The notes under the pieces are model-generated. The model had not been told where the DNA came from, did not search any database, and was given only the letters and a program-made list of their open reading frames with translations. A DNA stretch of 64,000 nucleotides from Draconibacterium sediminis (lineage in GTDB: Bacteria; Bacteroidota; Bacteroidia; Bacteroidales; Prolixibacteraceae): contig NZ_JRHC01000001.1 of assembly GCF_000949475.1 (NCBI RefSeq), forward strand, positions 1,364,001 to 1,428,000, in the 5' to 3' direction. A program made the position numbers and the translations under genes. Positions within the stretch are counted from its first letter, which is position 1. Every line of letters starts with the position of its first letter. This document shows, piece by piece, positions 1-64,000 of the stretch.

Positions 1-131
1 CAGAAAAGTTTGGAATATCTCCTTCGACCGTAAACAAAACGATCCGTAAATACAGCATTCCCCGAAGGCAGATTGGGAAATACGTATATGTACCCAAAGA
101 GCAAATTGAAGAGCTATTTTCAAAAAAATAA
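1..131 (+). CDS. Excisionase-type HTH protein, 3' end only
   Basis: The window opens inside a reading frame (frame of base 3) that ends with TAA at 129-131. The 42 visible residues look like the DNA-binding half of a MerR/excisionase-type helix-turn-helix. A recognition-helix-like segment (ISPSTVNKTIRKYSI) is followed by a wing (IGKYVYVPKEQIEELF), the usual end of such domains. The integrase gene begins 11 bases downstream, so it may be a recombination directionality factor or a regulator of the element. The N-terminus is outside the window and the full domain content cannot be judged. Confidence 0.6.
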   Translation, partial: EKFGISPSTVNKTIRKYSIPRRQIGKYVYVPKEQIEELFSKK

Positions 132-142
132 ACTAATACCCC

Positions 143-1402
143 ATGAAACAATTATCCAAAACTAAAGTAACCGTTAGGCTTCGCAAGGCTGAAAATAGAA
201 ATGAGTGGTACATTTATTTAGAGAGTTATCCCGTATTTGTTCCAGGAAGGAAAACGCCTAAACGTATTCGGGAATATCTGAATAGAAGTGTAACTTCAGT
301 GTTATGGAATAAAAAGGGGAATGTCCGAATGAACACAAAAGGAATAAAGACCTACAAACCTAAGCGTGATGATAATGGAATAATTATTTGTAAGAGTGAA
401 GTTGACCATGAAAGCATGTTATATGCAGATGGCGTTCGTAAACTCCGACAACTTGAATATGATCATTCTGATCTATACAGTGATACGGAAAGCGCTCAGG
501 CCGAGCAAAAGGAGCGATTACAGCAGAATTTTATCGATTACTTTACCAAAGTATCCTATAAACGTCATTCAAACAGCTCGAAATCCATTTTGATAAATTG
601 GGAGCGTTCCATTGAGTTCCTAAAACTATTTGCAGGAGATACACTTTTATTTTCTGAATTAGATATACGTCTGGCAGAAGATTTCAGACTTTTTCTTTTG
701 TCAGCACCACGAGGGGGCAACAAAGGTGGTAAGCTATCCCATAATTCCGCATCCACCTACTTTTCTGTTTTTAAGGCAGCGCTCAAACAGGCCTTTATTG
801 ATGGTTATCTGGCGAGTGATTTATCAGCTAAGATAAAAGGGATTCAGTGGCAGGAATCTCGTAGGGAATACCTAACCGTAGAGGAACTAAATAGACTTGT
901 AGCTACTCCCTGTGAGCGGGATGTTCTTAAAAGAGCTGCGCTTTTCTCTGCTCTATCAGGATTGAGGCTTATTGATATTCAGCAACTAAAATGGAATGAA
1001 ATTATTGTTGATGGAAATCAAGCGCGTTTGCAATTTACACAACAGAAAACCAAAGGATTTGAGTATACTCCAATTTCAGAACAAGCCTTGCAGCTTTGTG
1101 GGGAAGTAGGAACGCCAGAGCAATTGGTCTTTGAAGATTTGCCGGGGCCGGCATGGATTTCGCGGCCATTAAAAAATTGGATTGAAGCTGCAGGTATCAA
1201 AAAGAAGATCACATTTCATAATTTCAGACATACATTTGCAACCCTGCAATTATCAAGCGGTACAGATATCTATACGGTTAGTAAAATGCTTGGACATACA
1301 AATGTAAAAACCACTCAGATTTATGCAAAAGTGGTGGACGAGAAGAAAAACAAAGCAGCACACGCTATAAAATTGGATGACATCAAAAACATAGGTGAAT
1401 AG
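143..1402 (+). CDS. Tyrosine recombinase (integrase) of a mobilizable element
   Basis: Site-specific tyrosine recombinase of 419 residues, expected to integrate and excise the element by cutting and rejoining att sites through a covalent 3'-phosphotyrosine. Residues 1-105 form an arm-binding-like N-terminal part. A SAM-like core-binding domain lies at about 125-235 and the catalytic domain at about 255-405. The catalytic set is visible: R275 in SGLRLID, H359 and R362 in HNFRH, H385 in LGHTNVKTT, and nucleophile Y394 in QIYAK. Length and style match Bacteroidota phage-type/ICE integrases. The gene sits at one end of a block containing mob genes, as in NBU-like elements. The attachment site could not be located. 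Confidence 0.95.
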
Positions 1403-1697
1403 TCTTTCGATGTTTCATATTATTAAAATTTTAGAACACTTTTCAGATAATCAATTTTTGATTCATGCTATAGGGGTTATGCTCTGAGTGGTTTTCAAAG
1501 AAGAAAAGCGAAATAACAATACAAGAACTTTATTAAATATCGATAATGAGTAGTAGGGCTACTCAATAAATGATAAATTTAAAGTGGGACATGCTAAATT
1601 TCTGGAAGTGAATATTAGTCCATTCTGAATCACGTATGAAAAGTTACCTGTATCAAATCTGATACAAGTAGTTATATAGGTAGTGCGACAGGTACTG

Positions 1698-1719
1698 ATA
1701 CCGGAAGTAATACCGGAAG
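1698..1719 (+). repeat. Tandem direct repeat, 10-mer with 12-bp period
   Basis: ATACCGGAAG occurs at 1698-1707 and again at 1710-1719. The 12-bp period places both copies on nearly the same DNA face. It resembles arm-type integrase or initiator binding sites. The function is inferred only from its place beside the integrase gene. Confidence 0.5.
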
Positions 1720-1942
1720 AATTGTAGTAAATGAATTATCGTTACAAATGATCTGTTTCTTCCTGTGCCGCAGCCATTTCCCCTGACCGACTCTAATACT
1801 CCCTGATCCCGTTCGCTCACTCACGGAGAATGGTCGCTTTTTCCGCCGTTACAGCGAAAAGCGCCTTCAGGCACCGCACATAAAAGAGCCATCCTTTCGT
1901 TTCACTACAGTCCTGCACTTTCCCTTAGCCGCCCACATATAC

Positions 1943-1972
1943 GACCTTACAGGTTTTAATGACCTTACAGGT
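1943..1972 (+). repeat. Direct repeat GACCTTACAGGT, two copies
   Basis: The exact 12-mer is present at 1943-1954 and 1961-1972, with an 18-bp period. Each copy contains an interrupted palindrome (ACCT..AGGT). It is a candidate protein-binding site for the integrase or excisionase of the element. Confidence 0.5.
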
Positions 1973-2404
1973 GGAAAAACAAAAAAGAAAACCAAGATCG
2001 CCGGCCTCCCCACAAATCCCACGCTTGGAAAAATGCAAGATCAAGATGAATGCCCCGGATTAGTCATTTTGTAGGTAGCTCTAATATTTTCACAGGTATC
2101 CGTGGCAATCCTGCATTTTATCCACGGCCGTCAACTATCCGGCTTTCTTTTCTTTTTTTCCCTTTTTTCGTTTCTTTTGAGGAATGTTTTATTTGTTCAA
2201 ATAAAATCAATTCAGATTTTTTGTTTCACAGGTATTATTTATTGGGTTGAGTAACAACACTCAAAATGCATATACATCTTTTGGATTCAATTTTCATTTG
2301 TTACCTTGCAATAGTTAGAAACACATATCATTAATTAGATTCAATAAAAACCACGGAATTACAGAAGTTTGTAGCTCTGCATTTAAAAGTAAGCTGAGAA
2401 AGAG

Positions 2405-3082
2405 ATGCACTCCAAATATTTTGAAAATATCGTTATTTATTTATCCGTATTACTGGCGTGTATCATTCTGGGTGTTGTTGCAAGAATGTTTGTAATCGGT
2501 GTTGGAGCAGATGAGTTCACGGCTAATATTGTTTTTCTGGCCGTTACTTTGTTTGGAGTACTGGTTTATGGTCTGCTTTCTATTTTTATAAAGGACCTCT
2601 TTACAATTATAAAGAAAAGATTCTTCCCTAAAAAGAAACAGTTAAAAGAGTCCAATGAAAAAGCTAATGATACGGCCAGGGTCAATAAAATCAGGATCGA
2701 ACAAATACAGTTGATCACAGATCAGGAAAATAATAAGATTGCCATCGCAGTTCAATACACACAAACCGTTTTCGCAGCCTATACCTCCGAAAAGGATTTA
2801 GTTCTGCTTTCCCGGAACATAACATCCTATGCAGAAAAGAAGCCGACTAGTGAAATACTACCGGTAGAAGTAAAAGAATTAAGCAGCATCGACCTTTATC
2901 ATTTTGGCTGGAATATCTGGAACCATTTCAGAAACGGTAATCAGCTGCAAATGGCCGCCTTTCTTAAAAAAGTCTTTCCCTCGATTCTTGGTAATGTGGA
3001 AACAGAAACCATCAAACGGCATTTGAAAGACGATGAGCAGAGAGGTATAATTCAAATCAGGAAAGATCTTTCCGAAGAATAA
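2405..3082 (+). CDS. Element-encoded membrane protein of unknown function
   Basis: A 225-residue protein that I do not recognise. Two hydrophobic helices (about residues 8-32 and 40-62) are followed by a basic stretch (IIKKRFFPKKKQ), so the remaining roughly 150 residues are predicted to face the cytoplasm. The soluble part is rich in charged residues without a known motif. It lies alone between the integrase region and the replication/mobilization genes, with about 110 bases before the next gene. Small membrane proteins of this type are common cargo in Bacteroidota mobilizable elements. No exclusion or toxin role can be read from the sequence. Confidence 0.6.
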   Translation: MHSKYFENIVIYLSVLLACIILGVVARMFVIGVGADEFTANIVFLAVTLFGVLVYGLLSIFIKDLFTIIKKRFFPKKKQLKESNEKANDTARVNKIRIEQIQLITDQENNKIAIAVQYTQTVFAAYTSEKDLVLLSRNITSYAEKKPTSEILPVEVKELSSIDLYHFGWNIWNHFRNGNQLQMAAFLKKVFPSILGNVETETIKRHLKDDEQRGIIQIRKDLSEE

Positions 3083-3117
3083 GCACAAATAAAAATCATC
3101 ATCTCCTGTGTTTTTTT

Positions 3118-3156
3118 AGTGTTTCTCCTGTGTTTTTCCGACACAGAAAAAACACT
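3118..3156. repeat. Hairpin with interrupted stem, in mobile element
   Basis: AGTGTTT (3118-3124) pairs with AAACACT (3150-3156), and CTGTGT (3128-3133) pairs with ACACAG (3141-3146), leaving a 3x3 internal loop. A direct repeat of TCTCCTGTGTTTTT (3102-3115 and 3124-3137) overlaps it. It lies upstream of the excisionase-like gene and could be an operator or terminator-like structure. Confidence 0.45.
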
Positions 3157-3193
3157 GGCTTTATTTGCTTCATAACGATTAAAAAACATAGTT

Positions 3194-3544
3194 ATGGATG
3201 TCAATGAAATTTCTTTTGAAAACTTACCCAAAGCAGTAGCCCACCTGGTTACCGAAGTGGCGGAATTAAAAGTTCTGGTTGAAAAAGGTCAGACACCTGT
3301 TGAAAATCAAAAACGTATTCCGATCGGAATTGACCAGGCGTGTAAAATCATCAAAAAAGCCAAACCAACTGTTTACACGCTTGTGCGCAAACGTATGATT
3401 CCCTGCTACAAAAACGGAAAACAACTCTACTTCTTCGAGGATGAATTACTCGAATGGATCACCAGTGGCAAAAAGAAAACACTGCAGGAGATTGAAAACG
3501 AAGCAAAAGCCGGATTCAGAAAGCGTTCGCAAGTGAAAGGATAA
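3194..3544 (+). CDS. Excisionase-family helix-turn-helix protein
   Basis: A 116-residue DNA-binding protein. After a short N-terminal coiled segment (residues 1-35), residues 40-95 form a MerR/excisionase-type winged HTH: IGIDQACKIIKKAKPTVYTL is the helix pair and KNGKQLYFFEDELLEWI the wing. Such proteins in Bacteroidota mobile elements act as excision factors or as regulators of the downstream replication/mobilization genes. The stop codon overlaps the next start (TAATG, 3542-3546), so the two are translationally coupled. The precise role is inferred from context. Confidence 0.8.
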   Translation: MDVNEISFENLPKAVAHLVTEVAELKVLVEKGQTPVENQKRIPIGIDQACKIIKKAKPTVYTLVRKRMIPCYKNGKQLYFFEDELLEWITSGKKKTLQEIENEAKAGFRKRSQVKG

Positions 3545-3948
3545 TGAATCTGTTTGAGTTGATTAACAACTTCTGGCGACTGGATGAACAGCTGAATTTT
3601 ACCGGAAATGAAACCCGGTTGTATTTCTTTTTGCTTCATGTGGCCAACCGTTCACGATGGTCGGAATGGATCGAATATGCCGACAAACGACTGGCAGCGA
3701 ATGCAAATGTTTCGTTGCAGGTACTGAAATCGGCCCGGGGACAATTGAAGGAAGCGGGCTTGTTAAACTATGTTCCCGGGGGTGGATTTAGGGTTAAAAC
3801 TAAGTATCAGATTCTGACACCTAGGTCTACACTTAGGTCTGACCTTAGACGCACACCCTATAATATAAATACTGAAGACAAAAACATTAAGACAAAGACG
3901 AATGGAAAAGGGAAAGGATTTGTCCACACAGGAAGTGATTTCGACTAA
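3544..3948 (+). CDS. Winged-helix initiator-like protein of mobile element
   Basis: A 134-residue protein whose first 90 residues look like a winged helix found in replication-initiation or DnaD-like proteins (RLYFFLLHVANRS, then RLAANANVSLQVLKSARGQL, then a wing). The C-terminal part is basic and repetitive (PRSTLRSDLRRT), encoded by three 12-bp tandem units. The gene overlaps both neighbours: its ATG shares one base with the previous stop, and its 3' end overlaps the following ATPase gene by 47 bases. The pairing with a DnaC-like ATPase suggests a helicase-loader/initiator module. I cannot name the family with certainty. Confidence 0.6.
   Translation: MNLFELINNFWRLDEQLNFTGNETRLYFFLLHVANRSRWSEWIEYADKRLAANANVSLQVLKSARGQLKEAGLLNYVPGGGFRVKTKYQILTPRSTLRSDLRRTPYNINTEDKNIKTKTNGKGKGFVHTGSDFD
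3821..3856 (+). repeat. Three tandem 12-bp units inside a coding region
   Basis: The units are CTAGGTCTACAC, TTAGGTCTGACC and TTAGACGCACAC. Each is four codons and together they encode PRSTLRSDLRRT. The period keeps the reading frame. They may be iterons for the initiator-like protein that contains them, or a repeat-length-variable linker. Confidence 0.55.
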
Positions 3949-4627
3949 GCAAAAATTCTGTGAAGTATTGCTTAACGATGCCCAAAAGATAATTGCCGGT
4001 GAAAAAGAAAAAATGCGCCGCCGCCGATTAATTTTTCCTTTTGAATATCCTGAATTTCAAAATCTGATAAAAGCATTCGGGAACACGTGCCTGGCTCAAC
4101 GAAATCAGGACCGGAATTTTGTTATCGATAAATTCAACGAACCGGTGATAAGGCAACTTTACTTGTACGTTACCTGCAATTCTTCTTTCACCGGGGATCT
4201 CGCAAAGGGATTGTTATTGCAGGGAAAATACGGATGTGGCAAAACAGTTTTGCTCGAAACCTATTCCATGCTTCATAACCATATCGTCAGAAAATTGAAT
4301 CTGAATTATCCGGTACTTCGGTTTATTAAATCCGTTCAACTCCAGGAGCAGATAAAAGAGCAGTCCATGGAAATGTTTGTCAAGAGACCCTTAATCATCG
4401 ATGAGTTTGGAAGGGAATCAAAAACAGTTATGGATTACGGAAATATCAGCCGGCCTATCTCCGAATTAATAAGCCTCAGAAGTGATGTCGGAACCATAAC
4501 TCATGCCACTTCAAATTTTACACTCAAGACCCTTTCTTCCGATGAATTTTATGGTGGAATGATCGGTGACCGGCTAAAAACAATGTTCAATTTTATCACT
4601 CTGCAGGGAGAAAGCAGAAGAAAATAA
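3902..4627 (+). CDS. DnaC/IstB-like AAA ATPase
   Basis: A 241-residue P-loop ATPase. Walker A is GKYGCGKT (K114) and Walker B is RPLIIDEFGRE (D167, E168), followed by a sensor-like stretch (ITHATSNF). The size and motif spacing fit DnaC/IstB-type helicase loaders, which pass a replicative helicase to a primed origin. The start overlaps the preceding initiator-like gene by 47 bases in another frame, a typical compact module for autonomous replication of an excised mobilizable element. It ends about 90 bases before the inverted repeat that I take as the transfer origin. Confidence 0.8.
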   Translation: MEKGKDLSTQEVISTKQKFCEVLLNDAQKIIAGEKEKMRRRRLIFPFEYPEFQNLIKAFGNTCLAQRNQDRNFVIDKFNEPVIRQLYLYVTCNSSFTGDLAKGLLLQGKYGCGKTVLLETYSMLHNHIVRKLNLNYPVLRFIKSVQLQEQIKEQSMEMFVKRPLIIDEFGRESKTVMDYGNISRPISELISLRSDVGTITHATSNFTLKTLSSDEFYGGMIGDRLKTMFNFITLQGESRRK

Positions 4628-4715
4628 TTCAGTAAGGATTGACTTTTTCATGGATACAATTTGGGAATTCCCCGACCTGAGAAGACCTCGAAAAGTCACT
4701 AAGAAATAACTACGG

Positions 4716-4819
4716 GGGGAGGGGACTGCAAGATGTGTTTTTATTACCATAAAAACCTTCGGTATCTTGTCTGGCAGGAACCCCTGGTTTTTACCAAACC
4801 AACTTGCAGTCCCCTCCCC
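4716..4819. repeat. Perfect 17-bp inverted repeat, candidate oriT
   Basis: GGGGAGGGGACTGCAAG at 4716-4732 is the exact reverse complement of 4803-4819; 70 bases lie between the arms. The G-rich arm also contains runs of four and six G. A small inner stem (GGTTT/AAACC) lies near 4789-4803. The right arm ends 24 bases before the MobC-type gene and 400 bases before the relaxase, the usual place of an origin of transfer. The nic site cannot be assigned from sequence alone. Confidence 0.6.
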
Positions 4820-4843
4820 AAAAAAACAAAATAAAAGTAAAGT

Positions 4844-5212
4844 ATGCGACCAATATTACCGGAGCACGAAAAACGAACCGAGATCATTCGGCTGCTTCTT
4901 ACGAAAGAGGAAAAGCAGCGACTGGATAGTTTGGTGCGTACCGGAAAGTTTGGCTGCCGGAGTGATTATATTCGCTATGCCATATTTCGGAGATCAGTTA
5001 AGAAAGAAGTTCACTTAGATCCGGAGACAAAAGATCGGTTGAACAATCTGGACTATGAATTGAACAGGATTGGTGTGAATCTTAACCAGCTTTCCAAGAA
5101 AATGAATTCATTTTCTACATACAATGTTGGAGATAATGACCGACACCTACTAAGACAGGCTTTTCAGATGATGATGCAATGCCTGGCATTTTTACAAAAA
5201 CACCTGCGCTAA
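4844..5212 (+). CDS. mobC: MobC-family relaxosome accessory protein
   Basis: A 122-residue DNA-binding mobilization protein. An N-terminal ribbon-helix-helix-like part (LLLTKEEKQRLDSLVRTGKF, SDYIRYAIF) is followed by the MobC signature LNRIGVNLNQLSKKMN (about residues 72-87). These proteins bind the transfer origin and help the relaxase open the strands at nic. The gene follows the candidate oriT directly and precedes mobA by 9 bases, so the two are likely co-transcribed. Names vary (MobB or MobC) among Bacteroidota elements. Confidence 0.8.
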   Translation: MRPILPEHEKRTEIIRLLLTKEEKQRLDSLVRTGKFGCRSDYIRYAIFRRSVKKEVHLDPETKDRLNNLDYELNRIGVNLNQLSKKMNSFSTYNVGDNDRHLLRQAFQMMMQCLAFLQKHLR

Positions 5213-5221
5213 ATTTTTACT

Positions 5222-6124
5222 ATGGTCATCGTAATCCATCAGTCGGGTAATACGCAAAATGCTTTGTTTTACAACGAAAAGAAAGTAGAACAAAAGAAGG
5301 CACACTTTTATAAAAGCGGCAATACGCCAACCATAAATCCTTTTGCCGGAACAAAACACGACCGGCTGAATATTCTGAAAGAGATTGAGGATAGAAATAC
5401 ACGGGTGAAAAAGAAGGGTTTGCATATCTCTGTGAATCCAACAGTAACGGATTTAGTAAAAATGGGAGATAAGGGAATTCGCACCGAAATCGGAAACCTG
5501 ATGGAGCACATGGGCTATGGAAACCAGCCTTACTTTGTGTATAAGCATTCAGACCTGGACCGGACACACTTTCATATTGTTTCCACACGGATTGATTGCC
5601 AAACCGGGAAGAAGATCAAGGACAATTATGAGAAGGAGAAAACACAACGTTTCATCAAATCCCTGGAACAAAAGTATGATCTCACCAAAGAACAAAACCA
5701 GGCACGATCTAATTTGAAATTTTCAGCAGGTAGCAGAAACCTGAAACAGAACCTGGAGAGTTTATTTTATCAGCTAAACCAGATTGAATCCATATCGACA
5801 AAACAACTTTACGATAAATCGCTGGAGCTTTTTAATGTGGAAGTACGGAGATCGGGAAGGGGATACGTTGTTTTTGTTACTGATGAAATAGGGAATCCGA
5901 TACGATATCCGATCAGGCTTTCCGAGTTTCAGGAAAGGCCAAAGTTTTATTTGGCAAAAAGTGCCGAACAGGAAATCCAAGTTCCTATACAGATGATTGA
6001 TAAATTTCAGATGGCACAGTGGGCGAGAGATCTGAGTCGGTTGGTAGAATGGAATAGCCGACATCAAAATGAACCAGTGGTGAAGTATAAAGTGAAGAAC
6101 AAGGATAGAGGAATTACTCGCTGA
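5222..6124 (+). CDS. mobA: MobA-type relaxase
   Basis: A 300-residue relaxase of the MobA/VirD2-like family. It nicks oriT, stays covalently bound to the 5' end and pilots the strand to a conjugation channel supplied by another element. The metal-binding histidine motif HSDLDRTHFHIVSTRID is clear: H109, D111, H116 and H118. The N-terminal catalytic tyrosine would be one of the tyrosines of the first 40 residues (LFYNEKK is a candidate). No coupling protein or type IV secretion gene is nearby, so the element is mobilizable rather than self-transmissible. The protein ends without a helicase or primase domain. It is the last recognised gene of the element. Confidence 0.9.
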   Translation: MVIVIHQSGNTQNALFYNEKKVEQKKAHFYKSGNTPTINPFAGTKHDRLNILKEIEDRNTRVKKKGLHISVNPTVTDLVKMGDKGIRTEIGNLMEHMGYGNQPYFVYKHSDLDRTHFHIVSTRIDCQTGKKIKDNYEKEKTQRFIKSLEQKYDLTKEQNQARSNLKFSAGSRNLKQNLESLFYQLNQIESISTKQLYDKSLELFNVEVRRSGRGYVVFVTDEIGNPIRYPIRLSEFQERPKFYLAKSAEQEIQVPIQMIDKFQMAQWARDLSRLVEWNSRHQNEPVVKYKVKNKDRGITR

Positions 6125-6354
6125 TGCCTTTGATTTTTGATATGTTTTGAACATTAGTGAATTGATCAACAATTAAATTTGATCTAACTAATAATATAGT
6201 TCTGCTATTTGGATCAGTAAGCTATAAAGAAACAGATAACAAAAGCTTATATTCGTATAATTTTTTTTGTAGAATAAGTGGTTTAAACGTCATCTCTATT
6301 TTTTATCTTTTATAACTCGATTAATTTATTAAAATATTTTTTTTCATCTTAATA

Positions 6355-6387
6355 TTTGCATTTGTGAAAATTTTTTATCTATATTTG
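6355..6387 (+). promoter_or_regulatory. Promoter of the lacI-type gene (-33/-7)
   Basis: TTTG at 6355-6358 and TATATTTG at 6380-6387 match the Bacteroidota -33 and TAnnTTTG -7 elements with a 21-base spacer. The -7 box ends on the first base of the operator palindrome, so the regulator bound there should block its own transcription. The predicted transcript start is only some 20 bases before the ATG. Confidence 0.7.
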
Positions 6388-6402
6388 CCAAAACGGTTTG
6401 GC
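6387..6402. promoter_or_regulatory. LacI-family operator, upstream of the regulator gene
   Basis: GCCAAAACGGTTTGGC is a near-perfect 16-bp palindrome with a central CG, the hallmark of LacI/GalR-family operators. It overlaps the expected start point of the lacI-type gene. The same motif occurs at 7455 and 34557. Confidence 0.8.
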
Positions 6403-6413
6403 AATTGGTTATT

Positions 6414-7436
6414 ATGATGAAAAAAGTTTCTTTACAAGACATTTCACAGAGCTTGAACATCTCTAAAGGTACAATATCATTGGTATTGAACGGTAGAGGA
6501 GATGAGAAACGTGTTAGCAAAAAAACTCAGGAAAAGATTATCAAATTTGCTCAGAAACATAACTATAAAGCAAACCAACTTGCGCGAGGACTTAGCATGG
6601 GCAAGAGTGATATGATTGGCCTTATTGTTCCAAATATATCAGATAGTTTCTACGCGAGGATTGCCCGTCGGATTGAACGGAAAGCAAGGCTACATGGATA
6701 CAATGTTGTGTTTAGTAGCGCAGGAGAGAGTAAAGATAGAGAATCAGAACTTATACAATCAATGCTTGACAGGCAAGTGGATGGACTGATTATTGCATCA
6801 TCCCAAAAAAATGAGAACGATATTAAACGACTTAAAAGAAATAAATTTCCCTTTGTACTTATTGATAGGCATTATCCAAATATTAAAACCAATTATGTTG
6901 GTGTGGATAACATCGGTGGTATTTCAGCGGCTGTTGAACAGCTTATTACTTTGGGGAGAAGACGCATAGGTTTTGTTACATTAAAACCGGGATTGGAAGC
7001 AATACATGAACGTGCTCTTGGTTACACGCAAACTATGGAAAAGCATGGGCTTTCTATCGAGGAGGGGTTTATTAAGGAATTAGATTATGAAAATATTGAA
7101 GTCGAAATATCCAATGCTATTAAAACCATGGTAAGTTCCCCCACCAGTATTGAAGGTATTGTCTTCGCGACGCATTATTTGACCGCAGCAGGTCTGCGGG
7201 AACTGAAGAAATTGAAAATACGTGTACCATACGATGTGGCTATTATAAGTTTTGCTCAAATGAGTGCATTTGATTTAATAGAACCTCCGATAACGTCTGT
7301 AATTCAGCCCGTTGATGAACTTGGTGATAAGGCAGTTGATATTCTCTTAAAGAATTTGAGAAAAGAGGTTAAAGATTACGAACGATTTAAATTGAAAACT
7401 GAACTTGTTATCAGAAAATCATGTGGAGCACAATAG
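6414..7436 (+). CDS. LacI/GalR-family transcriptional regulator
   Basis: A 340-residue regulator. The N-terminal LacI HTH (VSLQDISQSLNISKGTISLVLNG, here split as VSLQDISQSLN and ISKGTISLVLNG) is followed by a hinge helix (YKANQLARGLS). A periplasmic-binding-protein-like effector domain runs from GLIVPNISDSFYARI to the end. I chose the ATG at 6414 (or 6417). An in-frame TTG at 6405 directly abuts the operator and is unlikely. Operators before its own gene, before susC (7455) and before a GH38 gene (34557) define a likely regulon covering alpha-mannoside uptake and degradation. The effector is unknown; mannose, mannonate or KDG are reasonable candidates. Confidence 0.9.
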   Translation: MMKKVSLQDISQSLNISKGTISLVLNGRGDEKRVSKKTQEKIIKFAQKHNYKANQLARGLSMGKSDMIGLIVPNISDSFYARIARRIERKARLHGYNVVFSSAGESKDRESELIQSMLDRQVDGLIIASSQKNENDIKRLKRNKFPFVLIDRHYPNIKTNYVGVDNIGGISAAVEQLITLGRRRIGFVTLKPGLEAIHERALGYTQTMEKHGLSIEEGFIKELDYENIEVEISNAIKTMVSSPTSIEGIVFATHYLTAAGLRELKKLKIRVPYDVAIISFAQMSAFDLIEPPITSVIQPVDELGDKAVDILLKNLRKEVKDYERFKLKTELVIRKSCGAQ

Positions 7437-7454
7437 ATTTTTTTGTGAACAAAA

Positions 7455-7470
7455 GCCAAACCGGTTTGGC
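7455..7470. promoter_or_regulatory. LacI-family operator, upstream of susC
   Basis: GCCAAACCGGTTTGGC is a perfect 16-bp palindrome 19 bases after the lacI-type stop codon and about 150 bases before susC. It is the best copy of the three operators. No convincing TAnnTTTG box was found around it, so the promoter it controls is not placed. Confidence 0.85.
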
Positions 7471-7617
7471 TAAATCGAGTTAAAATAAAATCTTTAAATA
7501 TGAATAAGTACTAACCAAAAATGAATTGCTTATGAAATAAGGCTCTGTGATTATTAAGGAAATTTATTTTAAGAATGAGAAGTGGATAAAATTAATTAAA
7601 TCATCAAAATTTGACTT

Positions 7618-10600
7618 ATGAAAAAACTATTAAAATTGTTAGTAGTTGTGTGCGTGATACTGGTTGCAAATGTCAGTTGGGCACAACAAAATAGAGTTAC
7701 AGGAACAGTAACGGACCAGGATAGAAATAGTCTGCCTGGAGTAACAGTGGTCGTTAAAGGCACTACGCAGGGAACGGTTACAAATGCTGATGGGGAGTAT
7801 TCTCTTGCAGCTATTCCTGTAGATGCGACGTTGGTGTTTTCTTTTGTTGGCATGCTAACACAGGAAATTGCTGTAGACAATCAATCCACAATTGATGTGA
7901 CAATGACTGTTGACGCCATTGGTATTGAGGAAGTTGTGGCTGTTGGGTATGGTACAGTAAAACGTTCCGACCTTACCAGTTCGATAAGTACTGTTTCGAA
8001 AAGTGAATTGGAAACCCGTGTAACAACGAATCCTCTTCAAGGATTAGCTGCCAAAGTTCCCGGACTTAACATATACAATAACAACGGAACTCCAGGAGGA
8101 GATCTTAGTTTTAATATCAGGGGATTTTCTTCTATTAATGGTTCAAATACACCATTAATTCTGGTGGACGGAGTGATAACATCAAATATGTCAGGATACT
8201 CTGCTTCAGATATTGAATCAGTTTCTATCCTAAAAGATGCTTCAGCAACAGCAATTTATGGTGCGCGAGGAACAAATGGCGTTATTCTGATGACTACCAA
8301 AAAGGCCAAAAAGGGGGATTTTAGCATAAACTATGATGGCAAAGTTAGTATTGGTGTACAAGCACGCCGGATTGAAATGCTGGATGCTGCAGGTTACATG
8401 GAGTTATTTAAAAGAATGTGGGAGTATAACCCGGCTAGAGGGGCATATGATAGTGTAATTAAGCCGCGACTTCATAGTGATTATCCCCTTTTGTTTGATG
8501 CCAATAATAATCCGATTTATGATACAGACTGGCAGGATGAAGCTGTTGGAACTGCTATCTCGAACTATCATCATGTATCAATAACCCAGGGAACTGAGAA
8601 GTCTAGGTCAGGAATATATCTGGGAATGAATAATGAAAGAAGTCTTTTCGAAATGGATTATCAAAAAAAGTACACTTATCGATTCAATTCTGAATATAAT
8701 TTGAGGAAATGGTTAATTGTTGGGGGCGAATTAAGTGGTTGGTCAGTTGACCAGCAAATAAGGGGTGCATCAGGTACGGGGGGATTAAACCTTGCCAGAA
8801 CATTAATTGAGACTCCTCCAATTTTACCGGTACAATTTCCTGATGGTACTTTTGCAACGTTTCGGGATTGGGGATATAATGCAAATGGTGAGCCACAACA
8901 ATATTATTCACAAGGGAATAATCCTGTTGCACAATCAAATAATTCTTTAGGATTGTCTCCTGTTAAAGCTTCAAATTTGAGATTAAGCCTTTATACAGAT
9001 ATTAAACTTAATGATGAGTTGACATTTAAGTCGATATATACCAATGAAAGAAGTAATCGATTGGCTTACGATTGGGGAATTCACACCAATATTGATGGAA
9101 ATGGACTGGGACATGCTAATGGAAATACCAGTCGAGTTTCCACCTGGACATCAGATAATACGATTACTTACGATAAAATAATTAACGAGGAGCATCGTTT
9201 AACAGCACTTCTGGGGGCTCAATGGTCTTCTTCATATACCAATTCATTGTCAGCATCCAGTTCCGGATATACAACCGATTTCTATAAGTATTATAATATG
9301 GGTGTTGGTTCGCAGCCTTCATCTGTAGGTTCTGGCTATAGCGCTTTTTCTACCAATTCCTTTTTTGGTCGTTTGAATTATGTCTACGACGATAAGTATT
9401 TGGTTACCCTTAGTTCCCGATACGATGGTTCATCTGTATTTGGAGCTGATAATAAATATGCAATGTTCCCTTCCGGTGCATTAGGCTGGATTCTTTCTAA
9501 CGAAAATTTCTTTGCTGATAGGGCAACACTTTCCGACCTAGTTTCTTTCTTTAAAATAAGAGGTAGTTATGGTATAACAGGGAATTCGCCCAGCGCGTAT
9601 TCTTCTCTCGGTACAATCGGAAACTACACGCTTAATTTAAACAATCAAATTATTAAAGGTTCCGGAATTGGAGGAGCCCCAAATGCAGATTTGCGTTGGG
9701 AGAAAACGGCTCAATTGGATATTGGTGCTGATATAAAAATGTTTAAAAATAGGTTATCACTGACGGCTGACTGGTATTCAAAGAAAACCGAAGATCTTTT
9801 ATTCAATGTTCCGGTATCAGTTGTGTCGGGTTACACTTCGGTAACAACAAATATTGGTAGTGTTGAAAATAAAGGGGTAGAACTATTTATTTCAGGAGAT
9901 ATTATTCAGAAAAAAGATTTTAATTGGAACGCAAGTGTTCTATATGCAAAAAATAATAATAAAGTACTTGCATTAGGTACTAATGATGCAGATGTGATTA
10001 CCTCTGGCTTCTTGGGTGCTTCAACAATTCTTCGGGTTGGAAAACCAATGGGATCATTTATTGGAGTTGAAAGAATTGGAACCTGGGGAACTGATGAAGC
10101 TGCAGAAGCTGCTAAGTATAATAAGAAGCCAGGCGATATCAAGAGACTTGATGTTAACAAGGATTACAAATTTGATCAGGAGGACATGCAGTTTTTAGGA
10201 AGTCCGTTTGGAAAGTATGACATGACTTTTTCAACTTCGGTAAGATATAAAAACTGGGATATGAGTGTTGATATTCAAGTGAGACAAGGGAACAAAATTG
10301 AGAATGTTGCTGCGTTAACCGTTGAAGATAGAACTTGGTATGCAACCGGATATGCTACAATATTGGAAGAAGCCTGGACTCCAGACAATCAAAACACCAT
10401 GGTACCGGCAATTCGAATGCATGTTGACCCTTGGAGTACTGATTTTGGAAGTTATATGGACAGCCATTGGTTAGAAGATGGTTCTTTTATTAGGGGACGA
10501 AGTTTAAACTTGTCTTACAGAATGCCTAAAGATATAATTAGTTTCTTAAGCCTGCAAAGTGCAAAGTTATATGTAAATCTTGACAATTTCTTTTTGATTG

Positions 10601-10725
10601 CTAAAAATAGGGACTTCGATCCAGAAGCATCATCATTTGGAGGTGGATATTCAGGACAAGGACAAACTTTTTATGGTACACCAAGGGCTCGTACATATAC
10701 TTTGGGCTTAAATATTAACTTTTAA
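7618..10725 (+). CDS. susC: SusC/RagA-type TonB-dependent receptor (mannoside locus)
   Basis: A 1035-residue outer-membrane beta-barrel that imports oligosaccharides with energy from TonB. A signal peptide ends near VSWAQ (residue 23). Next comes a carboxypeptidase-regulatory-like domain at about 25-105 (GTVTDQDRNSLPGVTVVVKG), then the SusC plug with VAVGYGTVKRSDLTSS and LVDGVI, then the barrel, which ends on a terminal aromatic (LGLNINF). It lacks an STN domain, which fits control by the LacI-type regulator instead of a FecR/ECF pair. It is followed at 11 bases by its SusD partner. The substrate is inferred to be an alpha-mannose-containing glycan from the genes downstream. Confidence 0.95.
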   Translation: MKKLLKLLVVVCVILVANVSWAQQNRVTGTVTDQDRNSLPGVTVVVKGTTQGTVTNADGEYSLAAIPVDATLVFSFVGMLTQEIAVDNQSTIDVTMTVDAIGIEEVVAVGYGTVKRSDLTSSISTVSKSELETRVTTNPLQGLAAKVPGLNIYNNNGTPGGDLSFNIRGFSSINGSNTPLILVDGVITSNMSGYSASDIESVSILKDASATAIYGARGTNGVILMTTKKAKKGDFSINYDGKVSIGVQARRIEMLDAAGYMELFKRMWEYNPARGAYDSVIKPRLHSDYPLLFDANNNPIYDTDWQDEAVGTAISNYHHVSITQGTEKSRSGIYLGMNNERSLFEMDYQKKYTYRFNSEYNLRKWLIVGGELSGWSVDQQIRGASGTGGLNLARTLIETPPILPVQFPDGTFATFRDWGYNANGEPQQYYSQGNNPVAQSNNSLGLSPVKASNLRLSLYTDIKLNDELTFKSIYTNERSNRLAYDWGIHTNIDGNGLGHANGNTSRVSTWTSDNTITYDKIINEEHRLTALLGAQWSSSYTNSLSASSSGYTTDFYKYYNMGVGSQPSSVGSGYSAFSTNSFFGRLNYVYDDKYLVTLSSRYDGSSVFGADNKYAMFPSGALGWILSNENFFADRATLSDLVSFFKIRGSYGITGNSPSAYSSLGTIGNYTLNLNNQIIKGSGIGGAPNADLRWEKTAQLDIGADIKMFKNRLSLTADWYSKKTEDLLFNVPVSVVSGYTSVTTNIGSVENKGVELFISGDIIQKKDFNWNASVLYAKNNNKVLALGTNDADVITSGFLGASTILRVGKPMGSFIGVERIGTWGTDEAAEAAKYNKKPGDIKRLDVNKDYKFDQEDMQFLGSPFGKYDMTFSTSVRYKNWDMSVDIQVRQGNKIENVAALTVEDRTWYATGYATILEEAWTPDNQNTMVPAIRMHVDPWSTDFGSYMDSHWLEDGSFIRGRSLNLSYRMPKDIISFLSLQSAKLYVNLDNFFLIAKNRDFDPEASSFGGGYSGQGQTFYGTPRARTYTLGLNINF

Positions 10726-10736
10726 AAAAATAGAAA

Positions 10737-12230
10737 ATGAAAAAATACATAATAATATTATTTGTTTTATTTAGCTCTGTGTCTTGCGAGGAATTTCTTG
10801 TAGAAGATGCACGTAGTGTACAAACAAGTGATAATTTTTATAAAACAGAAGCAGATATGAATTCTGCAGTAAACGCAATTTATGCTTTTTTATACAGCCC
10901 GTATAATAAGAGTGGTTATGATGATTTACCATGTGCTATGTTAGAAATGATAACTGGGCAATGGAACAATGTATCACAGTGGCCTGAAACAGGTTTCTAT
11001 TACGATTTGACAAATTCATCAGGAAGTTCATATACGCTTAATTTTTGGCAAAATTGTTACAAAGGAATTGAGTCGGCTAACTTAGTCATCGATAAAATTA
11101 TAGACGTTCCATTTAAAAATGAAGCAGATAAAAATAGTCTCATTGGAGAAGCGAAATTTTTAAGAGCCTACTATTATTATTTATTAGTAAATATTTTTGG
11201 TGATGTTCCAATGAAAACTACACATACATCGTCTCCAGCAAATGATGGTTTGCTGCCAAAAACTTCTGTAAAGACAATTTATGAGGAAGTAATTGTACCC
11301 GATTTGATTTTTGCAGAAGGGAATTTAAAATATGCTACTACAGTTGGTAATGGAAGAGTATCTGTTGGTGCCGCCAAAACGCTTCTTGCAAAAGTATATT
11401 TAAGCATGGCGGGAAATCCAGTTAATAGCACTACTACTATGAATTTGGCAAAAACTAAAGCTTTGGAAGTCATTACTAGTAATTCATTTTCATTGTTTCA
11501 AAGTGATGAAAACTTAACTTGGTTTGATAAGTTAAATAATTCTAGTTATGATAACACAGAGGAGCATATATGGGATCTGAATTACAATTATCCTGATTTC
11601 CAATCAAGCATGAATATATATTTTCTTCCTAAAGACAGAGTTATGACAGAAGCAGGATTTCCAGGATTTGGTGGTTTTTATCCTGATGCTGATTATTTGA
11701 ATAGTTTTGATGCAGATGATTTAAGAGGGCGAAACAATATGGGATTCTTTTATAATAGTTATACTATTGATGGAATTACCTACGAATTTCCCTGGGCAGT
11801 ATATAAGTTTTTCGATAAAGAAATAATACAGACAGGTCCTGGAAGTGGAAAGAATTTTCCTCTTTTAAGGTATGCCGATCTTTTGTTGATGTATGCTGAA
11901 GCACAAAATGAGTCAGATGGCAGCCCAAATGCAACAGCCTATAAAGCGGTAAATGATATTAGAGAAAGAGCAGGTCTTGCTCCTGTTTCTGGATTAAGTC
12001 AGGATCAGTTTAGAGAAGAAGTGTGGAAACAAAGATATTGGGAGCTAGGAGCCGAAAATAAAACATATTTCGATATTGTTAGAACCCAAAAGGTATATGA
12101 TGCAAAACAAAATGCTTTTGTACCGATTGTAGGTTTTGAATTACCTAGTGGAGCGGTTGTAAAGGAAGGTTACTTACCATTTCCAATTCCAATGACAGAA
12201 GTTCAAATCAATCCTTTATTGGCGGATTAA
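10737..12230 (+). CDS. susD: SusD/RagB-type glycan-binding lipoprotein (mannoside locus)
   Basis: A 497-residue surface lipoprotein that forms the lid of the SusC channel and binds glycan. The lipoprotein signal ends at C17 (FSSVSC). The SusD fold is supported by the N-terminal TPR-like helices (ANLVIDKIIDVP, LIGEAKFLRAYYYYLLVNIFGDVP), by the RYADLLLMYAEAQNE segment and by the C-terminal ELGAENKTYFDIVRT segment. It is co-transcribed with susC and ends just before a strong intrinsic terminator, so these two form their own unit or the high-expression 5' part of a longer one. Confidence 0.95.
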   Translation: MKKYIIILFVLFSSVSCEEFLVEDARSVQTSDNFYKTEADMNSAVNAIYAFLYSPYNKSGYDDLPCAMLEMITGQWNNVSQWPETGFYYDLTNSSGSSYTLNFWQNCYKGIESANLVIDKIIDVPFKNEADKNSLIGEAKFLRAYYYYLLVNIFGDVPMKTTHTSSPANDGLLPKTSVKTIYEEVIVPDLIFAEGNLKYATTVGNGRVSVGAAKTLLAKVYLSMAGNPVNSTTTMNLAKTKALEVITSNSFSLFQSDENLTWFDKLNNSSYDNTEEHIWDLNYNYPDFQSSMNIYFLPKDRVMTEAGFPGFGGFYPDADYLNSFDADDLRGRNNMGFFYNSYTIDGITYEFPWAVYKFFDKEIIQTGPGSGKNFPLLRYADLLLMYAEAQNESDGSPNATAYKAVNDIRERAGLAPVSGLSQDQFREEVWKQRYWELGAENKTYFDIVRTQKVYDAKQNAFVPIVGFELPSGAVVKEGYLPFPIPMTEVQINPLLAD

Positions 12231-12246
12231 TAGTTGAGTTAGTTAG

Positions 12247-12270
12247 AGCCCGGCATTTGCCGGGCTTTTT
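12247..12270 (+). terminator. Rho-independent terminator after susD
   Basis: The stem AGCCCGGC/GCCGGGCT (12247-12254 with 12259-12266) has a 4-base loop and continues directly into five T. It begins 16 bases after the susD stop. It separates susCD from the enzyme genes, or attenuates read-through. Confidence 0.9.
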
Positions 12271-12464
12271 AAAATAATGTACATATTCTGATTGCTTATT
12301 TTCATTTGTTAGAGTTTTATTGCTGATAAGTATTTTGTCGTCAGGTATTTAGGCTATGCTGAAAGTTTAGAGTCGGGAGTTTTAAGTCACATGTAACGCA
12401 AGTCATTTGTTTTGTTAAAACGGTACAGCTATAGGTACAAAGGATAAAGAATAAATCTATATAC

Positions 12465-13859
12465 ATGGACAGAAGAAAATTTATACAATTCACAGGAATC
12501 ACTGGCTTGTCAATCGGTGGTGGAGTTTCTTTGTTTTCTTGTTCTAATTCTACATTAAATAAGGAAGAAGAAATCAAAACGAAGTCAATTCTGGCCTTTA
12601 AGCGTTTTGAGGAAGTTTGGGACTTCAATGATTTCTGGAAAAGGGGAAATACATTCGATGCCTGCCTTGTTTTTGTGCAGGCTGTTCAGCAACGCTGGCC
12701 CAATCATCCACAGGTAAAAGAAATGACAACTGCTGTTCATGAAATGCTAAAAAAGAATCTTGCTTTTTTCAGAACGGTCAAGGTGGAAGATATGTGGGCC
12801 GACGATTTTGGCTGGTGGGGACTTATGGGATTAAACGCACGTAAGTTTTTACTCAAGATGGGCGAAACCGAACTGGCAGATCAATACTGGGAATTAGCAA
12901 ACGATTTGTGTTGGGAATACAAAAAAAATACGGCCTACGATTACAGCAACGATGCCCTTCCTGTTCCTCACGGATGTCGAAATGGCGATGCGGCGGGCAA
13001 TAGTTTGGGTGTGAAAAACACTGTCACTAATGTGCTGCTGTTTTTATTATCGTCACGAATTTACAGGGTGGCAAAAGATGAACAACGGCAAGATACAGAC
13101 AAATACCTCGATATGGCTTTCCGCCAATGGTTATGGTTCCGCCAATGGTTTAAATTAGAAGAATTTCAGTATTTGAAAAGTCTTTCTACCGAAGAAGGAG
13201 CAATGGTGCAGGAGCGCCCCATGGCTGAGTCTGAAGGCTCTGGCTACACCGAGAAAATTCACCCGCCCTGGGCCGAAGGTTGGGTGTGGTCTGGTGATCA
13301 GGGAATGCTTGTAGCTGCCCTAACCGATATGATTGCCGTGAAAAACGACCTTGAACTTCATGTGAAAAAGAACAATCCGGACACAGCATTCAAGGCTGAT
13401 GAATTTAAAAATCAAGCCTTGAATATAATTCAGCAAATAGGTAGCGGTGTTAAAAACGCCTTGGTTGCCAATGTGGATGGTATTATCCGCGAAGCGCCTT
13501 GCCTGGCGAGTTTTGGACCGGAACATGGACGCGATTATGTGGCAGGTCGCGGAATAATGATGCGCTATCTGGGTAGTGCCGAAGAAAAAGCGCTTTTGGG
13601 AGTCAAGCTTGATAATGAAGTTGAACAAACAGTAAAGGCTATTTGGGAAACCAGAGATAATAACAACAACCAATTTCAACCCGAATTTACCAGCGAAGAA
13701 AACGATATGTTGTATGTGGAGCAGTTCCAGGAATTATGGGGAATTGCAGACAATGTGTATAAATGGAACCTGGATAAAATGATAGAAAAGAATAAGTATG
13801 GCGTTTGTCAGGCTATTGGTTTAGATATGATTGGAGCTGCCATAAAAACAATTAAATAA
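12465..13859 (+). CDS. GH76-like (alpha-1,6-mannanase type) lipoprotein
   Basis: A 464-residue exported protein with an (alpha/alpha)6-type helical pattern resembling glycoside hydrolase family 76, which cleaves internal alpha-1,6-mannose backbones. WADDFGWWGLMGLNA carries the adjacent Asp pair (D113, D114) that matches the catalytic DD of GH76. Further GH76-like stretches are WSGDQGMLVAAL and GRGIMMRYL. The N-terminus has a twin-arginine start (MDRRKFIQF) and a lipobox ending at C26 (SLFSC), so it may be a Tat-exported lipoprotein. It precedes three GH38 genes by 8 bases, fitting a role in opening the mannan for exo-acting enzymes. The family is assigned by motif resemblance only and could be a GH76 relative with another specificity. 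Confidence 0.65.
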   Translation: MDRRKFIQFTGITGLSIGGGVSLFSCSNSTLNKEEEIKTKSILAFKRFEEVWDFNDFWKRGNTFDACLVFVQAVQQRWPNHPQVKEMTTAVHEMLKKNLAFFRTVKVEDMWADDFGWWGLMGLNARKFLLKMGETELADQYWELANDLCWEYKKNTAYDYSNDALPVPHGCRNGDAAGNSLGVKNTVTNVLLFLLSSRIYRVAKDEQRQDTDKYLDMAFRQWLWFRQWFKLEEFQYLKSLSTEEGAMVQERPMAESEGSGYTEKIHPPWAEGWVWSGDQGMLVAALTDMIAVKNDLELHVKKNNPDTAFKADEFKNQALNIIQQIGSGVKNALVANVDGIIREAPCLASFGPEHGRDYVAGRGIMMRYLGSAEEKALLGVKLDNEVEQTVKAIWETRDNNNNQFQPEFTSEENDMLYVEQFQELWGIADNVYKWNLDKMIEKNKYGVCQAIGLDMIGAAIKTIK

Positions 13860-13867
13860 GCATTGAT

Positions 13868-16729
13868 ATGAAAAAAATAGTATTGTTATTGATCGCCGTT
13901 GGGCTACTGTTTAATTTGGTATTTGCGAAGCCAAAAGAAAAGATGTTAAACTTTAGCTATGATAAACCCTACAAATATGAATTAACAAATGGAAGGTACT
14001 GGGTTTCGGCTATAGTTACTGAGGATTGCTGGACAGAGGAAATGAAACTGAGTTTTAATAACGAAATTCTTTCAGTTGTAAAACTGGAAAATGGCGACTG
14101 GGAAATTGAACTCCCATTGATTGGCGATCCAGGATTTCTGGAGATTTCAAAAAGTGAAAAAGAGGTACAGAAGCAGTATTTCGAGCCGCTGATTCCGGCC
14201 GACTGGGATTACTTTACCGGAGGAAAAGTTCATCTGATTGTTTCGTCGCATCAGGACATTGCCTGGATGAATACCCCCGATTATTGCCGTGACGAACGGG
14301 TGCATAAAATTGTTTTGCCAGCCTTGGATCTTATGGACAGCGTACCTTCTTTTAAATTCGAGATGGAGCAAACGCTTAATTTGATGGAGGTGTTGGAAGA
14401 TTCTCCTGAAAACCGACAACGTTTAATCGATACCTATCAATCGGGCAACTTTGAGTGGGGAGCCACATTTACCCAGCCATACGAAGGATTTGAATCGGGT
14501 GAGCAGCTGGTTCGTCAGTCGTATCTTGGCCGCCGCTGGATTAAAAAGAATCTGCCGGGCATGGATGCCGTTGTGGCCTACAATGTTGATGTTCCTGGCC
14601 GTTCTATTCAGGTGCCTCAGTTGTTCAAGAAATCGGGCATCGATTATTTGTTTGTTTCGCGAATGAAAGAAGGATTTTACAACTGGTACAGTCCTGATGG
14701 TTCAAGCATATTCACATACAGCCCGGGCAACTATGGCTGGTATCATTACCACGAAAAAATATTCGATGCCGATGCGATTACTGCTATTCACGAAATGGCC
14801 AAAATACTGAAAAGCTGGAACAGTTATTACCGAGAACGAAACATCCCGGCACACTACGGAGCAGTAATGAGCGCCGATGCCGGAGGCCCTAAATATTACA
14901 AAGAGGTAATTGAAGACTGGAACGAAATAGCCAAAACAGCAGGCATCAATATGCCTGAAATTCACCATTCAACGGCATTGGAATTTTTGCAAGAAGTAAA
15001 TGTTCCCGAAGCAAAAATCGATTCCATTTACGGCGAGCGACCTAACCTGTGGTTGTACATTCACGGTGCAGCGCATTACCAGGCTGCCAAAGCCAAAAAA
15101 GAAGCCGCAGTAAACATTCCTTCTGCTGAAATTTTCAATACTATCAATTGTCAGCTGGAAGACGATTTTTCAAAATACCCTCAAGACGAACTCGACAAGG
15201 CCTGGTTTAATGCCATATTCCCCGATCATGGCTGGGGCGGAAAGCATGGCGAGATAACCGACAGTATCTTTCGCGCAGCACTGGAAACCGGAAACGAAAT
15301 AGGTAAAAAACTGCTCAACGAGTCGCTGAACAGTATTTCGGATAAAATTGATTTGTCAGAATCACAAAACATTGTTGTTTTTAACGACCTTTCATGGAAC
15401 AGAGATGGCTTTGCAAGTACAGATATCTCACACCTGAAAGGAAACGAATGGGTTGTGGTTGACAACAACGGGAAAGAAGTTCCCACCCAACTGGTTCAAT
15501 CCGAAGGCAAAAAGGAATTGGTTTTCAACATCGATGAGATACCTTCCATCGGTTACAAAACTTTTAGTATCAAGAAAGGCAAGCGACAAACTCCTGCCAT
15601 AACCGTTGCTACAAACTATTGCGACAACCAGTTTTATACCATGAGCCTTGGCAAAGGTGGCATCACCAGCTTGTTCGATAAAAGCCTGAATAAGGAAGTG
15701 TTCAACACAGCTACCATGGCTGCAGGCGATTTGTTCCATATGGGATACAGCGGAAACGGGGCAGGCGAGTTTGTAATTATTACCGCACCCAATTATGGCG
15801 GTATGGAACGTGCCCACGAAAAAGAAAGCAGCTGGAGTTTAGTGGAATCCGGCGTCGTGTATTCCAAATTCCAATCGGAATACAAAATGACGAACTTCTC
15901 AGTAAAGCAGTATATCACGGTTTATCACCAGAAAAAACAAATCGATTTGGAATACGATATTCCTGATTGGCCGGGCGAACACAACCGCCAGATTCGGGTG
16001 ATGTTCCCGCTGAACATGGAAGAAAATGCTCAAATATCGTACGATGTACCCATGGGAATGGTGCATGTTGGCAAAGACGAGTTGCAAATGCGTCCTGGCG
16101 GTTCAGCCTGGGGAGGCACTTATCGCCAAAAGTCAGAAGAAATTAACCCACGTGAGATTCAGAACTTCATGACCGCCAATGGCAGTGGTTTTGGATTTAC
16201 CATGTCAACTAATGTGGTAACGGCTGATTATGTCGATCCGAGCATGAACTCGGCACCTTATCCTGTAATCAATTCTGTGTTGCTTTCAACGCACAAAAGT
16301 TGCCATGGAGAAGGGCCTTATTACCATCAGAAAGGGGCACATTCGTTTAAATTCTCCATTAAATCGCACGAAGAAGGATGGAAAAACGGTTTCCAATTCG
16401 GGATAGCTGCCAACCACCCGCTGCATGCGCTTTTAAAATCGGGCAAACAAAAAGGGGAGCTTCCTGCTGAGAAAAGCTTTGTGAGCACTTCAAATCCGTT
16501 TGCAGTGATAACAACCATCAAGAAAGCAGAAGACGATAACGACATGGTGATCCGCTTGTTGGAAGCAGAAGGAAAAACAAAGGCTGTAGAACTGAACCTG
16601 TTTGAAGCTGTTAAGGAAACCTTAAAAACCGATATGATTGAGGAGAACCCCATAGACATGAAACAGGCTGGAAAGGAAATAAAATTAAACTTAAAAGGAC
16701 ATTCAGTTGAAACGTATAGAATGAAGTAG
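13868..16729 (+). CDS. GH38-type alpha-mannosidase, copy A
   Basis: A 953-residue secreted GH38-like alpha-mannosidase (retaining, Zn-dependent). A Sec signal ends near VFAKP (residue 21), without a lipobox. A short beta-rich N-terminal extension reaches about residue 115. The catalytic domain starts with SSHQDIAWM (H128, D130 as zinc ligands). NVDVPGRS supplies the predicted nucleophile D241, and DHGWGG supplies the further zinc ligand H454. The remainder is the C-terminal beta-sandwich region of the family. It is the first of three tandem paralogues. It probably acts in the periplasm on oligosaccharides delivered by SusC. Linkage preference cannot be read from the sequence. Confidence 0.9.
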   Translation: MKKIVLLLIAVGLLFNLVFAKPKEKMLNFSYDKPYKYELTNGRYWVSAIVTEDCWTEEMKLSFNNEILSVVKLENGDWEIELPLIGDPGFLEISKSEKEVQKQYFEPLIPADWDYFTGGKVHLIVSSHQDIAWMNTPDYCRDERVHKIVLPALDLMDSVPSFKFEMEQTLNLMEVLEDSPENRQRLIDTYQSGNFEWGATFTQPYEGFESGEQLVRQSYLGRRWIKKNLPGMDAVVAYNVDVPGRSIQVPQLFKKSGIDYLFVSRMKEGFYNWYSPDGSSIFTYSPGNYGWYHYHEKIFDADAITAIHEMAKILKSWNSYYRERNIPAHYGAVMSADAGGPKYYKEVIEDWNEIAKTAGINMPEIHHSTALEFLQEVNVPEAKIDSIYGERPNLWLYIHGAAHYQAAKAKKEAAVNIPSAEIFNTINCQLEDDFSKYPQDELDKAWFNAIFPDHGWGGKHGEITDSIFRAALETGNEIGKKLLNESLNSISDKIDLSESQNIVVFNDLSWNRDGFASTDISHLKGNEWVVVDNNGKEVPTQLVQSEGKKELVFNIDEIPSIGYKTFSIKKGKRQTPAITVATNYCDNQFYTMSLGKGGITSLFDKSLNKEVFNTATMAAGDLFHMGYSGNGAGEFVIITAPNYGGMERAHEKESSWSLVESGVVYSKFQSEYKMTNFSVKQYITVYHQKKQIDLEYDIPDWPGEHNRQIRVMFPLNMEENAQISYDVPMGMVHVGKDELQMRPGGSAWGGTYRQKSEEINPREIQNFMTANGSGFGFTMSTNVVTADYVDPSMNSAPYPVINSVLLSTHKSCHGEGPYYHQKGAHSFKFSIKSHEEGWKNGFQFGIAANHPLHALLKSGKQKGELPAEKSFVSTSNPFAVITTIKKAEDDNDMVIRLLEAEGKTKAVELNLFEAVKETLKTDMIEENPIDMKQAGKEIKLNLKGHSVETYRMK

Positions 16730-16753
16730 AACTTAGATAAACCAATAAAAATC

Positions 16754-19414
16754 ATGAGAAAGATTTCTATAATACTAATTATACTAGTCAATTCTTTTCT
16801 GCTTCAGGGACAGGAGAGCATTAAAGACCATTCTTATTTTAAAGGTGGACAAATACATGTTGTAAGTTCTTCGCACCAGGATATTGCCTGGATGGATACA
16901 CCTGAAAAATGTATTGAATTCAGGGATGTTAATATGATAACGCCAGCATTAAAGCGCATGGCCGAAAATCCTGAATTCAAGTTCAATGTTGAAAATGCAA
17001 TGAACTTGTATGAATACCTGGAGCGCCATCCTGACAGTTTTGATGAAATTAGAAAGTTTACCGAATTAGGTCAGCTGGAATGGGGAGCAAACTACAATCA
17101 GCCCTATGAAGGAATGTATGATGGCGAAGCACTTATTCGCCAAACATATTTAGGTAAGAAAAGACTTCGAAAAATGATTCCTGGTGGAAATTATACGTGT
17201 GCCTGGGATGAAGATGTACCTGCACGTGTTATGCAACGTCCACAAATGTTTGCCAAAGCTGGTATCAAATATTTACAGTTTAGTCGTTTCGAACCCGGTT
17301 TGTATAACTGGTATAGCCCGGATGGTAGTTATATTTCATGCTGGACACCAGGACAATATGAATGTTCGGGTAGACCAATCCGAAATGCGAAAGGTGATGA
17401 TAACCGGACTGCTGCATTCACTGAAATCCTAAATAACTGGAACGACTATTACAAGCAGAGAGAGTTTTCGCCAGATTACATTTATATCAGTTCTCATGAT
17501 TTCTCGAAACCACTGGATTACGATTCATATTTTTCGGAATGGAATAAAAAGGTAGATAATGGTGAATCTCCTTTGCCATATATAAACTACTCTACCGGTG
17601 CTATGGCAATTGAGGCGGCAGTTCGTAAGGGAAAGCCTGACTCAATTATGGGAGAACGTCCTAATGTGTGGTTATATATACATGGACCAGGGCATGAAAG
17701 GGCATTGAAAGCATCTCGTTATGCTTCCCGAAGATTAGTCGCTGCCGAAAAGTTTGCAACTTTTGATGCAATGCTAAAAAAAGATTTCAGCGATTATCCA
17801 CAAGAAAAGTTGACCAAAGGTTGGGAAGATGGAATTTATGCTGATCACGGTTGGGGTGGTCGTTTTGGGCATATTACCGATAAGCTTTTTCGTACAAAGT
17901 TTGAAAATGCAGGAGAAGTTGCTGATGAGGTTGTTGAAAAATCCATCACCTGTATTGCCAATGATATCAATTTTAAAGAAGATGGAATTCCTGTAGTCGT
18001 GTTTAATTCACTTTCGTGGGAGCGCAACGATCCTGTTACTTTCAGTTTGAATACAGAAGGGATGTATGATCAGGATTTCAAGCTAATTGATGGTGAGGGA
18101 AAAAGTATAAACTATCAGTTTATCCCTACTGACAACACAGATAGTGATTCCTGGTTAAAATTCGTTTTTATTGCAGAGGGCGTTCCTGCTCATGGCTATA
18201 AAACCTACTACTTGATGCCGGGTCAGTCGGGCGAAGATGAAAAGCTCAGAATGGATTATGATGGTAAAGAGTTAACCAATCAATTTTATAAAATAAAATT
18301 AGAACAAGGTGGAATTAGCTCAATTATGGATAAGTACATCCAACAAGAATTGGTTTCTGAAAGCGACTTTCTGTTTGGAGAAGTCTTTGCATTGGAATCG
18401 GTAGGACACGGTGCAGGGGAATTTACAAGAGTTCAACAACCCACCATGAAAGGATTTGCTAAAATGAGCCAGTATTCTCCGAATTGGCAATTGCTTGAAA
18501 ATGGTGCCGTACGCACTGTACTGGAAACAAGCCACCCTTGGGAGCATTGTACTGTAAAACAACGTTTAATTGTTTATAACAGTTATAAAAGAATTGATTT
18601 TGAAGTTGATATTTTGGGATTCGATGGTGTTCATTCAAGAGAATATCGTTTAGCATTTCCGATGAAAAATGATGCAGGAAGAGGCAAGGTCGCATACGAA
18701 AGCCCAATGGCTGTTATTGAAGTTGGTAAAGATGAATTGCCTATGCCTGGTGGCTTTTCAAAACCTGAGCAGATATATGATACGCCATGCCCTGAGATTC
18801 ACCCACGTGAGGTACAGGATTGGTTTTCGTATTGGGACGAAAATAAAGGAGTAACGATAAGTACCGATGTTGCAGCATTCGATTGGGTTAATCCGGCAAA
18901 TAATAATTCAAAGGAAATTGTATTACAACCCATTCTCTTTGCTACCCGAAGGAGCTGTAACGGAAGTAGTGATTCCAACTGGTATCTTCAACGGGGAAAC
19001 CACCATTTTAAGTTTAGCCTTACTTCTTTTGGTAGCATTTGGTGGAGTCCGTCGTCGGATTTTGATTGGAAAGAAGGGCGTCAATTCGGCGATCAGGCCA
19101 ACCAACCAATGGATGCGCTGGTAATTATGGAAAAGCTTCAAAACGGGAAACTCCCTGATAAATATTCATTTGTAAAAATAAATAGCCGAAATGTAATTGT
19201 TTCTACCATAAAAAAATGTGAGGACGACAACAATGTAGTGCTACGCTGTTACGACATTGAAGGAATTGACTCAGATGTTAAAGTAGATTTCTTTAAGCCG
19301 GTAAAAGAAAGTTGGCTAACGAATATAATTGAAGAAGAACCTGTAAATACATGTAAAGACAATGTATATAAAGTTGGCAAATATGCCATCGAAACATTCA
19401 AGTTAAAATTTTAA
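16754..19414 (+). CDS. GH38-type alpha-mannosidase, copy B (variant nucleophile loop)
   Basis: An 886-residue secreted GH38-like enzyme with almost no N-terminal extension. The signal ends near LLQGQ and the catalytic domain begins at once with SSHQDIAWM (H41, D43). The nucleophile loop reads DEDVPARVMQRP, with D154 as the presumed nucleophile. The other four copies have DVPG(R/K)(S/T), so glycine is replaced by alanine here, and the loop sits in a more acidic setting. DHGWGG (H365) is kept. The zinc site is therefore intact, but the substrate pocket probably differs. The gene lies 24 bases after copy A and 12 bases before copy C, in one operon. Confidence 0.9.
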   Translation: MRKISIILIILVNSFLLQGQESIKDHSYFKGGQIHVVSSSHQDIAWMDTPEKCIEFRDVNMITPALKRMAENPEFKFNVENAMNLYEYLERHPDSFDEIRKFTELGQLEWGANYNQPYEGMYDGEALIRQTYLGKKRLRKMIPGGNYTCAWDEDVPARVMQRPQMFAKAGIKYLQFSRFEPGLYNWYSPDGSYISCWTPGQYECSGRPIRNAKGDDNRTAAFTEILNNWNDYYKQREFSPDYIYISSHDFSKPLDYDSYFSEWNKKVDNGESPLPYINYSTGAMAIEAAVRKGKPDSIMGERPNVWLYIHGPGHERALKASRYASRRLVAAEKFATFDAMLKKDFSDYPQEKLTKGWEDGIYADHGWGGRFGHITDKLFRTKFENAGEVADEVVEKSITCIANDINFKEDGIPVVVFNSLSWERNDPVTFSLNTEGMYDQDFKLIDGEGKSINYQFIPTDNTDSDSWLKFVFIAEGVPAHGYKTYYLMPGQSGEDEKLRMDYDGKELTNQFYKIKLEQGGISSIMDKYIQQELVSESDFLFGEVFALESVGHGAGEFTRVQQPTMKGFAKMSQYSPNWQLLENGAVRTVLETSHPWEHCTVKQRLIVYNSYKRIDFEVDILGFDGVHSREYRLAFPMKNDAGRGKVAYESPMAVIEVGKDELPMPGGFSKPEQIYDTPCPEIHPREVQDWFSYWDENKGVTISTDVAAFDWVNPANNNSKEIVLQPILFATRRSCNGSSDSNWYLQRGNHHFKFSLTSFGSIWWSPSSDFDWKEGRQFGDQANQPMDALVIMEKLQNGKLPDKYSFVKINSRNVIVSTIKKCEDDNNVVLRCYDIEGIDSDVKVDFFKPVKESWLTNIIEEEPVNTCKDNVYKVGKYAIETFKLKF

Positions 19415-19426
19415 AACCGAATCTAT

Positions 19427-22132
19427 ATGAGACAATATCATCAAATATTATTCAATATTCTTTTTATTGTATTTTGCTTTAATGCTACAGGTCAGGAACG
19501 TTTAGAAGTTGACAATGAAACGTTTGATATTTTAAAGAAAGCTTCAGAAAGTGCGCTTGCCAATGGCAGCATTTTATTGTCGTTAACTACACACCAGGAT
19601 TTGGCTTGGGCAGATGAAATTTCTAAATGCGTAATCTGGCGTGATGAGCAATGGATTAGTCCTTTTATGGAGAGATTAGAGAAGGAAAGGGGATTCGAAA
19701 TGGATATCGAACAAACTTCTATTATTCAGGAATATATCGAAAGGCATCCGGAAAAAAAGCAGGAAATAACAAAACGTTTGAAAGAAGGACGAATGTTGAT
19801 TGGGTCAACTTATACCCAACCTTATGAGGAAATGTATTTTTCCGAATCATTAGCTCGCCAGTTTTACCTTGGAAAATTGTGGTTGAAAAACGAATTTGAT
19901 GGATATAATGCCACATCATATTATAACTCCGATGTTCCCGGAAGGAGCTTGCAAATGCCACAACTAATGGCAAAAGCCGGCGTAGATAATATGTTCATCA
20001 GCCGTCATGAAAGAGGTGTGTTTGATTGGCTAAGCCCTGATGGTTCTGCAGTAACTACCTATTCGCCTGGGCATTACATTGACTTTTATAATATCCTTGG
20101 AAAGGAAAATGACGAGGCTGTTAAAGAGTTGGCCAAACAGGTTTTGGTATGGACCGATGGTTACAATGATATTGAAAGCGAAGAGGCTGTAATGCCGGCT
20201 GTATTAAATTTTGAGCCTATTTGGGATATGGGACCGGTGGAAAACCTCGACCCGTTTTTAACGCTTTGGAATAATCTGACCGAAGTTGAAAATGAAGATG
20301 GCGAAATATTAAACGTACAACTCCCTGCAATTAGATTTTCCACCCTCGATAAATTCTTCAAACAAATACGAAAGTCGTCAAAAGAAATACCGAGCATTAT
20401 GGGAGAACGCCCTAATGTTTGGATTTACATACACGGACCATCTCATCATTGGGCAATGGATCATAGTCGTAAAGCAGATATATTGTTGCCGGCAGCAGAA
20501 AAGTTTGCTACAGTAAATGCTTTGGTCGACGGGTCTTATAGCAAATATCCGATAGATTTATTTTGGCAGGCATGGGAATCGAAAATATATCCCGATCATG
20601 GATGGGGTGGAAAAGGAGGTGTAAGTACCGATAATATTTTTCTGCAACGCTTTGCCGATGCTCATGAAAAATCAAAGCAACTGTTAGGTAAAGAAATTGA
20701 AACTTTAGCTTCAAAAGTAAAAATATCCGAAGATAAGGGAATTCCTGTAATGGTTTTCAATAGTCTTAACTGGAACCGCACCAGCCCGGTTGTTTGCAAA
20801 ATGAACTTTGATCCACAGAGCGCCAAATCTGTAAAACTATTTTCAAAAGAAGGGAAGGAAGTTGCGGTCCAATTGGAAAATGTAAAAGCGGATAAGGACG
20901 GATTTTTAAAATCAGCAGAAATTAATTTCATCGCGGAAGATGTACCTTCTGTTGGTTTCGACACCTACTATATACAACCTTCGAAACAAGGTTTAGACGA
21001 AGTTGATAAAACAGTAGAATCGACTTTTGAAAATGATTTTTTTGTTGCAGAACTGGGCAATGGAGGTATCTCAAGTATGTTTGATAAGCAATTAAACAAA
21101 GAGTTGATTAATTCAGAGTTTTTTAAAGCCGGTGAAATTTTTACAATGAAATCAGAGGGAAACGGGGCAGGCGAGTTTGATGCTGTTCAACAACCAACTA
21201 TGGAAGGATTTGATAAAACTGGTAATTACCAAACCAAATGGGAAATAATAGCAAATGGAAAGGTTTTCAAAACCTTCAAATTCCGCCAGCCAATACGAAA
21301 TTCCGTCGCTGAAGTAGAGGTTACATTCTACAATCAGATAAAAAAGGTTGATTTTGATGTAGCGGTTAAAAACTTTGATGGTACAATGTATCGTGAATAC
21401 CGTATGGCACTTCCTTTAAAAATGGAAAATAACACAGTAAGTTATGAAGTTCCTTACGGAGTAGTTGAAGTTGGCAAAGACGAAATGCCCGGTGCAGCTG
21501 GAGAAAGGTATTATACACCGTGTAATGAATTGCATCCTAGGGGAATTGAAAACTGGATCAATGCTTCGGGTGATGGTTTTGGCGTAACATTGGCATCAAG
21601 TGTAGTGGGGATGGATTATCTCGATCCTACTGGAAACGGTTTAAAGGGAACCATTCTGCAACCAATTTTATTAGCTTCCAGAAAAAGTTGCCATTGGGAA
21701 GGTAACGAATACCATCAAACCGGTCATCATCATTTTAATTTTTCAATCACATCGCATGACGAGGGGTGGAAACATACAGGACTACGTTTTGGAAAGGAAA
21801 GCAATGAACCCGTTTTTGCGGTTGTTGCACCTATCCAGTATGCCGATGCTTCTCTAAATGAAAGCGAATGTTTCTTGAAGGTTGACAATGATAATATCAT
21901 TGTTACGGCCATGAAAAAAGCTGAAAACGAAGAGGGAGTGGCAATTCGCTTTTACAATCTTGAGGACAATGACTTGAAAGTAAAATTTCAATTATTTGAT
22001 AAATTTAATCAAGCTTATAGAACAAACCTTATTGAGGAAGTAGAGGCTGAACTAAAGCTGAAAGGGAAAGATTTGGAATTAAATGTTGGCAAATTTGAAA
22101 TTGGGACAGTTAAACTGAAAAAGTCAAAATAA
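19427..22132 (+). CDS. GH38-type alpha-mannosidase, copy C
   Basis: A 901-residue secreted GH38-like enzyme. A signal peptide ends near NATGQ (residue 23). The zinc motif is LTTHQDLAWAD (H56, D58), the nucleophile is D169 in NSDVPGRS, and H391 lies in DHGWGG. The first motif carries T-T-H instead of the S-S-H found in the other copies, and the catalytic domain follows directly after the signal peptide. It closes the first GH38 triplet, after which the operon turns to transport and catabolic genes. The role is removal of alpha-linked mannose from oligosaccharides in the periplasm; the exact linkage is unknown. Confidence 0.9.
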   Translation: MRQYHQILFNILFIVFCFNATGQERLEVDNETFDILKKASESALANGSILLSLTTHQDLAWADEISKCVIWRDEQWISPFMERLEKERGFEMDIEQTSIIQEYIERHPEKKQEITKRLKEGRMLIGSTYTQPYEEMYFSESLARQFYLGKLWLKNEFDGYNATSYYNSDVPGRSLQMPQLMAKAGVDNMFISRHERGVFDWLSPDGSAVTTYSPGHYIDFYNILGKENDEAVKELAKQVLVWTDGYNDIESEEAVMPAVLNFEPIWDMGPVENLDPFLTLWNNLTEVENEDGEILNVQLPAIRFSTLDKFFKQIRKSSKEIPSIMGERPNVWIYIHGPSHHWAMDHSRKADILLPAAEKFATVNALVDGSYSKYPIDLFWQAWESKIYPDHGWGGKGGVSTDNIFLQRFADAHEKSKQLLGKEIETLASKVKISEDKGIPVMVFNSLNWNRTSPVVCKMNFDPQSAKSVKLFSKEGKEVAVQLENVKADKDGFLKSAEINFIAEDVPSVGFDTYYIQPSKQGLDEVDKTVESTFENDFFVAELGNGGISSMFDKQLNKELINSEFFKAGEIFTMKSEGNGAGEFDAVQQPTMEGFDKTGNYQTKWEIIANGKVFKTFKFRQPIRNSVAEVEVTFYNQIKKVDFDVAVKNFDGTMYREYRMALPLKMENNTVSYEVPYGVVEVGKDEMPGAAGERYYTPCNELHPRGIENWINASGDGFGVTLASSVVGMDYLDPTGNGLKGTILQPILLASRKSCHWEGNEYHQTGHHHFNFSITSHDEGWKHTGLRFGKESNEPVFAVVAPIQYADASLNESECFLKVDNDNIIVTAMKKAENEEGVAIRFYNLEDNDLKVKFQLFDKFNQAYRTNLIEEVEAELKLKGKDLELNVGKFEIGTVKLKKSK

Positions 22133-22199
22133 GTGTAAGTCTAATCCCAATTTAAAGAAATCTAACAATGGTCTCTAATTTTATAAGAAATAATTGAAA

Positions 22200-23645
22200 A
22201 TGAAGACGAAAGGTTCACTTTATCTACTCACTATTAGTTTTGTATCTACCATTGGAGGGTTTCTGTTTGGTTACGATACAGCTATCATTTCGGGATGCAA
22301 CACGTTTTTGCAAACCCATTATAACCTGTCAGCAGCTATGTTGGGATGGGTAGTGTCATCGGCACTATTAGGTACTATTGCCGGATGTGTGGTTTCCGGA
22401 ATTATTACGGATAGAATCGGGCGTAAAAATGCACTTATTGTTGCAGCCGCCTGTTTAACCCTTTCTGCAATTGGATCCATGCTTCCACCACAGTTTTTGG
22501 GAAACATAGATCATACGCATTGGATAAGTTCCAGTGAAACTTTTTCATTTAGTTTTCTGATTGTATTTCGAGTAATAGGAGGAATTGGTGTTGGAATAAC
22601 CTCAGTAGTGGCACCCATATATATATCAGAATTAACGCAGCCTGAAAAGCGTGGTAAGTTTGTTTCCATCTATCAGTTATCAATAACACTGGGAATTCTG
22701 CTGGCTTTTTTGGTCGACTGGATTGTGCTTAACAATGCAGGAGATGCGGCTGGTGTAATAACAAATGAAGCCTCTGGATTATTTAGCTGGTTGTTTGTTT
22801 CTGAAATCTGGCGAGGCATGTTCGGAACCGAAATTCCTATTGCTACGCTGTTCCTTGTTCTGCTTGTCTTTTCTCCTAAAAGTCCGCGTTGGTTGGTGGC
22901 ACAGGGAAGAAACAACGAAGCTTTGGGGATAATGGAACGCTTAAATGGCAAGGAAGAAGCCAAAGCACAAATGGCTGAAATTAACGAAATGGTTAATGAA
23001 GAAACAGGCGGTTTTAAAGAGTTAATGAAACCGTTTATGCGCTTGCCACTTCTAATTGGAATCCTGCTTCCCATGTTCTCACATTTAAGTGGAATTGCGG
23101 CCATCATGTACTTTGCTCCTAATATTCTAAATGAGTCGTTTCAAAATGTTGAAAGTTCGTTTTTAGGTGCTGTTCTGGTTGGTGTGGTGAATTCGGCATT
23201 CACGTTTGTGGCAATTCTGAATATTGAAAAATTTGGTAGAAGAAAATTACTATTGGTAGGGGTAACCGGAGCTTTTCTTTCGCTAACCGGAGTGGGACTT
23301 TTGTTCACAATTGGTTCTAATTTAGTGATTATTCCATTGTTGTGTTATGTGGCCAGTTTCGCCTTCTCATTTGGACCGGTTACCTGGGTTATTATAAGCG
23401 AAATTTTTCCGACCCGTATTCGAGGGTTGGCTGCATCAATAGGAAGTTTCTCACTTATGGTAACAGGTTTCTTTATCACCCTTACCAACCCTGTATTTAT
23501 TAAAACAATAGCTCCTGGCGGCACATTCTTCTTATACGGAATACTTACGTTGCCTGCTATTTGGTTCATCTGGAAATTTGTTCCCGAAACCAAAGGAAAA
23601 ACACTAGAGCAGATTGAAAAATACTGGCGCGAGAAGAAATGGTAG
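22200..23645 (+). CDS. MFS sugar porter (XylE/GLUT-like proton symporter)
   Basis: A 12-helix inner-membrane transporter of the sugar porter family, 481 residues from the ATG at 22200 (an in-frame TTG six bases upstream is less likely). Family signatures are visible: GGFLFGYDTAIISG in helix 1, DRIGRKNA in the first cytoplasmic loop, SPKSPRWL, and PETKGKTLEQIEKYW at the C-terminus. Such proteins import free hexoses or pentoses with protons and do not phosphorylate them. Its place between the mannosidases and the oxidoreductase genes suggests that it delivers free mannose to the cytosolic oxidative route. Confidence 0.92.
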   Translation: MKTKGSLYLLTISFVSTIGGFLFGYDTAIISGCNTFLQTHYNLSAAMLGWVVSSALLGTIAGCVVSGIITDRIGRKNALIVAAACLTLSAIGSMLPPQFLGNIDHTHWISSSETFSFSFLIVFRVIGGIGVGITSVVAPIYISELTQPEKRGKFVSIYQLSITLGILLAFLVDWIVLNNAGDAAGVITNEASGLFSWLFVSEIWRGMFGTEIPIATLFLVLLVFSPKSPRWLVAQGRNNEALGIMERLNGKEEAKAQMAEINEMVNEETGGFKELMKPFMRLPLLIGILLPMFSHLSGIAAIMYFAPNILNESFQNVESSFLGAVLVGVVNSAFTFVAILNIEKFGRRKLLLVGVTGAFLSLTGVGLLFTIGSNLVIIPLLCYVASFAFSFGPVTWVIISEIFPTRIRGLAASIGSFSLMVTGFFITLTNPVFIKTIAPGGTFFLYGILTLPAIWFIWKFVPETKGKTLEQIEKYWREKKW

Positions 23646-23681
23646 TCACCCAAACAATTATAGTTTAAACTGATTTAAAAA

Positions 23682-24104
23682 ATGGCATTGTTAGAAAAAT
23701 ACGAAATAAAGGAAAAAGGATATGATCCGTTTTTAATACGTGAAGGTTGGCAGGTAGCTCAACTTAATGCGGATGAAAACCAACGTGTTGAGAATATTGT
23801 ACGTATAGATATTCACTATCAAACGGATGAGGTATTTGTATTGACCAAAGGAAATGCTGTGTTGATTACTGCTGCCATAACCGACAATGAGCCCCGGTTT
23901 GAACTGGAACTGATGCAGCCGGGGATTACATACAATGTTCCGGTTAAAACATGGCACAATATAGCCATGCAAGAGGGTAGCGAAGTAATCATTGTGGAAA
24001 AAGACAATACCCATTTAGGAGATTTCGAATTTTTCGATTTATCAAAGGAAAAGCAAAGCCAATTGGTTGAACGTGTTAACGAATTATTCAATAAAGTTAT
24101 ATAG
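23682..24104 (+). CDS. Small cupin-domain protein
   Basis: A 140-residue single-domain cupin without a signal peptide. The first metal-ligand strand is recognisable in DIHYQTDEVFVLTKG (His, Asp/Glu) and the second in PVKTWHNIAM (His). The usual HxH of motif 1 is reduced to one His, so either the metal site is altered or the protein only binds sugar. Cupins in sugar clusters act as isomerases, epimerases or binding proteins. The gene ends 2 bases before the RraA-like gene, indicating tight coupling of the two. The function is unassigned. Confidence 0.75.
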   Translation: MALLEKYEIKEKGYDPFLIREGWQVAQLNADENQRVENIVRIDIHYQTDEVFVLTKGNAVLITAAITDNEPRFELELMQPGITYNVPVKTWHNIAMQEGSEVIIVEKDNTHLGDFEFFDLSKEKQSQLVERVNELFNKVI

Positions 24105-24106
24105 AA

Positions 24107-24799
24107 ATGAAGATTTGGAAAGATGACAAGGAGCTATATAGTATAGCAAAAAAGGAACTTTTTGTTGCCTTGGTTGGAGATGTTCTGGATAAGCTGGGGT
24201 ATCAACACCAGTTTCTACCGCCAACAATAAAGCCATTAAATACAGATTTTGTGGTAATTGGACGTGCCATGACTGTTTTGGAAGCTGATGTTTTCGACGA
24301 GGTGGTTGAGGAAACCAACAATCCAATTATGAAAAAGCCTTTCGGAATTATGTTCGAAGCGCTGGACAGCTTAAAAGAAGACGAAGTGTACATCTGCACC
24401 GGATCTTCGCCGCGTTATGCACTTTGGGGCGGATTAATGAGTACCCGGGCTATGAAATTGGGAGCCGCAGGAGCTGTATTACATGGTTATTCGCGCGATA
24501 CCAACGAGGTGCTGAATCTGAATTTTCCTACTTTTTCTTATGGTGGTTTTGCACAAGATCAGGGACCCCGCGGAAAAGTAATTGACTACCGTGTTCCTAT
24601 TGAAATTGACGGGATTAAGATTAACCCAGGCGATATTGTTTATGGTGACCGCGATGGAATTGTAATTGTTCCGAGGGAAGCAGAAGAAGAAGCTTTTACG
24701 GGGGCTATTGAAAAAGCACGCGGAGAACAATTGGTAAAAAAAGCGTTGGAAAATGGAATGAGTACCGTTGATGCTTTTAATAAATTCGGAATAATGTAA
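24107..24799 (+). CDS. RraA-like / HMG-CHA aldolase-fold protein
   Basis: A 230-residue protein of the RraA superfamily, which contains the class II pyruvate aldolases (4-hydroxy-4-methyl-2-oxoglutarate aldolase, oxaloacetate decarboxylase activity) and the RNase E inhibitor RraA. Family features include the GGLMSTRAMKLGAAGAVLHG block followed by SRDTNEV, and a late GDIVYGDRDGIVIVP strand. A metabolic role is favoured because it is embedded in a catabolic operon next to a cupin. The substrate could be a 2-keto acid formed in the pathway or from an aglycone. It is not needed for the UxuA-KdgK-KdgA route described here, so its presence hints at a second branch. Confidence 0.8.
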   Translation: MKIWKDDKELYSIAKKELFVALVGDVLDKLGYQHQFLPPTIKPLNTDFVVIGRAMTVLEADVFDEVVEETNNPIMKKPFGIMFEALDSLKEDEVYICTGSSPRYALWGGLMSTRAMKLGAAGAVLHGYSRDTNEVLNLNFPTFSYGGFAQDQGPRGKVIDYRVPIEIDGIKINPGDIVYGDRDGIVIVPREAEEEAFTGAIEKARGEQLVKKALENGMSTVDAFNKFGIM

Positions 24800-24816
24800 A
24801 ATTATAAAATCTTACT

Positions 24817-25617
24817 ATGAGTAATATAGATTTGACAGGAAAGAAAGCTTTGGTTACAGGGGGAAGTAAGGGGATTGGCGCAGCCATTTGTAAAGAGCTG
24901 GCAGCATGTGGAGCCGATGTATTAATTAATTATTTCTCTCATAAAGAAGAAGCAGAGCAACTTGCCAAAGCGGTTAGGCTGGAGTACAATGTGAATACGT
25001 GTGTTGTAGGCGCTGATGTATCCAATTCACAGGAGGTTAAACAAATGTTCAATGTTATGGATGCGGAATTGGGAGGCATCGATATTTTGGTAAATAATGC
25101 TGGAACAGAAAGTGTAATTCATGTTTTAGACATGGCAGAACGTGAGTGGGACAGGGTGATAAATACCAATCTGAAGGGATCGTTTTTGTGTGCTCAGCAA
25201 GCTGGTAGAAGAATGGAGAAAACCGGCGGTGGTGTTATCATTAATATTTCTTCGATACACGATACAACGCCCCGAAAAGGATTGATTCACTATTGTTCGG
25301 CAAAGGCAGGAATTAAAATGCTAAGCAAGTGTTTGTCGCTGGAACTGGCCGAAAGTAATATCCGGGTAGTATCGGTTGCCCCTGGCGCTATTGAAACGGA
25401 AATGAACCGTGAAGAGATAAAAAAATTCGGTAAGGAGAAATTTAATAACTGGATACCTTCCGGCAGAGTGGGTGATGTTTCTGAAGTAGCCAAAACAGTT
25501 GCTTTTATGGCAAGCGATATGGCCGATTATATCAACGGTGCCGACTTGTACATCGACGGCGCTTATATGAATCATACCATCCAGTACGATCCGCGCCCGC
25601 CAAGAAAGAAATCGTAA
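24817..25617 (+). CDS. SDR oxidoreductase, aldose 1-dehydrogenase-like
   Basis: A 266-residue classical short-chain dehydrogenase. The cofactor motif TGGSKGIG is at residues 14-21, followed by NNAGTE, with catalytic S146, Y159 and K163 (YCSAK). The combination of NAG-x-E, SSIHD before the active site, and PGAIETEMN after it closely resembles glucose 1-dehydrogenases of the Bacillus type, which oxidise the anomeric carbon of free hexoses to the 1,5-lactone. No signal peptide is present. A lactonase gene follows 13 bases later and a mannonate dehydratase is encoded downstream. I therefore propose that it oxidises D-mannose to mannono-lactone. Specificity (mannose or glucose, NAD or NADP) cannot be read directly. 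Confidence 0.75.
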   Translation: MSNIDLTGKKALVTGGSKGIGAAICKELAACGADVLINYFSHKEEAEQLAKAVRLEYNVNTCVVGADVSNSQEVKQMFNVMDAELGGIDILVNNAGTESVIHVLDMAEREWDRVINTNLKGSFLCAQQAGRRMEKTGGGVIINISSIHDTTPRKGLIHYCSAKAGIKMLSKCLSLELAESNIRVVSVAPGAIETEMNREEIKKFGKEKFNNWIPSGRVGDVSEVAKTVAFMASDMADYINGADLYIDGAYMNHTIQYDPRPPRKKS

Positions 25618-25630
25618 ACAGAGAGGCAGA

Positions 25631-26719
25631 ATGAATCTTTATTTTTTGACTCTAATTATCAATGCCATGGTACTATTTTTCACCGGAAGTTATACGCAGG
25701 ACGGGTCACCTGCTTCAAACCCAACAGGCAAAGGAATTGGCTGTTTTCAGTTGAATACGGAAACAGGCGAAGTAAAATTTCTACGTTATTCAGAACAACG
25801 AAGTCCGAGCTACATGGTGGTAAGCAACGACAAAGAGTATTTGTATACAGTTGAAGAAATGTATGAGAACCTGAATCCTGAGGTTTACGCCTATAAAATT
25901 GGAGAAAAGGGGGAACTAACATTTCTGAATAAGCAAAAGATTGCTGGCGATTATGCCTGCCATCTGGCTATCATTCACGATCGCCTGGTGGTTGCAAGCT
26001 ATGTATCGGGTAATGCGCTGTCGTATCCAATTCTGGAAGATGGTAGTCTTGCACCTTTCAGTCAGGAAATAAAGCATGAGGGAACGGGGCCGAATACCGA
26101 AAGGCAGGAAGCAGCCCATGCGCACATGGTATATCCATTCGGGGAAGATCAGATGTATGTGGTTGACCTGACTTTGGATATGGCCAAAGCCTATCAGCTT
26201 GATACCGAATCGAAACAATGGACAGCAACTCCAAATCTGGATATCAGGGTTGATTCAGGAAGTGGCTCGCGTCACATGGTTATGGATCAGAGAGAAGAGT
26301 TTGCCTTTGTTTTAAGCGAGTTAACCGGTGAAGTATTTGTGGCTGATTTGCGTGGTGGCGAACCTAAAATCATTCAAAAAGTTTCATTCATTCCTGAAAG
26401 CCACAATGGAGCTGTTGGAGGTGCGGCTATTCGCATACATCCCAACGGCGAATTTCTGTATGCTTCCAATCGTGGCTCCGAAACCATTGCTATTTTCAGA
26501 ATTGAGAAAGATTCACAGGAACTATCGCTCGTAGGTTTTCAGTCAACCGAAGGTAAAACACCACGCGATTTTAATATCGATTCCAGCGGGCGGTGGCTTA
26601 TTGCTGCCAATCAGGATTCGAATACCCTGGTTGTGTTCGAAATCAATCCCCAGGACGGAACCTTGAAAATGAAGTCGAAAGTTGAGGCAGAAACCGTAGT
26701 TAATATCTGCTGGTTATAA
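25631..26719 (+). CDS. Lactonase family, seven-bladed propeller
   Basis: A 362-residue member of the 6-phosphogluconolactonase/muconate cycloisomerase-like beta-propeller family. The typical N-terminal blade (LFFTGSYTQDG), repeated blade strands such as DKEYLYTVEE and NGEFLYASNRGSETIAIF, and the closing QDSNTLVVFEINPQDGTLK support this. The reading frame opens at 25631, but the blade begins at the second Met (25667), which may be the true start; the first 12 residues are hydrophobic without a cleavage site. Directly downstream of the aldose-dehydrogenase-like SDR, it likely hydrolyses the sugar lactone to the aldonate (mannonate). Confidence 0.85.
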   Translation: MNLYFLTLIINAMVLFFTGSYTQDGSPASNPTGKGIGCFQLNTETGEVKFLRYSEQRSPSYMVVSNDKEYLYTVEEMYENLNPEVYAYKIGEKGELTFLNKQKIAGDYACHLAIIHDRLVVASYVSGNALSYPILEDGSLAPFSQEIKHEGTGPNTERQEAAHAHMVYPFGEDQMYVVDLTLDMAKAYQLDTESKQWTATPNLDIRVDSGSGSRHMVMDQREEFAFVLSELTGEVFVADLRGGEPKIIQKVSFIPESHNGAVGGAAIRIHPNGEFLYASNRGSETIAIFRIEKDSQELSLVGFQSTEGKTPRDFNIDSSGRWLIAANQDSNTLVVFEINPQDGTLKMKSKVEAETVVNICWL

Positions 26720-26744
26720 AAACAGAAAGAAAGTACATTCGAAA

Positions 26745-27884
26745 ATGATTGAATTAAAAGGAATAGCATGGGATCACCCCAGGGGGTATGAGCCACTAAT
26801 TGCAGCAGCAGAGGAATTCAAAAAGAATAATCCTGAAGTGAGCATCAAATGGGATGTGCGCTCACTAAAGGAATTTGGCGATATGCCCATCGAAAGCCTT
26901 ATTGAACGTTACGACCTCATTACCATTGATCATCCGTACATGGGGCAGGCCGACAAAAACGGTCTGTTGCTTAAGTTAGAGCAACACCTTTCTCCGGAAG
27001 TGATTAAAAAGTTGGAGGATGAATCTTTGGGACAGTGTTTCAATATTTATCACTACAACAAGCACATGTACGCCACGCCAATTGATGCGGCGGCTTTGGT
27101 GGCATCTTACAGGAAAGACCTAATTGCTGAAATTGGAGTTATATTGCCAAATTCGCACCAAGAGCTAAAACGTTTTTACAAGAATTTACCTGCCAATTAT
27201 AAAGTTGCATGGGCACTTTGTCCTACCGATATTTGGTGCACATTTCTTAGTTTGTGCGCACAAAATGCGGGTCGTAGTTTTATAAATGAAAAGCATATTG
27301 ACAGCAAAGTTGGAGCAGATGTTATTGATGAATTAAAATCTCATCTTGAATACTTACATCCTGAATCGATGAATTGGAACCCTATCCAAATTTTGGATCG
27401 CATGGGCAAAGAGGATGAAATTGTCTATTCTCCTTATTTATTCGGGTACACCAATTATTCAAGAGCGGGCTATACGAAGAATCTTGTTCATTTTGCTAAC
27501 AGCCCGGTTGGTCAACAGGAGAATATCTCCACCATTATGGGAGGTGTTGGTTTGGCAGTTTCGGCATTGACCAAACATCCTGGAGTGGCTGCGAAATATG
27601 CAGGATACGCGGCTGCCGCTGAAATTCAGGAAGCAATTTTTACGCGAAACGGTGGTCAGCCAGCTAATAAACTAGCTTGGCAAAGTGCAGATAACGATAA
27701 GCTATGTACTAATTTCTTTAAGGATACGATGTGGACCATCGAAAACGCCTACATCCGCCCGCAACATCCGGGCTGGAACCATTTTCAGGAGCAGGGAGCA
27801 GATATTATTCACGAAGGAATATTGAAAGACACGAATTCAGATCAAATTATGCGCCAGTTAAATGAATTGTATAAAACGATTTAA
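26745..27884 (+). CDS. Solute-binding-protein-like, no signal peptide
   Basis: A 379-residue protein with the fold pattern of family-1 extracellular solute-binding proteins. It has GIAWDHPRGYEPLIAAAEEF at the start, then YDLITIDHPYM, MYATPIDAAALVASYRKDL and a C-terminal GWNHF region. It begins MIELKGIAWD, with neither signal peptide nor lipobox, and no ABC permease or ATPase gene is in the window. It is therefore predicted to be cytoplasmic, which is unusual for this fold. It is followed by enoyl-CoA hydratase and CoA-transferase genes at 4 and 2 bases, suggesting a functional trio. It might have become an enzyme or a binding subunit; this is open. Confidence 0.7.
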   Translation: MIELKGIAWDHPRGYEPLIAAAEEFKKNNPEVSIKWDVRSLKEFGDMPIESLIERYDLITIDHPYMGQADKNGLLLKLEQHLSPEVIKKLEDESLGQCFNIYHYNKHMYATPIDAAALVASYRKDLIAEIGVILPNSHQELKRFYKNLPANYKVAWALCPTDIWCTFLSLCAQNAGRSFINEKHIDSKVGADVIDELKSHLEYLHPESMNWNPIQILDRMGKEDEIVYSPYLFGYTNYSRAGYTKNLVHFANSPVGQQENISTIMGGVGLAVSALTKHPGVAAKYAGYAAAAEIQEAIFTRNGGQPANKLAWQSADNDKLCTNFFKDTMWTIENAYIRPQHPGWNHFQEQGADIIHEGILKDTNSDQIMRQLNELYKTI

Positions 27885-27888
27885 GCAC

Positions 27889-28659
27889 ATGAAAACATTT
27901 AAAACCATACAGATTGAAATAAAGGATAAAATCGGGGTGTTGAAATTCAACCGTCCCGATCAACTCAATGCCATGAACAGGCAAATGATGGATGAAATAA
28001 TCGAAGGTATTCATTTCATCAACAATAACGACAATGCCGCAGTGGCTGTTATTTACGGAGCAGGCAGGGCGTTTATGGCGGGTGCCGACATCAAGGAGTA
28101 TGGCAGCCAAACTACCGAAGAATTTGAGGCCTTTCAGGAAAAAGGAAAGCAGTTGTACGCTGCCATTGAAGGGGCATCGAAGCCATGGATTGCTGCTGTT
28201 AACGGATTTGCTTTAGGGGGCGGCTTTGAAATTGCATTGTCGTGCGATATGATTGTTGCTTCCGATCGGGCTAAAATGGGATTGCCCGAGGTATTTTTAA
28301 GTCTCATTCCCGGAGGCGGAGGTACCCAACGTTTAATCCAAAAAATTGGTATTAATCGTGTTAAGGAGATGTTGTTTTTTGGCGGACAGTTCGATGCAGA
28401 AACCATGTACAATTGGGGGATTGTTAATCACGTATTTGTTGACGATCGCTTTTTAGTTGAAGCCATGAATTTTGCGGGCAAACTTTCGCGCCGACCAAAA
28501 AACTCAATTGCACAATTGAAAAGATTGGCCAACCTGAGTCTTACCGAAATGGCCTTTGAAAAAAAGATTGAAGACGAAGCGAATACGGTTAAAGCGCTGT
28601 TTTTGCACGATGAGGCACAAACAGCCATTCAAAACTTTATAAAAAAATCGGAGAAGTAA
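27889..28659 (+). CDS. Enoyl-CoA hydratase/isomerase family protein
   Basis: A 256-residue crotonase-fold protein from the ATG at 27889, 4 bases after the previous stop; an upstream ATG at 27862 would overlap the solute-binding-like gene. The oxyanion-hole segments AFMAGADIKEY and ALGGGFEIALSCD are present. Both glutamates used for water activation in hydratases are kept, in GGGFE and in GLPEV, so true hydratase activity is possible. The GGGGTQRL turn is also typical. Adjacent to a class III CoA transferase, it probably acts on a CoA ester made by that enzyme. The substrate is unknown. Confidence 0.85.
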   Translation: MKTFKTIQIEIKDKIGVLKFNRPDQLNAMNRQMMDEIIEGIHFINNNDNAAVAVIYGAGRAFMAGADIKEYGSQTTEEFEAFQEKGKQLYAAIEGASKPWIAAVNGFALGGGFEIALSCDMIVASDRAKMGLPEVFLSLIPGGGGTQRLIQKIGINRVKEMLFFGGQFDAETMYNWGIVNHVFVDDRFLVEAMNFAGKLSRRPKNSIAQLKRLANLSLTEMAFEKKIEDEANTVKALFLHDEAQTAIQNFIKKSEK

Positions 28660-28661
28660 TT

Positions 28662-29849
28662 ATGGAACAACATGGACCATTGAAGGGATTGGTGGTGGCC
28701 GACTTGTCGCAATTGGCACAAGGACCGTGGGCAACACAAATGATGGGAGATATGGGGGCAGAGATCATTAAGATTGAACCTCCCAAAGGAGATTGGATGC
28801 GCCATTACTCCTATGGAAACCTATACCCCGAAGGGGAGAGCATTTCATTTATCAGCTTTAACAGAAACAAGAAAAGTATTGCGCTTGATTTAAAGTCCGA
28901 TGAAGGAAAAAAGATAGCTAGAGATATCATTGCCAAAGCCGATATATTGTTGGAGAATTTCCGCCCCGGAGTGATGGAAAGGCTGGGACTTGGTTACGAT
29001 GAGATGATAAAGCTGAACCCAAAGTTGGTCTATTGTTCCAGTTCTGGGTATGGTTCATCAGGTCCCTATTTAAAACGCCCGGGTCAGGATTTGCTGGCGC
29101 AATCTTTAAGTGGTGGTCCATTCTTAAATGGGAAAAAAGGCGATTTGCCCGTTGTAACCGCTGTTGGCCAGGCCGATTTGTTAACCAGTTTATTTATTGT
29201 ACAATCGGTTTTGGCAGCCATTTATTCGCGCTCGGTAACCGGCAAAGGGCAGAAAATTGAAGCGAACCTTCTGAATTCTGCGGTTGGTTTTCATATACAG
29301 GAAGTTACAGCTTACCTGCATAAAGGCTCTAACCCGGAACGTAGCCAAAGTGGAATTCCCAATCCTTGGCTGGGAGCTCCTTATGGCTTGTATGATACCT
29401 CCGATGGATACATTGCTATCGGTATGAGCTCTGTTCGTAAAGTAGCAAAAGTTATTGGTCTTACTAAATATGATGAGGAGAAGTTCGATTCCAATAACAT
29501 CATCGAAAACCGCGATCAGATACGCTGGGATTTTAATGCTGTTTTCAAGACAAAAACCACCAGCTCGTGGCTTGAGTTATTGCTCGCCGACGATGTTTGG
29601 TGCTCACAGGTAAACAGCTTTGATGAGATGGTGGAAGATCCGCAGATCAAACACAACAATATGATTTTGGAGTACGAGCATCCAACTGTGGGTAAGGTTA
29701 AAACCACCGGGTTCCCGGTTAAGTTTAGCGACACACCACAGAAAATTGAGAAACCCGCTCCATTACTAAATGAACATGCTGCCGAGATTCTGAAAGAATT
29801 TTGTGGTTACCCTGAGGAGAAGATTCAGAAGTTTTTTAATGACAAATAA
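28662..29849 (+). CDS. CaiB/BaiF class III CoA transferase
   Basis: A 395-residue family III CoA transferase that moves CoA between carboxylic acids by mixed anhydride and thioester intermediates. N-terminal VADLSQLAQGPWATQMMGDM, EIIKIEPPKGDWMR and NRNKKSIALDLKS are classic. The catalytic aspartate is predicted to be D143 in RPGQDLLAQSLSG. The start codon follows the hydratase stop by 2 bases. A CoA transferase inside a mannoside locus suggests that a carboxylic acid (an aglycone or a sugar-derived acid) is activated and then hydrated. It is the last gene before the fourth GH38. Confidence 0.9.
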   Translation: MEQHGPLKGLVVADLSQLAQGPWATQMMGDMGAEIIKIEPPKGDWMRHYSYGNLYPEGESISFISFNRNKKSIALDLKSDEGKKIARDIIAKADILLENFRPGVMERLGLGYDEMIKLNPKLVYCSSSGYGSSGPYLKRPGQDLLAQSLSGGPFLNGKKGDLPVVTAVGQADLLTSLFIVQSVLAAIYSRSVTGKGQKIEANLLNSAVGFHIQEVTAYLHKGSNPERSQSGIPNPWLGAPYGLYDTSDGYIAIGMSSVRKVAKVIGLTKYDEEKFDSNNIIENRDQIRWDFNAVFKTKTTSSWLELLLADDVWCSQVNSFDEMVEDPQIKHNNMILEYEHPTVGKVKTTGFPVKFSDTPQKIEKPAPLLNEHAAEILKEFCGYPEEKIQKFFNDK

Positions 29850-29869
29850 ACCAGTAAAAATAGATAAGA

Positions 29870-32800
29870 ATGAAAAGCAGATTTAAAGTTCTAAATTTTT
29901 TATTGCCAGCATTATTATTTTCCATAATTGTGTGCACAAACCATACATTTGCACAAAACAATGAAGCAAATATTGCCCTGTCAAAGTGGGGAACAACGGC
30001 AACGGCCAGTAGCTTTCAAAAGGATGATTACGGGCCATCGTATGCCATTGATGGCAAATGGTCAACCAAAGAGGACAACATCGGGCGCAAGTATTTGTGG
30101 AATTCGCAACCGGGGCAAAAAGAGCATTGGCTAGCACTTGATTTTGGATGCGAACGAAACATCCATAGAATTGTAATAAGGCACGAAGGGATATACGAAA
30201 TTGATCCAAAATACAACCTGGCTGATTTTACGCTGCAATATGCTAATAGTTCTAAAGGTCCGTGGAATAACTTAACAGAACCGATTGTAGGCAATACGCT
30301 TAGTATTTCGGAACACGTATTTAATCCTGTGAAAACCCGCTATTTGCGCATTTGGATTGATAAAGCCGAACAAAACGGCAACGAATGGGCACGAATCCAT
30401 GAAGTGGAGGTGTATGCAACACTTTCCTCCGAAGAAATGTTGGTTGATACTGAATTTTTACCTTCAGATATTCGTATGGGTGAAAAAGAAGAAGAAATAA
30501 AAATGGTACTAAGCCTTATACCCCAAAATGCTGCCGATACCTACAAAAGTTTTAGTATTTCGTCTGGAGATTCGCAATTAATAATAAATAAAGATGATCT
30601 GGTAGCCTACGGTAATGGCTACGCAGTTGATGTTTGGCTGCCTGTGAGTATGATTGCTAAGGAGCTTCAGCTCAATGGAGTAATTGGCGGCAAAAGTCAG
30701 AAAATAATGGCATTGCCCGATTACTATTCAGATCTAAACCGCTGGGACTATCTGGCGAATGGTGAAGTAAAAATTGTGTGTTCAAGCCACCAGGATATTG
30801 GTTGGGAAGATACCCCAATGCATACCGCTGATTACAGAACGACTAAATGTATTCTCCCGGCTCTGGAGCGTATGCGTATGCGGGACGATGTAACCTTTAG
30901 CATGGAGAATGTGCTATACATGGATGAGTTCCTGGAACGCAATCCTGAATTAAAAGATGAGGTTTTTGCCTTGTCGGCTGCCGGAAGATTTGATTGGGGG
31001 GCTACTTATAATCAACCGTACGAATCGCTATTGTCGGGCGAACAATTGGTTCGTGAAGTATATCGTGGAGCAAAAAAAATCCGAAAAATGGTCGCGGGGA
31101 TAAGTGCGCGAGTGGCATACAATGTTGATGTTCCGGGGCGTTCGTTGCAAATGCCGCAAATTCTGGCAAAAGCAAATGTTCCATATTTTGTGTTGAGCCG
31201 CCACAAACGCGGACTGTTTAACTGGGAAAGTCCTGATGGCAGCAGTATTCTTTGCTGGAGTATGGATCATTATTACGATGCACACCGACTCGGGTTTATA
31301 AACGAAACCAAAGAGTTTATGTCGATTATTGAAGGGAGGGCACAAGCCTGGAAACCTTTTTATGAAAAATATGATTTGCCTCCCGTAAACGGGGTGCTTT
31401 ATTCGATGGATTATATCGGCCCGGGCGATTTCGACAAATATATCGACGAGACAAAAGAGATTCGAAAAGAGATGAAGGAAAAGGGTGTAAAAGAAACTTC
31501 ACGTTATTTTCCACCAAATTTTAAGTACACATCTACTGAACTGTTTTTTGATAAAATTGCCAACAGCAATGCAGATTTGCCAACCATAAAAGGCGAACGA
31601 CCCAATATGTGGTTGTATATTCACGGACCAACGCATCATTGGGCCGTTAGCTCAAAACGCGAGGCCGGTATGTTGCTGCCGGCAGCCGAAACATTCACTA
31701 CCATCAACTCGGTATTGGAAGGATCGTTTGCCAATTATCCTCAGCAGAAATTCGACGAAGCTTGGGAGGCCTCAATTTACGACGACCACGGATGGGGTGG
31801 AAACAACGGCCACATTACCGATTCGGTTTTTAAAGCCAAACTCGACTTTGCCAAAGAACAGGGGCAGGAAATGTTGAATGACGCTTTGGTAAGCCTTACC
31901 GAAAAAATCAGTACCAACGATCAAAAAGGAGAAGCCATAGTATTATTCAATGCACTTTCGTGGGAACGAACCGATCCCGTGGTTACTACCATAAAAGCTA
32001 AAAACAACAAGTTTGGTATTGTGGATCGCGAAGGAAAAATGGTTGCTCACCAGATTTTGGAGCAAGTAAATGGCGAATACAAGGTGATGTTTATTGCCGA
32101 AAGCATTCCTTCGATGGGCTACAAAACCTATTATGTAAGTAAATCGGGAAAAGGAGCTCCTGCCTCAGTTAAAACCGTTGCAGCCAATAAGTACGAAAAC
32201 AAGTTCTATAACATTGAATTTGGGAATGGTGGTATTCAGCAAATTATGGATAAGGAACTCGGTAAAGAGCTGATTGATGTGAAAAATTTCAGAGCTGGAG
32301 AGGTGTTTACCATGGCATCGGTTGGAACCGGAGCTGGTGAATTCTTTAGTATTCAATTGCCTGACATGACCGATTTCGATCAGGTAAGCTTGCATTATCC
32401 TGAATGGAAATTGGTGGTTGATGGACCTGTTTTTGCAAAATACGAATTGGAACAACCGCTTAAAAATGTACGCGTAAAACAATACCTAACTATATATCAT
32501 CAGTTAAAGCGCATCGATTTTGGTGTAGATTTATTGAATTGGAACGGCACAAAAAACAGGGAGTTACGCATGGCGCTGCCGCTAAAAATGGCTGATGCTA
32601 AAGTAACCTACGAAGTACCTATGGGAACTGTAACCATTGGCGAAGACGAAATGGACGGTTTTTCCGGAGCGCGCTACTGGCCTGACAATAAGGATGTTCA
32701 TCCTCGCGAAGTACAAAACTTTGTATCGACCAATAACAGCGAAATGGGCGTAACCATGAGTTCAAGTGTGGCGGTGTTCGATCATCTCGATCCTACCGAT

Positions 32801-33289
32801 AACCCAACAGAATATCCTGTTATTCAGCCTTTATTATTGGCTGCTCGTAAAAGTTGTCATTGGAATGGTAACTGGTATTTGCAAGAAGGCGATCATCATT
32901 ACAGCTTTTCGGTGTTCTCGCACGAGGCAGGCTGGGAGAATGGTTACAAACAAGCCATTCAGGCCAACAATCCGTTGGTTCCTGTAAACAGTGCCAACAA
33001 AAAGGCAAGTTTACCATCGCAAAAAAGCTTCTTCTCCGTTTCGCAACCCAATACCCTGGTTAGTACCGTTAAAAAGTGCGATGATGATGAGAATGTGGTG
33101 ATTCGTCTGGTTGATATGGAAGGGAAAGACACGAATGTAGATGTCAATACCTTCTTTAATATTTCAAAAGCAGCGCATACCAATATCATTGAGGAAGATG
33201 GAAAAGCAATTCCTGCATCGGGTGAAATGTTGAAAACAAAAGTGGGGCATCATGCCATTGAAACGTATAAAATTGAAGTAAAAAAATAA
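29870..33289 (+). CDS. GH38-type alpha-mannosidase with F5/8C domain, copy D
   Basis: A 1139-residue secreted enzyme. After the signal (ending near HTFAQ) residues about 32-182 form a discoidin/F5-8 type C carbohydrate-binding-like domain (IALSKWGTTATASSFQKDD, YAIDGKWST, HWLALDFGC). A roughly 110-residue linker domain leads to the GH38 catalytic part: SSHQDIGWED (H307, D309), nucleophile D420 in NVDVPGRS and H640 in DHGWGG. It is the only copy with a recognisable binding domain, which may anchor it to larger substrates. UxuA follows 15 bases later, so hydrolysis and catabolism are co-transcribed. Confidence 0.9.
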   Translation: MKSRFKVLNFLLPALLFSIIVCTNHTFAQNNEANIALSKWGTTATASSFQKDDYGPSYAIDGKWSTKEDNIGRKYLWNSQPGQKEHWLALDFGCERNIHRIVIRHEGIYEIDPKYNLADFTLQYANSSKGPWNNLTEPIVGNTLSISEHVFNPVKTRYLRIWIDKAEQNGNEWARIHEVEVYATLSSEEMLVDTEFLPSDIRMGEKEEEIKMVLSLIPQNAADTYKSFSISSGDSQLIINKDDLVAYGNGYAVDVWLPVSMIAKELQLNGVIGGKSQKIMALPDYYSDLNRWDYLANGEVKIVCSSHQDIGWEDTPMHTADYRTTKCILPALERMRMRDDVTFSMENVLYMDEFLERNPELKDEVFALSAAGRFDWGATYNQPYESLLSGEQLVREVYRGAKKIRKMVAGISARVAYNVDVPGRSLQMPQILAKANVPYFVLSRHKRGLFNWESPDGSSILCWSMDHYYDAHRLGFINETKEFMSIIEGRAQAWKPFYEKYDLPPVNGVLYSMDYIGPGDFDKYIDETKEIRKEMKEKGVKETSRYFPPNFKYTSTELFFDKIANSNADLPTIKGERPNMWLYIHGPTHHWAVSSKREAGMLLPAAETFTTINSVLEGSFANYPQQKFDEAWEASIYDDHGWGGNNGHITDSVFKAKLDFAKEQGQEMLNDALVSLTEKISTNDQKGEAIVLFNALSWERTDPVVTTIKAKNNKFGIVDREGKMVAHQILEQVNGEYKVMFIAESIPSMGYKTYYVSKSGKGAPASVKTVAANKYENKFYNIEFGNGGIQQIMDKELGKELIDVKNFRAGEVFTMASVGTGAGEFFSIQLPDMTDFDQVSLHYPEWKLVVDGPVFAKYELEQPLKNVRVKQYLTIYHQLKRIDFGVDLLNWNGTKNRELRMALPLKMADAKVTYEVPMGTVTIGEDEMDGFSGARYWPDNKDVHPREVQNFVSTNNSEMGVTMSSSVAVFDHLDPTDNPTEYPVIQPLLLAARKSCHWNGNWYLQEGDHHYSFSVFSHEAGWENGYKQAIQANNPLVPVNSANKKASLPSQKSFFSVSQPNTLVSTVKKCDDDENVVIRLVDMEGKDTNVDVNTFFNISKAAHTNIIEEDGKAIPASGEMLKTKVGHHAIETYKIEVKK

Positions 33290-33304
33290 GTTAATCAGAA
33301 TATA

Positions 33305-34381
33305 ATGAAACTGGGATTTGGATTATATCGTCACATGCTGAATGAGCAGCATTACAAATTTGCCAAACAATGTGGAGCTACTCATCTGGTGGTACACATG
33401 GTTGATTATTTCGGAAATGCCGATAACGACAAGTCGAATGCCAATCAGCCCATTGGTGCCAAAAAAGGCTGGGGAAGAGCCGGAAACGGTGAACTCTGGT
33501 CGTTGGAGGAATTGCTTAAAATTAAAGCTGAAATTAACAGTCATGGACTTGAATGGTATGCCATCGAGAATTTCGATCCCTCCATTTGGCACGATATTCT
33601 TTTGGATGGCCCCAAAAAAGCGGAACAAATGGAATTGGTAAAGGAGCAGATTCGCATTGTTGGAAAAGCTGGTATTCCAGGTTTTGGCTATAACTTTTCT
33701 CTGGCAGGCGTTTCGAGTCGGGTGGTAAAACCCTTTGCCCGTGGTGGCGCTGTTTCAGTGGGGATGGAAGGTTCTGTTGACGAATCTCCCGTTCCCAACG
33801 GCATGGTTTGGAACATGGTTTACGATGAAAATGCACCTAAAGGAAACGTGCCTTGCGTAAGCCACGATGAACTGTGGAACCGTTTGCAATATTTTTTGGA
33901 GAATCTTGTGCCGGTTGCTGAAGAGGCCGGAGTAATACTGGCGGCACACCCCGATGATCCGCCGATGCCTTATGTGAGAAATACGCCTCGTTTGGTTTAT
34001 CAGCCGGATATGTACCAACGCCTTATTGATATGGTGGATAGCAATAGTAATCAGTTGGAAATGTGCTTAGGTACTATTGCCGAAATGACTGAGGGAGATG
34101 TGCATGATGCAGCAGATATCTATAGCAAACAAAATAAGGTAGGGTACATTCATTTCAGAAATGTAGTGGGTAAAGTCCCCACTTATAAAGAAGTATTTGT
34201 TGATGAGGGGGATATTGATATGATGAAAATTTTAAGCATTTTGAAAAAGAATAATTTTCAAGGTGTACTTATTCCTGACCATACACCGCAAATGAGTTGT
34301 GATGCTCCATGGTATGCCGGCATGGCCTATGCCATGGGCTATATGAAAGCGGCTATATCGATTGTACAGAACGACAATTAA
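33305..34381 (+). CDS. uxuA: D-mannonate dehydratase
   Basis: A 358-residue UxuA-type TIM-barrel enzyme that removes water from D-mannonate to give 2-keto-3-deoxy-D-gluconate (KDG). Signature stretches are AAHPDDPPMPY, GYIHFRNVVG, VDEGDIDMMK and LIPDHTPQM, with the metal-binding His/Cys/Asp residues in them. The classical source of mannonate is fructuronate through UxuB, yet no uxuB or uxaC homologue is in the window. Instead a dehydrogenase and lactonase capable of producing mannonate from mannose are encoded upstream. It is followed by a hairpin and an intrinsic terminator. A C-terminal fragment of a second uxuA persists at 41147-41272. Confidence 0.95.
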   Translation: MKLGFGLYRHMLNEQHYKFAKQCGATHLVVHMVDYFGNADNDKSNANQPIGAKKGWGRAGNGELWSLEELLKIKAEINSHGLEWYAIENFDPSIWHDILLDGPKKAEQMELVKEQIRIVGKAGIPGFGYNFSLAGVSSRVVKPFARGGAVSVGMEGSVDESPVPNGMVWNMVYDENAPKGNVPCVSHDELWNRLQYFLENLVPVAEEAGVILAAHPDDPPMPYVRNTPRLVYQPDMYQRLIDMVDSNSNQLEMCLGTIAEMTEGDVHDAADIYSKQNKVGYIHFRNVVGKVPTYKEVFVDEGDIDMMKILSILKKNNFQGVLIPDHTPQMSCDAPWYAGMAYAMGYMKAAISIVQNDN

Positions 34382-34394
34382 AGTTTGAAATGGA

Positions 34395-34432
34395 TGATAA
34401 GTTCTCGTGTTTTCGTCACAAGAGAACTATCA
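34395..34432 (+). repeat. Imperfect hairpin just after uxuA
   Basis: TGATAAGTTCTCGTG (34395-34409) pairs with the segment 34417-34432 across a 7-base loop, with one bulged A and two unpaired bases on the other side. No T tract follows, so it is not a terminator by itself. It may protect the 3' end of the uxuA transcript. Confidence 0.45.
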
Positions 34433-34507
34433 TACGTATTTATACAAATGTTTTACTTGCGAGAACAAAGTATAAATTCTATTTTGTACCATTATGATGG
34501 TAAGAGA

Positions 34508-34548
34508 ATAGGTTCATATCTGATTAGCAGATGTTAGCCTATTTTTTT
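34508..34548 (+). terminator. Rho-independent terminator between uxuA and GH38 copy E
   Basis: A 14-base stem (34508-34521 with 34529-34542, two G-U pairs and one mismatch) with a 7-base loop runs into a tract of seven T. It ends the long operon that starts before the GH76-like gene or after susD. The downstream GH38 gene therefore needs its own promoter, consistent with the operator at 34557. Confidence 0.75.
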
Positions 34549-34556
34549 ACCAAAAA

Positions 34557-34572
34557 GCCAAACCGATTTGGC
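34557..34572. promoter_or_regulatory. LacI-family operator, upstream of GH38 copy E
   Basis: GCCAAACCGATTTGGC differs from the perfect palindrome at 7455 by a single base. It lies 15 bases before the ATG chosen for GH38 copy E, the same distance as between the operator and the alternative ATG (6417) of the lacI-type gene. It marks the start of a second LacI-controlled transcription unit. Confidence 0.8.
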
Positions 34573-34586
34573 ATGTGTTGAAATCA

Positions 34587-37500
34587 ATGAAACAAAAGAA
34601 TATGAAAACTACAGCTTGTTCAAAATGGAAACGAGTAATTTATTCAATTATTGGTCTTATAATTTTAGTTCCGGGATACATACGAGCTCATGAAAGTGCC
34701 GGGAAAAGCAAAATTCACAGTGTAAATGTTAATTATGAATTGTACCAAATTAGTAAAGACGATATTGAAGGATTTTCTGAACAACTCGGTGGAGGTATGT
34801 ATTCATACCCATCGTTAAGAGACGATGTTAGAGACGCAATGATAGCCCGTGCATCAACCGGTGAAGCAGGATTTGAATTTCTTACTGAAATGGTGCCAGC
34901 CAATTATCCAAACGAAGTTGTTAACTTCTTTTTTTATTCCGATATCGATTTAAATATTAGGGAGCCATACGATATCTTGGTAAATGGGAAAGCCTTACTT
35001 ACCCTTAAAGCGAACGAAAATGGCGGGCTGGAAATACTCCAAAACCCGGGCAAGGGTAACGCAACTTACTATTTGTACCGCCGCGATGGCAATGGCGATG
35101 GTATTGGTGCTTTTCGTTTAACGGTACCAACCGCTATGCTGAAAAAAGGAGAAAAGGCGCAAGTTAGCGTATATGGTCAGCACATGGGTACAAACGGTTG
35201 GTTTATGCTTTTTAAACTTCAGAATGCCATATCGTGGTTAAAAGGTGCGGGATTAAATGATGTTTCTTTTTCCATCAAACAATTTAACGATAAGCTTTTA
35301 ATTGATGCTCCGGTTCATTTGGTGGGCGAAAAAGTTTCGGTAGTGGCAGATGGCAATAAAAGTAACGAGGCTGTATTTAAGAAACAAGGCGAAATGGCTA
35401 AAGCATCTGTAGTTGCAGAAGCTCCCAAAAAATCGTTAACAATTAATTACGGCGACAAAACGTATGACGTAAAATTTAAGAAAGGCAACGGTGAAATCAA
35501 TGAAAATGTAGCTGCAGGTGAATTTTATTATAATTCAAACGCTCATTTTCATAACAGTTGGGTAGCTGATTTTACAAAACGTTATCGACCTGATTTCTAC
35601 GCTGCATACGAGCCATTCTTCGAAAATAAATACGAGAAAGGTTTGATTTCGATTATGAATTCGAGTCATCAGGATATAGCCTGGGTAGACCGCCCGGAAG
35701 CGTGTATTATAATGCGCGATACCCTATTGTTAAGCCCCATTATTAAAGATGCTTTTGTCCGTAAAGACTACGGCTTCGATATTGAAGACGGTTTAATGTT
35801 GAGAGAATACCTGGAGCGTCATCCCGATGCACAAGAGAAATTAACCACATTACTGAATCGCAAGTTGCTTTCGGTAGGAGCCACTTACAACTGCCCTTAC
35901 GAAGATATGTACGATGCCGAAGATTTGGTACGCCAACTTTATTTGGGTAAACTTTGGGTGAAGAAATATTTTGGTGGTTACGACTCAAAGGTATATTGGA
36001 ATGTGGATGTGCCGGGTAAAACTATGCAGTTCCCACAAATTCTGAAAAAAGCCGGGGTAGATTATATGATTATCAGTAGACACGCTAAAAGCATGACCCA
36101 CTGGGGGAGTCCCGACGGAAGCACGGTATTTACATATTCACCCGGCCATTATGGCGAAGATTTAATCCACCTTTCAAAAGATATTGACGAAAAAGTAAAA
36201 TATGGCGCCGAGCAGGTAGTATGGTGGAGTCGTTATTTCAAAGATAGTGAAACGCAAACACCATTGTTGTCAAGTCAGGATATGTTGCCGGCTATCGATT
36301 ATTCCAATTTTATTGAAACATGGAATGCTACAGAAGAGGTGTATAACGAGAAGGGTGAGAATATTGATGTTCATTTCCCAAACATGGAGTTAATGACCGT
36401 TGATGAATACATGCCATTGGCCGAGCAACATGCTATCAGTGTGGATACCATTTGGGGTGAACGCCCTAACGTTTGGGTATATATTCACGGCCCCGGACAT
36501 CACGATGCTTTAACGGCCAGCCGAAAAGCCTCAAAACTACTCCCGGCAGCCGAAAAATTCTTAACAGTCGCTGATGTGTTAGATGAAGAAAGAATGCCTT
36601 ATCCTTATGAGGAGTTGGACAAGGGATGGCAAGCTAAAATATTCCCCGATCACGGATGGGGGGGACACGATGGCGACATTACCGACAACCTGTTCAAAGA
36701 GCATTTAGTAAAATCGCAGGTAATTGGTGAAAAACTATTGGACGATGCTACAACGTTTATCGCACAGCGTGTAAAAACCAGCGAGAAAAAGGGCATTCCG
36801 GTGGTACTTTTCAATAGCCTTTCGTGGGAACGTACTGACCCGGTTACCGTTGAGCTTGATTTTCCTAAAGGTAAAGCAAAAGGATTGAAAGTAATTACAA
36901 ACGATAATAAAGAGGTGCCGTTTCAGTTGGCAAAAGTTATTAAATACGACGACGGAAGTTTCAATCGTGCCAACATTGTATTTGTTGCTGAGAACATTCC
37001 ATCTGTTGGTTACAAAACCTACTATGTACAGACCAAAACAAAGAGAAATACCATAGCTGATGATGTGGCTTTTAATCCGGTATATGAAAACGATTTTTAC
37101 AAAGTAACATTTGCCGAGGGAGGTGTTGAGCAGATATATGATAAGGAACTGAGCCGCAACTTATTTACAACTAAAGCATTTAAAGTGGGTGAGATATTCA
37201 CCTTGCAATCAGAGGGGAATGGTGCCGGCGAATTTGGCGATGTGCAACAACCCTTTATGAAAGATTTTGACCAGGTTAGTGTGCATGGTGCAAAATGGGA
37301 GTTGGAACAAACAGGCGATGTGTATACAACGTACAAACTGCAACAGGAAATTAAGCATGCTCGTGTTGAGCAGCGAGTTACTATTTACCACCAGCTAAAG
37401 CGCATCCAGTTCAACAATAAACTGATTAACTGGGATGGTACTTTATACCGCGAGTTCCGCACGGCATATCCGGTGGCTATCAAAAATTCAACCATCAAAC

Positions 37501-38162
37501 ACGAAGTGCCTTTTGGTACGGTAGAAGTGGGGAAAAACGAAATAACAACGGCAGGAGAGCGTTACACCGTTCTTTGTAAAGATGTTCATCCCAGAGCGAT
37601 TATGGATTGGATTTCGGCCAATAACGAAGATGTTTGCGTTACCGTGAGTTCTTCGGTAGCAGCTGCCGACTGGATCAATCCAACTCAAACTACAGATGCC
37701 GACTTTTTACAACATGTTTTACTGGCCAGCCGTACGTCTTGTCATTGGGAAGGTAACGAATATTCTCAGGCCGGAAGTCATGACTATAGCCATGTACTCA
37801 CTTCAACAAAAGAGGGAGATATTGCCGGTTCGCGCATTGCAAAACAGTTTAATGAACCCATTAAAGTGGTGGTAAATCCGGAGCAATCGGTAAAAGCTAA
37901 TCTGGAAGAAAGCATTTCGTTTTTCAATATAGACAAAGAAAATGTAATTGTTTCTGCAATAAAAAAGGCAGAAGATGGCAAGGGGCTGGTAATGCGTTTA
38001 TACGATGCTGAAGGGAAAGCTGCAGCGCCTCATTTGAATTCGTATTTCAAATTAAATAATCTTCGACACACCAACCTTATTGAGGAAAATCCTAAACAGG
38101 TTAACCAAATTAAAGTGAGTCCTTACAGTATTGAAACGTATATCTTAAATTCAAAACAGTAA
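34587..38162 (+). CDS. GH38-type alpha-mannosidase with long N-terminal region, copy E
   Basis: The largest GH38 copy, 1191 residues from ATG 34587 (ATG 34602 is also possible; an upstream GTG at 34575 is next to the operator and unlikely). A signal-like segment (VIYSIIGLIILVPGYIRA) is followed by about 300 residues of beta-type sequence that I cannot assign. Then comes the catalytic domain: SSHQDIAWVD (H361, D363), nucleophile D474 in NVDVPGKT (lysine where the other copies have arginine), and H689 in DHGWGG. It opens the second LacI-controlled unit and is followed by GH92, KDG kinase and KDPG aldolase genes. Confidence 0.9.
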   Translation: MKQKNMKTTACSKWKRVIYSIIGLIILVPGYIRAHESAGKSKIHSVNVNYELYQISKDDIEGFSEQLGGGMYSYPSLRDDVRDAMIARASTGEAGFEFLTEMVPANYPNEVVNFFFYSDIDLNIREPYDILVNGKALLTLKANENGGLEILQNPGKGNATYYLYRRDGNGDGIGAFRLTVPTAMLKKGEKAQVSVYGQHMGTNGWFMLFKLQNAISWLKGAGLNDVSFSIKQFNDKLLIDAPVHLVGEKVSVVADGNKSNEAVFKKQGEMAKASVVAEAPKKSLTINYGDKTYDVKFKKGNGEINENVAAGEFYYNSNAHFHNSWVADFTKRYRPDFYAAYEPFFENKYEKGLISIMNSSHQDIAWVDRPEACIIMRDTLLLSPIIKDAFVRKDYGFDIEDGLMLREYLERHPDAQEKLTTLLNRKLLSVGATYNCPYEDMYDAEDLVRQLYLGKLWVKKYFGGYDSKVYWNVDVPGKTMQFPQILKKAGVDYMIISRHAKSMTHWGSPDGSTVFTYSPGHYGEDLIHLSKDIDEKVKYGAEQVVWWSRYFKDSETQTPLLSSQDMLPAIDYSNFIETWNATEEVYNEKGENIDVHFPNMELMTVDEYMPLAEQHAISVDTIWGERPNVWVYIHGPGHHDALTASRKASKLLPAAEKFLTVADVLDEERMPYPYEELDKGWQAKIFPDHGWGGHDGDITDNLFKEHLVKSQVIGEKLLDDATTFIAQRVKTSEKKGIPVVLFNSLSWERTDPVTVELDFPKGKAKGLKVITNDNKEVPFQLAKVIKYDDGSFNRANIVFVAENIPSVGYKTYYVQTKTKRNTIADDVAFNPVYENDFYKVTFAEGGVEQIYDKELSRNLFTTKAFKVGEIFTLQSEGNGAGEFGDVQQPFMKDFDQVSVHGAKWELEQTGDVYTTYKLQQEIKHARVEQRVTIYHQLKRIQFNNKLINWDGTLYREFRTAYPVAIKNSTIKHEVPFGTVEVGKNEITTAGERYTVLCKDVHPRAIMDWISANNEDVCVTVSSSVAAADWINPTQTTDADFLQHVLLASRTSCHWEGNEYSQAGSHDYSHVLTSTKEGDIAGSRIAKQFNEPIKVVVNPEQSVKANLEESISFFNIDKENVIVSAIKKAEDGKGLVMRLYDAEGKAAAPHLNSYFKLNNLRHTNLIEENPKQVNQIKVSPYSIETYILNSKQ

Positions 38163-38223
38163 GTTACAATTCCTGCATTACTCGAATGGTCTTTAATAAG
38201 CAATAAAATCGGTTACAGAAAAT

Positions 38224-40533
38224 ATGCGATCAACAAAACTTACTTTTTACCTTTTGTTAATTCTGCTTGTTTCATTGCTTTTTCCGGCATGCAACAGTAA
38301 ACAGCCAGAAACAGACTATACTCAATATGTAAACAGCTTTATCGGTACCCAGCACGAGGGGCATTGTTTCCCCGGAGCAACAGCGCCAATGGGCATGGTA
38401 CAACCCAGTCCAGAATCATATAATAATCATTATCCCGGATACGAAATGGATCATGTTACAGGATACCAGTATAACGATCCATGGATTTGGGGGTTTACTC
38501 AAACACATCTAAATGGAGTGGGTTGTCCTTCTATGAGCGATATATTGTTGCTGCCTTACTGTAACAACGAAATTGATCCATCGTTGCGCAGCAATTTTAA
38601 ATCTACCTATGATAAAGAGAGCGAATATGCTACGCCTAGTTACTACAAGGTATACCTTAACAATCATCATGTAAATGTGGAATTAACGGCTACCGAGCGA
38701 GTGGCTTACCACCGATATACGTTCGATAATCCTGAATCGGCAAAGCTTTTAATAGACTTACAATATGGCGTTTCGTGGGATATTAGCACAATCTCAGAAA
38801 ACATTATAGAGGCTTCACAGCAGTTTGAAGATGAATATACACTCACAGGGTATCGTAAGGCAAGAGAATGGACTCACCGCGAATTGTTTTATGTAATTAA
38901 GTTCAGCAAAAAAATTGCTAATAAAAAAGAACTTGAAACTCCGGAAAACAAAGAAGAAAATGCACCACGGTATTTGTTGGATTTCAATATGGATGGCAAT
39001 GAAAAATTAGAAGTTCAGATTGGCGTTTCAACGGTAGGAATAAGCGAAGCAAAGGCGAACCTAGACGCTGAGATCGACGGCTGGAATACTTTTGATAATG
39101 TTCGTGAAGCGACTAACAAAAAGTGGAATGACATTCTGTGCAAGGTTGAGTTAAAAGGAGATGAAGAAAAAAAGATCGCGTTTTATACTTCCTTGTACCA
39201 TCTTTATATTCAACCAAACAATATTGCCGATATTGATGGTCGTTATCGCAGCAGAGAAAATAATATTGAGCAGGCTACAGGAGGTGAGTTCTTCTCAACA
39301 TTATCCATTTGGGATACCTATCGTGCAGCAAATCCAATGTACACTATTTTAAGTCCTGATTTGGTGAGTAAATTTCTTACATCGATGATGGACAGCTACC
39401 GCACCATGGAGCCTGACCCTAATAACCCAAGGGAGGCCAATAAATATCTTCCGCGTTGGCAATTGTGGGCAAAAGAAACACATACCATGGTGGGGAACCA
39501 CGCTGTGCCAATTTTTGTTGATGCCTGGTTGAAAGGCATCAAAACTTCGGGCTATTCCGAAGAGCAGGTTTTTGAAGCCATCTGGAATTCTGTAAACAAA
39601 CCACATTACCGAAACCACGTAGCGCTGGTAGATTCATTTGGATACATTCCATACGATGTTCAGCTTTCATCTTTGGATGACGGCCGGGAAACAGTAGCTC
39701 GTTTGTTGGAAAACATTTACGACGATTATTGCGCTGCCTTGTTGGCAAAAGAGTTGGGCAAGGAAGATGAATTCAATTTTCTTATGAATCGGGCAGGTTT
39801 TTATAAGAACGTACACCACACCGAAAGTGGATTCATGCGAGGTAAAAATGCTAAAGGTGAGTTTAAAACTGATGTGGATTTATCAGAAGTAGTTGGAGAA
39901 TGGTTGCCAGAATCTGACTTTACCGAAGGCAATGCCTATCATTATCAATTTCATGTGCAGCATGATATTCCTGGTTTACTTGAATTAATGGGTGGCAAAG
40001 AAAGATTTGCTCAACATCTCGATTCAATGTTTTTTTCAAGCGAAAAGCCGGAAGTGAAAACATTGGTTTGGAATATTCATGGTACCATTGGTCAGTACTG
40101 GCACGGTAACGAGCCTTGTCATCATGTGCCATATTTGTACAAATACACCCATCAGCCCGAAAAAACCGATAAGTTAATACGCCAATTGGTTGATGAGTTT
40201 TATTACAACAAACCTGATGGATTAAAGGGTAATGATGATTGCGGACAGATGTCGGCGTGGTACATGTTTGCAACTCTTGGATTTTATCCTGTTAACCCTT
40301 GTGGTGGAGAGTACATTATTGGTGCTCCTCAGGTAAGTGAGGCAACCATTAATTTACCAAATGGTAAAATATTTACAGTTAAAGCCCACAACTTGAGCAA
40401 AGAAAATTATGTGGTAAAATCGGTTCAAATTAATGGTAAGGTTATAGATAGGAATTATTTAACACACAGCGAAATAATGAATGGAGGGGAATTGGTTTTT
40501 GAAATGAATCACATGAATCACCATCGAAAATAA
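38224..40533 (+). CDS. GH92 alpha-mannosidase lipoprotein
   Basis: A 769-residue calcium-dependent inverting exo-alpha-mannosidase of family 92. A lipoprotein signal ends at C23 (LLFPAC). The N-terminal beta domain starts with YVNSFIGTQHEGHCFPGATA, followed by PMGMVQPSPES. The catalytic domain keeps the predicted general acid E630 in HGNEPCHHVPYL, and GNDDCGQMSAWYMF with D671 and D672 as the base/calcium-site acids. GH92 enzymes in Bacteroidota trim alpha-1,2, -1,3 and other mannose linkages of N-glycans or yeast mannan. As a lipoprotein it may act at the membrane, in contrast to the soluble GH38 enzymes. Confidence 0.95.
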   Translation: MRSTKLTFYLLLILLVSLLFPACNSKQPETDYTQYVNSFIGTQHEGHCFPGATAPMGMVQPSPESYNNHYPGYEMDHVTGYQYNDPWIWGFTQTHLNGVGCPSMSDILLLPYCNNEIDPSLRSNFKSTYDKESEYATPSYYKVYLNNHHVNVELTATERVAYHRYTFDNPESAKLLIDLQYGVSWDISTISENIIEASQQFEDEYTLTGYRKAREWTHRELFYVIKFSKKIANKKELETPENKEENAPRYLLDFNMDGNEKLEVQIGVSTVGISEAKANLDAEIDGWNTFDNVREATNKKWNDILCKVELKGDEEKKIAFYTSLYHLYIQPNNIADIDGRYRSRENNIEQATGGEFFSTLSIWDTYRAANPMYTILSPDLVSKFLTSMMDSYRTMEPDPNNPREANKYLPRWQLWAKETHTMVGNHAVPIFVDAWLKGIKTSGYSEEQVFEAIWNSVNKPHYRNHVALVDSFGYIPYDVQLSSLDDGRETVARLLENIYDDYCAALLAKELGKEDEFNFLMNRAGFYKNVHHTESGFMRGKNAKGEFKTDVDLSEVVGEWLPESDFTEGNAYHYQFHVQHDIPGLLELMGGKERFAQHLDSMFFSSEKPEVKTLVWNIHGTIGQYWHGNEPCHHVPYLYKYTHQPEKTDKLIRQLVDEFYYNKPDGLKGNDDCGQMSAWYMFATLGFYPVNPCGGEYIIGAPQVSEATINLPNGKIFTVKAHNLSKENYVVKSVQINGKVIDRNYLTHSEIMNGGELVFEMNHMNHHRK

Positions 40534-40545
40534 AATTACAGACGA

Positions 40546-41151
40546 ATGAAAAAGTATAGAGGACTACAATTAGGAGTTTTAGTTGTGCTGGTTTATACTT
40601 ATGGTCTAAAAAAAACGGATACCATCGTATTAAATTATGTTGATACCCGGGTAGGTCCAGCAACCAGTATTGCCGATATAACGGTTACAGAAGAGGAGGA
40701 ACCTATGGGATATGTATCACCCATTGTAGGAAACCCATCGGCGCTAACCCATTGGAAACCACAAACTGCTTTATGGACTGATCGTGTAATAACCGTTCCC
40801 GTTCCGTATTGTTACGATCGGGAAAAGATGCAAGGCTTTCGAGGAACCCGTTACCCCAATGGTTCGGTAACCGGAGACTGGGGAGCCATGTGCATAATGC
40901 CTCTTGTAGGAGAGGTGAAAATTAAAGCAAAGGAACGTGCCTCGGCTTTTAGCCATGATACAGAAATTGCAAAGCCGCATTATTATGCTGTTCAGTTAGA
41001 CGATTATAACATAAAAACAGAATTTACAGCAGCTGTTAAAACTGCGTTTTTCCAGTTTCCTTTCCCCGAATCAGAGCAAGCTTCGTTACTGTTTGATGTG
41101 GATTATCTGTCGGGTATCTTCAGAGTTATTCCTGAAACAAAACCGGTATGA
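40546..41151 (+). pseudogene. GH92 N-terminal fragment (truncated by deletion)
   Basis: A 201-codon frame matching only the N-terminal beta domain of a GH92 enzyme: YVDTRVGPATSIADITVTEE, then PMGYVSPIVGNPSALTHWKP and GDWGAMCIMPLVG. GH92 proteins are normally 700-800 residues; the whole catalytic domain is missing and the frame stops at 41149. Immediately after the homology ends, sequence of a mannonate dehydratase begins in another frame (41147-41272). This indicates a deletion that removed the 3' part of this gene and the 5' part of a uxuA paralogue. It is clearly different from the intact neighbour GH92, so it was a separate paralogue, not a recent copy. Confidence 0.85.
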
Positions 41152-41272
41152 AAGAATACTTATTCCGGATCAGATCTCGCGAATGTGTTGCGACGGTTCG
41201 AGGTACTCCGAAATAGCTTATGCAATGAGTTATATGAATGCTGCAAATTCACTATATAGAAATGAATCTTAA
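41147..41272 (+). pseudogene. C-terminal remnant of a second uxuA
   Basis: In the frame ending at TAA 41270-41272 the translation includes ILIPDQISRMCCD, then YSEIAYAMSYMNAANSLY. The intact UxuA at 33305 ends with VLIPDHTPQMSCD, then YAGMAYAMGYMKAAISIV. The alignment is continuous to the C-terminus and starts within a few bases of the GH92-fragment stop codon. The active-site TPQM has become ISRM, so this piece has drifted and is surely non-functional. No start codon or upstream part of the gene remains. Confidence 0.85.
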
Positions 41273-41293
41273 TTTACAATTAGAAATAATCAT

Positions 41294-42331
41294 ATGAAGA
41301 AAAAAGTAGTCACTTTTGGAGAGATAATGTTAAGGTTATCCACTCCTGGATATTTGAGATTTACTCAAACGAAAGAATTTACAGCTACCTATGGAGGTGG
41401 CGAGGCAAATGTTGCTGTTTCTTTGGCCAATTATGGTATACCTGTTGATTATGTGAGCCGTTTACCTGAAAACGATTTGGGGCGAGCTTGTAGAATGGAT
41501 TTACAGAAATATGGAGTGAATACTGAGAACATAATTCACGGTGGCGACCGCCTTGGTATCTATTTTCTTGAAACCGGAGCAGTTAGCCGGGGTAGTAAGG
41601 TGGTTTACGATCGTGCTAATTCGTCTTTTTCAGAAATCAAACCGGGAATGGTTGATTGGGCAAATGTATTTCAAGAAGCAAGTTGGTTCCATTGGACCGG
41701 AATTACACCTGCAGTTTCACAGGGAGCAGCTGATGCTTGTCTGGAAGCTATCCAAAAAGCCAATGCAATGGGGCTAACAGTTTCGTGCGATTTGAACTAT
41801 CGCAAAAATCTGTGGAAATATGGGAAGGCCTGTTATGAGGTAATGCCCGATTTAGTTTCAGGGACAGATGTGGTTTTGGGGAATGAAGAAGATGCTGCAA
41901 TGGCATTAAACATACACCCGGAAGGTGTTGACGTAACAGCGGGTCATGTTGAGGGGAGAGCATATGAGTCGGTATCGAAACAAATTATGGAAAAATTTCC
42001 GAAGGTTAAAAAAGTAATTACTACGTTAAGAAGTTCAATCAATGCGAATCACAATAATTGGGCAGGTGTACTGTATAATGGAAAATCATTATATGAGTCG
42101 CACCAGTACCAAATTACGCACATTGTTGACCGTGTAGGTGGAGGCGACTCATTTATGGGCGGATTAATATATGGATTACTAAGCTATGAAGGAGACGATC
42201 AGAGAGCGCTGGAATTTGCGGTAGCGGCCAGCTGTTTGAAACATACTGTATTTGGTGATTTTAACCAGATTAGGATAGAGGAGGTGGAGAAGCTGATGGG
42301 AGGAGATGCTTCAGGTCGTGTCGCACGATAA
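41294..42331 (+). CDS. kdgK: 2-keto-3-deoxygluconate kinase (PfkB family)
   Basis: A 345-residue ribokinase/PfkB-type sugar kinase, predicted to phosphorylate KDG to KDPG with ATP. The N-terminal GEIMLRLSTPGYLRF segment and YGGGEANVAVSLANYG (substrate-binding Gly-Gly region) are typical of KdgK. The C-terminal signature is DRVGGGDSFMGGLIYG with catalytic base D285; the family usually has D-T-x-G-A-G-D, so Ala is Gly here. The gene follows the uxuA remnant and precedes the aldolase by 36 bases. It takes over the product of UxuA. Confidence 0.92.
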   Translation: MKKKVVTFGEIMLRLSTPGYLRFTQTKEFTATYGGGEANVAVSLANYGIPVDYVSRLPENDLGRACRMDLQKYGVNTENIIHGGDRLGIYFLETGAVSRGSKVVYDRANSSFSEIKPGMVDWANVFQEASWFHWTGITPAVSQGAADACLEAIQKANAMGLTVSCDLNYRKNLWKYGKACYEVMPDLVSGTDVVLGNEEDAAMALNIHPEGVDVTAGHVEGRAYESVSKQIMEKFPKVKKVITTLRSSINANHNNWAGVLYNGKSLYESHQYQITHIVDRVGGGDSFMGGLIYGLLSYEGDDQRALEFAVAASCLKHTVFGDFNQIRIEEVEKLMGGDASGRVAR

Positions 42332-42367
42332 TTTTGAATATAGAACTTTAAACCAGAAACATTTGTA

Positions 42368-43036
42368 ATGGCAAGATTCTCAAGAATAGAAGTAGCATTA
42401 AAAATGAAGGAAACAGGAATCATACCCGTTTTCTATCATAAAGATTTGGAAGTATGTAAAGCTATCGTAAAAGCCTGTTATAATGGAGGCATTCGATTGT
42501 TTGAATTCACAAACCGTGGCGATTTTGCGACCTTAACTTTCGCCGCCTTGAATCAGTGGATTATTGAAGAATGTCCTGAAATGATAATGGGTGTTGGTTC
42601 GATTATAGATGAAGCAACTGCTGCAATGTATATTGGTTTGGGGGCAAACTTTATCGTAGCTCCCTTGATTGATGAGGCAACAGCAAAAGTGTGCAATAAA
42701 CGCAAAATTTCCTGGAGCCCTGGTTGTGGTTCGGTAACCGAAATAGGTCGTGCGCATGAATTGGGTGCAGAGGTTGTAAAAATATTTCCAGGTTCACAAG
42801 TAGGAGGTCCTAGTTTTGTAAAAGCGATAAAAGGCCCAATGCCCTATGCAAACATAATGCCTACGGGTGGAGTATTACCAAACAAGGATAATTTGAAACA
42901 GTGGTTCGAATCAGGGGTGACTTGCGTTGGGATGGGATCTCAACTATTTCCAAATGAGGTCCTTGCTGATAAAAACTATACGTATATTACTGAGAAATGT
43001 AGCGAATTATTGGCAATTATTAATCAGCTACGATAG
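42368..43036 (+). CDS. kdgA: KDPG aldolase
   Basis: A 222-residue class I aldolase of the KDPG/KHG family (Eda type), splitting 2-keto-3-deoxy-6-phosphogluconate into pyruvate and glyceraldehyde-3-phosphate. The Schiff-base lysine is predicted as K138 in EVVKIFPGSQVGG. The upstream GIRLFEFTNRGDF carries the catalytic Glu/Arg region, and MGVGSIIDEATA and MPTGGV match phosphate-binding and barrel strands. It completes the route from mannonate to central metabolism and is the last gene of the mannoside locus. Confidence 0.93.
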   Translation: MARFSRIEVALKMKETGIIPVFYHKDLEVCKAIVKACYNGGIRLFEFTNRGDFATLTFAALNQWIIEECPEMIMGVGSIIDEATAAMYIGLGANFIVAPLIDEATAKVCNKRKISWSPGCGSVTEIGRAHELGAEVVKIFPGSQVGGPSFVKAIKGPMPYANIMPTGGVLPNKDNLKQWFESGVTCVGMGSQLFPNEVLADKNYTYITEKCSELLAIINQLR

Positions 43037-43352
43037 TATAATTGTAGATCATAAATACAAAAATAATGAAACGGTCTCAGAATAGAATGGCATAAATCAT
43101 TATGATAGATGAATTTGAAATTTAACAAAGAATTGGATGATTGTTCATTGCAGACCTTGATTTTTTATTTCAAAAGATTCATCAACGATATAGAATCATT
43201 TAAATCTAAAATGATGGCATTCCGGTTTTTCTTAAGTATTTTTGTTTTATTGAAAAACGGAAATGATACCGATGTGGCGTAGAAAAATAGATGATTTATT
43301 TTGTGTCATATTTGTACCATTAGCTTGTAAAGTATTCGTAGTCAGATGTGGT

Positions 43353-43360
43353 TATTTTTG
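43353..43360 (+). promoter_or_regulatory. Possible -7 box of a small RNA
   Basis: TATTTTTG fits TAnnTTTG. The nearest upstream TTG (43325-43327) is 25 bases away, longer than the 19-21 bases expected, so the promoter is weakly supported. A transcript from here to the terminator at 43437 would be about 70 nt. Confidence 0.3.
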
Positions 43361-43403
43361 AAGAAGTGAAATAAAAGACGATTAGTAAAATAATCAATAG
43401 ATT

Positions 43404-43437
43404 AAAGCGCAGTAAGTTCCAACTTGCTGCGCTTTTT
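43404..43437 (+). terminator. Rho-independent terminator in the gap after kdgA
   Basis: A 15-base stem (AAAGCGCAGTAAGTT with AACTTGCTGCGCTTT, one G-U pair) with a very short loop is followed by T residues. It is GC-rich in an AT-rich region and is an efficient-looking terminator for + strand transcription. Confidence 0.85.
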
Positions 43438-43549
43438 GTTTCTGCAAACTGCTCCCAAATCATTTTCTGATACGCTATCATTTCTATTCACAACTTTTTA
43501 CATCATCTGATAAATCCATTTTGGGTATTCAGATATTCTGCATTTCAGT

Positions 43550-43576
43550 GTAGGGTAGAGCCATTAAATATTCGTC
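43550..43576 (+). promoter_or_regulatory. ECF-type promoter of the GH109 gene
   Basis: GTAGGGTA (43550-43557), 13 bases, then TTCGTC (43571-43576) followed by AATAA. Three other sites in the region show the same two elements at exactly the same distance. The CGTC -10 core is typical for ECF sigma factors. It ends 44 bases before the ATG. Confidence 0.75.
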
Positions 43577-43620
43577 AATAATTCAAAACAGTTACACGAA
43601 AACTAAAATTAACGAATAAG

Positions 43621-45108
43621 ATGAGTACAAATCGTAGAACATTTTTAAAAAATATTGGACTTGGAGCAGGAGTTGTTGCCAGTACACCACTAATGGCATC
43701 GGGTAGTGTTAGTGAAAAAGAACAGGTTAAATTTATCCGCAAATCGGCTGAGCGACTTCCTTCAATGAACTTTAACATGTGTGGTTATGCCGCACCAAAA
43801 CTGGACAAAGTACGAATTGGTTTTGTAGGAATTGGCGACAGGGGTATTGGTGCAGTAGATCGTATGGGTTTTATTGATGGTGTTGAAGTTACTGCCCTTT
43901 GCGACACACGTCAGGCGGCCATTGATGGAGCCCAGGCTTCTTTGGCAAAATCCGGCCTGCCCAAAGCAAAAGAATTTACAGGAAGCGATACAGCATTTAA
44001 AGCACTGTGCGATAGCGGACTGGTTGACCTGGTTTACATTGCAACCCCATGGGAGTGGCACGTACCTGTTGCTTTGGCAGCAATGCGCGGTGGTAGCCAT
44101 GCAGCTGTTGAAGTTTCAACTGCAAAAACCATGGACGAATGTTGGGAAATGGTTGAGGTTTCGGAACAAACCAAAAAACACTGTGTAATTCTTGAAAACT
44201 GTTGTTACGATTTCTTTGAACTGTTAACCTTGAATATGGCTCGCCAGGGTGTATTTGGCGACCTGGTGCATGGTGAAGGCGCTTACATTCATGATTTGGA
44301 TTACTGGCACTTTAATAAACCACAAGACGATAAACCACGAGGCGATGGAGCCTACGATAAATTATGGCGTTTGCACGAAAACACACGTAAAGCAAACGTT
44401 TACCCAACCCATGGTTTAGGCCCGATTTGCCAGGCAATGGATATTAACCGGGGCGACCGTTTGGATTACCTTACTTCAATGATATCGGACGATTTTACAT
44501 TAAAAAACCGCATAAAAGAATTAGCACCTGATCGTCCGGATTTACAGCAGTTTATAGGTGTTGAAATGCGTGGAAATATGGATATGCAAATGATTCGTAC
44601 CGTTAAGGGGCGTACAATAATGATTCAGCATGATATTTCATCTCCGCGCCCATATTCACGTATTCATATGTTGAGCGGTACTAAATGTTTTGCTCAGAAA
44701 TGGCCATTGCAACACATTGCATTCGGGCACGAAGTTGCCGATGAGGCAAAAATGAAAGAGTTGCAGGAAAAATATACGCCTGAGATTGTTAGTAGAATTG
44801 GTACTATGGCAAAACAAGTTGGAGGTCATGGAGGAATGGACTTCTTAATGGACTGGCGTTTAATCGACTGTTTACGAAACGGTTTACCAATGGATATGGA
44901 TGTTTATGATGCCGCAACATGGTCGTGTATTACGCCATTAAGTGAATGGTCGATCGCAAATGGTTCGAAACCAATCGACGTTCCTGATTTTACCCGCGGT
45001 GCATGGAAAACCAATAAACCGATTGAATTAACATTGAAAGGTGGCGGCACAACAAAAGTGAAAAACCTGAACAATGCCAATTCCGAAGGTCAGCTAAACG
45101 TAAAATAA
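43621..45108 (+). CDS. GH109-type NAD-dependent glycosidase, Tat-exported
   Basis: A 495-residue Gfo/Idh/MocA-fold protein of the GH109 type. These enzymes (alpha-N-acetylgalactosaminidases and relatives) cleave by transient oxidation at C3 with a bound NAD. A twin-arginine signal (NRRTFLKNIGLGAG) allows export of the folded, cofactor-loaded enzyme. The Rossmann motif VRIGFVGIGDRG is near residue 65, and ATPWEWH and EVSTAKTMDE follow as in the oxidoreductase superfamily. HENTRKANVYPTHGLGP, continuing to a DINRGDR segment, is characteristic of GH109. It is a single-gene unit with an ECF-type promoter. Confidence 0.88.
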   Translation: MSTNRRTFLKNIGLGAGVVASTPLMASGSVSEKEQVKFIRKSAERLPSMNFNMCGYAAPKLDKVRIGFVGIGDRGIGAVDRMGFIDGVEVTALCDTRQAAIDGAQASLAKSGLPKAKEFTGSDTAFKALCDSGLVDLVYIATPWEWHVPVALAAMRGGSHAAVEVSTAKTMDECWEMVEVSEQTKKHCVILENCCYDFFELLTLNMARQGVFGDLVHGEGAYIHDLDYWHFNKPQDDKPRGDGAYDKLWRLHENTRKANVYPTHGLGPICQAMDINRGDRLDYLTSMISDDFTLKNRIKELAPDRPDLQQFIGVEMRGNMDMQMIRTVKGRTIMIQHDISSPRPYSRIHMLSGTKCFAQKWPLQHIAFGHEVADEAKMKELQEKYTPEIVSRIGTMAKQVGGHGGMDFLMDWRLIDCLRNGLPMDMDVYDAATWSCITPLSEWSIANGSKPIDVPDFTRGAWKTNKPIELTLKGGGTTKVKNLNNANSEGQLNVK

Positions 45109-45158
45109 GCAGTCGGGAAAAAATAGCTGAACGGACAGAGTATTCTGCCTAAGAATTA

Positions 45159-45166
45159 TAATTTTG
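45159..45166 (+). promoter_or_regulatory. Possible housekeeping -7 box upstream of fecR
   Basis: TAATTTTG matches TAnnTTTG exactly, but no -33 element at the right distance was found and the leader to the fecR start would be about 115 bases. It could give basal expression besides the ECF-type promoter at 45232. Confidence 0.3.
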
Positions 45167-45231
45167 AGCCATATAAATGGCCTGAAAGATTAGAACTTGT
45201 GCCTTAATCTCAAAAAAAAATAAAATTTGAT

Positions 45232-45258
45232 GTAGGGGGTGCACAAGCGGGATACGTC
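45232..45258 (+). promoter_or_regulatory. ECF-type promoter of fecR-susCD
   Basis: GTAGGGGG (45232-45239), 13 bases, then TACGTC (45253-45258) followed by TTATAA. Spacing is identical to the sites at 43550, 54220 and 55178. It ends 26 bases before the fecR ATG. The anti-sigma gene would thus be a target of the sigma factor it controls. Confidence 0.75.
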
Positions 45259-45284
45259 TTATAAAAAGGAATCAATTTGAATTA

Positions 45285-46328
45285 ATGTCTGGTACGAATA
45301 AAAATATCGAACACCTGCTCTCGAAATCCGTTTTTGGTGGATTGAGTGATGAGGAGAAATCGCAGCTCAATGGATGGATTTCAGATTCGGAAGAGAATGC
45401 CCGGGAATACGAGGCTTACCAGCAACTTTGGAAAAAATCGGAAGATTTGGTTGTTGGTGGCGCTATTGACGTTGAGGCTTCTTTGCTAAAAACAAAAGAG
45501 CGAATTTCATTTACCCAATCGAAGAAACGGTGGTTGGTGATTGCAAGGCAGGTAGCTGCTGTTTTATTGGTGTCAATTGCAATTTCCTCGCTGTATAAAC
45601 ATATTTCGTCGTCAGGGAAAGAGCATGTTGTGTACCAGGATATATCAACAGCTTTTGGCACACAAACACAGTTTGAACTGGCTGATGGAACCAAGGTTTG
45701 GTTAAACTCGGGAAGCCGCCTGCACTATCCAAACTCTTTCGATAATTTGGAAGAAAGACGTATTGAATTGGTTGGTGAAGCCTTTTTCGAGGTGACAAAA
45801 AATGCAGCGAAACCATTCATTGTGCAAACATCGGCGCTTGATGTTAAAGTGCTGGGAACGGCGTTTAATGTTTCGGCCTACGAGAATGCACCTGAGTTAA
45901 CTGTTGCTCTCAAAGAAGGAAAAGTAAGTCTTCTTAAAGCAAATTCCGACGATGAGGATGCTTTGGTTTCGTTAACACCAAACGAAGTGGCTATTTACAA
46001 TAACGAGAAACATAATATCGTAATTCAAAAAGAAAAGAGTTTGAATAAGTACAATGCCTGGAAAGATGGAAAGATTGTATTTTTTGAGGATGGAATTGAA
46101 ACGGTAGTACAAAAACTGGAAAATTGGTACAATGTGGATATTGAACTTGCTGACGACGATTTGAATGTGTTGATATTTACAGCAACATTCATTAACGGAT
46201 CGATCGATCAGGTGCTTGATTACCTCTGTATCTCATCGCCTATTGAATACTCCATAATTCCGGCATCGAAAGATCAGGACGGTACTTATTCGAAAAGAAA
46301 AATCATATTAAAGGAGCGCAATAAATAG
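45285..46328 (+). CDS. fecR: FecR-type anti-sigma factor / signal transducer
   Basis: A 347-residue inner-membrane regulator. The N-terminal cytoplasmic part (residues 1-82) binds an ECF sigma. One membrane helix lies at about 84-103 (WLVIARQVAAVLLVSIAI). The periplasmic FecR domain contains GTQTQFELADGTKVWLNSGS and VLGTAFNVSAY, and a C-terminal STN-like domain (about 280-345) contacts the receptor. In most Bacteroidota loci an ECF sigma gene lies directly upstream of fecR. Here the only ECF sigma in the window is 8 kb downstream. The next gene is a SusC with an STN domain, the expected signalling partner. Confidence 0.92.
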   Translation: MSGTNKNIEHLLSKSVFGGLSDEEKSQLNGWISDSEENAREYEAYQQLWKKSEDLVVGGAIDVEASLLKTKERISFTQSKKRWLVIARQVAAVLLVSIAISSLYKHISSSGKEHVVYQDISTAFGTQTQFELADGTKVWLNSGSRLHYPNSFDNLEERRIELVGEAFFEVTKNAAKPFIVQTSALDVKVLGTAFNVSAYENAPELTVALKEGKVSLLKANSDDEDALVSLTPNEVAIYNNEKHNIVIQKEKSLNKYNAWKDGKIVFFEDGIETVVQKLENWYNVDIELADDDLNVLIFTATFINGSIDQVLDYLCISSPIEYSIIPASKDQDGTYSKRKIILKERNK

Positions 46329-46355
46329 AAGTAGTTTTTAAGTTTTAAGAAAAAA

Positions 46356-46412
46356 ACACAGGGAGGATTGGAACTCTTCCCTGTGTAACTTACCTGAATT
46401 GCCCTCAGGTAA
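46356..46412 (+). repeat. Two consecutive hairpins between fecR and susC
   Basis: Hairpin 1: a 12-base stem, ACACAGGGAGGA (46356-46367) with 46375-46386, one G-U pair, 7-base loop. Hairpin 2: TTACCTGA (46390-46397) with TCAGGTAA (46405-46412), perfect, 7-base loop. Neither is followed by a T tract, so they are probably RNA processing or stability elements that set the ratio of FecR to SusC. Confidence 0.6.
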
Positions 46413-46509
46413 TAAATTTGATTGAATCTAATTCACGTCAAAAATAATAAAAAATGCAGATTGACAGGTTTAACTGTCGATACCATTTTATTTTTAAGTG
46501 TATTAGATT

Positions 46510-49500
46510 ATGAAACTGGTAATTTTTGTAGCAACATTACTAGCCCTCTCATTTATCTCAATAACGGCTAATTCGCAGGATTCGCGCATTAGCCTAAATC
46601 TGGTTGATGTAAGCATTAAAGAAGTTTTGCTGGAAATTGAAAATCAAAATCAATATTATTTTCTATACAACAACAATTTAATGGATGTTGAACGAAAAGT
46701 TGATTTGAATATCCAAAACAAGAGCATAATTGAAGTTGTAGAACTTCTTTTCGAGGGGCAGAATGTGGATTTTACGATAAAAGACCGGCTCGTAATTCTG
46801 TTTCCTGTTGATGTGGATGAAATCGATAGCGATAAAATTATTGTTGAAGGGAAAGTCGTTGACAAGTCGGGGCAAGCACTACCGGGAGTTACAGTAATCG
46901 TTCGCGGAACAATATTGGGTGCCGTAACAGATGCTGAAGGAAATTTTAGTCTTAACGTAATTAAAACACCGGCAATTCTCGAATTCTCGTTTGTTGGTAT
47001 GGAAAGCCAGACGGTGACTTATACCGAAAAGCAATTTTTAATTGTAACCATGAACCAGTTGAGCCGCAATATCGATGAGGTAATTGTGGTGGCCTATGGC
47101 ACGCAGTCGGCATCTTCGCTTACCGGTTCTGTTCAGGCATTTAACCAGCGACAGTTGGCGAATGTAACCAGTCCACATTTGCTGAATCAGTTGCAGGGTG
47201 AAGCAACAGGAGTCCTGGTTTCCAGTTCGTCAGGAACACCCGGCGAAAAACCAAGCCTGCGCATTCGCGGCGAAGGATCAATCAACTACACAAACGAACC
47301 ACTTTGGGTGGTTGATGGTGTTATTTTTGGAACTACTTCGCCCGATATAAATCCTAATGATATTGAGTCGGTTTCGGTACTTAAAGATGCTGCAGCAGCG
47401 GCCTTGTACGGTTCGCGGGCTTCAAACGGTGTCATCATGGTTCGGACCAAAACCGGAAAAATTAACTCATCAAGTTTTAACTTAAAAACCAGTACCGGAA
47501 TTACGCAGGTGAATCACGGTAATTTAACCCTGATGAACGGGCAGGAGTTGTACGATTATGTGATGTCGATGGATGGCGATAAGTTACCGGGGCAGTTTCC
47601 TCCGGCCAATTCTGAAAATGTAATAAATGGTGTCGATTGGCAGGATATTGCCTTTCAAAACGGCATTGTTCACGATTATAATTTATCGTACAGCGGCGGA
47701 AATGAAAAAACAATGTTGTACACCAGCTTGGGCTACTTTAACGAAGATGGAGCTGCGCGCGGGCACCAATGGGAAAAGTTCTCGGGCCGCGTAAACCTCG
47801 ACTATAAAGCTTCTGATAAATTAAAATTGATACTGAAAGTGGAAGGGATCTTCCAGAATAATTTCAACAACGAAAACGATTTGGTGTTTGGCTCGTATGT
47901 GCTGCTTCCGTGGGATAATCCTTACTTCAGCGACGGCACAATAAAAGTTGGCCGGACAGAAGCGGATGGCGTGAAGTGGTATAGCCGAAATCAGGGGAAT
48001 CCCTTGTACGAAATGCAATACAACTACATTAAAAGCCGAAGCACCCAGTACATGAACGACGTAGGAGTGGAATACAAACTCACCGACTGGCTTACCTTTG
48101 TTTCGAACAACCGGATTAAAACAAGAACATCGCGATTTGAACAGCTCTCTGATTCGCGTACACCGGATGGAGAAGCTGATTCCGGAATTTTATACAACGC
48201 TTATGGATATACGCGTGATTTGTCGACCAGTAATGTGTTGCGTTTTAACAGAGAATATACCGATCATTCGGTATTTGGAATTGTAGCTTACGAGTATACG
48301 CAGTCGTACATTGATGGAATGAACGGCGAAGGGAAAGGTATTTACCCCTCGCTTGAAATTTTGAACGGAGCTTCAGAGTCAAAATCCATTGGAGGAAGTA
48401 AATCAAAATCGGCCTTTTTATCCATTTTGTCGAATGTGCAATACGTGTACAAAAACAAGTATATGATGCAGCTTTCTTACCGCCGCGACGGATCGTCGAG
48501 ATTTGGTGCCAACCAACGATTCGGAGATTTTTATTCGGTGGGTACGTCGTGGATTGTCACAAAAGAGGATTTTATGCAGTCGCTGGGTTTCGTAAATAAT
48601 TTAAAGCTGCGCCTTAGTTATGGTTCGGTAGGAAATGCCAATATTGCCGATTACGTAGCGCTGGGACTTTATAACATGACCGTGCAATACAATGGCGAAC
48701 CCGGAGGATTTCCGCGCAGGTTACCTAATCCCGATCTTACCTGGGAGTCGAACAAAAACTTCAATTTCGGAATTGACACGCGATTGTTCGACCGGGTAAA
48801 CATAACAGTTGATGCCTATGATAAAAGGACTGATAACCTGCTGCAGGATGTTCCGTTACCATTGGTAACCGGCTTTTACTGGTATACCGACAATGTGGGC
48901 TCAATACAAAACCGCGGACTGGAATTCAGCCTGGAAACCGAAATTGTAAAGTCATCTCCATTTTTATGGAATACCAGCCTGAATATGAGTTTTAACAAAA
49001 ACAAGGTGCTGAAATTAAACGATGGGAAAGACATTTCGAAGGGCACCAAAATTATTCGCGAAGGCTGGGATATCAACACCTGGTACATGCGTAAATGGGC
49101 AGGTGTAAACCCATCGGATGGTAATCCGTTATGGGAAAAAGTAACCACAGCTGAAGACGGCACGAAAATCATTGAAAAAACATCGAAATACAGCGAGGCA
49201 ACGTTGCAAAACATGGATAGCTCGTCGCCCAAATTTTTTGGAGGTTTTATGAATACCTTCGTCTACAAACAGTTTAAGCTTGATGCCAACTTTAACTTTG
49301 TTTATGGCAATAAAATCTATCATTTGTTGCGCGAGTCGCTAGATAACGACGGTGCTTACCCCACCTATAACGCAATAAAATTACCCGACGGTTGGAGCCG
49401 CTGGGAAAAACCGGGCGATATTGCCACACATCCGCGGCCGGTGTTGCTGGGCAATAAACTGTCGAACAAACCATCGTCGCGTTATTTAGAGGACGGTAGT

Positions 49501-49719
49501 TACCTGCGCCTGAATTACCTGAGTTTATCTTATTCAATACCTGTAAAGTGGGTTCATAAAGTAGGGTTAAACCGTGCCGAACTTAAACTTGCCGGCGAAA
49601 ATCTGTGGACATTAACCAACTTTTCAGGAATGGATCCTGAAGTGGGAATTCAAGGATATGGCGGAACGCTGTATCCGGTTACGCGCAAGTATATATTTGG
49701 AGTAGAAGTAAACTTTTAA
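46510..49719 (+). CDS. susC: SusC-type receptor with STN signalling domain
   Basis: A 1069-residue TonB-dependent transducer. After the signal peptide (ending near ITANSQ) residues about 26-98 form an STN domain (ISLNLVDVSIKEVLLEIEN), the part that reports substrate binding to FecR. A carboxypeptidase-regulatory-like domain follows at about 115-200 (GKVVDKSGQALPGVTVIVRG), then the plug with VVAYGTQSASSLTGS and WVVDGVIFG, and the barrel. It is a paralogue of the receptor at 56287 (shared GWSRWEKPGDIATHP), which lacks the STN domain. It therefore appears to be the sensor copy of the locus. Confidence 0.95.
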   Translation: MKLVIFVATLLALSFISITANSQDSRISLNLVDVSIKEVLLEIENQNQYYFLYNNNLMDVERKVDLNIQNKSIIEVVELLFEGQNVDFTIKDRLVILFPVDVDEIDSDKIIVEGKVVDKSGQALPGVTVIVRGTILGAVTDAEGNFSLNVIKTPAILEFSFVGMESQTVTYTEKQFLIVTMNQLSRNIDEVIVVAYGTQSASSLTGSVQAFNQRQLANVTSPHLLNQLQGEATGVLVSSSSGTPGEKPSLRIRGEGSINYTNEPLWVVDGVIFGTTSPDINPNDIESVSVLKDAAAAALYGSRASNGVIMVRTKTGKINSSSFNLKTSTGITQVNHGNLTLMNGQELYDYVMSMDGDKLPGQFPPANSENVINGVDWQDIAFQNGIVHDYNLSYSGGNEKTMLYTSLGYFNEDGAARGHQWEKFSGRVNLDYKASDKLKLILKVEGIFQNNFNNENDLVFGSYVLLPWDNPYFSDGTIKVGRTEADGVKWYSRNQGNPLYEMQYNYIKSRSTQYMNDVGVEYKLTDWLTFVSNNRIKTRTSRFEQLSDSRTPDGEADSGILYNAYGYTRDLSTSNVLRFNREYTDHSVFGIVAYEYTQSYIDGMNGEGKGIYPSLEILNGASESKSIGGSKSKSAFLSILSNVQYVYKNKYMMQLSYRRDGSSRFGANQRFGDFYSVGTSWIVTKEDFMQSLGFVNNLKLRLSYGSVGNANIADYVALGLYNMTVQYNGEPGGFPRRLPNPDLTWESNKNFNFGIDTRLFDRVNITVDAYDKRTDNLLQDVPLPLVTGFYWYTDNVGSIQNRGLEFSLETEIVKSSPFLWNTSLNMSFNKNKVLKLNDGKDISKGTKIIREGWDINTWYMRKWAGVNPSDGNPLWEKVTTAEDGTKIIEKTSKYSEATLQNMDSSSPKFFGGFMNTFVYKQFKLDANFNFVYGNKIYHLLRESLDNDGAYPTYNAIKLPDGWSRWEKPGDIATHPRPVLLGNKLSNKPSSRYLEDGSYLRLNYLSLSYSIPVKWVHKVGLNRAELKLAGENLWTLTNFSGMDPEVGIQGYGGTLYPVTRKYIFGVEVNF

Positions 49720-49727
49720 ATCAGCAA

Positions 49728-51212
49728 ATGGAATTCACGATGATAAGGAGATTGTTTTTATACCTGCTAATTTTATTTGGTACTTTCGGCTGTAACTTAA
49801 ATTACCAGCCTTACGAAGGGATTCCAGAGTCGGAACTGAAAGAAGACATTATTGGTTTAAATGGCGCCACAGTTGGGAATTACAACTATTTGAAGGATAG
49901 TTATTACCAGCGTAATTTCCACTTTTTTGGCGAATATGGCGGCGATAATGTTTCGTTGAGCGGAACAACCAGCGACGATTTATTTTATTGCTATAACTAC
50001 CAGCATTTTCCGGCTATGTATACCACCTCTCACTTCTGGGAAAAAGCGTACCAGTTAATGGTGGGTTGTAACAAAGTGATTTTGTCAGTTGAAGATGATT
50101 CTTCAGCCGAACTAAAACAACTAAAAGGCGAAAATCTGTTTTTACGGGCACAAACGCTGTTTCACTTGGTAAATACGTTTGGTAGGCCTTATTACCAAAG
50201 TCCGGAGACGAATCTGGGTGTTCCAATAAAATTAGACGACCAGGTTATAAATGTGCCGAATCGTGGAACCGTAAAAGAAGTTTACGACCAGATAATTACC
50301 GATTTGTTGCAGGCCGAAGCGCTGATGGGAAGCGAGCGGTCGAATATTTATGCGTCGAAAGAAGTGGCGCAGGCCATGCTTTCGCGCGTGTATCTGTACA
50401 TGTCGGGTACACCCGAAAATCCAAATGTAAGCTATGCGCAAAAAGCAAAAGAATATGCCAGTAAAGTCATCGAATCCGACCGATACCGGCTTTTGGGAAC
50501 CGAAGATTTTAAAACGTATTTCCGAAAATTACCCGAGCAAAATACCGAAACAATATTTGCGGTAAAACACAATGTTGATGTCGACGATCGTGGGTGGGAA
50601 TCAATCGGTTCCATGTATAATCACATCGCCAGTCAGGGCTGGGGCGAAATGTATGCATCTGAACCTTACCGCGATTTGCTTGACGAGAATCCAGAAGATG
50701 CACGCCATGCTTTTATCGAACCGCAATACGAAAGCGACGGTGTTACTTTAAAAGAACGAAATGGCTACCCGATATACTACATCAACAAGTTTTCGATGCA
50801 GGAAGAACGGCCCACTTTAAGTTCGCCGGTGTACCTGCGTTTAGCCGAAATGTATTTAAACCGCGCCGAGGCCAATGCCAAACTGGGCCTAAACGGCGAG
50901 GCCATTAACGATGTGAATTTAATTCGTGAACGTGCCGGTTTAAGTGGTGATGCGCTTTATTCTCCAAACGATTTAAAAGGCCGGGAAAGTGTGTTCGCAG
51001 TGGTGCTTGAAGAGCGCCGACTGGAACTGGCTTTTGAAGCACAACGAAAATGGGATATTTTCCGGAATGGTTTGACTTTGGATCGCAACTACCCCGGAAC
51101 CCACGAGCAGGGTGACGCCTTGTTGTTTGTGCCTCCCGATCATCCACGAGTTGTGTTTTACATCCCCGAATCGCAAATTCTTGTGCAGGATAATTTAGTT
51201 CAAAATCCGTAG
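49728..51212 (+). CDS. susD: SusD-type lipoprotein, partner of the STN receptor
   Basis: A 494-residue SusD-like surface lipoprotein. ATG 49740 (MIRRLFLYLL) gives the classical signal with the lipid-attachment cysteine in FGTFGC; ATG 49728 adds four residues. FFGEYGGDNVSLSGTTSDD, WGEMYASEPYRDLLDENP and the C-terminal LEERRLELAFEAQRKWDIFR are shared with the SusD at 59290, showing that the two SusCD pairs arose by duplication. It starts 8 bases after susC. The next gene follows after 30 bases and may belong to the same transcript. Confidence 0.95.
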   Translation: MEFTMIRRLFLYLLILFGTFGCNLNYQPYEGIPESELKEDIIGLNGATVGNYNYLKDSYYQRNFHFFGEYGGDNVSLSGTTSDDLFYCYNYQHFPAMYTTSHFWEKAYQLMVGCNKVILSVEDDSSAELKQLKGENLFLRAQTLFHLVNTFGRPYYQSPETNLGVPIKLDDQVINVPNRGTVKEVYDQIITDLLQAEALMGSERSNIYASKEVAQAMLSRVYLYMSGTPENPNVSYAQKAKEYASKVIESDRYRLLGTEDFKTYFRKLPEQNTETIFAVKHNVDVDDRGWESIGSMYNHIASQGWGEMYASEPYRDLLDENPEDARHAFIEPQYESDGVTLKERNGYPIYYINKFSMQEERPTLSSPVYLRLAEMYLNRAEANAKLGLNGEAINDVNLIRERAGLSGDALYSPNDLKGRESVFAVVLEERRLELAFEAQRKWDIFRNGLTLDRNYPGTHEQGDALLFVPPDHPRVVFYIPESQILVQDNLVQNP

Positions 51213-51242
51213 GACCAAAATGGTCATTGTCAATCAATTTAT

Positions 51243-53513
51243 ATGCAAAATAAAGCTATCATCGTAAAAACAATTTTCGTATTCGCTGTAAGTGTTTTAA
51301 TGCTGGCGTGTAATACGCAGCCTCCCAACACAATTGATGCGAAAATCAGTTATCCGGCCGATGGAACTGTTTTTCCACCCGAATTTCCGTCTCCAACATG
51401 TTTTTGGGAAACTACTGACAACACAAATCCGTTGTGGAAGATAAGTGTGCTGGATGCTGAAAATCAAGTTCTGCACGAATCAAAAGTTAGCAGCGAAATG
51501 CGCTGGTCGCCGTCAGCTAAAGTTTGGGAAGCGCTTAAACAACAAGCAAAACAGCAGTCATTATCACTTGTTTTGGCAGCTATCGACGATAAACAAAAAG
51601 CATTTCCGGTAGATACGGTTTCCTTTCAGTTTTCTAAAGATTCGGTTGGGGCACCCATTTTTTACCGCTCGGTGCCGCTGCCTTTTAAGTTTGCCCGCGA
51701 AAATTTAACCGAAGTGCGTTGGCAACTGGGCAATATCGGTTCTTCCGACGCTCCGGCTACTGTTTTAAGCGATATTCCGGTTTGTGGTAACTGCCATTCG
51801 GTTTCGGCCGATGGAGGAACTTTGGCCATGGATGTGGATGCCCGCGACGAAAAAGGAGCGTATGCAATTGTTGAGGTGGGCGAAGAAACCGTTATGTCGG
51901 AAAAGGAGATCATGAACTGGAGCAATTTTGTAAACGGTGAGTTTACTTACGGTCTGCTTTCGCAAATATCGCCCGACAGCCGATATGTGGTTAGTACACT
52001 TAAAGACTCGGAGATTTTTGTCGACCGTAACGACCTTGAATATTCGCAGTTGTTTTTTCCGTTTAAAGGTATTTTGAGTGTTTACGATCGGGTAGAAGAA
52101 AAATACTTCGAGTTGGAAGGAGCCAACGATACCAATTACGTACACAGCAATCCCAGCTGGGGGCCAAATGGCGAGTACATTTACTTTACGCGCTCGCGTG
52201 CTGCTCACCTGGAAGAAAGTGGAATTTTCAGAGGTTCGCAAGCCGTCGATTACAAAGCGTACAACAAATTTTTGAATGCTTTTTTAGAACGCGAAAAACT
52301 TTTTAAGTTCGATATTTACCGCATTCCTTTTAACAATGGCAAAGGCGGAAAAGCCGAGCCCGTTCCGGGAGCTTCAAACAATGGTATGAGCAATTATTTT
52401 CCACGTTTTACTCCCGATGGTAAATTCATGATCTTTTGTAAAGCCGAAAGTTTTATGTTGCTAATGCCCGACAGCAAACTGTATATTCAGCCGGTTGAAG
52501 GAGGCGAAACACGTTTAATGAATTGTAATTCGGAGAACATGAACTCGTGGCACTCGATTTCGCCAAATAGCCGCTGGATGGTGTTTTCATCAAAAAAATA
52601 CGGGCCATACACGCAGTTGTTGCTCACGCATATTGACGAGGATGGAAATGACTCGCCACCGGTTTATCTCGAGTATTTTGCTTCAGGAAACCGGGCTGCC
52701 AATATTCCTGAATTTATTAATATGTCGCCCGAAGCAAAATTTGAAATCGTTCCTAAATTTTTGGAAGACGATGCTTTTGCATTGCGTATGGGTGAAATCA
52801 AATCAAAGGAAAATCAGTACGGGGAAGCGCTGGAATATTTTAATAAAGCGCTTGAATTTAATCCCAAAAACGCGGATGCACATCATGGCAAAGCACATGC
52901 GCTGATGATGCTGAAACAGCCAACTGAAGCAATAAAGCATTTTAATAAGGCAGTAGAGCTAAATCCCGGGAAAGCGGAATATTTGCTAAGCCGTGGAAAT
53001 GCCAATCTTACGTTAAAAAACGAGGATAAAGCTTTAGATGATTTTAACCGCGCCATTGCCATCGACGAGTTTAATTTTATGGCTTACAGCAACCGCGGAA
53101 TGTTGTGGCGCCAAAAGCGAAATCTGGAAAAAGCACTGGCCGATTTTAACCGCTCAATCGAGCTGAATCCCGAAAGTAATGTTACGTATATCAACCGTGG
53201 CGTTATTCATGCTATTACCAAAAAATACGACGAGGCACTTGTCGATTTTGAGGCTTCGATTCGATTAAATCCGTCCGATTTGTCGGCTTATTTTGGTAAA
53301 GCTAAAGTGTATCAGGAAATACAGGAAAATAACAAGGCGCTGGAGGTGTATTCGCAGGCCGTTTCGCAGGCGACGAATAACCCCGAAACTTATTTTAACC
53401 GTGCAATGTTTTTTATGCAAACCAACGATAAAACATCGGCAAGGAACGACTTGCAAATTGCAGCCGGAATGAATTACCAACCGGCACTAAAAATGTTAAG
53501 CGAGATGCGCTGA
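51243..53513 (+). CDS. PD40-propeller and TPR lipoprotein with CxxCH motif
   Basis: A 756-residue lipoprotein (signal ending at C23, LMLAC). Residues about 25-170 are beta-rich, and a CGNCHSVSADGG motif lies at C181-C184-H185. Then a TolB/PD40-type propeller follows (ISPDSRYVVSTLKD, PSWGPNGEYIYFTRSR, PRFTPDGKFMIFCKAE, SPNSRWMVFSS). From about residue 520 at least six TPR units follow (YGEALEYFNKALEFNPKNAD and similar). The CxxCH is the covalent heme c attachment motif, so this could be a heme protein, but a structural metal or disulfide role is also possible. It follows susD within the ECF-regulated unit and may be an accessory surface protein or a sensor. Confidence 0.8.
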   Translation: MQNKAIIVKTIFVFAVSVLMLACNTQPPNTIDAKISYPADGTVFPPEFPSPTCFWETTDNTNPLWKISVLDAENQVLHESKVSSEMRWSPSAKVWEALKQQAKQQSLSLVLAAIDDKQKAFPVDTVSFQFSKDSVGAPIFYRSVPLPFKFARENLTEVRWQLGNIGSSDAPATVLSDIPVCGNCHSVSADGGTLAMDVDARDEKGAYAIVEVGEETVMSEKEIMNWSNFVNGEFTYGLLSQISPDSRYVVSTLKDSEIFVDRNDLEYSQLFFPFKGILSVYDRVEEKYFELEGANDTNYVHSNPSWGPNGEYIYFTRSRAAHLEESGIFRGSQAVDYKAYNKFLNAFLEREKLFKFDIYRIPFNNGKGGKAEPVPGASNNGMSNYFPRFTPDGKFMIFCKAESFMLLMPDSKLYIQPVEGGETRLMNCNSENMNSWHSISPNSRWMVFSSKKYGPYTQLLLTHIDEDGNDSPPVYLEYFASGNRAANIPEFINMSPEAKFEIVPKFLEDDAFALRMGEIKSKENQYGEALEYFNKALEFNPKNADAHHGKAHALMMLKQPTEAIKHFNKAVELNPGKAEYLLSRGNANLTLKNEDKALDDFNRAIAIDEFNFMAYSNRGMLWRQKRNLEKALADFNRSIELNPESNVTYINRGVIHAITKKYDEALVDFEASIRLNPSDLSAYFGKAKVYQEIQENNKALEVYSQAVSQATNNPETYFNRAMFFMQTNDKTSARNDLQIAAGMNYQPALKMLSEMR

Positions 53514-53596
53514 AACGGGCATCATTAGCAGTGTTCAAGAGTTTTGTTAAATAGGAAAACAAATGTGATTAACCAGTGAATTTAGGCTTTAATGGC

Positions 53597-53604
53597 TATA
53601 TTTG
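53597..53604 (+). promoter_or_regulatory. Housekeeping -7 box of the ECF sigma gene
   Basis: TATATTTG fits TAnnTTTG exactly and is identical to the box before the lacI-type gene. It ends 18 bases before the ATG at 53623. The -33 element is weak. No ECF-type element is present here, so the sigma gene would be expressed constitutively at a basal level. Confidence 0.6.
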
Positions 53605-53622
53605 AGCCGAGAGAAAACAGGA

Positions 53623-54210
53623 ATGCCGGAAAGCGAAATCCAAAATAATAGCTTCGTATTAGCTGAACTTGCCAGGGGGCAGGAAAGAGCGTTCGACTTT
53701 ATTTTCAGAAAATACTACAAAGCACTGTGTGCCCAGGCAACGGTGTATGTAAAAGATATTGATGAAGCTCAGGGCATTGTTCAGGAATCGTTTATTAAAC
53801 TTTGGGGAAAACGCGAAGAGGCAGAGTCGATAAAAAACCTGCCCAGCTACCTCACTTCGATGGTGCGTAACCAGTGTATCGACCATATGCGAAAGGTGAA
53901 TGTGTTGAATAAAACGCATCAGCAGGGAGCCGCAAACGACGAGGTTGAAAACACCACCGAAAACCTGGTTTTGGCACACGAGTTCGAGGAAAAACTGGTT
54001 GTAGTATTATCGAATTTACCCGAACGCTGCCGCATTGCTTTTGAATACAGTCGCTTTGAGAACCTCACCTATCCCGAGATTGCTGAAAAAATGGGAATCT
54101 CGGTAAAAGCTGTTGAAGCACTGATTAGCCGTGCCTTAAAAACACTACGCGCCGAACTAAAAGAATATCTTCCACTTCTGGCTCTGCTCTTCAAAATATC
54201 ACAATTTTAA
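53623..54210 (+). CDS. ECF sigma-70 factor (FecI-like)
   Basis: A 195-residue ECF sigma from ATG 53623. A TTG at 53602 would extend it by seven residues but lies inside the -7 box and is rejected. Region 2 is seen in the stretch leading to DIDEAQGIVQESFIKLWGK, with DHMRK after it. Region 4 is in LPERCRIAFEYSRFENLTY, PEIAEKMGISVKAVEALI and SRALKTLRAEL. It has its own housekeeping-type promoter. Four sites with a shared TAGGG-N17-type and CGTC promoter flank it within 10 kb on either side, so it most likely reads these. Its anti-sigma partner is most likely the FecR at 45285. Confidence 0.92.
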   Translation: MPESEIQNNSFVLAELARGQERAFDFIFRKYYKALCAQATVYVKDIDEAQGIVQESFIKLWGKREEAESIKNLPSYLTSMVRNQCIDHMRKVNVLNKTHQQGAANDEVENTTENLVLAHEFEEKLVVVLSNLPERCRIAFEYSRFENLTYPEIAEKMGISVKAVEALISRALKTLRAELKEYLPLLALLFKISQF

Positions 54211-54219
54211 TTTCTCAAA

Positions 54220-54246
54220 GTAGGGTACACGCGTCTCACTTTCGTC
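54220..54246 (+). promoter_or_regulatory. ECF-type promoter of the Crp-like gene
   Basis: GTAGGGTA (54220-54227), 13 bases, then TTCGTC (54241-54246) followed by AATAA. Both elements and the following AATAA are identical to the GH109 promoter at 43550, while the 13-base spacers are unrelated. It ends 55 bases before the start codon. Confidence 0.75.
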
Positions 54247-54301
54247 AATAAGCAAATGGCAGACGAACTGCATCATTCAGTAAATTAATAGTGAGATTGA
54301 A

Positions 54302-54994
54302 TTGAAAAAGAGTAGAATAAATAGTACAACCGTTAACGTAAGGTTTATTCATTTATTTAAACACTTAACGCTTGAAGAGCTGGCTGGCTTGAGTAAGGAT
54401 TTACAGTTGGTTGAGCTGAATGTTGGCGAAACGCTTTACCGCCCCGGACAAAAATTGAAAGGGATTTATTTTATTGAGCGCGGGGTATTAAAACAGTTCA
54501 AAATCGGATCGAAAAATAAGGAGCAGATTTATCAGATACTTTGTTATAACGATATGGTGGGTTTCGATTCGGCATTAAACCAGATACCTGCCACCGAGTT
54601 TACAACCTGCATGGAAAAGGCCCGGTTGATTTTTGTTCCCATTCAAATTGTAAACAAACTATTTGCCGAAAATGTACAGGTTCGGATGATGCTTTTACAA
54701 CAAAGCTGCCGGGAGTTGGGAGCCGCACAAAATACCATTCTTAGTTTTTCGCAGAAAACGAACAGGCAGCGGATTATTGACCTGTTACTGGATTTGCGCG
54801 AACGGTTTAACCTGGACCAGGACAATATGATAAACGTTTCGATAAAACGAATGGAAATTGCCGGACATATTGGAGCTAACGAAGAAAATACAATACGAAT
54901 ATTATCCGATTTACGAAAAAAACGACTTATACAAACTAAAGGCAGAAAAATAGGCATACTGGAATTAAACCGTTACGGAGAAGCTTATTCCTGA
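54302..54994 (+). CDS. Crp/Fnr-family regulator
   Basis: A 230-residue regulator with an N-terminal cyclic-nucleotide-binding-type beta-roll (ELNVGETLYRPGQKLKGIYF, IERGVLKQFKIG) and a C-terminal winged HTH (MEIAGHIGANEENTIRILSD, LRKKRLIQTKGRKIGILEL). The frame appears to start with TTG at 54302, because a stop codon lies just upstream and no ATG occurs in the first 80 codons. The canonical cAMP-contacting GE-xx-RS motif is not present, so the ligand is doubtful. With an ECF-type promoter in front it would be a second-tier regulator of the ECF response. Confidence 0.85.
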   Translation: MKKSRINSTTVNVRFIHLFKHLTLEELAGLSKDLQLVELNVGETLYRPGQKLKGIYFIERGVLKQFKIGSKNKEQIYQILCYNDMVGFDSALNQIPATEFTTCMEKARLIFVPIQIVNKLFAENVQVRMMLLQQSCRELGAAQNTILSFSQKTNRQRIIDLLLDLRERFNLDQDNMINVSIKRMEIAGHIGANEENTIRILSDLRKKRLIQTKGRKIGILELNRYGEAYS

Positions 54995-55317
54995 TCCGAT
55001 TTATTCAACTTCCGCGCTTCAACTTTCTTAGGTTGAGGCTTATACAAAACATAGCATAATCGACTTTGGGTTGATGTCAATTTGCTGTGGATTTGCGCAA
55101 TTATAAGAATTAAGCAATAGTACTTGCCGTAAATTAGACAAAAATTCATCTTTCTTTCATTTTTATCAATTTTTGGCATAGGGTGTCCTGCATTGAGGCT
55201 CGTCAGTTTATAAATAATTGGCGGGAGCTTATTCTTGAGCCACGCCGAGAGGATACAAGAATTAATAATTAGTTGAGAGAATTATTTATGTCAAATTAAT
55301 CTACAAAAATCAAAAAA
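54995..55317. other. Intergenic stretch with ECF-type promoter
   Basis: This 323-base gap holds no gene. It contains the ECF-type promoter at 55178-55204 and a leader of about 110 bases before the discoidin lipoprotein gene. No clear terminator for the Crp-like gene was found. Confidence 0.55.
55178..55204 (+). promoter_or_regulatory. ECF-type promoter of the discoidin-susCD unit
   Basis: ATAGGGTG (55178-55185), 13 bases, then CTCGTC (55199-55204). It is the most diverged of the four sites but keeps TAGGG, CGTC and the exact spacing. The leader to the ATG at 55318 is about 113 bases. Confidence 0.65.
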
Positions 55318-56229
55318 ATGAAAAGAAGTAATTATGAAAAAATGCTGCATAACGGTGCTACCAAACTCTCCGTTTTTATGCTTGCATTGGCGGCAGTTTT
55401 CTTTACTGCAAGTTGCGACGACGAGGAAGTTGGTACCCTGCCAACCACTGTAACCGGCGAGGTTACTGAAATTGCTGACATTAACGCAGTGGTTAGCGGA
55501 AGTCTTACCGACAACGGTGGATCGGATGTACTTGCATTGGGAATTTGCTGGACTGATGAAGACCGTGAACCAACAACAATGGATAATTTTGTTCCTGTTG
55601 GAAAATTCACCCAGAATGGAATACCGGAAGAATACTGGAACTATTCGATTACGCTGGGTGGTTTAACCGCAAAATCGGACTACAAAGTGCGCGCTTACGC
55701 TGCCAACGAAGCCGGTACTTCGTATGGCGAAACAATCGCATTTACAACCAAAGCTGGAAAAACCTTCCATCCGCTTACTGCAGGCATGTTAGAGACTTTT
55801 ACACAGGAAATCTGGGAAGGCCCGAAAGAAAATCTTGTTGATGGTGATCCTTCAACTTTCTGGCATTCGGCATGGTCTGATGAGGAAACTGCAATCGTAC
55901 AACCACTTCCTCACTACATTCAAATCACTTTCCCTGAAGCCAAATATATTGGTGGATTCCAGTTCTGGACCCGTTCACCTTCTGCAAGAGGTATCGACCC
56001 GGCTCAGTTCGATGTTCAGACCAGCTCAGATGGTACAAACTATACTACCGTGTGGACTTCAGATCGTTTTGATGCAAAAGTACGCCCCGACTATAACGAG
56101 TTGTCGCTGGACAAAAACTACTCTTCAAAATATTTCCGCATCCGGATTTTGGATACCCGTACCACCGGTCAGTCATTTACCACAATGGGCGAGTTGAAAG
56201 TATTCGATGATGGTTTGCTTGATTACTAA
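55318..56229 (+). CDS. Discoidin (F5/8C) lipoprotein with Fn3-like domain
   Basis: A 303-residue lipoprotein; the attachment cysteine is C33 (FFTASC). If the second Met (55342) is the start, the signal is shorter and more typical. Residues about 40-145 form a fibronectin-III-like domain (ITLGGLTAKSDYKVRAYAAN, then GTSYGETIAFTT). Residues about 150-298 form an F5/8 type C domain (LVDGDPSTFWHSAWSDEE, PHYIQITFPEAKYIGGFQFW, KYFRIRILDTR). Such proteins act as surface glycan-binding proteins that help SusCD capture polymer. It opens the third SusCD unit. Confidence 0.85.
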   Translation: MKRSNYEKMLHNGATKLSVFMLALAAVFFTASCDDEEVGTLPTTVTGEVTEIADINAVVSGSLTDNGGSDVLALGICWTDEDREPTTMDNFVPVGKFTQNGIPEEYWNYSITLGGLTAKSDYKVRAYAANEAGTSYGETIAFTTKAGKTFHPLTAGMLETFTQEIWEGPKENLVDGDPSTFWHSAWSDEETAIVQPLPHYIQITFPEAKYIGGFQFWTRSPSARGIDPAQFDVQTSSDGTNYTTVWTSDRFDAKVRPDYNELSLDKNYSSKYFRIRILDTRTTGQSFTTMGELKVFDDGLLDY

Positions 56230-56286
56230 GGCAGAGCAATTACGGATAAAAAGTCATTCTAAAGTTACAGAACAAAGACAAAAATT

Positions 56287-59274
56287 ATGAGATATATACA
56301 AAATTTCGGTTCTGATCGAAAAAACAATAAAAACACTTTCCTTTCGGGCATAAACAAGGCAATCGGCCTGGTTATGTTTATGTTCTTGTTTGCAATAGTT
56401 GCAAATGCACAATCAACCACAATTTCCGGTACCGTAACGGATAGCAAAACCAACGAATCGTTACCGGGTGTTAGTATTATTATTAAAGGCACCACAATGG
56501 GTATTACCAGCGATTTTGATGGTAATTATTCGCTTGAAGTGCCCGATGCCAATGCAACTTTGGTGTTTTCGTTTGTAGGTTACGAAAAACAGGAGATTGC
56601 AACAGAAGGCAAAACTACAATTGATGTTTCGTTGGTAAGCTCAACTACCGACCTCGACGAAGTAATGGTTGTGGCATACGGAACTACCAAAAAATCGAAT
56701 TTAACAGGTTCGGCAGTTGCCATCGACGCTGAAGAACTAAAAGATGTTTTTGCTCCAAACGTAGCAGCAATGTTACAAGGTAAAGTGGCAGGTATGCACA
56801 CCAGCGCCAGCAGTGGTAAACCGGGTGCAGGAACACAAATTACTATTCGTGGTAAAGGTTCGTTGTCGGGTACTACCAAACCACTTTGGGTTGTTGATGG
56901 TATTATTATGGGTAACGACGATCCGGGTTTTAGCCCAGACGACATTGAAAGTATTACCGTTTTAAAAGATGCATCGGCAACCTCGTTATATGGTTCGCTG
57001 GCTGCAAACGGTGTTATTCTGTTGCAAACCAAAAGAGCTGAAAAAGGTATGTCGGTTGTTAATGTTAACGCATCATACGGTGCTACTACATTTAATACCG
57101 GAAACTTTTCGTTAATGAACTCTCAGGAGTTATACGACTACCAAAAAACCTGGAATCCGAACATTACTGAAGATGTATTGAATACCGATACCGACTGGAT
57201 GGATATTGGTACACAAACCGGACAAGCACAGGAATACAATGTAAACTACTCGGGTGGAAACGATGTTATTCTGGCTTATTTGTCGGGTACGTACTACAAC
57301 GAAACAGGTGCATTGAAAGGCTACGAATATGAGCGTTTTTCTGGTATTGCCAATCTTGAAATCAATGCTTCAAAACGACTGGTGATCAAAGCAAATCTTT
57401 CAGGTAACTATACCAATACATTCAACCAGGAGCACTCAACTTATAACATGTTTACTTACATGCCATGGGATGAGCCTTATTTACCTGACGGATCAGTTTT
57501 GGATCCACGAGTTGACAGTGGCAAAAAATACTTGCTTGACAATGGTAAAGTATGGTATGGCCGCGATGAAAACAACTATTTGTATGACCTTCAATACAAT
57601 TACGGCAAATCGCGCGGTAACAATTTCCGCATCAATGTTGGCGTTGATTACAAAATTAACGAGTGGCTTACATTCTCGTCGATGAACAACGTTGCCTTAG
57701 GTTACGGACAAAACGAATCGTACACCGATCCACGTTCAATTGGAGGCCAGGCCGACCGTGGAAGATTATATGAAGCATATAGCTTTAGCAGAACACGTTT
57801 CACCAACCAGATGCTTCGTTTTAAGAAAACATTCGACAAGCATAACCTTAATGCCTTTGTGGCATGGGAATACAGCGATTATTATTCAGATGGTGCCAAT
57901 GCAACAGGTAAAGGTGTTGCGGCTGGTTTAACTGTGCTTAATGCAACTGCCGAAGCTGTTAGTGTAGGTGGTTCGAAATGGGAAAGTGCCAAACAAAGTA
58001 TGTTGGTAAACTTGCAGTATGCTTACGATAACAAATACCTGGCAACTGCATCTTTCAACCGTCAGGGTTCAAGTAGTTTCGGCCCGAACAATCAATACGG
58101 TAATTTCTGGTCGGCAAGTTTAGGTTGGAACCTTCACCACGAAGATTTCATGAGCAACGTAAAATGGGTTGATGTATTGAAATGGTCAGCCAGTATGGGA
58201 CAGGTTGGTAACGCTCCGGGCGGATTCCAGTACCTTGGTTACTATGCATTTGTTGCTCAATACAACGGAAACAGTGCAGCAACTCCATACCAAAAAGGTA
58301 ACCCTGATATTAGCTGGGAGAAAGTTACCAGCTACAACACTGCTATTAACACACGTTTATTTAACCGCGTTGGTTTAAACCTCGATGTGTATTATAAAAA
58401 CAGCGACAACCTGTTAACTTATGTACCACTTCCGGCATTGTCGGGTTACAATGGTGTTTGGATGAACGTTGGTCGTGTTACCAACAAAGGTTACGAATTA
58501 TCGGTAACTCCTGAGATCGTAAAAACGTCGAAATTTAACTGGGACATGACCATCAACTTTGCCTATAACAAAAACCGGGTAGAGGAATTGTTTGAAGATA
58601 AAGCTTACACATCAGGTAACGTGCGTATTGAGCAAGGTTACGACATGGATTCGTACTACCAGCGTATTTGGTACGGTGCAAATCCATCGAACGGTGAGCC
58701 TTTGTGGGAGCAGATTGTAGTAAACGAAGATGGTACTGAATCCGTTGAGTTGACATCGAACTATGCCGATGCAACTTTACAGTATACCGGCTCGAAAGCT
58801 ACACCAACATACACCGGTGGAGTTTTGAACACCTTTACTTACGATAACTTTACTTTAACTGCAAACATCAGTTTTGTTGAAGACATTTATAAATACAACG
58901 GTAACCGCGAGTTATTTGACAGCGACGGTTCGTATGCATCGTTTAACAACATGAATCTGGCTGATGGCTGGAGTCGTTGGGAAAAACCGGGCGATATTGC
59001 TACGCATCCGGCACCATTTAACGGTGGTGTTAATGCGAACAAAAACTCATCGCGTTACCTGGAAGATGCCAGTTACATTCGTTTGCGCAACGTAACCCTG
59101 TCGTACCGTTTGCCAAAAGTAGCTACTGAGGCTATCAAGGTTAAAAACGCTTCGGTTTATATCAGTGGCGACAACCTGGTAACTATTTCCGATTGGTCGG
59201 GAATGGATCCTGAAACAGGAGCGCTTTACCCACTGTCGAAAAAGATATTGGCAGGTATTAAAATCGACTTTTAA
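56287..59274 (+). CDS. susC: SusC-type TonB-dependent receptor (no STN domain)
   Basis: A 995-residue receptor. The signal region (IGLVMFMFLFAIVANAQ) ends near residue 42, after an unusually long, charged N-terminal stretch. The carboxypeptidase-regulatory-like domain is at about 45-125 (GTVTDSKTNESLPGVSIIIKG), followed by the plug (VVAYGTTKKSNLTGSAV, WVVDGIIMG) and the barrel. It is paralogous to the receptor at 46510 over plug and barrel but lacks the STN extension, so it would transport without signalling. It is preceded by the discoidin lipoprotein gene and followed after 15 bases by its SusD. Confidence 0.95.
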   Translation: MRYIQNFGSDRKNNKNTFLSGINKAIGLVMFMFLFAIVANAQSTTISGTVTDSKTNESLPGVSIIIKGTTMGITSDFDGNYSLEVPDANATLVFSFVGYEKQEIATEGKTTIDVSLVSSTTDLDEVMVVAYGTTKKSNLTGSAVAIDAEELKDVFAPNVAAMLQGKVAGMHTSASSGKPGAGTQITIRGKGSLSGTTKPLWVVDGIIMGNDDPGFSPDDIESITVLKDASATSLYGSLAANGVILLQTKRAEKGMSVVNVNASYGATTFNTGNFSLMNSQELYDYQKTWNPNITEDVLNTDTDWMDIGTQTGQAQEYNVNYSGGNDVILAYLSGTYYNETGALKGYEYERFSGIANLEINASKRLVIKANLSGNYTNTFNQEHSTYNMFTYMPWDEPYLPDGSVLDPRVDSGKKYLLDNGKVWYGRDENNYLYDLQYNYGKSRGNNFRINVGVDYKINEWLTFSSMNNVALGYGQNESYTDPRSIGGQADRGRLYEAYSFSRTRFTNQMLRFKKTFDKHNLNAFVAWEYSDYYSDGANATGKGVAAGLTVLNATAEAVSVGGSKWESAKQSMLVNLQYAYDNKYLATASFNRQGSSSFGPNNQYGNFWSASLGWNLHHEDFMSNVKWVDVLKWSASMGQVGNAPGGFQYLGYYAFVAQYNGNSAATPYQKGNPDISWEKVTSYNTAINTRLFNRVGLNLDVYYKNSDNLLTYVPLPALSGYNGVWMNVGRVTNKGYELSVTPEIVKTSKFNWDMTINFAYNKNRVEELFEDKAYTSGNVRIEQGYDMDSYYQRIWYGANPSNGEPLWEQIVVNEDGTESVELTSNYADATLQYTGSKATPTYTGGVLNTFTYDNFTLTANISFVEDIYKYNGNRELFDSDGSYASFNNMNLADGWSRWEKPGDIATHPAPFNGGVNANKNSSRYLEDASYIRLRNVTLSYRLPKVATEAIKVKNASVYISGDNLVTISDWSGMDPETGALYPLSKKILAGIKIDF

Positions 59275-59289
59275 GCAAAAACAGTATTC

Positions 59290-60969
59290 ATGAATAACAG
59301 TATTAAGATGAAAAAAATATATTCTTTTATAGCCATTCTTGTTGCGCTCTCTTTCGCAGCCTGCGATATTACACGAGACCCGTTTCAGGATTTATCAGAC
59401 GAAATGGTGTTTGCCGACGAATTAGGAATTGAGGCAGCAGCATTAGGAACCTATGCCTTATTAAAAACCAATGAATTTATGCGCCCTTACCATTTTCATG
59501 GTGAATTTGGTGGCGATAACATTGCACTTAGCGGATCAACTACCGACCATTTGTACTACATGTACAACTATCAGCATACACCAACAAACTATCACTTGAA
59601 TAGCTTGTGGTCAACCTGTTACAAAGGTATTGTTAACGCCAATAAAGTAATTGATAAAGCGCAGGAAGGAACCGACCGTATGAACCACGTAATTGGCGAA
59701 ATGTATTACCTGCGTGCTTTCTTCTACTTCAACCTGGTAAATATTTGGGGCCGTCCTTACAATCAGGATCCTGCCAACAACTTAGGTGTGCCTATCGTTT
59801 TAGATGCAGAACCTGATGTAGACAACATGCCTCCGCGTGCCACTGTACAAGAGGTATACGATCTGATCATCGAAGACCTGACAACAGCAGCCGAGCTGAT
59901 GAGCAACTTTAAACGTGTAGATTCTGAGTACAATATTTATGCTTCGGAACAAGCTGCAAAAGCATTGTTGTCGAGAGTGTATCTGTATATGGAAGACAAT
60001 GCAAAAGCATCAAGTTTTGCTACCGAAGTTATTGAATCAAACAATTTCGCGTTGTTGCAGGGATCGGATTACGAAACTTTCCCAACGATGGTTCCTGAAG
60101 ATAACTCGGAAGTTATTTTCGCTTGCCGCGCATTAAAAGACGAAGACGACTACGGTTGGTATGCGTTTGGTGGAATGTATGCAACAATCGACGGAGTTGG
60201 TTGGGGCGAAATGTACGCTTCAGAACCTTACCGCGACTTGCTTGATGAAAATCCGAGCGACAGAAGACACAAATTTATCGATCCGCAGTACATCGATGGC
60301 GATACTTACGAAATCACTTATTCATACGACAAATCTTCTCCTGCTGGTTCGAGAATGTTTAAAATGTACGATGTTACAAACAACGGCGACAGCTGGGAGT
60401 ACGAGTACAACGGAACGCAAACTGTGATGACCGAAGACGTTGATGGCGTAACAAAATATTACATCACCCAAGGCGAATTCATTAGCGGAAAAACCTATGT
60501 GCGTTTGGATAAAAAAATGCCGGTACGCCAGGGATATCCTAAGTTCTTCGTAATTAAATGTTCGAACCAGGAAGGTCAGCCACAATTGTTCTCGCCAATT
60601 ATTTCGCGCTTAGCCGAAATGTACCTGAACCGTGCAGAAGCCCGCGCAAAAACAGGCGATACCGATGGTGCTCTTGAAGATGTTAACCTGATCAGGGAAA
60701 GAGCAAATATTCCTACTTACGATGACGTTCCTGAAGGAAAAACAATTCTTGATGTTGTTCTTGAAGAGCGTCGTTTAGAGTTGGCTTTCGAAGCTCACCG
60801 TCGTTACGATATTTTCAGAAATGGTTTAACATTGGATAGAAAATATCCCGGAACTCACGACAGGGGAGCAAACCCACTGTTAACAGTGCCTGCAAGCAGC
60901 CCACGTGTAGTGGATTATATTCCTGAGCCACAGATTTTGGCACAACCGAATTTAATTCAAAATCCGTAA
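59290..60969 (+). CDS. susD: SusD-type lipoprotein, partner of the receptor at 56287
   Basis: A 559-residue SusD-like lipoprotein with the attachment cysteine in LSFAAC; ATG 59308 (MKKIYSFIAIL) is a likely alternative start. FHGEFGGDNIALSGSTTDH and WGEMYASEPYRDLLDENP match the SusD at 49728. A segment of about 60 residues (about 345-405, with TYEITYSYDKSSPAGSRMF and YYITQGEFISGKTYV) is not present in that paralogue and may alter the glycan-binding face. The C-terminal LEERRLELAFEAHRRYDIFR is standard. Confidence 0.95.
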   Translation: MNNSIKMKKIYSFIAILVALSFAACDITRDPFQDLSDEMVFADELGIEAAALGTYALLKTNEFMRPYHFHGEFGGDNIALSGSTTDHLYYMYNYQHTPTNYHLNSLWSTCYKGIVNANKVIDKAQEGTDRMNHVIGEMYYLRAFFYFNLVNIWGRPYNQDPANNLGVPIVLDAEPDVDNMPPRATVQEVYDLIIEDLTTAAELMSNFKRVDSEYNIYASEQAAKALLSRVYLYMEDNAKASSFATEVIESNNFALLQGSDYETFPTMVPEDNSEVIFACRALKDEDDYGWYAFGGMYATIDGVGWGEMYASEPYRDLLDENPSDRRHKFIDPQYIDGDTYEITYSYDKSSPAGSRMFKMYDVTNNGDSWEYEYNGTQTVMTEDVDGVTKYYITQGEFISGKTYVRLDKKMPVRQGYPKFFVIKCSNQEGQPQLFSPIISRLAEMYLNRAEARAKTGDTDGALEDVNLIRERANIPTYDDVPEGKTILDVVLEERRLELAFEAHRRYDIFRNGLTLDRKYPGTHDRGANPLLTVPASSPRVVDYIPEPQILAQPNLIQNP

Positions 60970-60986
60970 TCAATTATATAGATAAT

Positions 60987-61037
60987 AAATCAGGCTTTTG
61001 TGGTGTATATTTACATCAGCGAAAGCCTGATTTTTTT
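60987..61037 (+). terminator. Intrinsic terminator after susD
   Basis: A perfect 12-base stem (60987-60998 with 61022-61033) with a loop of 23 bases runs into a T tract ending at 61037. The DUF3472 gene starts 13 bases later, so it either relies on read-through or has a promoter inside this structure. Confidence 0.75.
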
Positions 61038-61049
61038 AACAGCAAACAG

Positions 61050-62390
61050 ATGAGACAGATGAGACAAAAATTTAGACTGAATTTGTTATTTGTATTATTG
61101 GTTTTTCCACTTTCGGTTATTTCATGCCAAAAAGATGAGGTACAAGTAGAGGAAATTCCAACGATGTCTTACCAAATTCCGTGCGAAGGAAACAGTTGGT
61201 TTGTTACCAATGTTGGTGGAAACCAGTTAAAAACTGACGATTTTAAAAATTTCAACTGGAGTTCAAAATCTTCAATTCTGCGTACCTGGTTTCGGGTGGA
61301 GTCAGCAGGCAGCATCCATATTGGTGTAAAGGGAAAAGTAAGTAGCGGTAGCTCTACACTAAAGGCTACTTTTTTGAATGAAACAAGAGAGCTTGTTTTT
61401 GATAACACCACTAACCGGATGGAATTTGTTGGAACATTCACCGTATCAGAGCCGGGCTATTATTACCTCGATTTACAGGGAGAAGATAAAACTGCCGATC
61501 AGTTTGCAACAATTGAATCGGTTTCGCTTGGTGGCGATGCTTGCAAGTCAGGCGTGCATTATTCAAACGAAGATTATTTTTACTGGGGACGCCGCGGACC
61601 GTCGGTGCATTTAGGTTACATAGTGCCTGCTGAGGCATCGGATGTAGTTTGGTTTTACAACGAGATCACTGTTCCTGTAGGTAACGATGTAATTGGCTCG
61701 TATTACATGGCAAATGGTTTTGGACAAGGCTACTTCGGAATGCAGGTAAATTCTGTCTCTGAACGCAGAGTACTGTTTTCGGTTTGGAGCCCTTATTCTA
61801 CCGATGATCCAAGTACAATTCCTGAAGATCAGCGCGTACAACTGCTTGCCAAAGGGTCAAATACAACCACCAACGATTTTGGAAATGAAGGTTCGGGTGG
61901 ACAAAGTTACATGCAGGTGAACTGGAAAGCCGGAACTACTTACCGTTTTTTACTGAAAGGTGAACCAGGCGGAGATAATAAAACTGATTATTCGGCGTGG
62001 TTTTATGATACCGAGCAGGAAGAGTGGCTTTTTGTTGCTAGCTGGCGACGTCCGAAAACAAGTACCTATTTAACCAGTATGTATTCGTTCTTAGAAAACT
62101 TCGATACCAAAACCGGACCGATTGAACGTATGGCTTACTACAATAACCAGTGGGTTTACGATACAAACGGTACATGGCACGAAGTTACCAAAGCAAAGTT
62201 TACTGCTGATGCTACAGCACGCGATGAAGCACGCCTGGACTATGCCGGAGGTTACATTAGCGGCGACAATGGTTTTTATTTAAAAAACTGCGGATTTTTC
62301 AATGAAACTTCTGTGGTTGATACCAACCACGAGCGCCCGGTTTTGGGAGTGGCTCCAACAATCGACTTTAGCACTTTGCCACAGGAATAA
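61050..62390 (+). CDS. DUF3472/DUF5077 lipoprotein
   Basis: A 446-residue lipoprotein (signal ending at C26, LSVISC). Residues about 40-155 match the DUF5077-like beta domain that precedes DUF3472 (SILRTWFRVESAGSIHIGVK, GYYYLDLQGEDK). Residues about 170-440 correspond to DUF3472 (WGRRGPSVHLGYIVP, YYMANGFGQGYFGMQVNS, GGQSYMQVNWKAGTTYRFLL). Proteins of this type are common next to SusCD pairs in Bacteroidota; no activity is established that I know of. A glycan-binding or degrading role is inferred from position. Confidence 0.8.
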   Translation: MRQMRQKFRLNLLFVLLVFPLSVISCQKDEVQVEEIPTMSYQIPCEGNSWFVTNVGGNQLKTDDFKNFNWSSKSSILRTWFRVESAGSIHIGVKGKVSSGSSTLKATFLNETRELVFDNTTNRMEFVGTFTVSEPGYYYLDLQGEDKTADQFATIESVSLGGDACKSGVHYSNEDYFYWGRRGPSVHLGYIVPAEASDVVWFYNEITVPVGNDVIGSYYMANGFGQGYFGMQVNSVSERRVLFSVWSPYSTDDPSTIPEDQRVQLLAKGSNTTTNDFGNEGSGGQSYMQVNWKAGTTYRFLLKGEPGGDNKTDYSAWFYDTEQEEWLFVASWRRPKTSTYLTSMYSFLENFDTKTGPIERMAYYNNQWVYDTNGTWHEVTKAKFTADATARDEARLDYAGGYISGDNGFYLKNCGFFNETSVVDTNHERPVLGVAPTIDFSTLPQE

Positions 62391-62436
62391 TTCAATTGGA
62401 ATATTTCGGGAGTTAGCCCGGAAGTTTAAAACGAAG

Positions 62437-62484
62437 AAATCACCAAAAGACAATTTATTTCAATTGTCTTCTGGTGATTTTTTT
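62437..62484. terminator. Bidirectional terminator between convergent genes
   Basis: A 19-base stem (62437-62455 with 62462-62480, one mismatch) is flanked by A residues on the left and a T tract on the right. It serves the DUF3472 gene on the + strand and the kinase gene on the - strand, which ends 5 bases beyond it. Confidence 0.9.
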
Positions 62485-62488
62485 ATGC

Positions 62489-63583
62489 TTAATTAGCAGT
62501 TAAACTGCTTACTACCTTTTTCATTTCTTCAAATTGTTGCTCAATGCTTTGCAACAATTTGTATTGGGCATGTGTACGCACAAGGTTATGTTTCGGACTT
62601 TTTATTTTGTAATAATTATCGCCGTCAATGTAATCCATTAAAAAGCGCAGTACCTGCTCGTAGGTGATGTATTTAGCCGAAAACGCCAGATAATCAAGCT
62701 CCGGTTTTGTTAAAAATGAGCTGGTTTCTTTAAGATAACCCTGGGCATAAGCCGTAAAAGTTTCCATATTCATCGAAACGTTTTCAAGATTCTCGTCGTC
62801 TTCCAAGCCGGTGTTGGTATACGAACGGATCGCATCGCCAAAGTCGTTTAGGGCGGTGCTGCTCAATACCGTGTCGAGGTCGATCACACATAACACATCG
62901 CCTTTGTCATCAAAAAGAATGTTGTTGATTTTGGTGTCATTATGCGTTACGCGTGCCGGAATTGTTCCGTCTTCAACCAACTTCCAGAAGTTGAGCATTT
63001 CTTCTTTGCGGCTTTCAATCCAGCTGATTTCCTCCTGTACTTCGGCTTTTCGTTGTACCGGATCTTCGGCAAGCACTTTGTCCCACTGCTCAAAACGATA
63101 GCGGATGTTGTGGAAACCGGGCAGGATATCAGCCAGTGTTCCTTTAAAATCAGAAGTCATCGCCTGAAATTTGCCAATTCCCCGTCCTCCGGCGTAAGCC
63201 AGTTCCGGAGTGTCAGCTTTTTCGTAAGTAACACTACCTTTAATAAAATAGCACATGGCCCAGAATTCACCTTCTTCATCCTGGTAATAAAGTGCGTTGT
63301 TTTTACTTTTTGTGACGGTCATAGCTTCGCGCATCGGGTCGCCGCCGTTGCTTTTAATCTTCTCTTTTAAATGAAGCGTTACGCGCTCGATGTTGTCCAT
63401 CATTGCCGGAACGTCGGTAAAAATCGATTTGTTTTTACGTTGCAACAGATAGTCGGGGGTGTCTTCTTCAACGGTTTTTAAATAATAAGTGTCGTTAATA
63501 AAGCCCTCGCCAAGAGGTTTTATCGACTCGATTTCTCCTTCGATTTGAAAATTTGCTGCGATTTGTTTTAGATCAGCGTTCAT
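62489..63583 (-). CDS. NahK-like N-acetylhexosamine kinase (APH family)
   Basis: A 364-residue aminoglycoside-phosphotransferase-fold kinase resembling N-acetylhexosamine 1-kinase. The N-lobe loop is GEGFINDTYYL, the catalytic loop (Brenner motif) is THNDTKINNILF, and the metal-binding motif is VIDLDTV. NahK phosphorylates GlcNAc or GalNAc at O1 with ATP, allowing salvage via UDP-sugars. The start codon follows the stop of the phosphohexomutase gene by a single base, so the pair is translationally coupled. Together with the GH109 gene nearby it suggests use of N-acetylhexosamines, but the kinase could also be a housekeeping salvage enzyme. Confidence 0.82.
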   Translation of the reverse strand: MNADLKQIAANFQIEGEIESIKPLGEGFINDTYYLKTVEEDTPDYLLQRKNKSIFTDVPAMMDNIERVTLHLKEKIKSNGGDPMREAMTVTKSKNNALYYQDEEGEFWAMCYFIKGSVTYEKADTPELAYAGGRGIGKFQAMTSDFKGTLADILPGFHNIRYRFEQWDKVLAEDPVQRKAEVQEEISWIESRKEEMLNFWKLVEDGTIPARVTHNDTKINNILFDDKGDVLCVIDLDTVLSSTALNDFGDAIRSYTNTGLEDDENLENVSMNMETFTAYAQGYLKETSSFLTKPELDYLAFSAKYITYEQVLRFLMDYIDGDNYYKIKSPKHNLVRTHAQYKLLQSIEQQFEEMKKVVSSLTAN

Positions 63584-63584
63584 A

Positions 63585-64000
63585 TTAATTGGTTTTAGTG
63601 ATTGAACGAATTTTACTGTTTATCTCTTTAGCCTTGTCAAGCGATGTACTTTCAATATAAATCCTGACAATTGGCTCGGTGTTCGATTTGCGCATGTGTG
63701 CCCAACCATCTTCGAAATAAAGTTTTAAGCCATCAATTTCATTTGTTTTACATTCCGGAAATGATGCTTTAACGTCCTGCAATAATTGGTTCAAATCAAC
63801 ATTTTCATCAAACTCAATTTTGTCTTTCAACATTTCGTAACTGGGGTATTGCGCCCGAATTTCTGATGCACTTTTTTTCGACTTTGCCAGTTGCGTAAGA
63901 AACAATGCGATGCCTACCAAAGCATCGCGGCCATAATGAAGTTCGGGATAGATCACGCCTCCGTTTCCTTCGCCACCAATTACTGCGTTCACTTTTTTCA
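63585..64000 (-). CDS. Phosphoglucosamine mutase/phosphomannomutase, C-terminal part
   Basis: The C-terminal part of an alpha-D-phosphohexomutase; the gene continues beyond the window edge. An in-frame GTG near 63992 is an internal codon, because Lys-Lys codons precede it in the same frame. GGEGNGGVIYPELHYGRD is the sugar-binding loop of domain 3 (GEGNGG). The C-terminal phosphate-binding loop is MRKSNTEPIVRIYIES, in which R-x-SNTEP-x-x-R is typical. The GEGNGG and SNTEP variants are common in archaeal-type GlmM/ManB proteins. Coupled to the NahK-like kinase, it could interconvert hexosamine 1- and 6-phosphates, linking salvage to glycolysis or cell-wall synthesis. Confidence 0.88.
   Translation of the reverse strand, partial: KKVNAVIGGEGNGGVIYPELHYGRDALVGIALFLTQLAKSKKSASEIRAQYPSYEMLKDKIEFDENVDLNQLLQDVKASFPECKTNEIDGLKLYFEDGWAHMRKSNTEPIVRIYIESTSLDKAKEINSKIRSITKTN

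Follow-up and report, generated by a model that had tools for sequence, protein, structure and literature searches.

A putative two-part promoter element for a FecI-type ECF sigma factor in a FecR/SusCD locus of Draconibacterium sediminis

Many FecI-type sigma factors of Bacteroidota are wired to glycan uptake. The FecI-FecR-FecA system of Escherichia coli consists of a FecI-type sigma, FecR, and a TonB-dependent receptor with a signalling domain, and the passages surveyed describe FecI as not autoregulated (PMC9249621). In Bacteroides PULs under ECF sigma/anti-sigma control, as far as the surveyed parts of PMC3878776 and PMC11501099 go, SusC signalling drives SusCD units; for PUL24 of Bacteroides thetaiotaomicron, a 5′ end lacking the housekeeping consensus was mapped, and these parts give no promoter motif. 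The 2013 regulon reconstruction describes prediction of ECF-controlled promoters as challenging and as needing start-site data (PMC3878776, in part). The ECF sigmas SigW-1 and SigH-1 of B. thetaiotaomicron, the former controlling part of a SusCD and sulfatase locus, have a TGTT-like -10 in the excerpts of a 2025 study, in which the SigW-1 motif was not significant (PMC12596196). Promoter motifs have also been proposed for SigP of Porphyromonas gingivalis, an ECF sigma with a single AT-rich motif for T9SS genes (PMC4800418, excerpt), and as SM6 in Flavobacterium psychrophilum, which targets T9SS and other genes (PMC9723704, excerpt).

We analyzed a 64,000-nucleotide stretch of the Draconibacterium sediminis genome (hereafter the window; contig NZ_JRHC01000001.1, positions 1,364,001 to 1,428,000), which holds a locus of this already known kind on its plus strand. 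A GH109-like gene with a Gfo/Idh/MocA fold and a twin-arginine-like start (43621..45108; PF21252, PF01408) is followed by fecR, encoding a membrane regulator of sigma (45285..46328; PF04773, PF16344), whose product has a membrane-spanning stretch with a hydropathy peak of 2.03 at residue 85 on a simple scale. Downstream are susC (46510..49719; TIGR04056), with an STN signalling domain (PF07660) at residues 49-99, susD (49728..51212; PF07980, PF14322), and a gene for a protein with TPR and PD40 repeat matches (51243..53513). The sigma gene (53623..54210), with a start codon common to six genomes, is of the FecI type (TIGR02985, 151 bits against a cut-off of 126.4) and not of the PF07638-only type. 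It is followed by a Crp-like regulator gene with an inferred TTG start (54302..54994; PF00027, PF13545), an F5/8 type C (discoidin) lipoprotein-like gene (55318..56229; PF00754), a second susC (56287..59274), in which STN was not found at E 1e-6, a second susD (59290..60969), and a DUF5077-DUF3472 protein gene (61050..62390), which, judging from order and strand, probably ends the discoidin unit. Unlike E. coli Fec as described in the passages surveyed (PMC9249621), this locus concerns SusC/SusD glycan uptake rather than ferric citrate, has TAGGG and CGTC as its putative promoter boxes, would have several target units, an enzyme and a regulator among them, and in Draconibacterium carries the sigma gene last in the fecR unit.

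The sequence-only reading had reported four identically spaced ECF-type sites in this locus, and pattern matching in the window confirmed their positions. RTAGGGKR-N13-HWCGTC matched at 43550, 45232, 54220, and 55178, all on the plus strand, against a shuffle mean of 0.01 that is optimistic since the pattern was derived from these four sites. In each element, 17 bases separate TAGGG from CGTC, and each is intergenic and in sense to the next gene, again as had been claimed. Predicted promoter 1 (43550..43576), with a GTAGGG -35 and a CGTC -10, lies 5′ of the GH109-like gene and is exact in all five close genomes that have the region. Predicted promoter 2 (45232..45258), 5′ of fecR, is exact in 3 of 5 close genomes, while promoters 3 (54220..54246) and 4 (55178..55204), predicted for the Crp-like gene and the discoidin-susCD unit, are exact in 6 of 6. 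With two boxes, a set spacing, a single orientation, and a position near the start of a gene, the elements have the form of ECF-type promoters. We consider it likely, at a probability of roughly 0.88, that they serve as promoters for the FecI-type ECF sigma whose gene lies in this locus, forming a FecR/SusCD cell-surface-signalling regulon. The TAGGG/CGTC element was not found in the literature surveyed, which consisted mostly of titles, abstract starts, and passages, and we do not claim that it is unpublished. Where the letters TAGGG occurred in some of these texts, they belonged to primers. In the parts surveyed, SigW-1 and SigH-1 differ by showing no TAGGG/CGTC pair (PMC12596196), the SigP motif is unrelated to the two-part element (PMC4800418), and the SM6 targets do not form a FecR-SusCD unit (PMC9723704).

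The elements were also scored with a matrix trained on 24 sites from orthologs 46-67% identical; as these sites were chosen by their exact core, the matrix is independent in lineage and flanks but not in core. The four sites ranked first to fourth in the window (22.2, 19.5, 23.7, and 25.5 for promoters 1 to 4), well clear of the next two positions, 60497 within the second susD (minus strand; 6.7) and 13064 within an ORF (2.3). This agrees with the earlier statement that the motif is missing before the mannosidase genes, the fifth-best score being 6.7.

In the 6 Mb genome, TAGGG-N17-CGTC had nine matches, namely the four window sites and five others. Over spacings of 13 to 21, the genome gave 50 matches (220 for the backwards pattern), the remaining eight spacings together contributing 41. 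The Poisson chance of four of nine matches falling within 11.7 kb was about 4e-9, calculated post hoc. None of the five other matches is promoter-like: four lie inside ORFs, and the fifth is intergenic and faces the 3′ end of an opposite-strand gene of 960 aa, with only a 111-aa ORF beyond it, about 270 bases on and antisense to that gene. Among 61 genomes, 25 of 56 pattern matches were in the ortholog locus and 31 elsewhere, and the reversed pattern had 48. As to whether the motif is frequent elsewhere, then, the matches cluster at the locus, and those outside it are no commoner than the reversed pattern; the regulon therefore appears to be confined to one locus. A dispersed, genome-wide ECF regulon is thus not supported, off-locus matches occurring at background rate. 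These genome-wide counts are pattern matches, the matrix having been applied to the window and selected stretches, so weak sites elsewhere could be missed. Two genomes (G055 and G057) with no sigma at 1e-25 have four and five matches and are apparent exceptions to a local regulon; eight of these nine sites are in mechanical ORFs of at least 150 codons, some of which may be spurious, and no ORF follows the ninth closely. Two off-locus matches score well in the matrix, L272 at 16.0 and L270 at 21.6. The latter lies inside an ORF of a genome without the sigma, is as high as the window sites, and counts against the local sigma as reader. The pattern was derived from the four sites themselves, and its rate elsewhere is that of the background, as expected of chance matches fitted afterwards, but this explanation is contradicted by the clustering, the matrix, and the ortholog loci, and we regard it as barely credible.

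Conservation was examined in loci carrying orthologs of the sigma, which form one clade (support 100/100) in a tree of 84 sigmas. The exact element was present in 22 of the 26 named loci whose sigma is 46-100% identical; two others had N16, and the remaining two were cut contigs without it. A spacing of 17 gave 28 matches in ortholog loci against 13 for 18 other spacings (8 to 26) together; the two orthologs with a spacing of 16 speak against the preferred reading. Of 16 loci inspected, 15 had assignable sites, 18 in all, lying 32-92 bases upstream of fecR (14), discoidin (2), or sulfatase (2) genes, so that the element found 5′ of fecR-susCD in the window recurs before this receptor unit. The element keeps its position despite changes in gene order, with the sigma gene before fecR, after the operon, or divergent, and the sigma-promoter pair was traced through Draconibacterium, Maribellus, Carboxylicivirga, Sunxiuqinia, Mangrovibacterium, Mariniphaga, Arenibacter, and Flavivirga. 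All 17 orthologous promoters of the GH109, Crp, and discoidin genes had unchanged boxes, while 23 of 39 spacer columns varied. The fecR site was the least conserved, being degenerate in D. orientale (L070) and carrying one mismatch in D. mangrovi (L067), which also weighs against the local sigma as reader. In a look at the history of the mannosidase cluster, the D. mangrovi sequence flanking GH109 on its upstream side matched only stretches of 65-74% identity elsewhere in the D. sediminis genome. Since the cluster has a Crp-like gene that could act on its neighbours, the elements might be conventional activator sites instead of promoters. This is very unlikely, as they are non-palindromic, keep one orientation and a -35/-10 type spacing near the start, and occur in loci L072-L078, where no Crp-like relative was found in the examined stretch.

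The two halves differ in how far they belong to the local sigma. TAGGG was the most enriched 5-mer before 80 fecR genes (21 of 80 regions, 5.7 expected) and likewise precedes fecR at the nearest sister sigmas, and the D. sediminis genome has 20 fecR genes. Since the TAGGG half is thus not private, paralogous sigmas may cross-read the sites, and such binding would go against the local sigma as sole reader. Two remote sigmas (33-35% identical) adjoin the same exact pair, a further point against it; a motif private to the ortholog clade was ruled out, as L134 and L174 share it, and the other two control matches (L164 and L176) are inside ORFs. Nevertheless, of the 80 fecR regions, that of the window alone has the exact N17-CGTC pair, and the element tracks the orthologs of the local sigma from genome to genome, which makes it unlikely that the promoters are read by a different FecI-type sigma of this genome, alone or with the local one. 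As other fecR genes have TAGGG upstream but lack CGTC at N17, it is probably CGTC and the spacing that confer specificity. The sequence-only reading assigned these sites to the sigma at 53623, a claim supported by ortholog co-occurrence, the distant-ortholog matrix, constant boxes with diverged spacers, and chance-like off-locus matches.

The sigma gene itself was said to lack the motif and to have another box; both points held. The motif was found upstream of it in 0 of 25 loci, a likeness to the sigma gene of E. coli Fec, which in the passages surveyed is not started by its own sigma (PMC9249621), and TATATTTG (53597..53604, plus strand), a possible housekeeping -7 box, is kept in 5 of 6 close genomes. 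A consensus scan found no plus-strand terminator between 46481 and 55199. The lack of one favours read-through into the sigma gene only weakly, because the scan did no better than shuffles (41 sigma-70-like sites against 43.1; 14 terminators against 19.1).

The local FecI-type sigma is preferred as the reader because of the clustering of four of nine core matches, the ortholog co-occurrence, the matrix ranks, the constant boxes, the single clade, and the presence of FecR and an STN-bearing SusC. GTAGGG or ATAGGG would serve as the -35 and CGTC as the -10, at which the sigma would bind and set the start sites. At rest, a housekeeping promoter would give low-level transcription of the sigma gene, and FecR would hold the sigma at the membrane. 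Binding of a glycan, the presumed ligand, to the STN-bearing SusC would lead FecR to free active sigma, which would then drive the GH109-like enzyme unit, the fecR-susC-susD-TPR unit, the Crp-like regulator unit, and the discoidin-susC-susD-DUF3472 unit. As the Draconibacterium sigma gene ends the fecR unit, read-through would give positive feedback.

What the analysis offers is a sharp, testable putative promoter for one sigma, defined by comparison, unlike in the surveyed parts on Bacteroides PUL sigmas (PMC3878776, PMC11501099). If the reading is true, one signal links a Crp-like regulator and an enzyme with both SusCD pairs, and an orthologous sigma together with the stretch before fecR would be a recipe for other sigmas. 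More tentatively, and with the odds somewhat against it, FecI-type sigmas of Bacteroidota may share a -35 (TAGGG) and differ in a sigma-specific -10 and spacer length; under such a two-part code, an equally tentative assignment would be CGTC at 17 for the local sigma and GTAC- or GTGTA-like boxes for others. If this code holds, many of these sigmas, of which there are dozens per genome, could have their promoters and thereby their glycan regulons read from sequence alone.

Four ECF-type promoters with identical spacing between their boxes had been placed by the sequence-only reading before a GH109-like gene (promoter 1), fecR-susCD (promoter 2), a Crp-like gene (promoter 3), and a discoidin-susCD unit (promoter 4). 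All four sequences, which share the core TAGGG-N17-CGTC, were present as claimed on the plus strand at window positions 43550, 45232, 54220, and 55178. Each site is intergenic and in the sense orientation, and the downstream ORFs begin at 43621, 45285, 54302, and 55318, respectively. The gene names agreed with the protein families (GH109-like, FecR, SusC with STN, SusD, Crp-like, and F5/8 type C). The locus also encodes a TPR protein and the FecI-type sigma factor (53623–54210, plus strand; TIGR02985), and the F5/8 type C gene is followed by a second SusC and SusD and then by a DUF3472 protein. An APH phosphotransferase family gene (62489–63583, minus strand) lies directly beyond the last unit.

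Shuffling gave a mean of 0.01 for the four-site pattern, which had been fitted to those same sites; counts across the genome offer a less biased comparison. In the whole genome, TAGGG-Nk-CGTC with k = 13 to 21 matched 7, 8, 5, 8, 9, 2, 4, 2, and 5 times, respectively. The nine matches at k = 17 were the four window sites and five others, four of them within ORFs and the fifth intergenic with no credible gene downstream. Therefore, the core is infrequent genome-wide and concentrated at the window locus.

A matrix was built from 24 sites of orthologs with 46–67% identity, excluding the close relatives of the window. The four sites ranked on top of the window at 25.5, 23.7, 22.2, and 19.5, and the next best score was 6.7. 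They scored under the training sites (27.0–38.6), which were chosen by the exact core, so that the independence of the matrix covers lineage and flanks. The sigma gene had been said to have no motif of its own, and indeed, in all 25 loci where upstream sequence was available, the best plus-strand matrix score before it did not exceed 0.3.

The scan likewise bore out the absence of an ECF site before the mannosidase genes. This 6.4–43.0 kb stretch (6405–43036) has its own LacI-type regulator, SusCD, five GH38 genes, one GH92 gene, a mannonate dehydratase (UxuA), a PfkB-type sugar kinase, and a KDPG-type aldolase. The kinase and aldolase adjoining GH109 were not found in ca. 2.2 kb upstream of GH109 in the fetched loci L067 (D. 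mangrovi) and L069–L071. The most fitting view of the mannosidase cluster is that it forms a unit of its own. A second GH92 ORF (40546–41151, 201 aa) matches part of the GH92 N-terminal domain only and looks truncated. At the left end of the window, a phage-type integrase (143–1402) and a MobA/VirD2-like relaxase (5222–6124) are signs of a mobile element.

When 61 genomes were searched with the sigma protein, 13 full-length orthologs were recovered, that of the window among them (57–100% identity), followed by a fragment in genome G018 (55% over residues 5–91) and a fall to 42%. These 13 form one clade with 100/100 support in a tree of 84 sigmas. Comparison of the window with its five closest relatives showed exact Crp and discoidin sites in 6/6 and an exact GH109 site in 5/5, a contig end cutting the sixth. 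The fecR site was exact in 3/5, with one mismatch in D. mangrovi and a degenerate form in D. orientale (L070). Across the orthologous versions of promoters 1, 3, and 4 (17 sequences in total), none of the 27 core columns (nine per promoter) varied, compared with 23/39 spacer columns and 30/60 columns immediately upstream. The leader after promoter 4 (55205–55240) was almost identical across six genomes, above the conservation of the upstream sequence. In L069, ca. 190 additional bases separate the sigma gene from promoter 3, which is intact. Among seven more distant orthologs, the element is flanked on one side by the sigma gene and on the other by fecR in L074, L075, and L078 or by the discoidin unit in L072 and L073; L076 and L077 have no exact element and show a spacing of 16 instead.

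The fuller pattern RTAGGGKR-N13-HWCGTC matched 56 times in the 61 genomes: 25 matches at the ortholog locus and 31 elsewhere, versus 48 for the reversed pattern. The regulon therefore appears to be confined to a single locus. Eleven ortholog genomes contributed the locus matches; G006 and G010, which complete the set of 13, have the spacing of 16. We inspected 21 of the 31 off-locus matches. Nineteen of the first 20 were inside ORFs of at least 150 codons, mostly on the opposite strand, and one was intergenic with no ORF close downstream; the additional match was also in an ORF.

A GTDB contig scan provided 80 loci (the best 80 of 162), comprising 26 ortholog loci at ≥46% identity (L099–L124) and 54 controls at 29–40% (L125–L178). 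The two genome sets are not independent because eight ortholog loci are common to both and the G018 fragment probably corresponds to L124. The exact element was present in 22 of the 26 ortholog loci (28 sites). L107 and L111, the same loci as L076 and L077, had it at spacing 16, and no site was found in the remaining sequence of L117, which starts at the sigma gene, or L124, which ends within it. Over spacings 8–26, these loci had 28 matches at 17, whereas the remaining 18 spacings together gave 13, including the two spacing-16 sites. Targets were analysed for 16 of the ortholog loci, and 15 of these held 18 sites located 32–92 bases upstream of an ORF: fecR in 14 cases, discoidin in two (Carboxylicivirga), and sulfatase in two (Arenibacter and Flavivirga). 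FecR was identified by similarity to the window protein, or by Pfam for L106, L116, and L121, and the sulfatases by Pfam; in L122, the called fecR ORF reaches across the site. The controls had four matches at spacing 17. Two of them, in Allomuricauda (L134; FecR by Pfam) and an uncultured Flavobacteriaceae (L174), lie between the sigma and FecR genes, followed by a TonB-receptor-like gene; the sigma-FecR pairs span 9989–11518 in L134 and 9983–11517 in L174. Their sigmas are 33–35% identical to that of the window; therefore, the element extends outside the ortholog clade.

In this genome, 8 of 20 fecR genes had TAGGG within the 160 bases upstream; the opposite strand gave 0 and the reversed word 3. 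We also compared 80 fecR genes (20/20 here, 45/45 in G003, and 15/30 in G006). In the 120 bases before them, TAGGG was the top enriched 5-mer (21 regions against an expectation of 5.7; opposite strand, 2; reversed word, 10), followed by GTGTA (23 versus 7.5). The last 60 bases gave 17 for TAGGG, 1 for the other strand, and 7 for the reversed word. The exact pair was found only in the window's own region (L081), and L092 and L217, a fecR ca. 11 kb from the Maribellus ortholog, had it with one mismatch in TAGGG. The TAGGG label required 10 changes on the sigma tree versus a shuffled mean of 14.0, and the sister group had TAGGG in 5/8 members. Before other fecR genes (L080, L086, L235, and L262), TAGGG was followed by a GTAC box ca. 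16 bases on. From these counts, we read TAGGG as a common −35 class, with putative −10 boxes, e.g., GTAC, differing between sigmas.

The proposal that the local ECF sigma reads the four sites is supported by their co-occurrence with the sigma in ortholog loci, the conservation of the boxes, and the matrix ranking. FecI-FecR-FecA signalling is established (PMC9249621). In the mechanism proposed for the window locus, a glycan would be sensed by the STN-containing SusC, FecR would then release the sigma, and the released sigma would turn on the four units; the Crp-like regulator may relay the signal onward. The sigma gene has a putative housekeeping-type box, and in Draconibacterium the fecR promoter could also drive it. 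The system is of a known kind, with a well-defined predicted promoter belonging to a class for which prediction has proved difficult.
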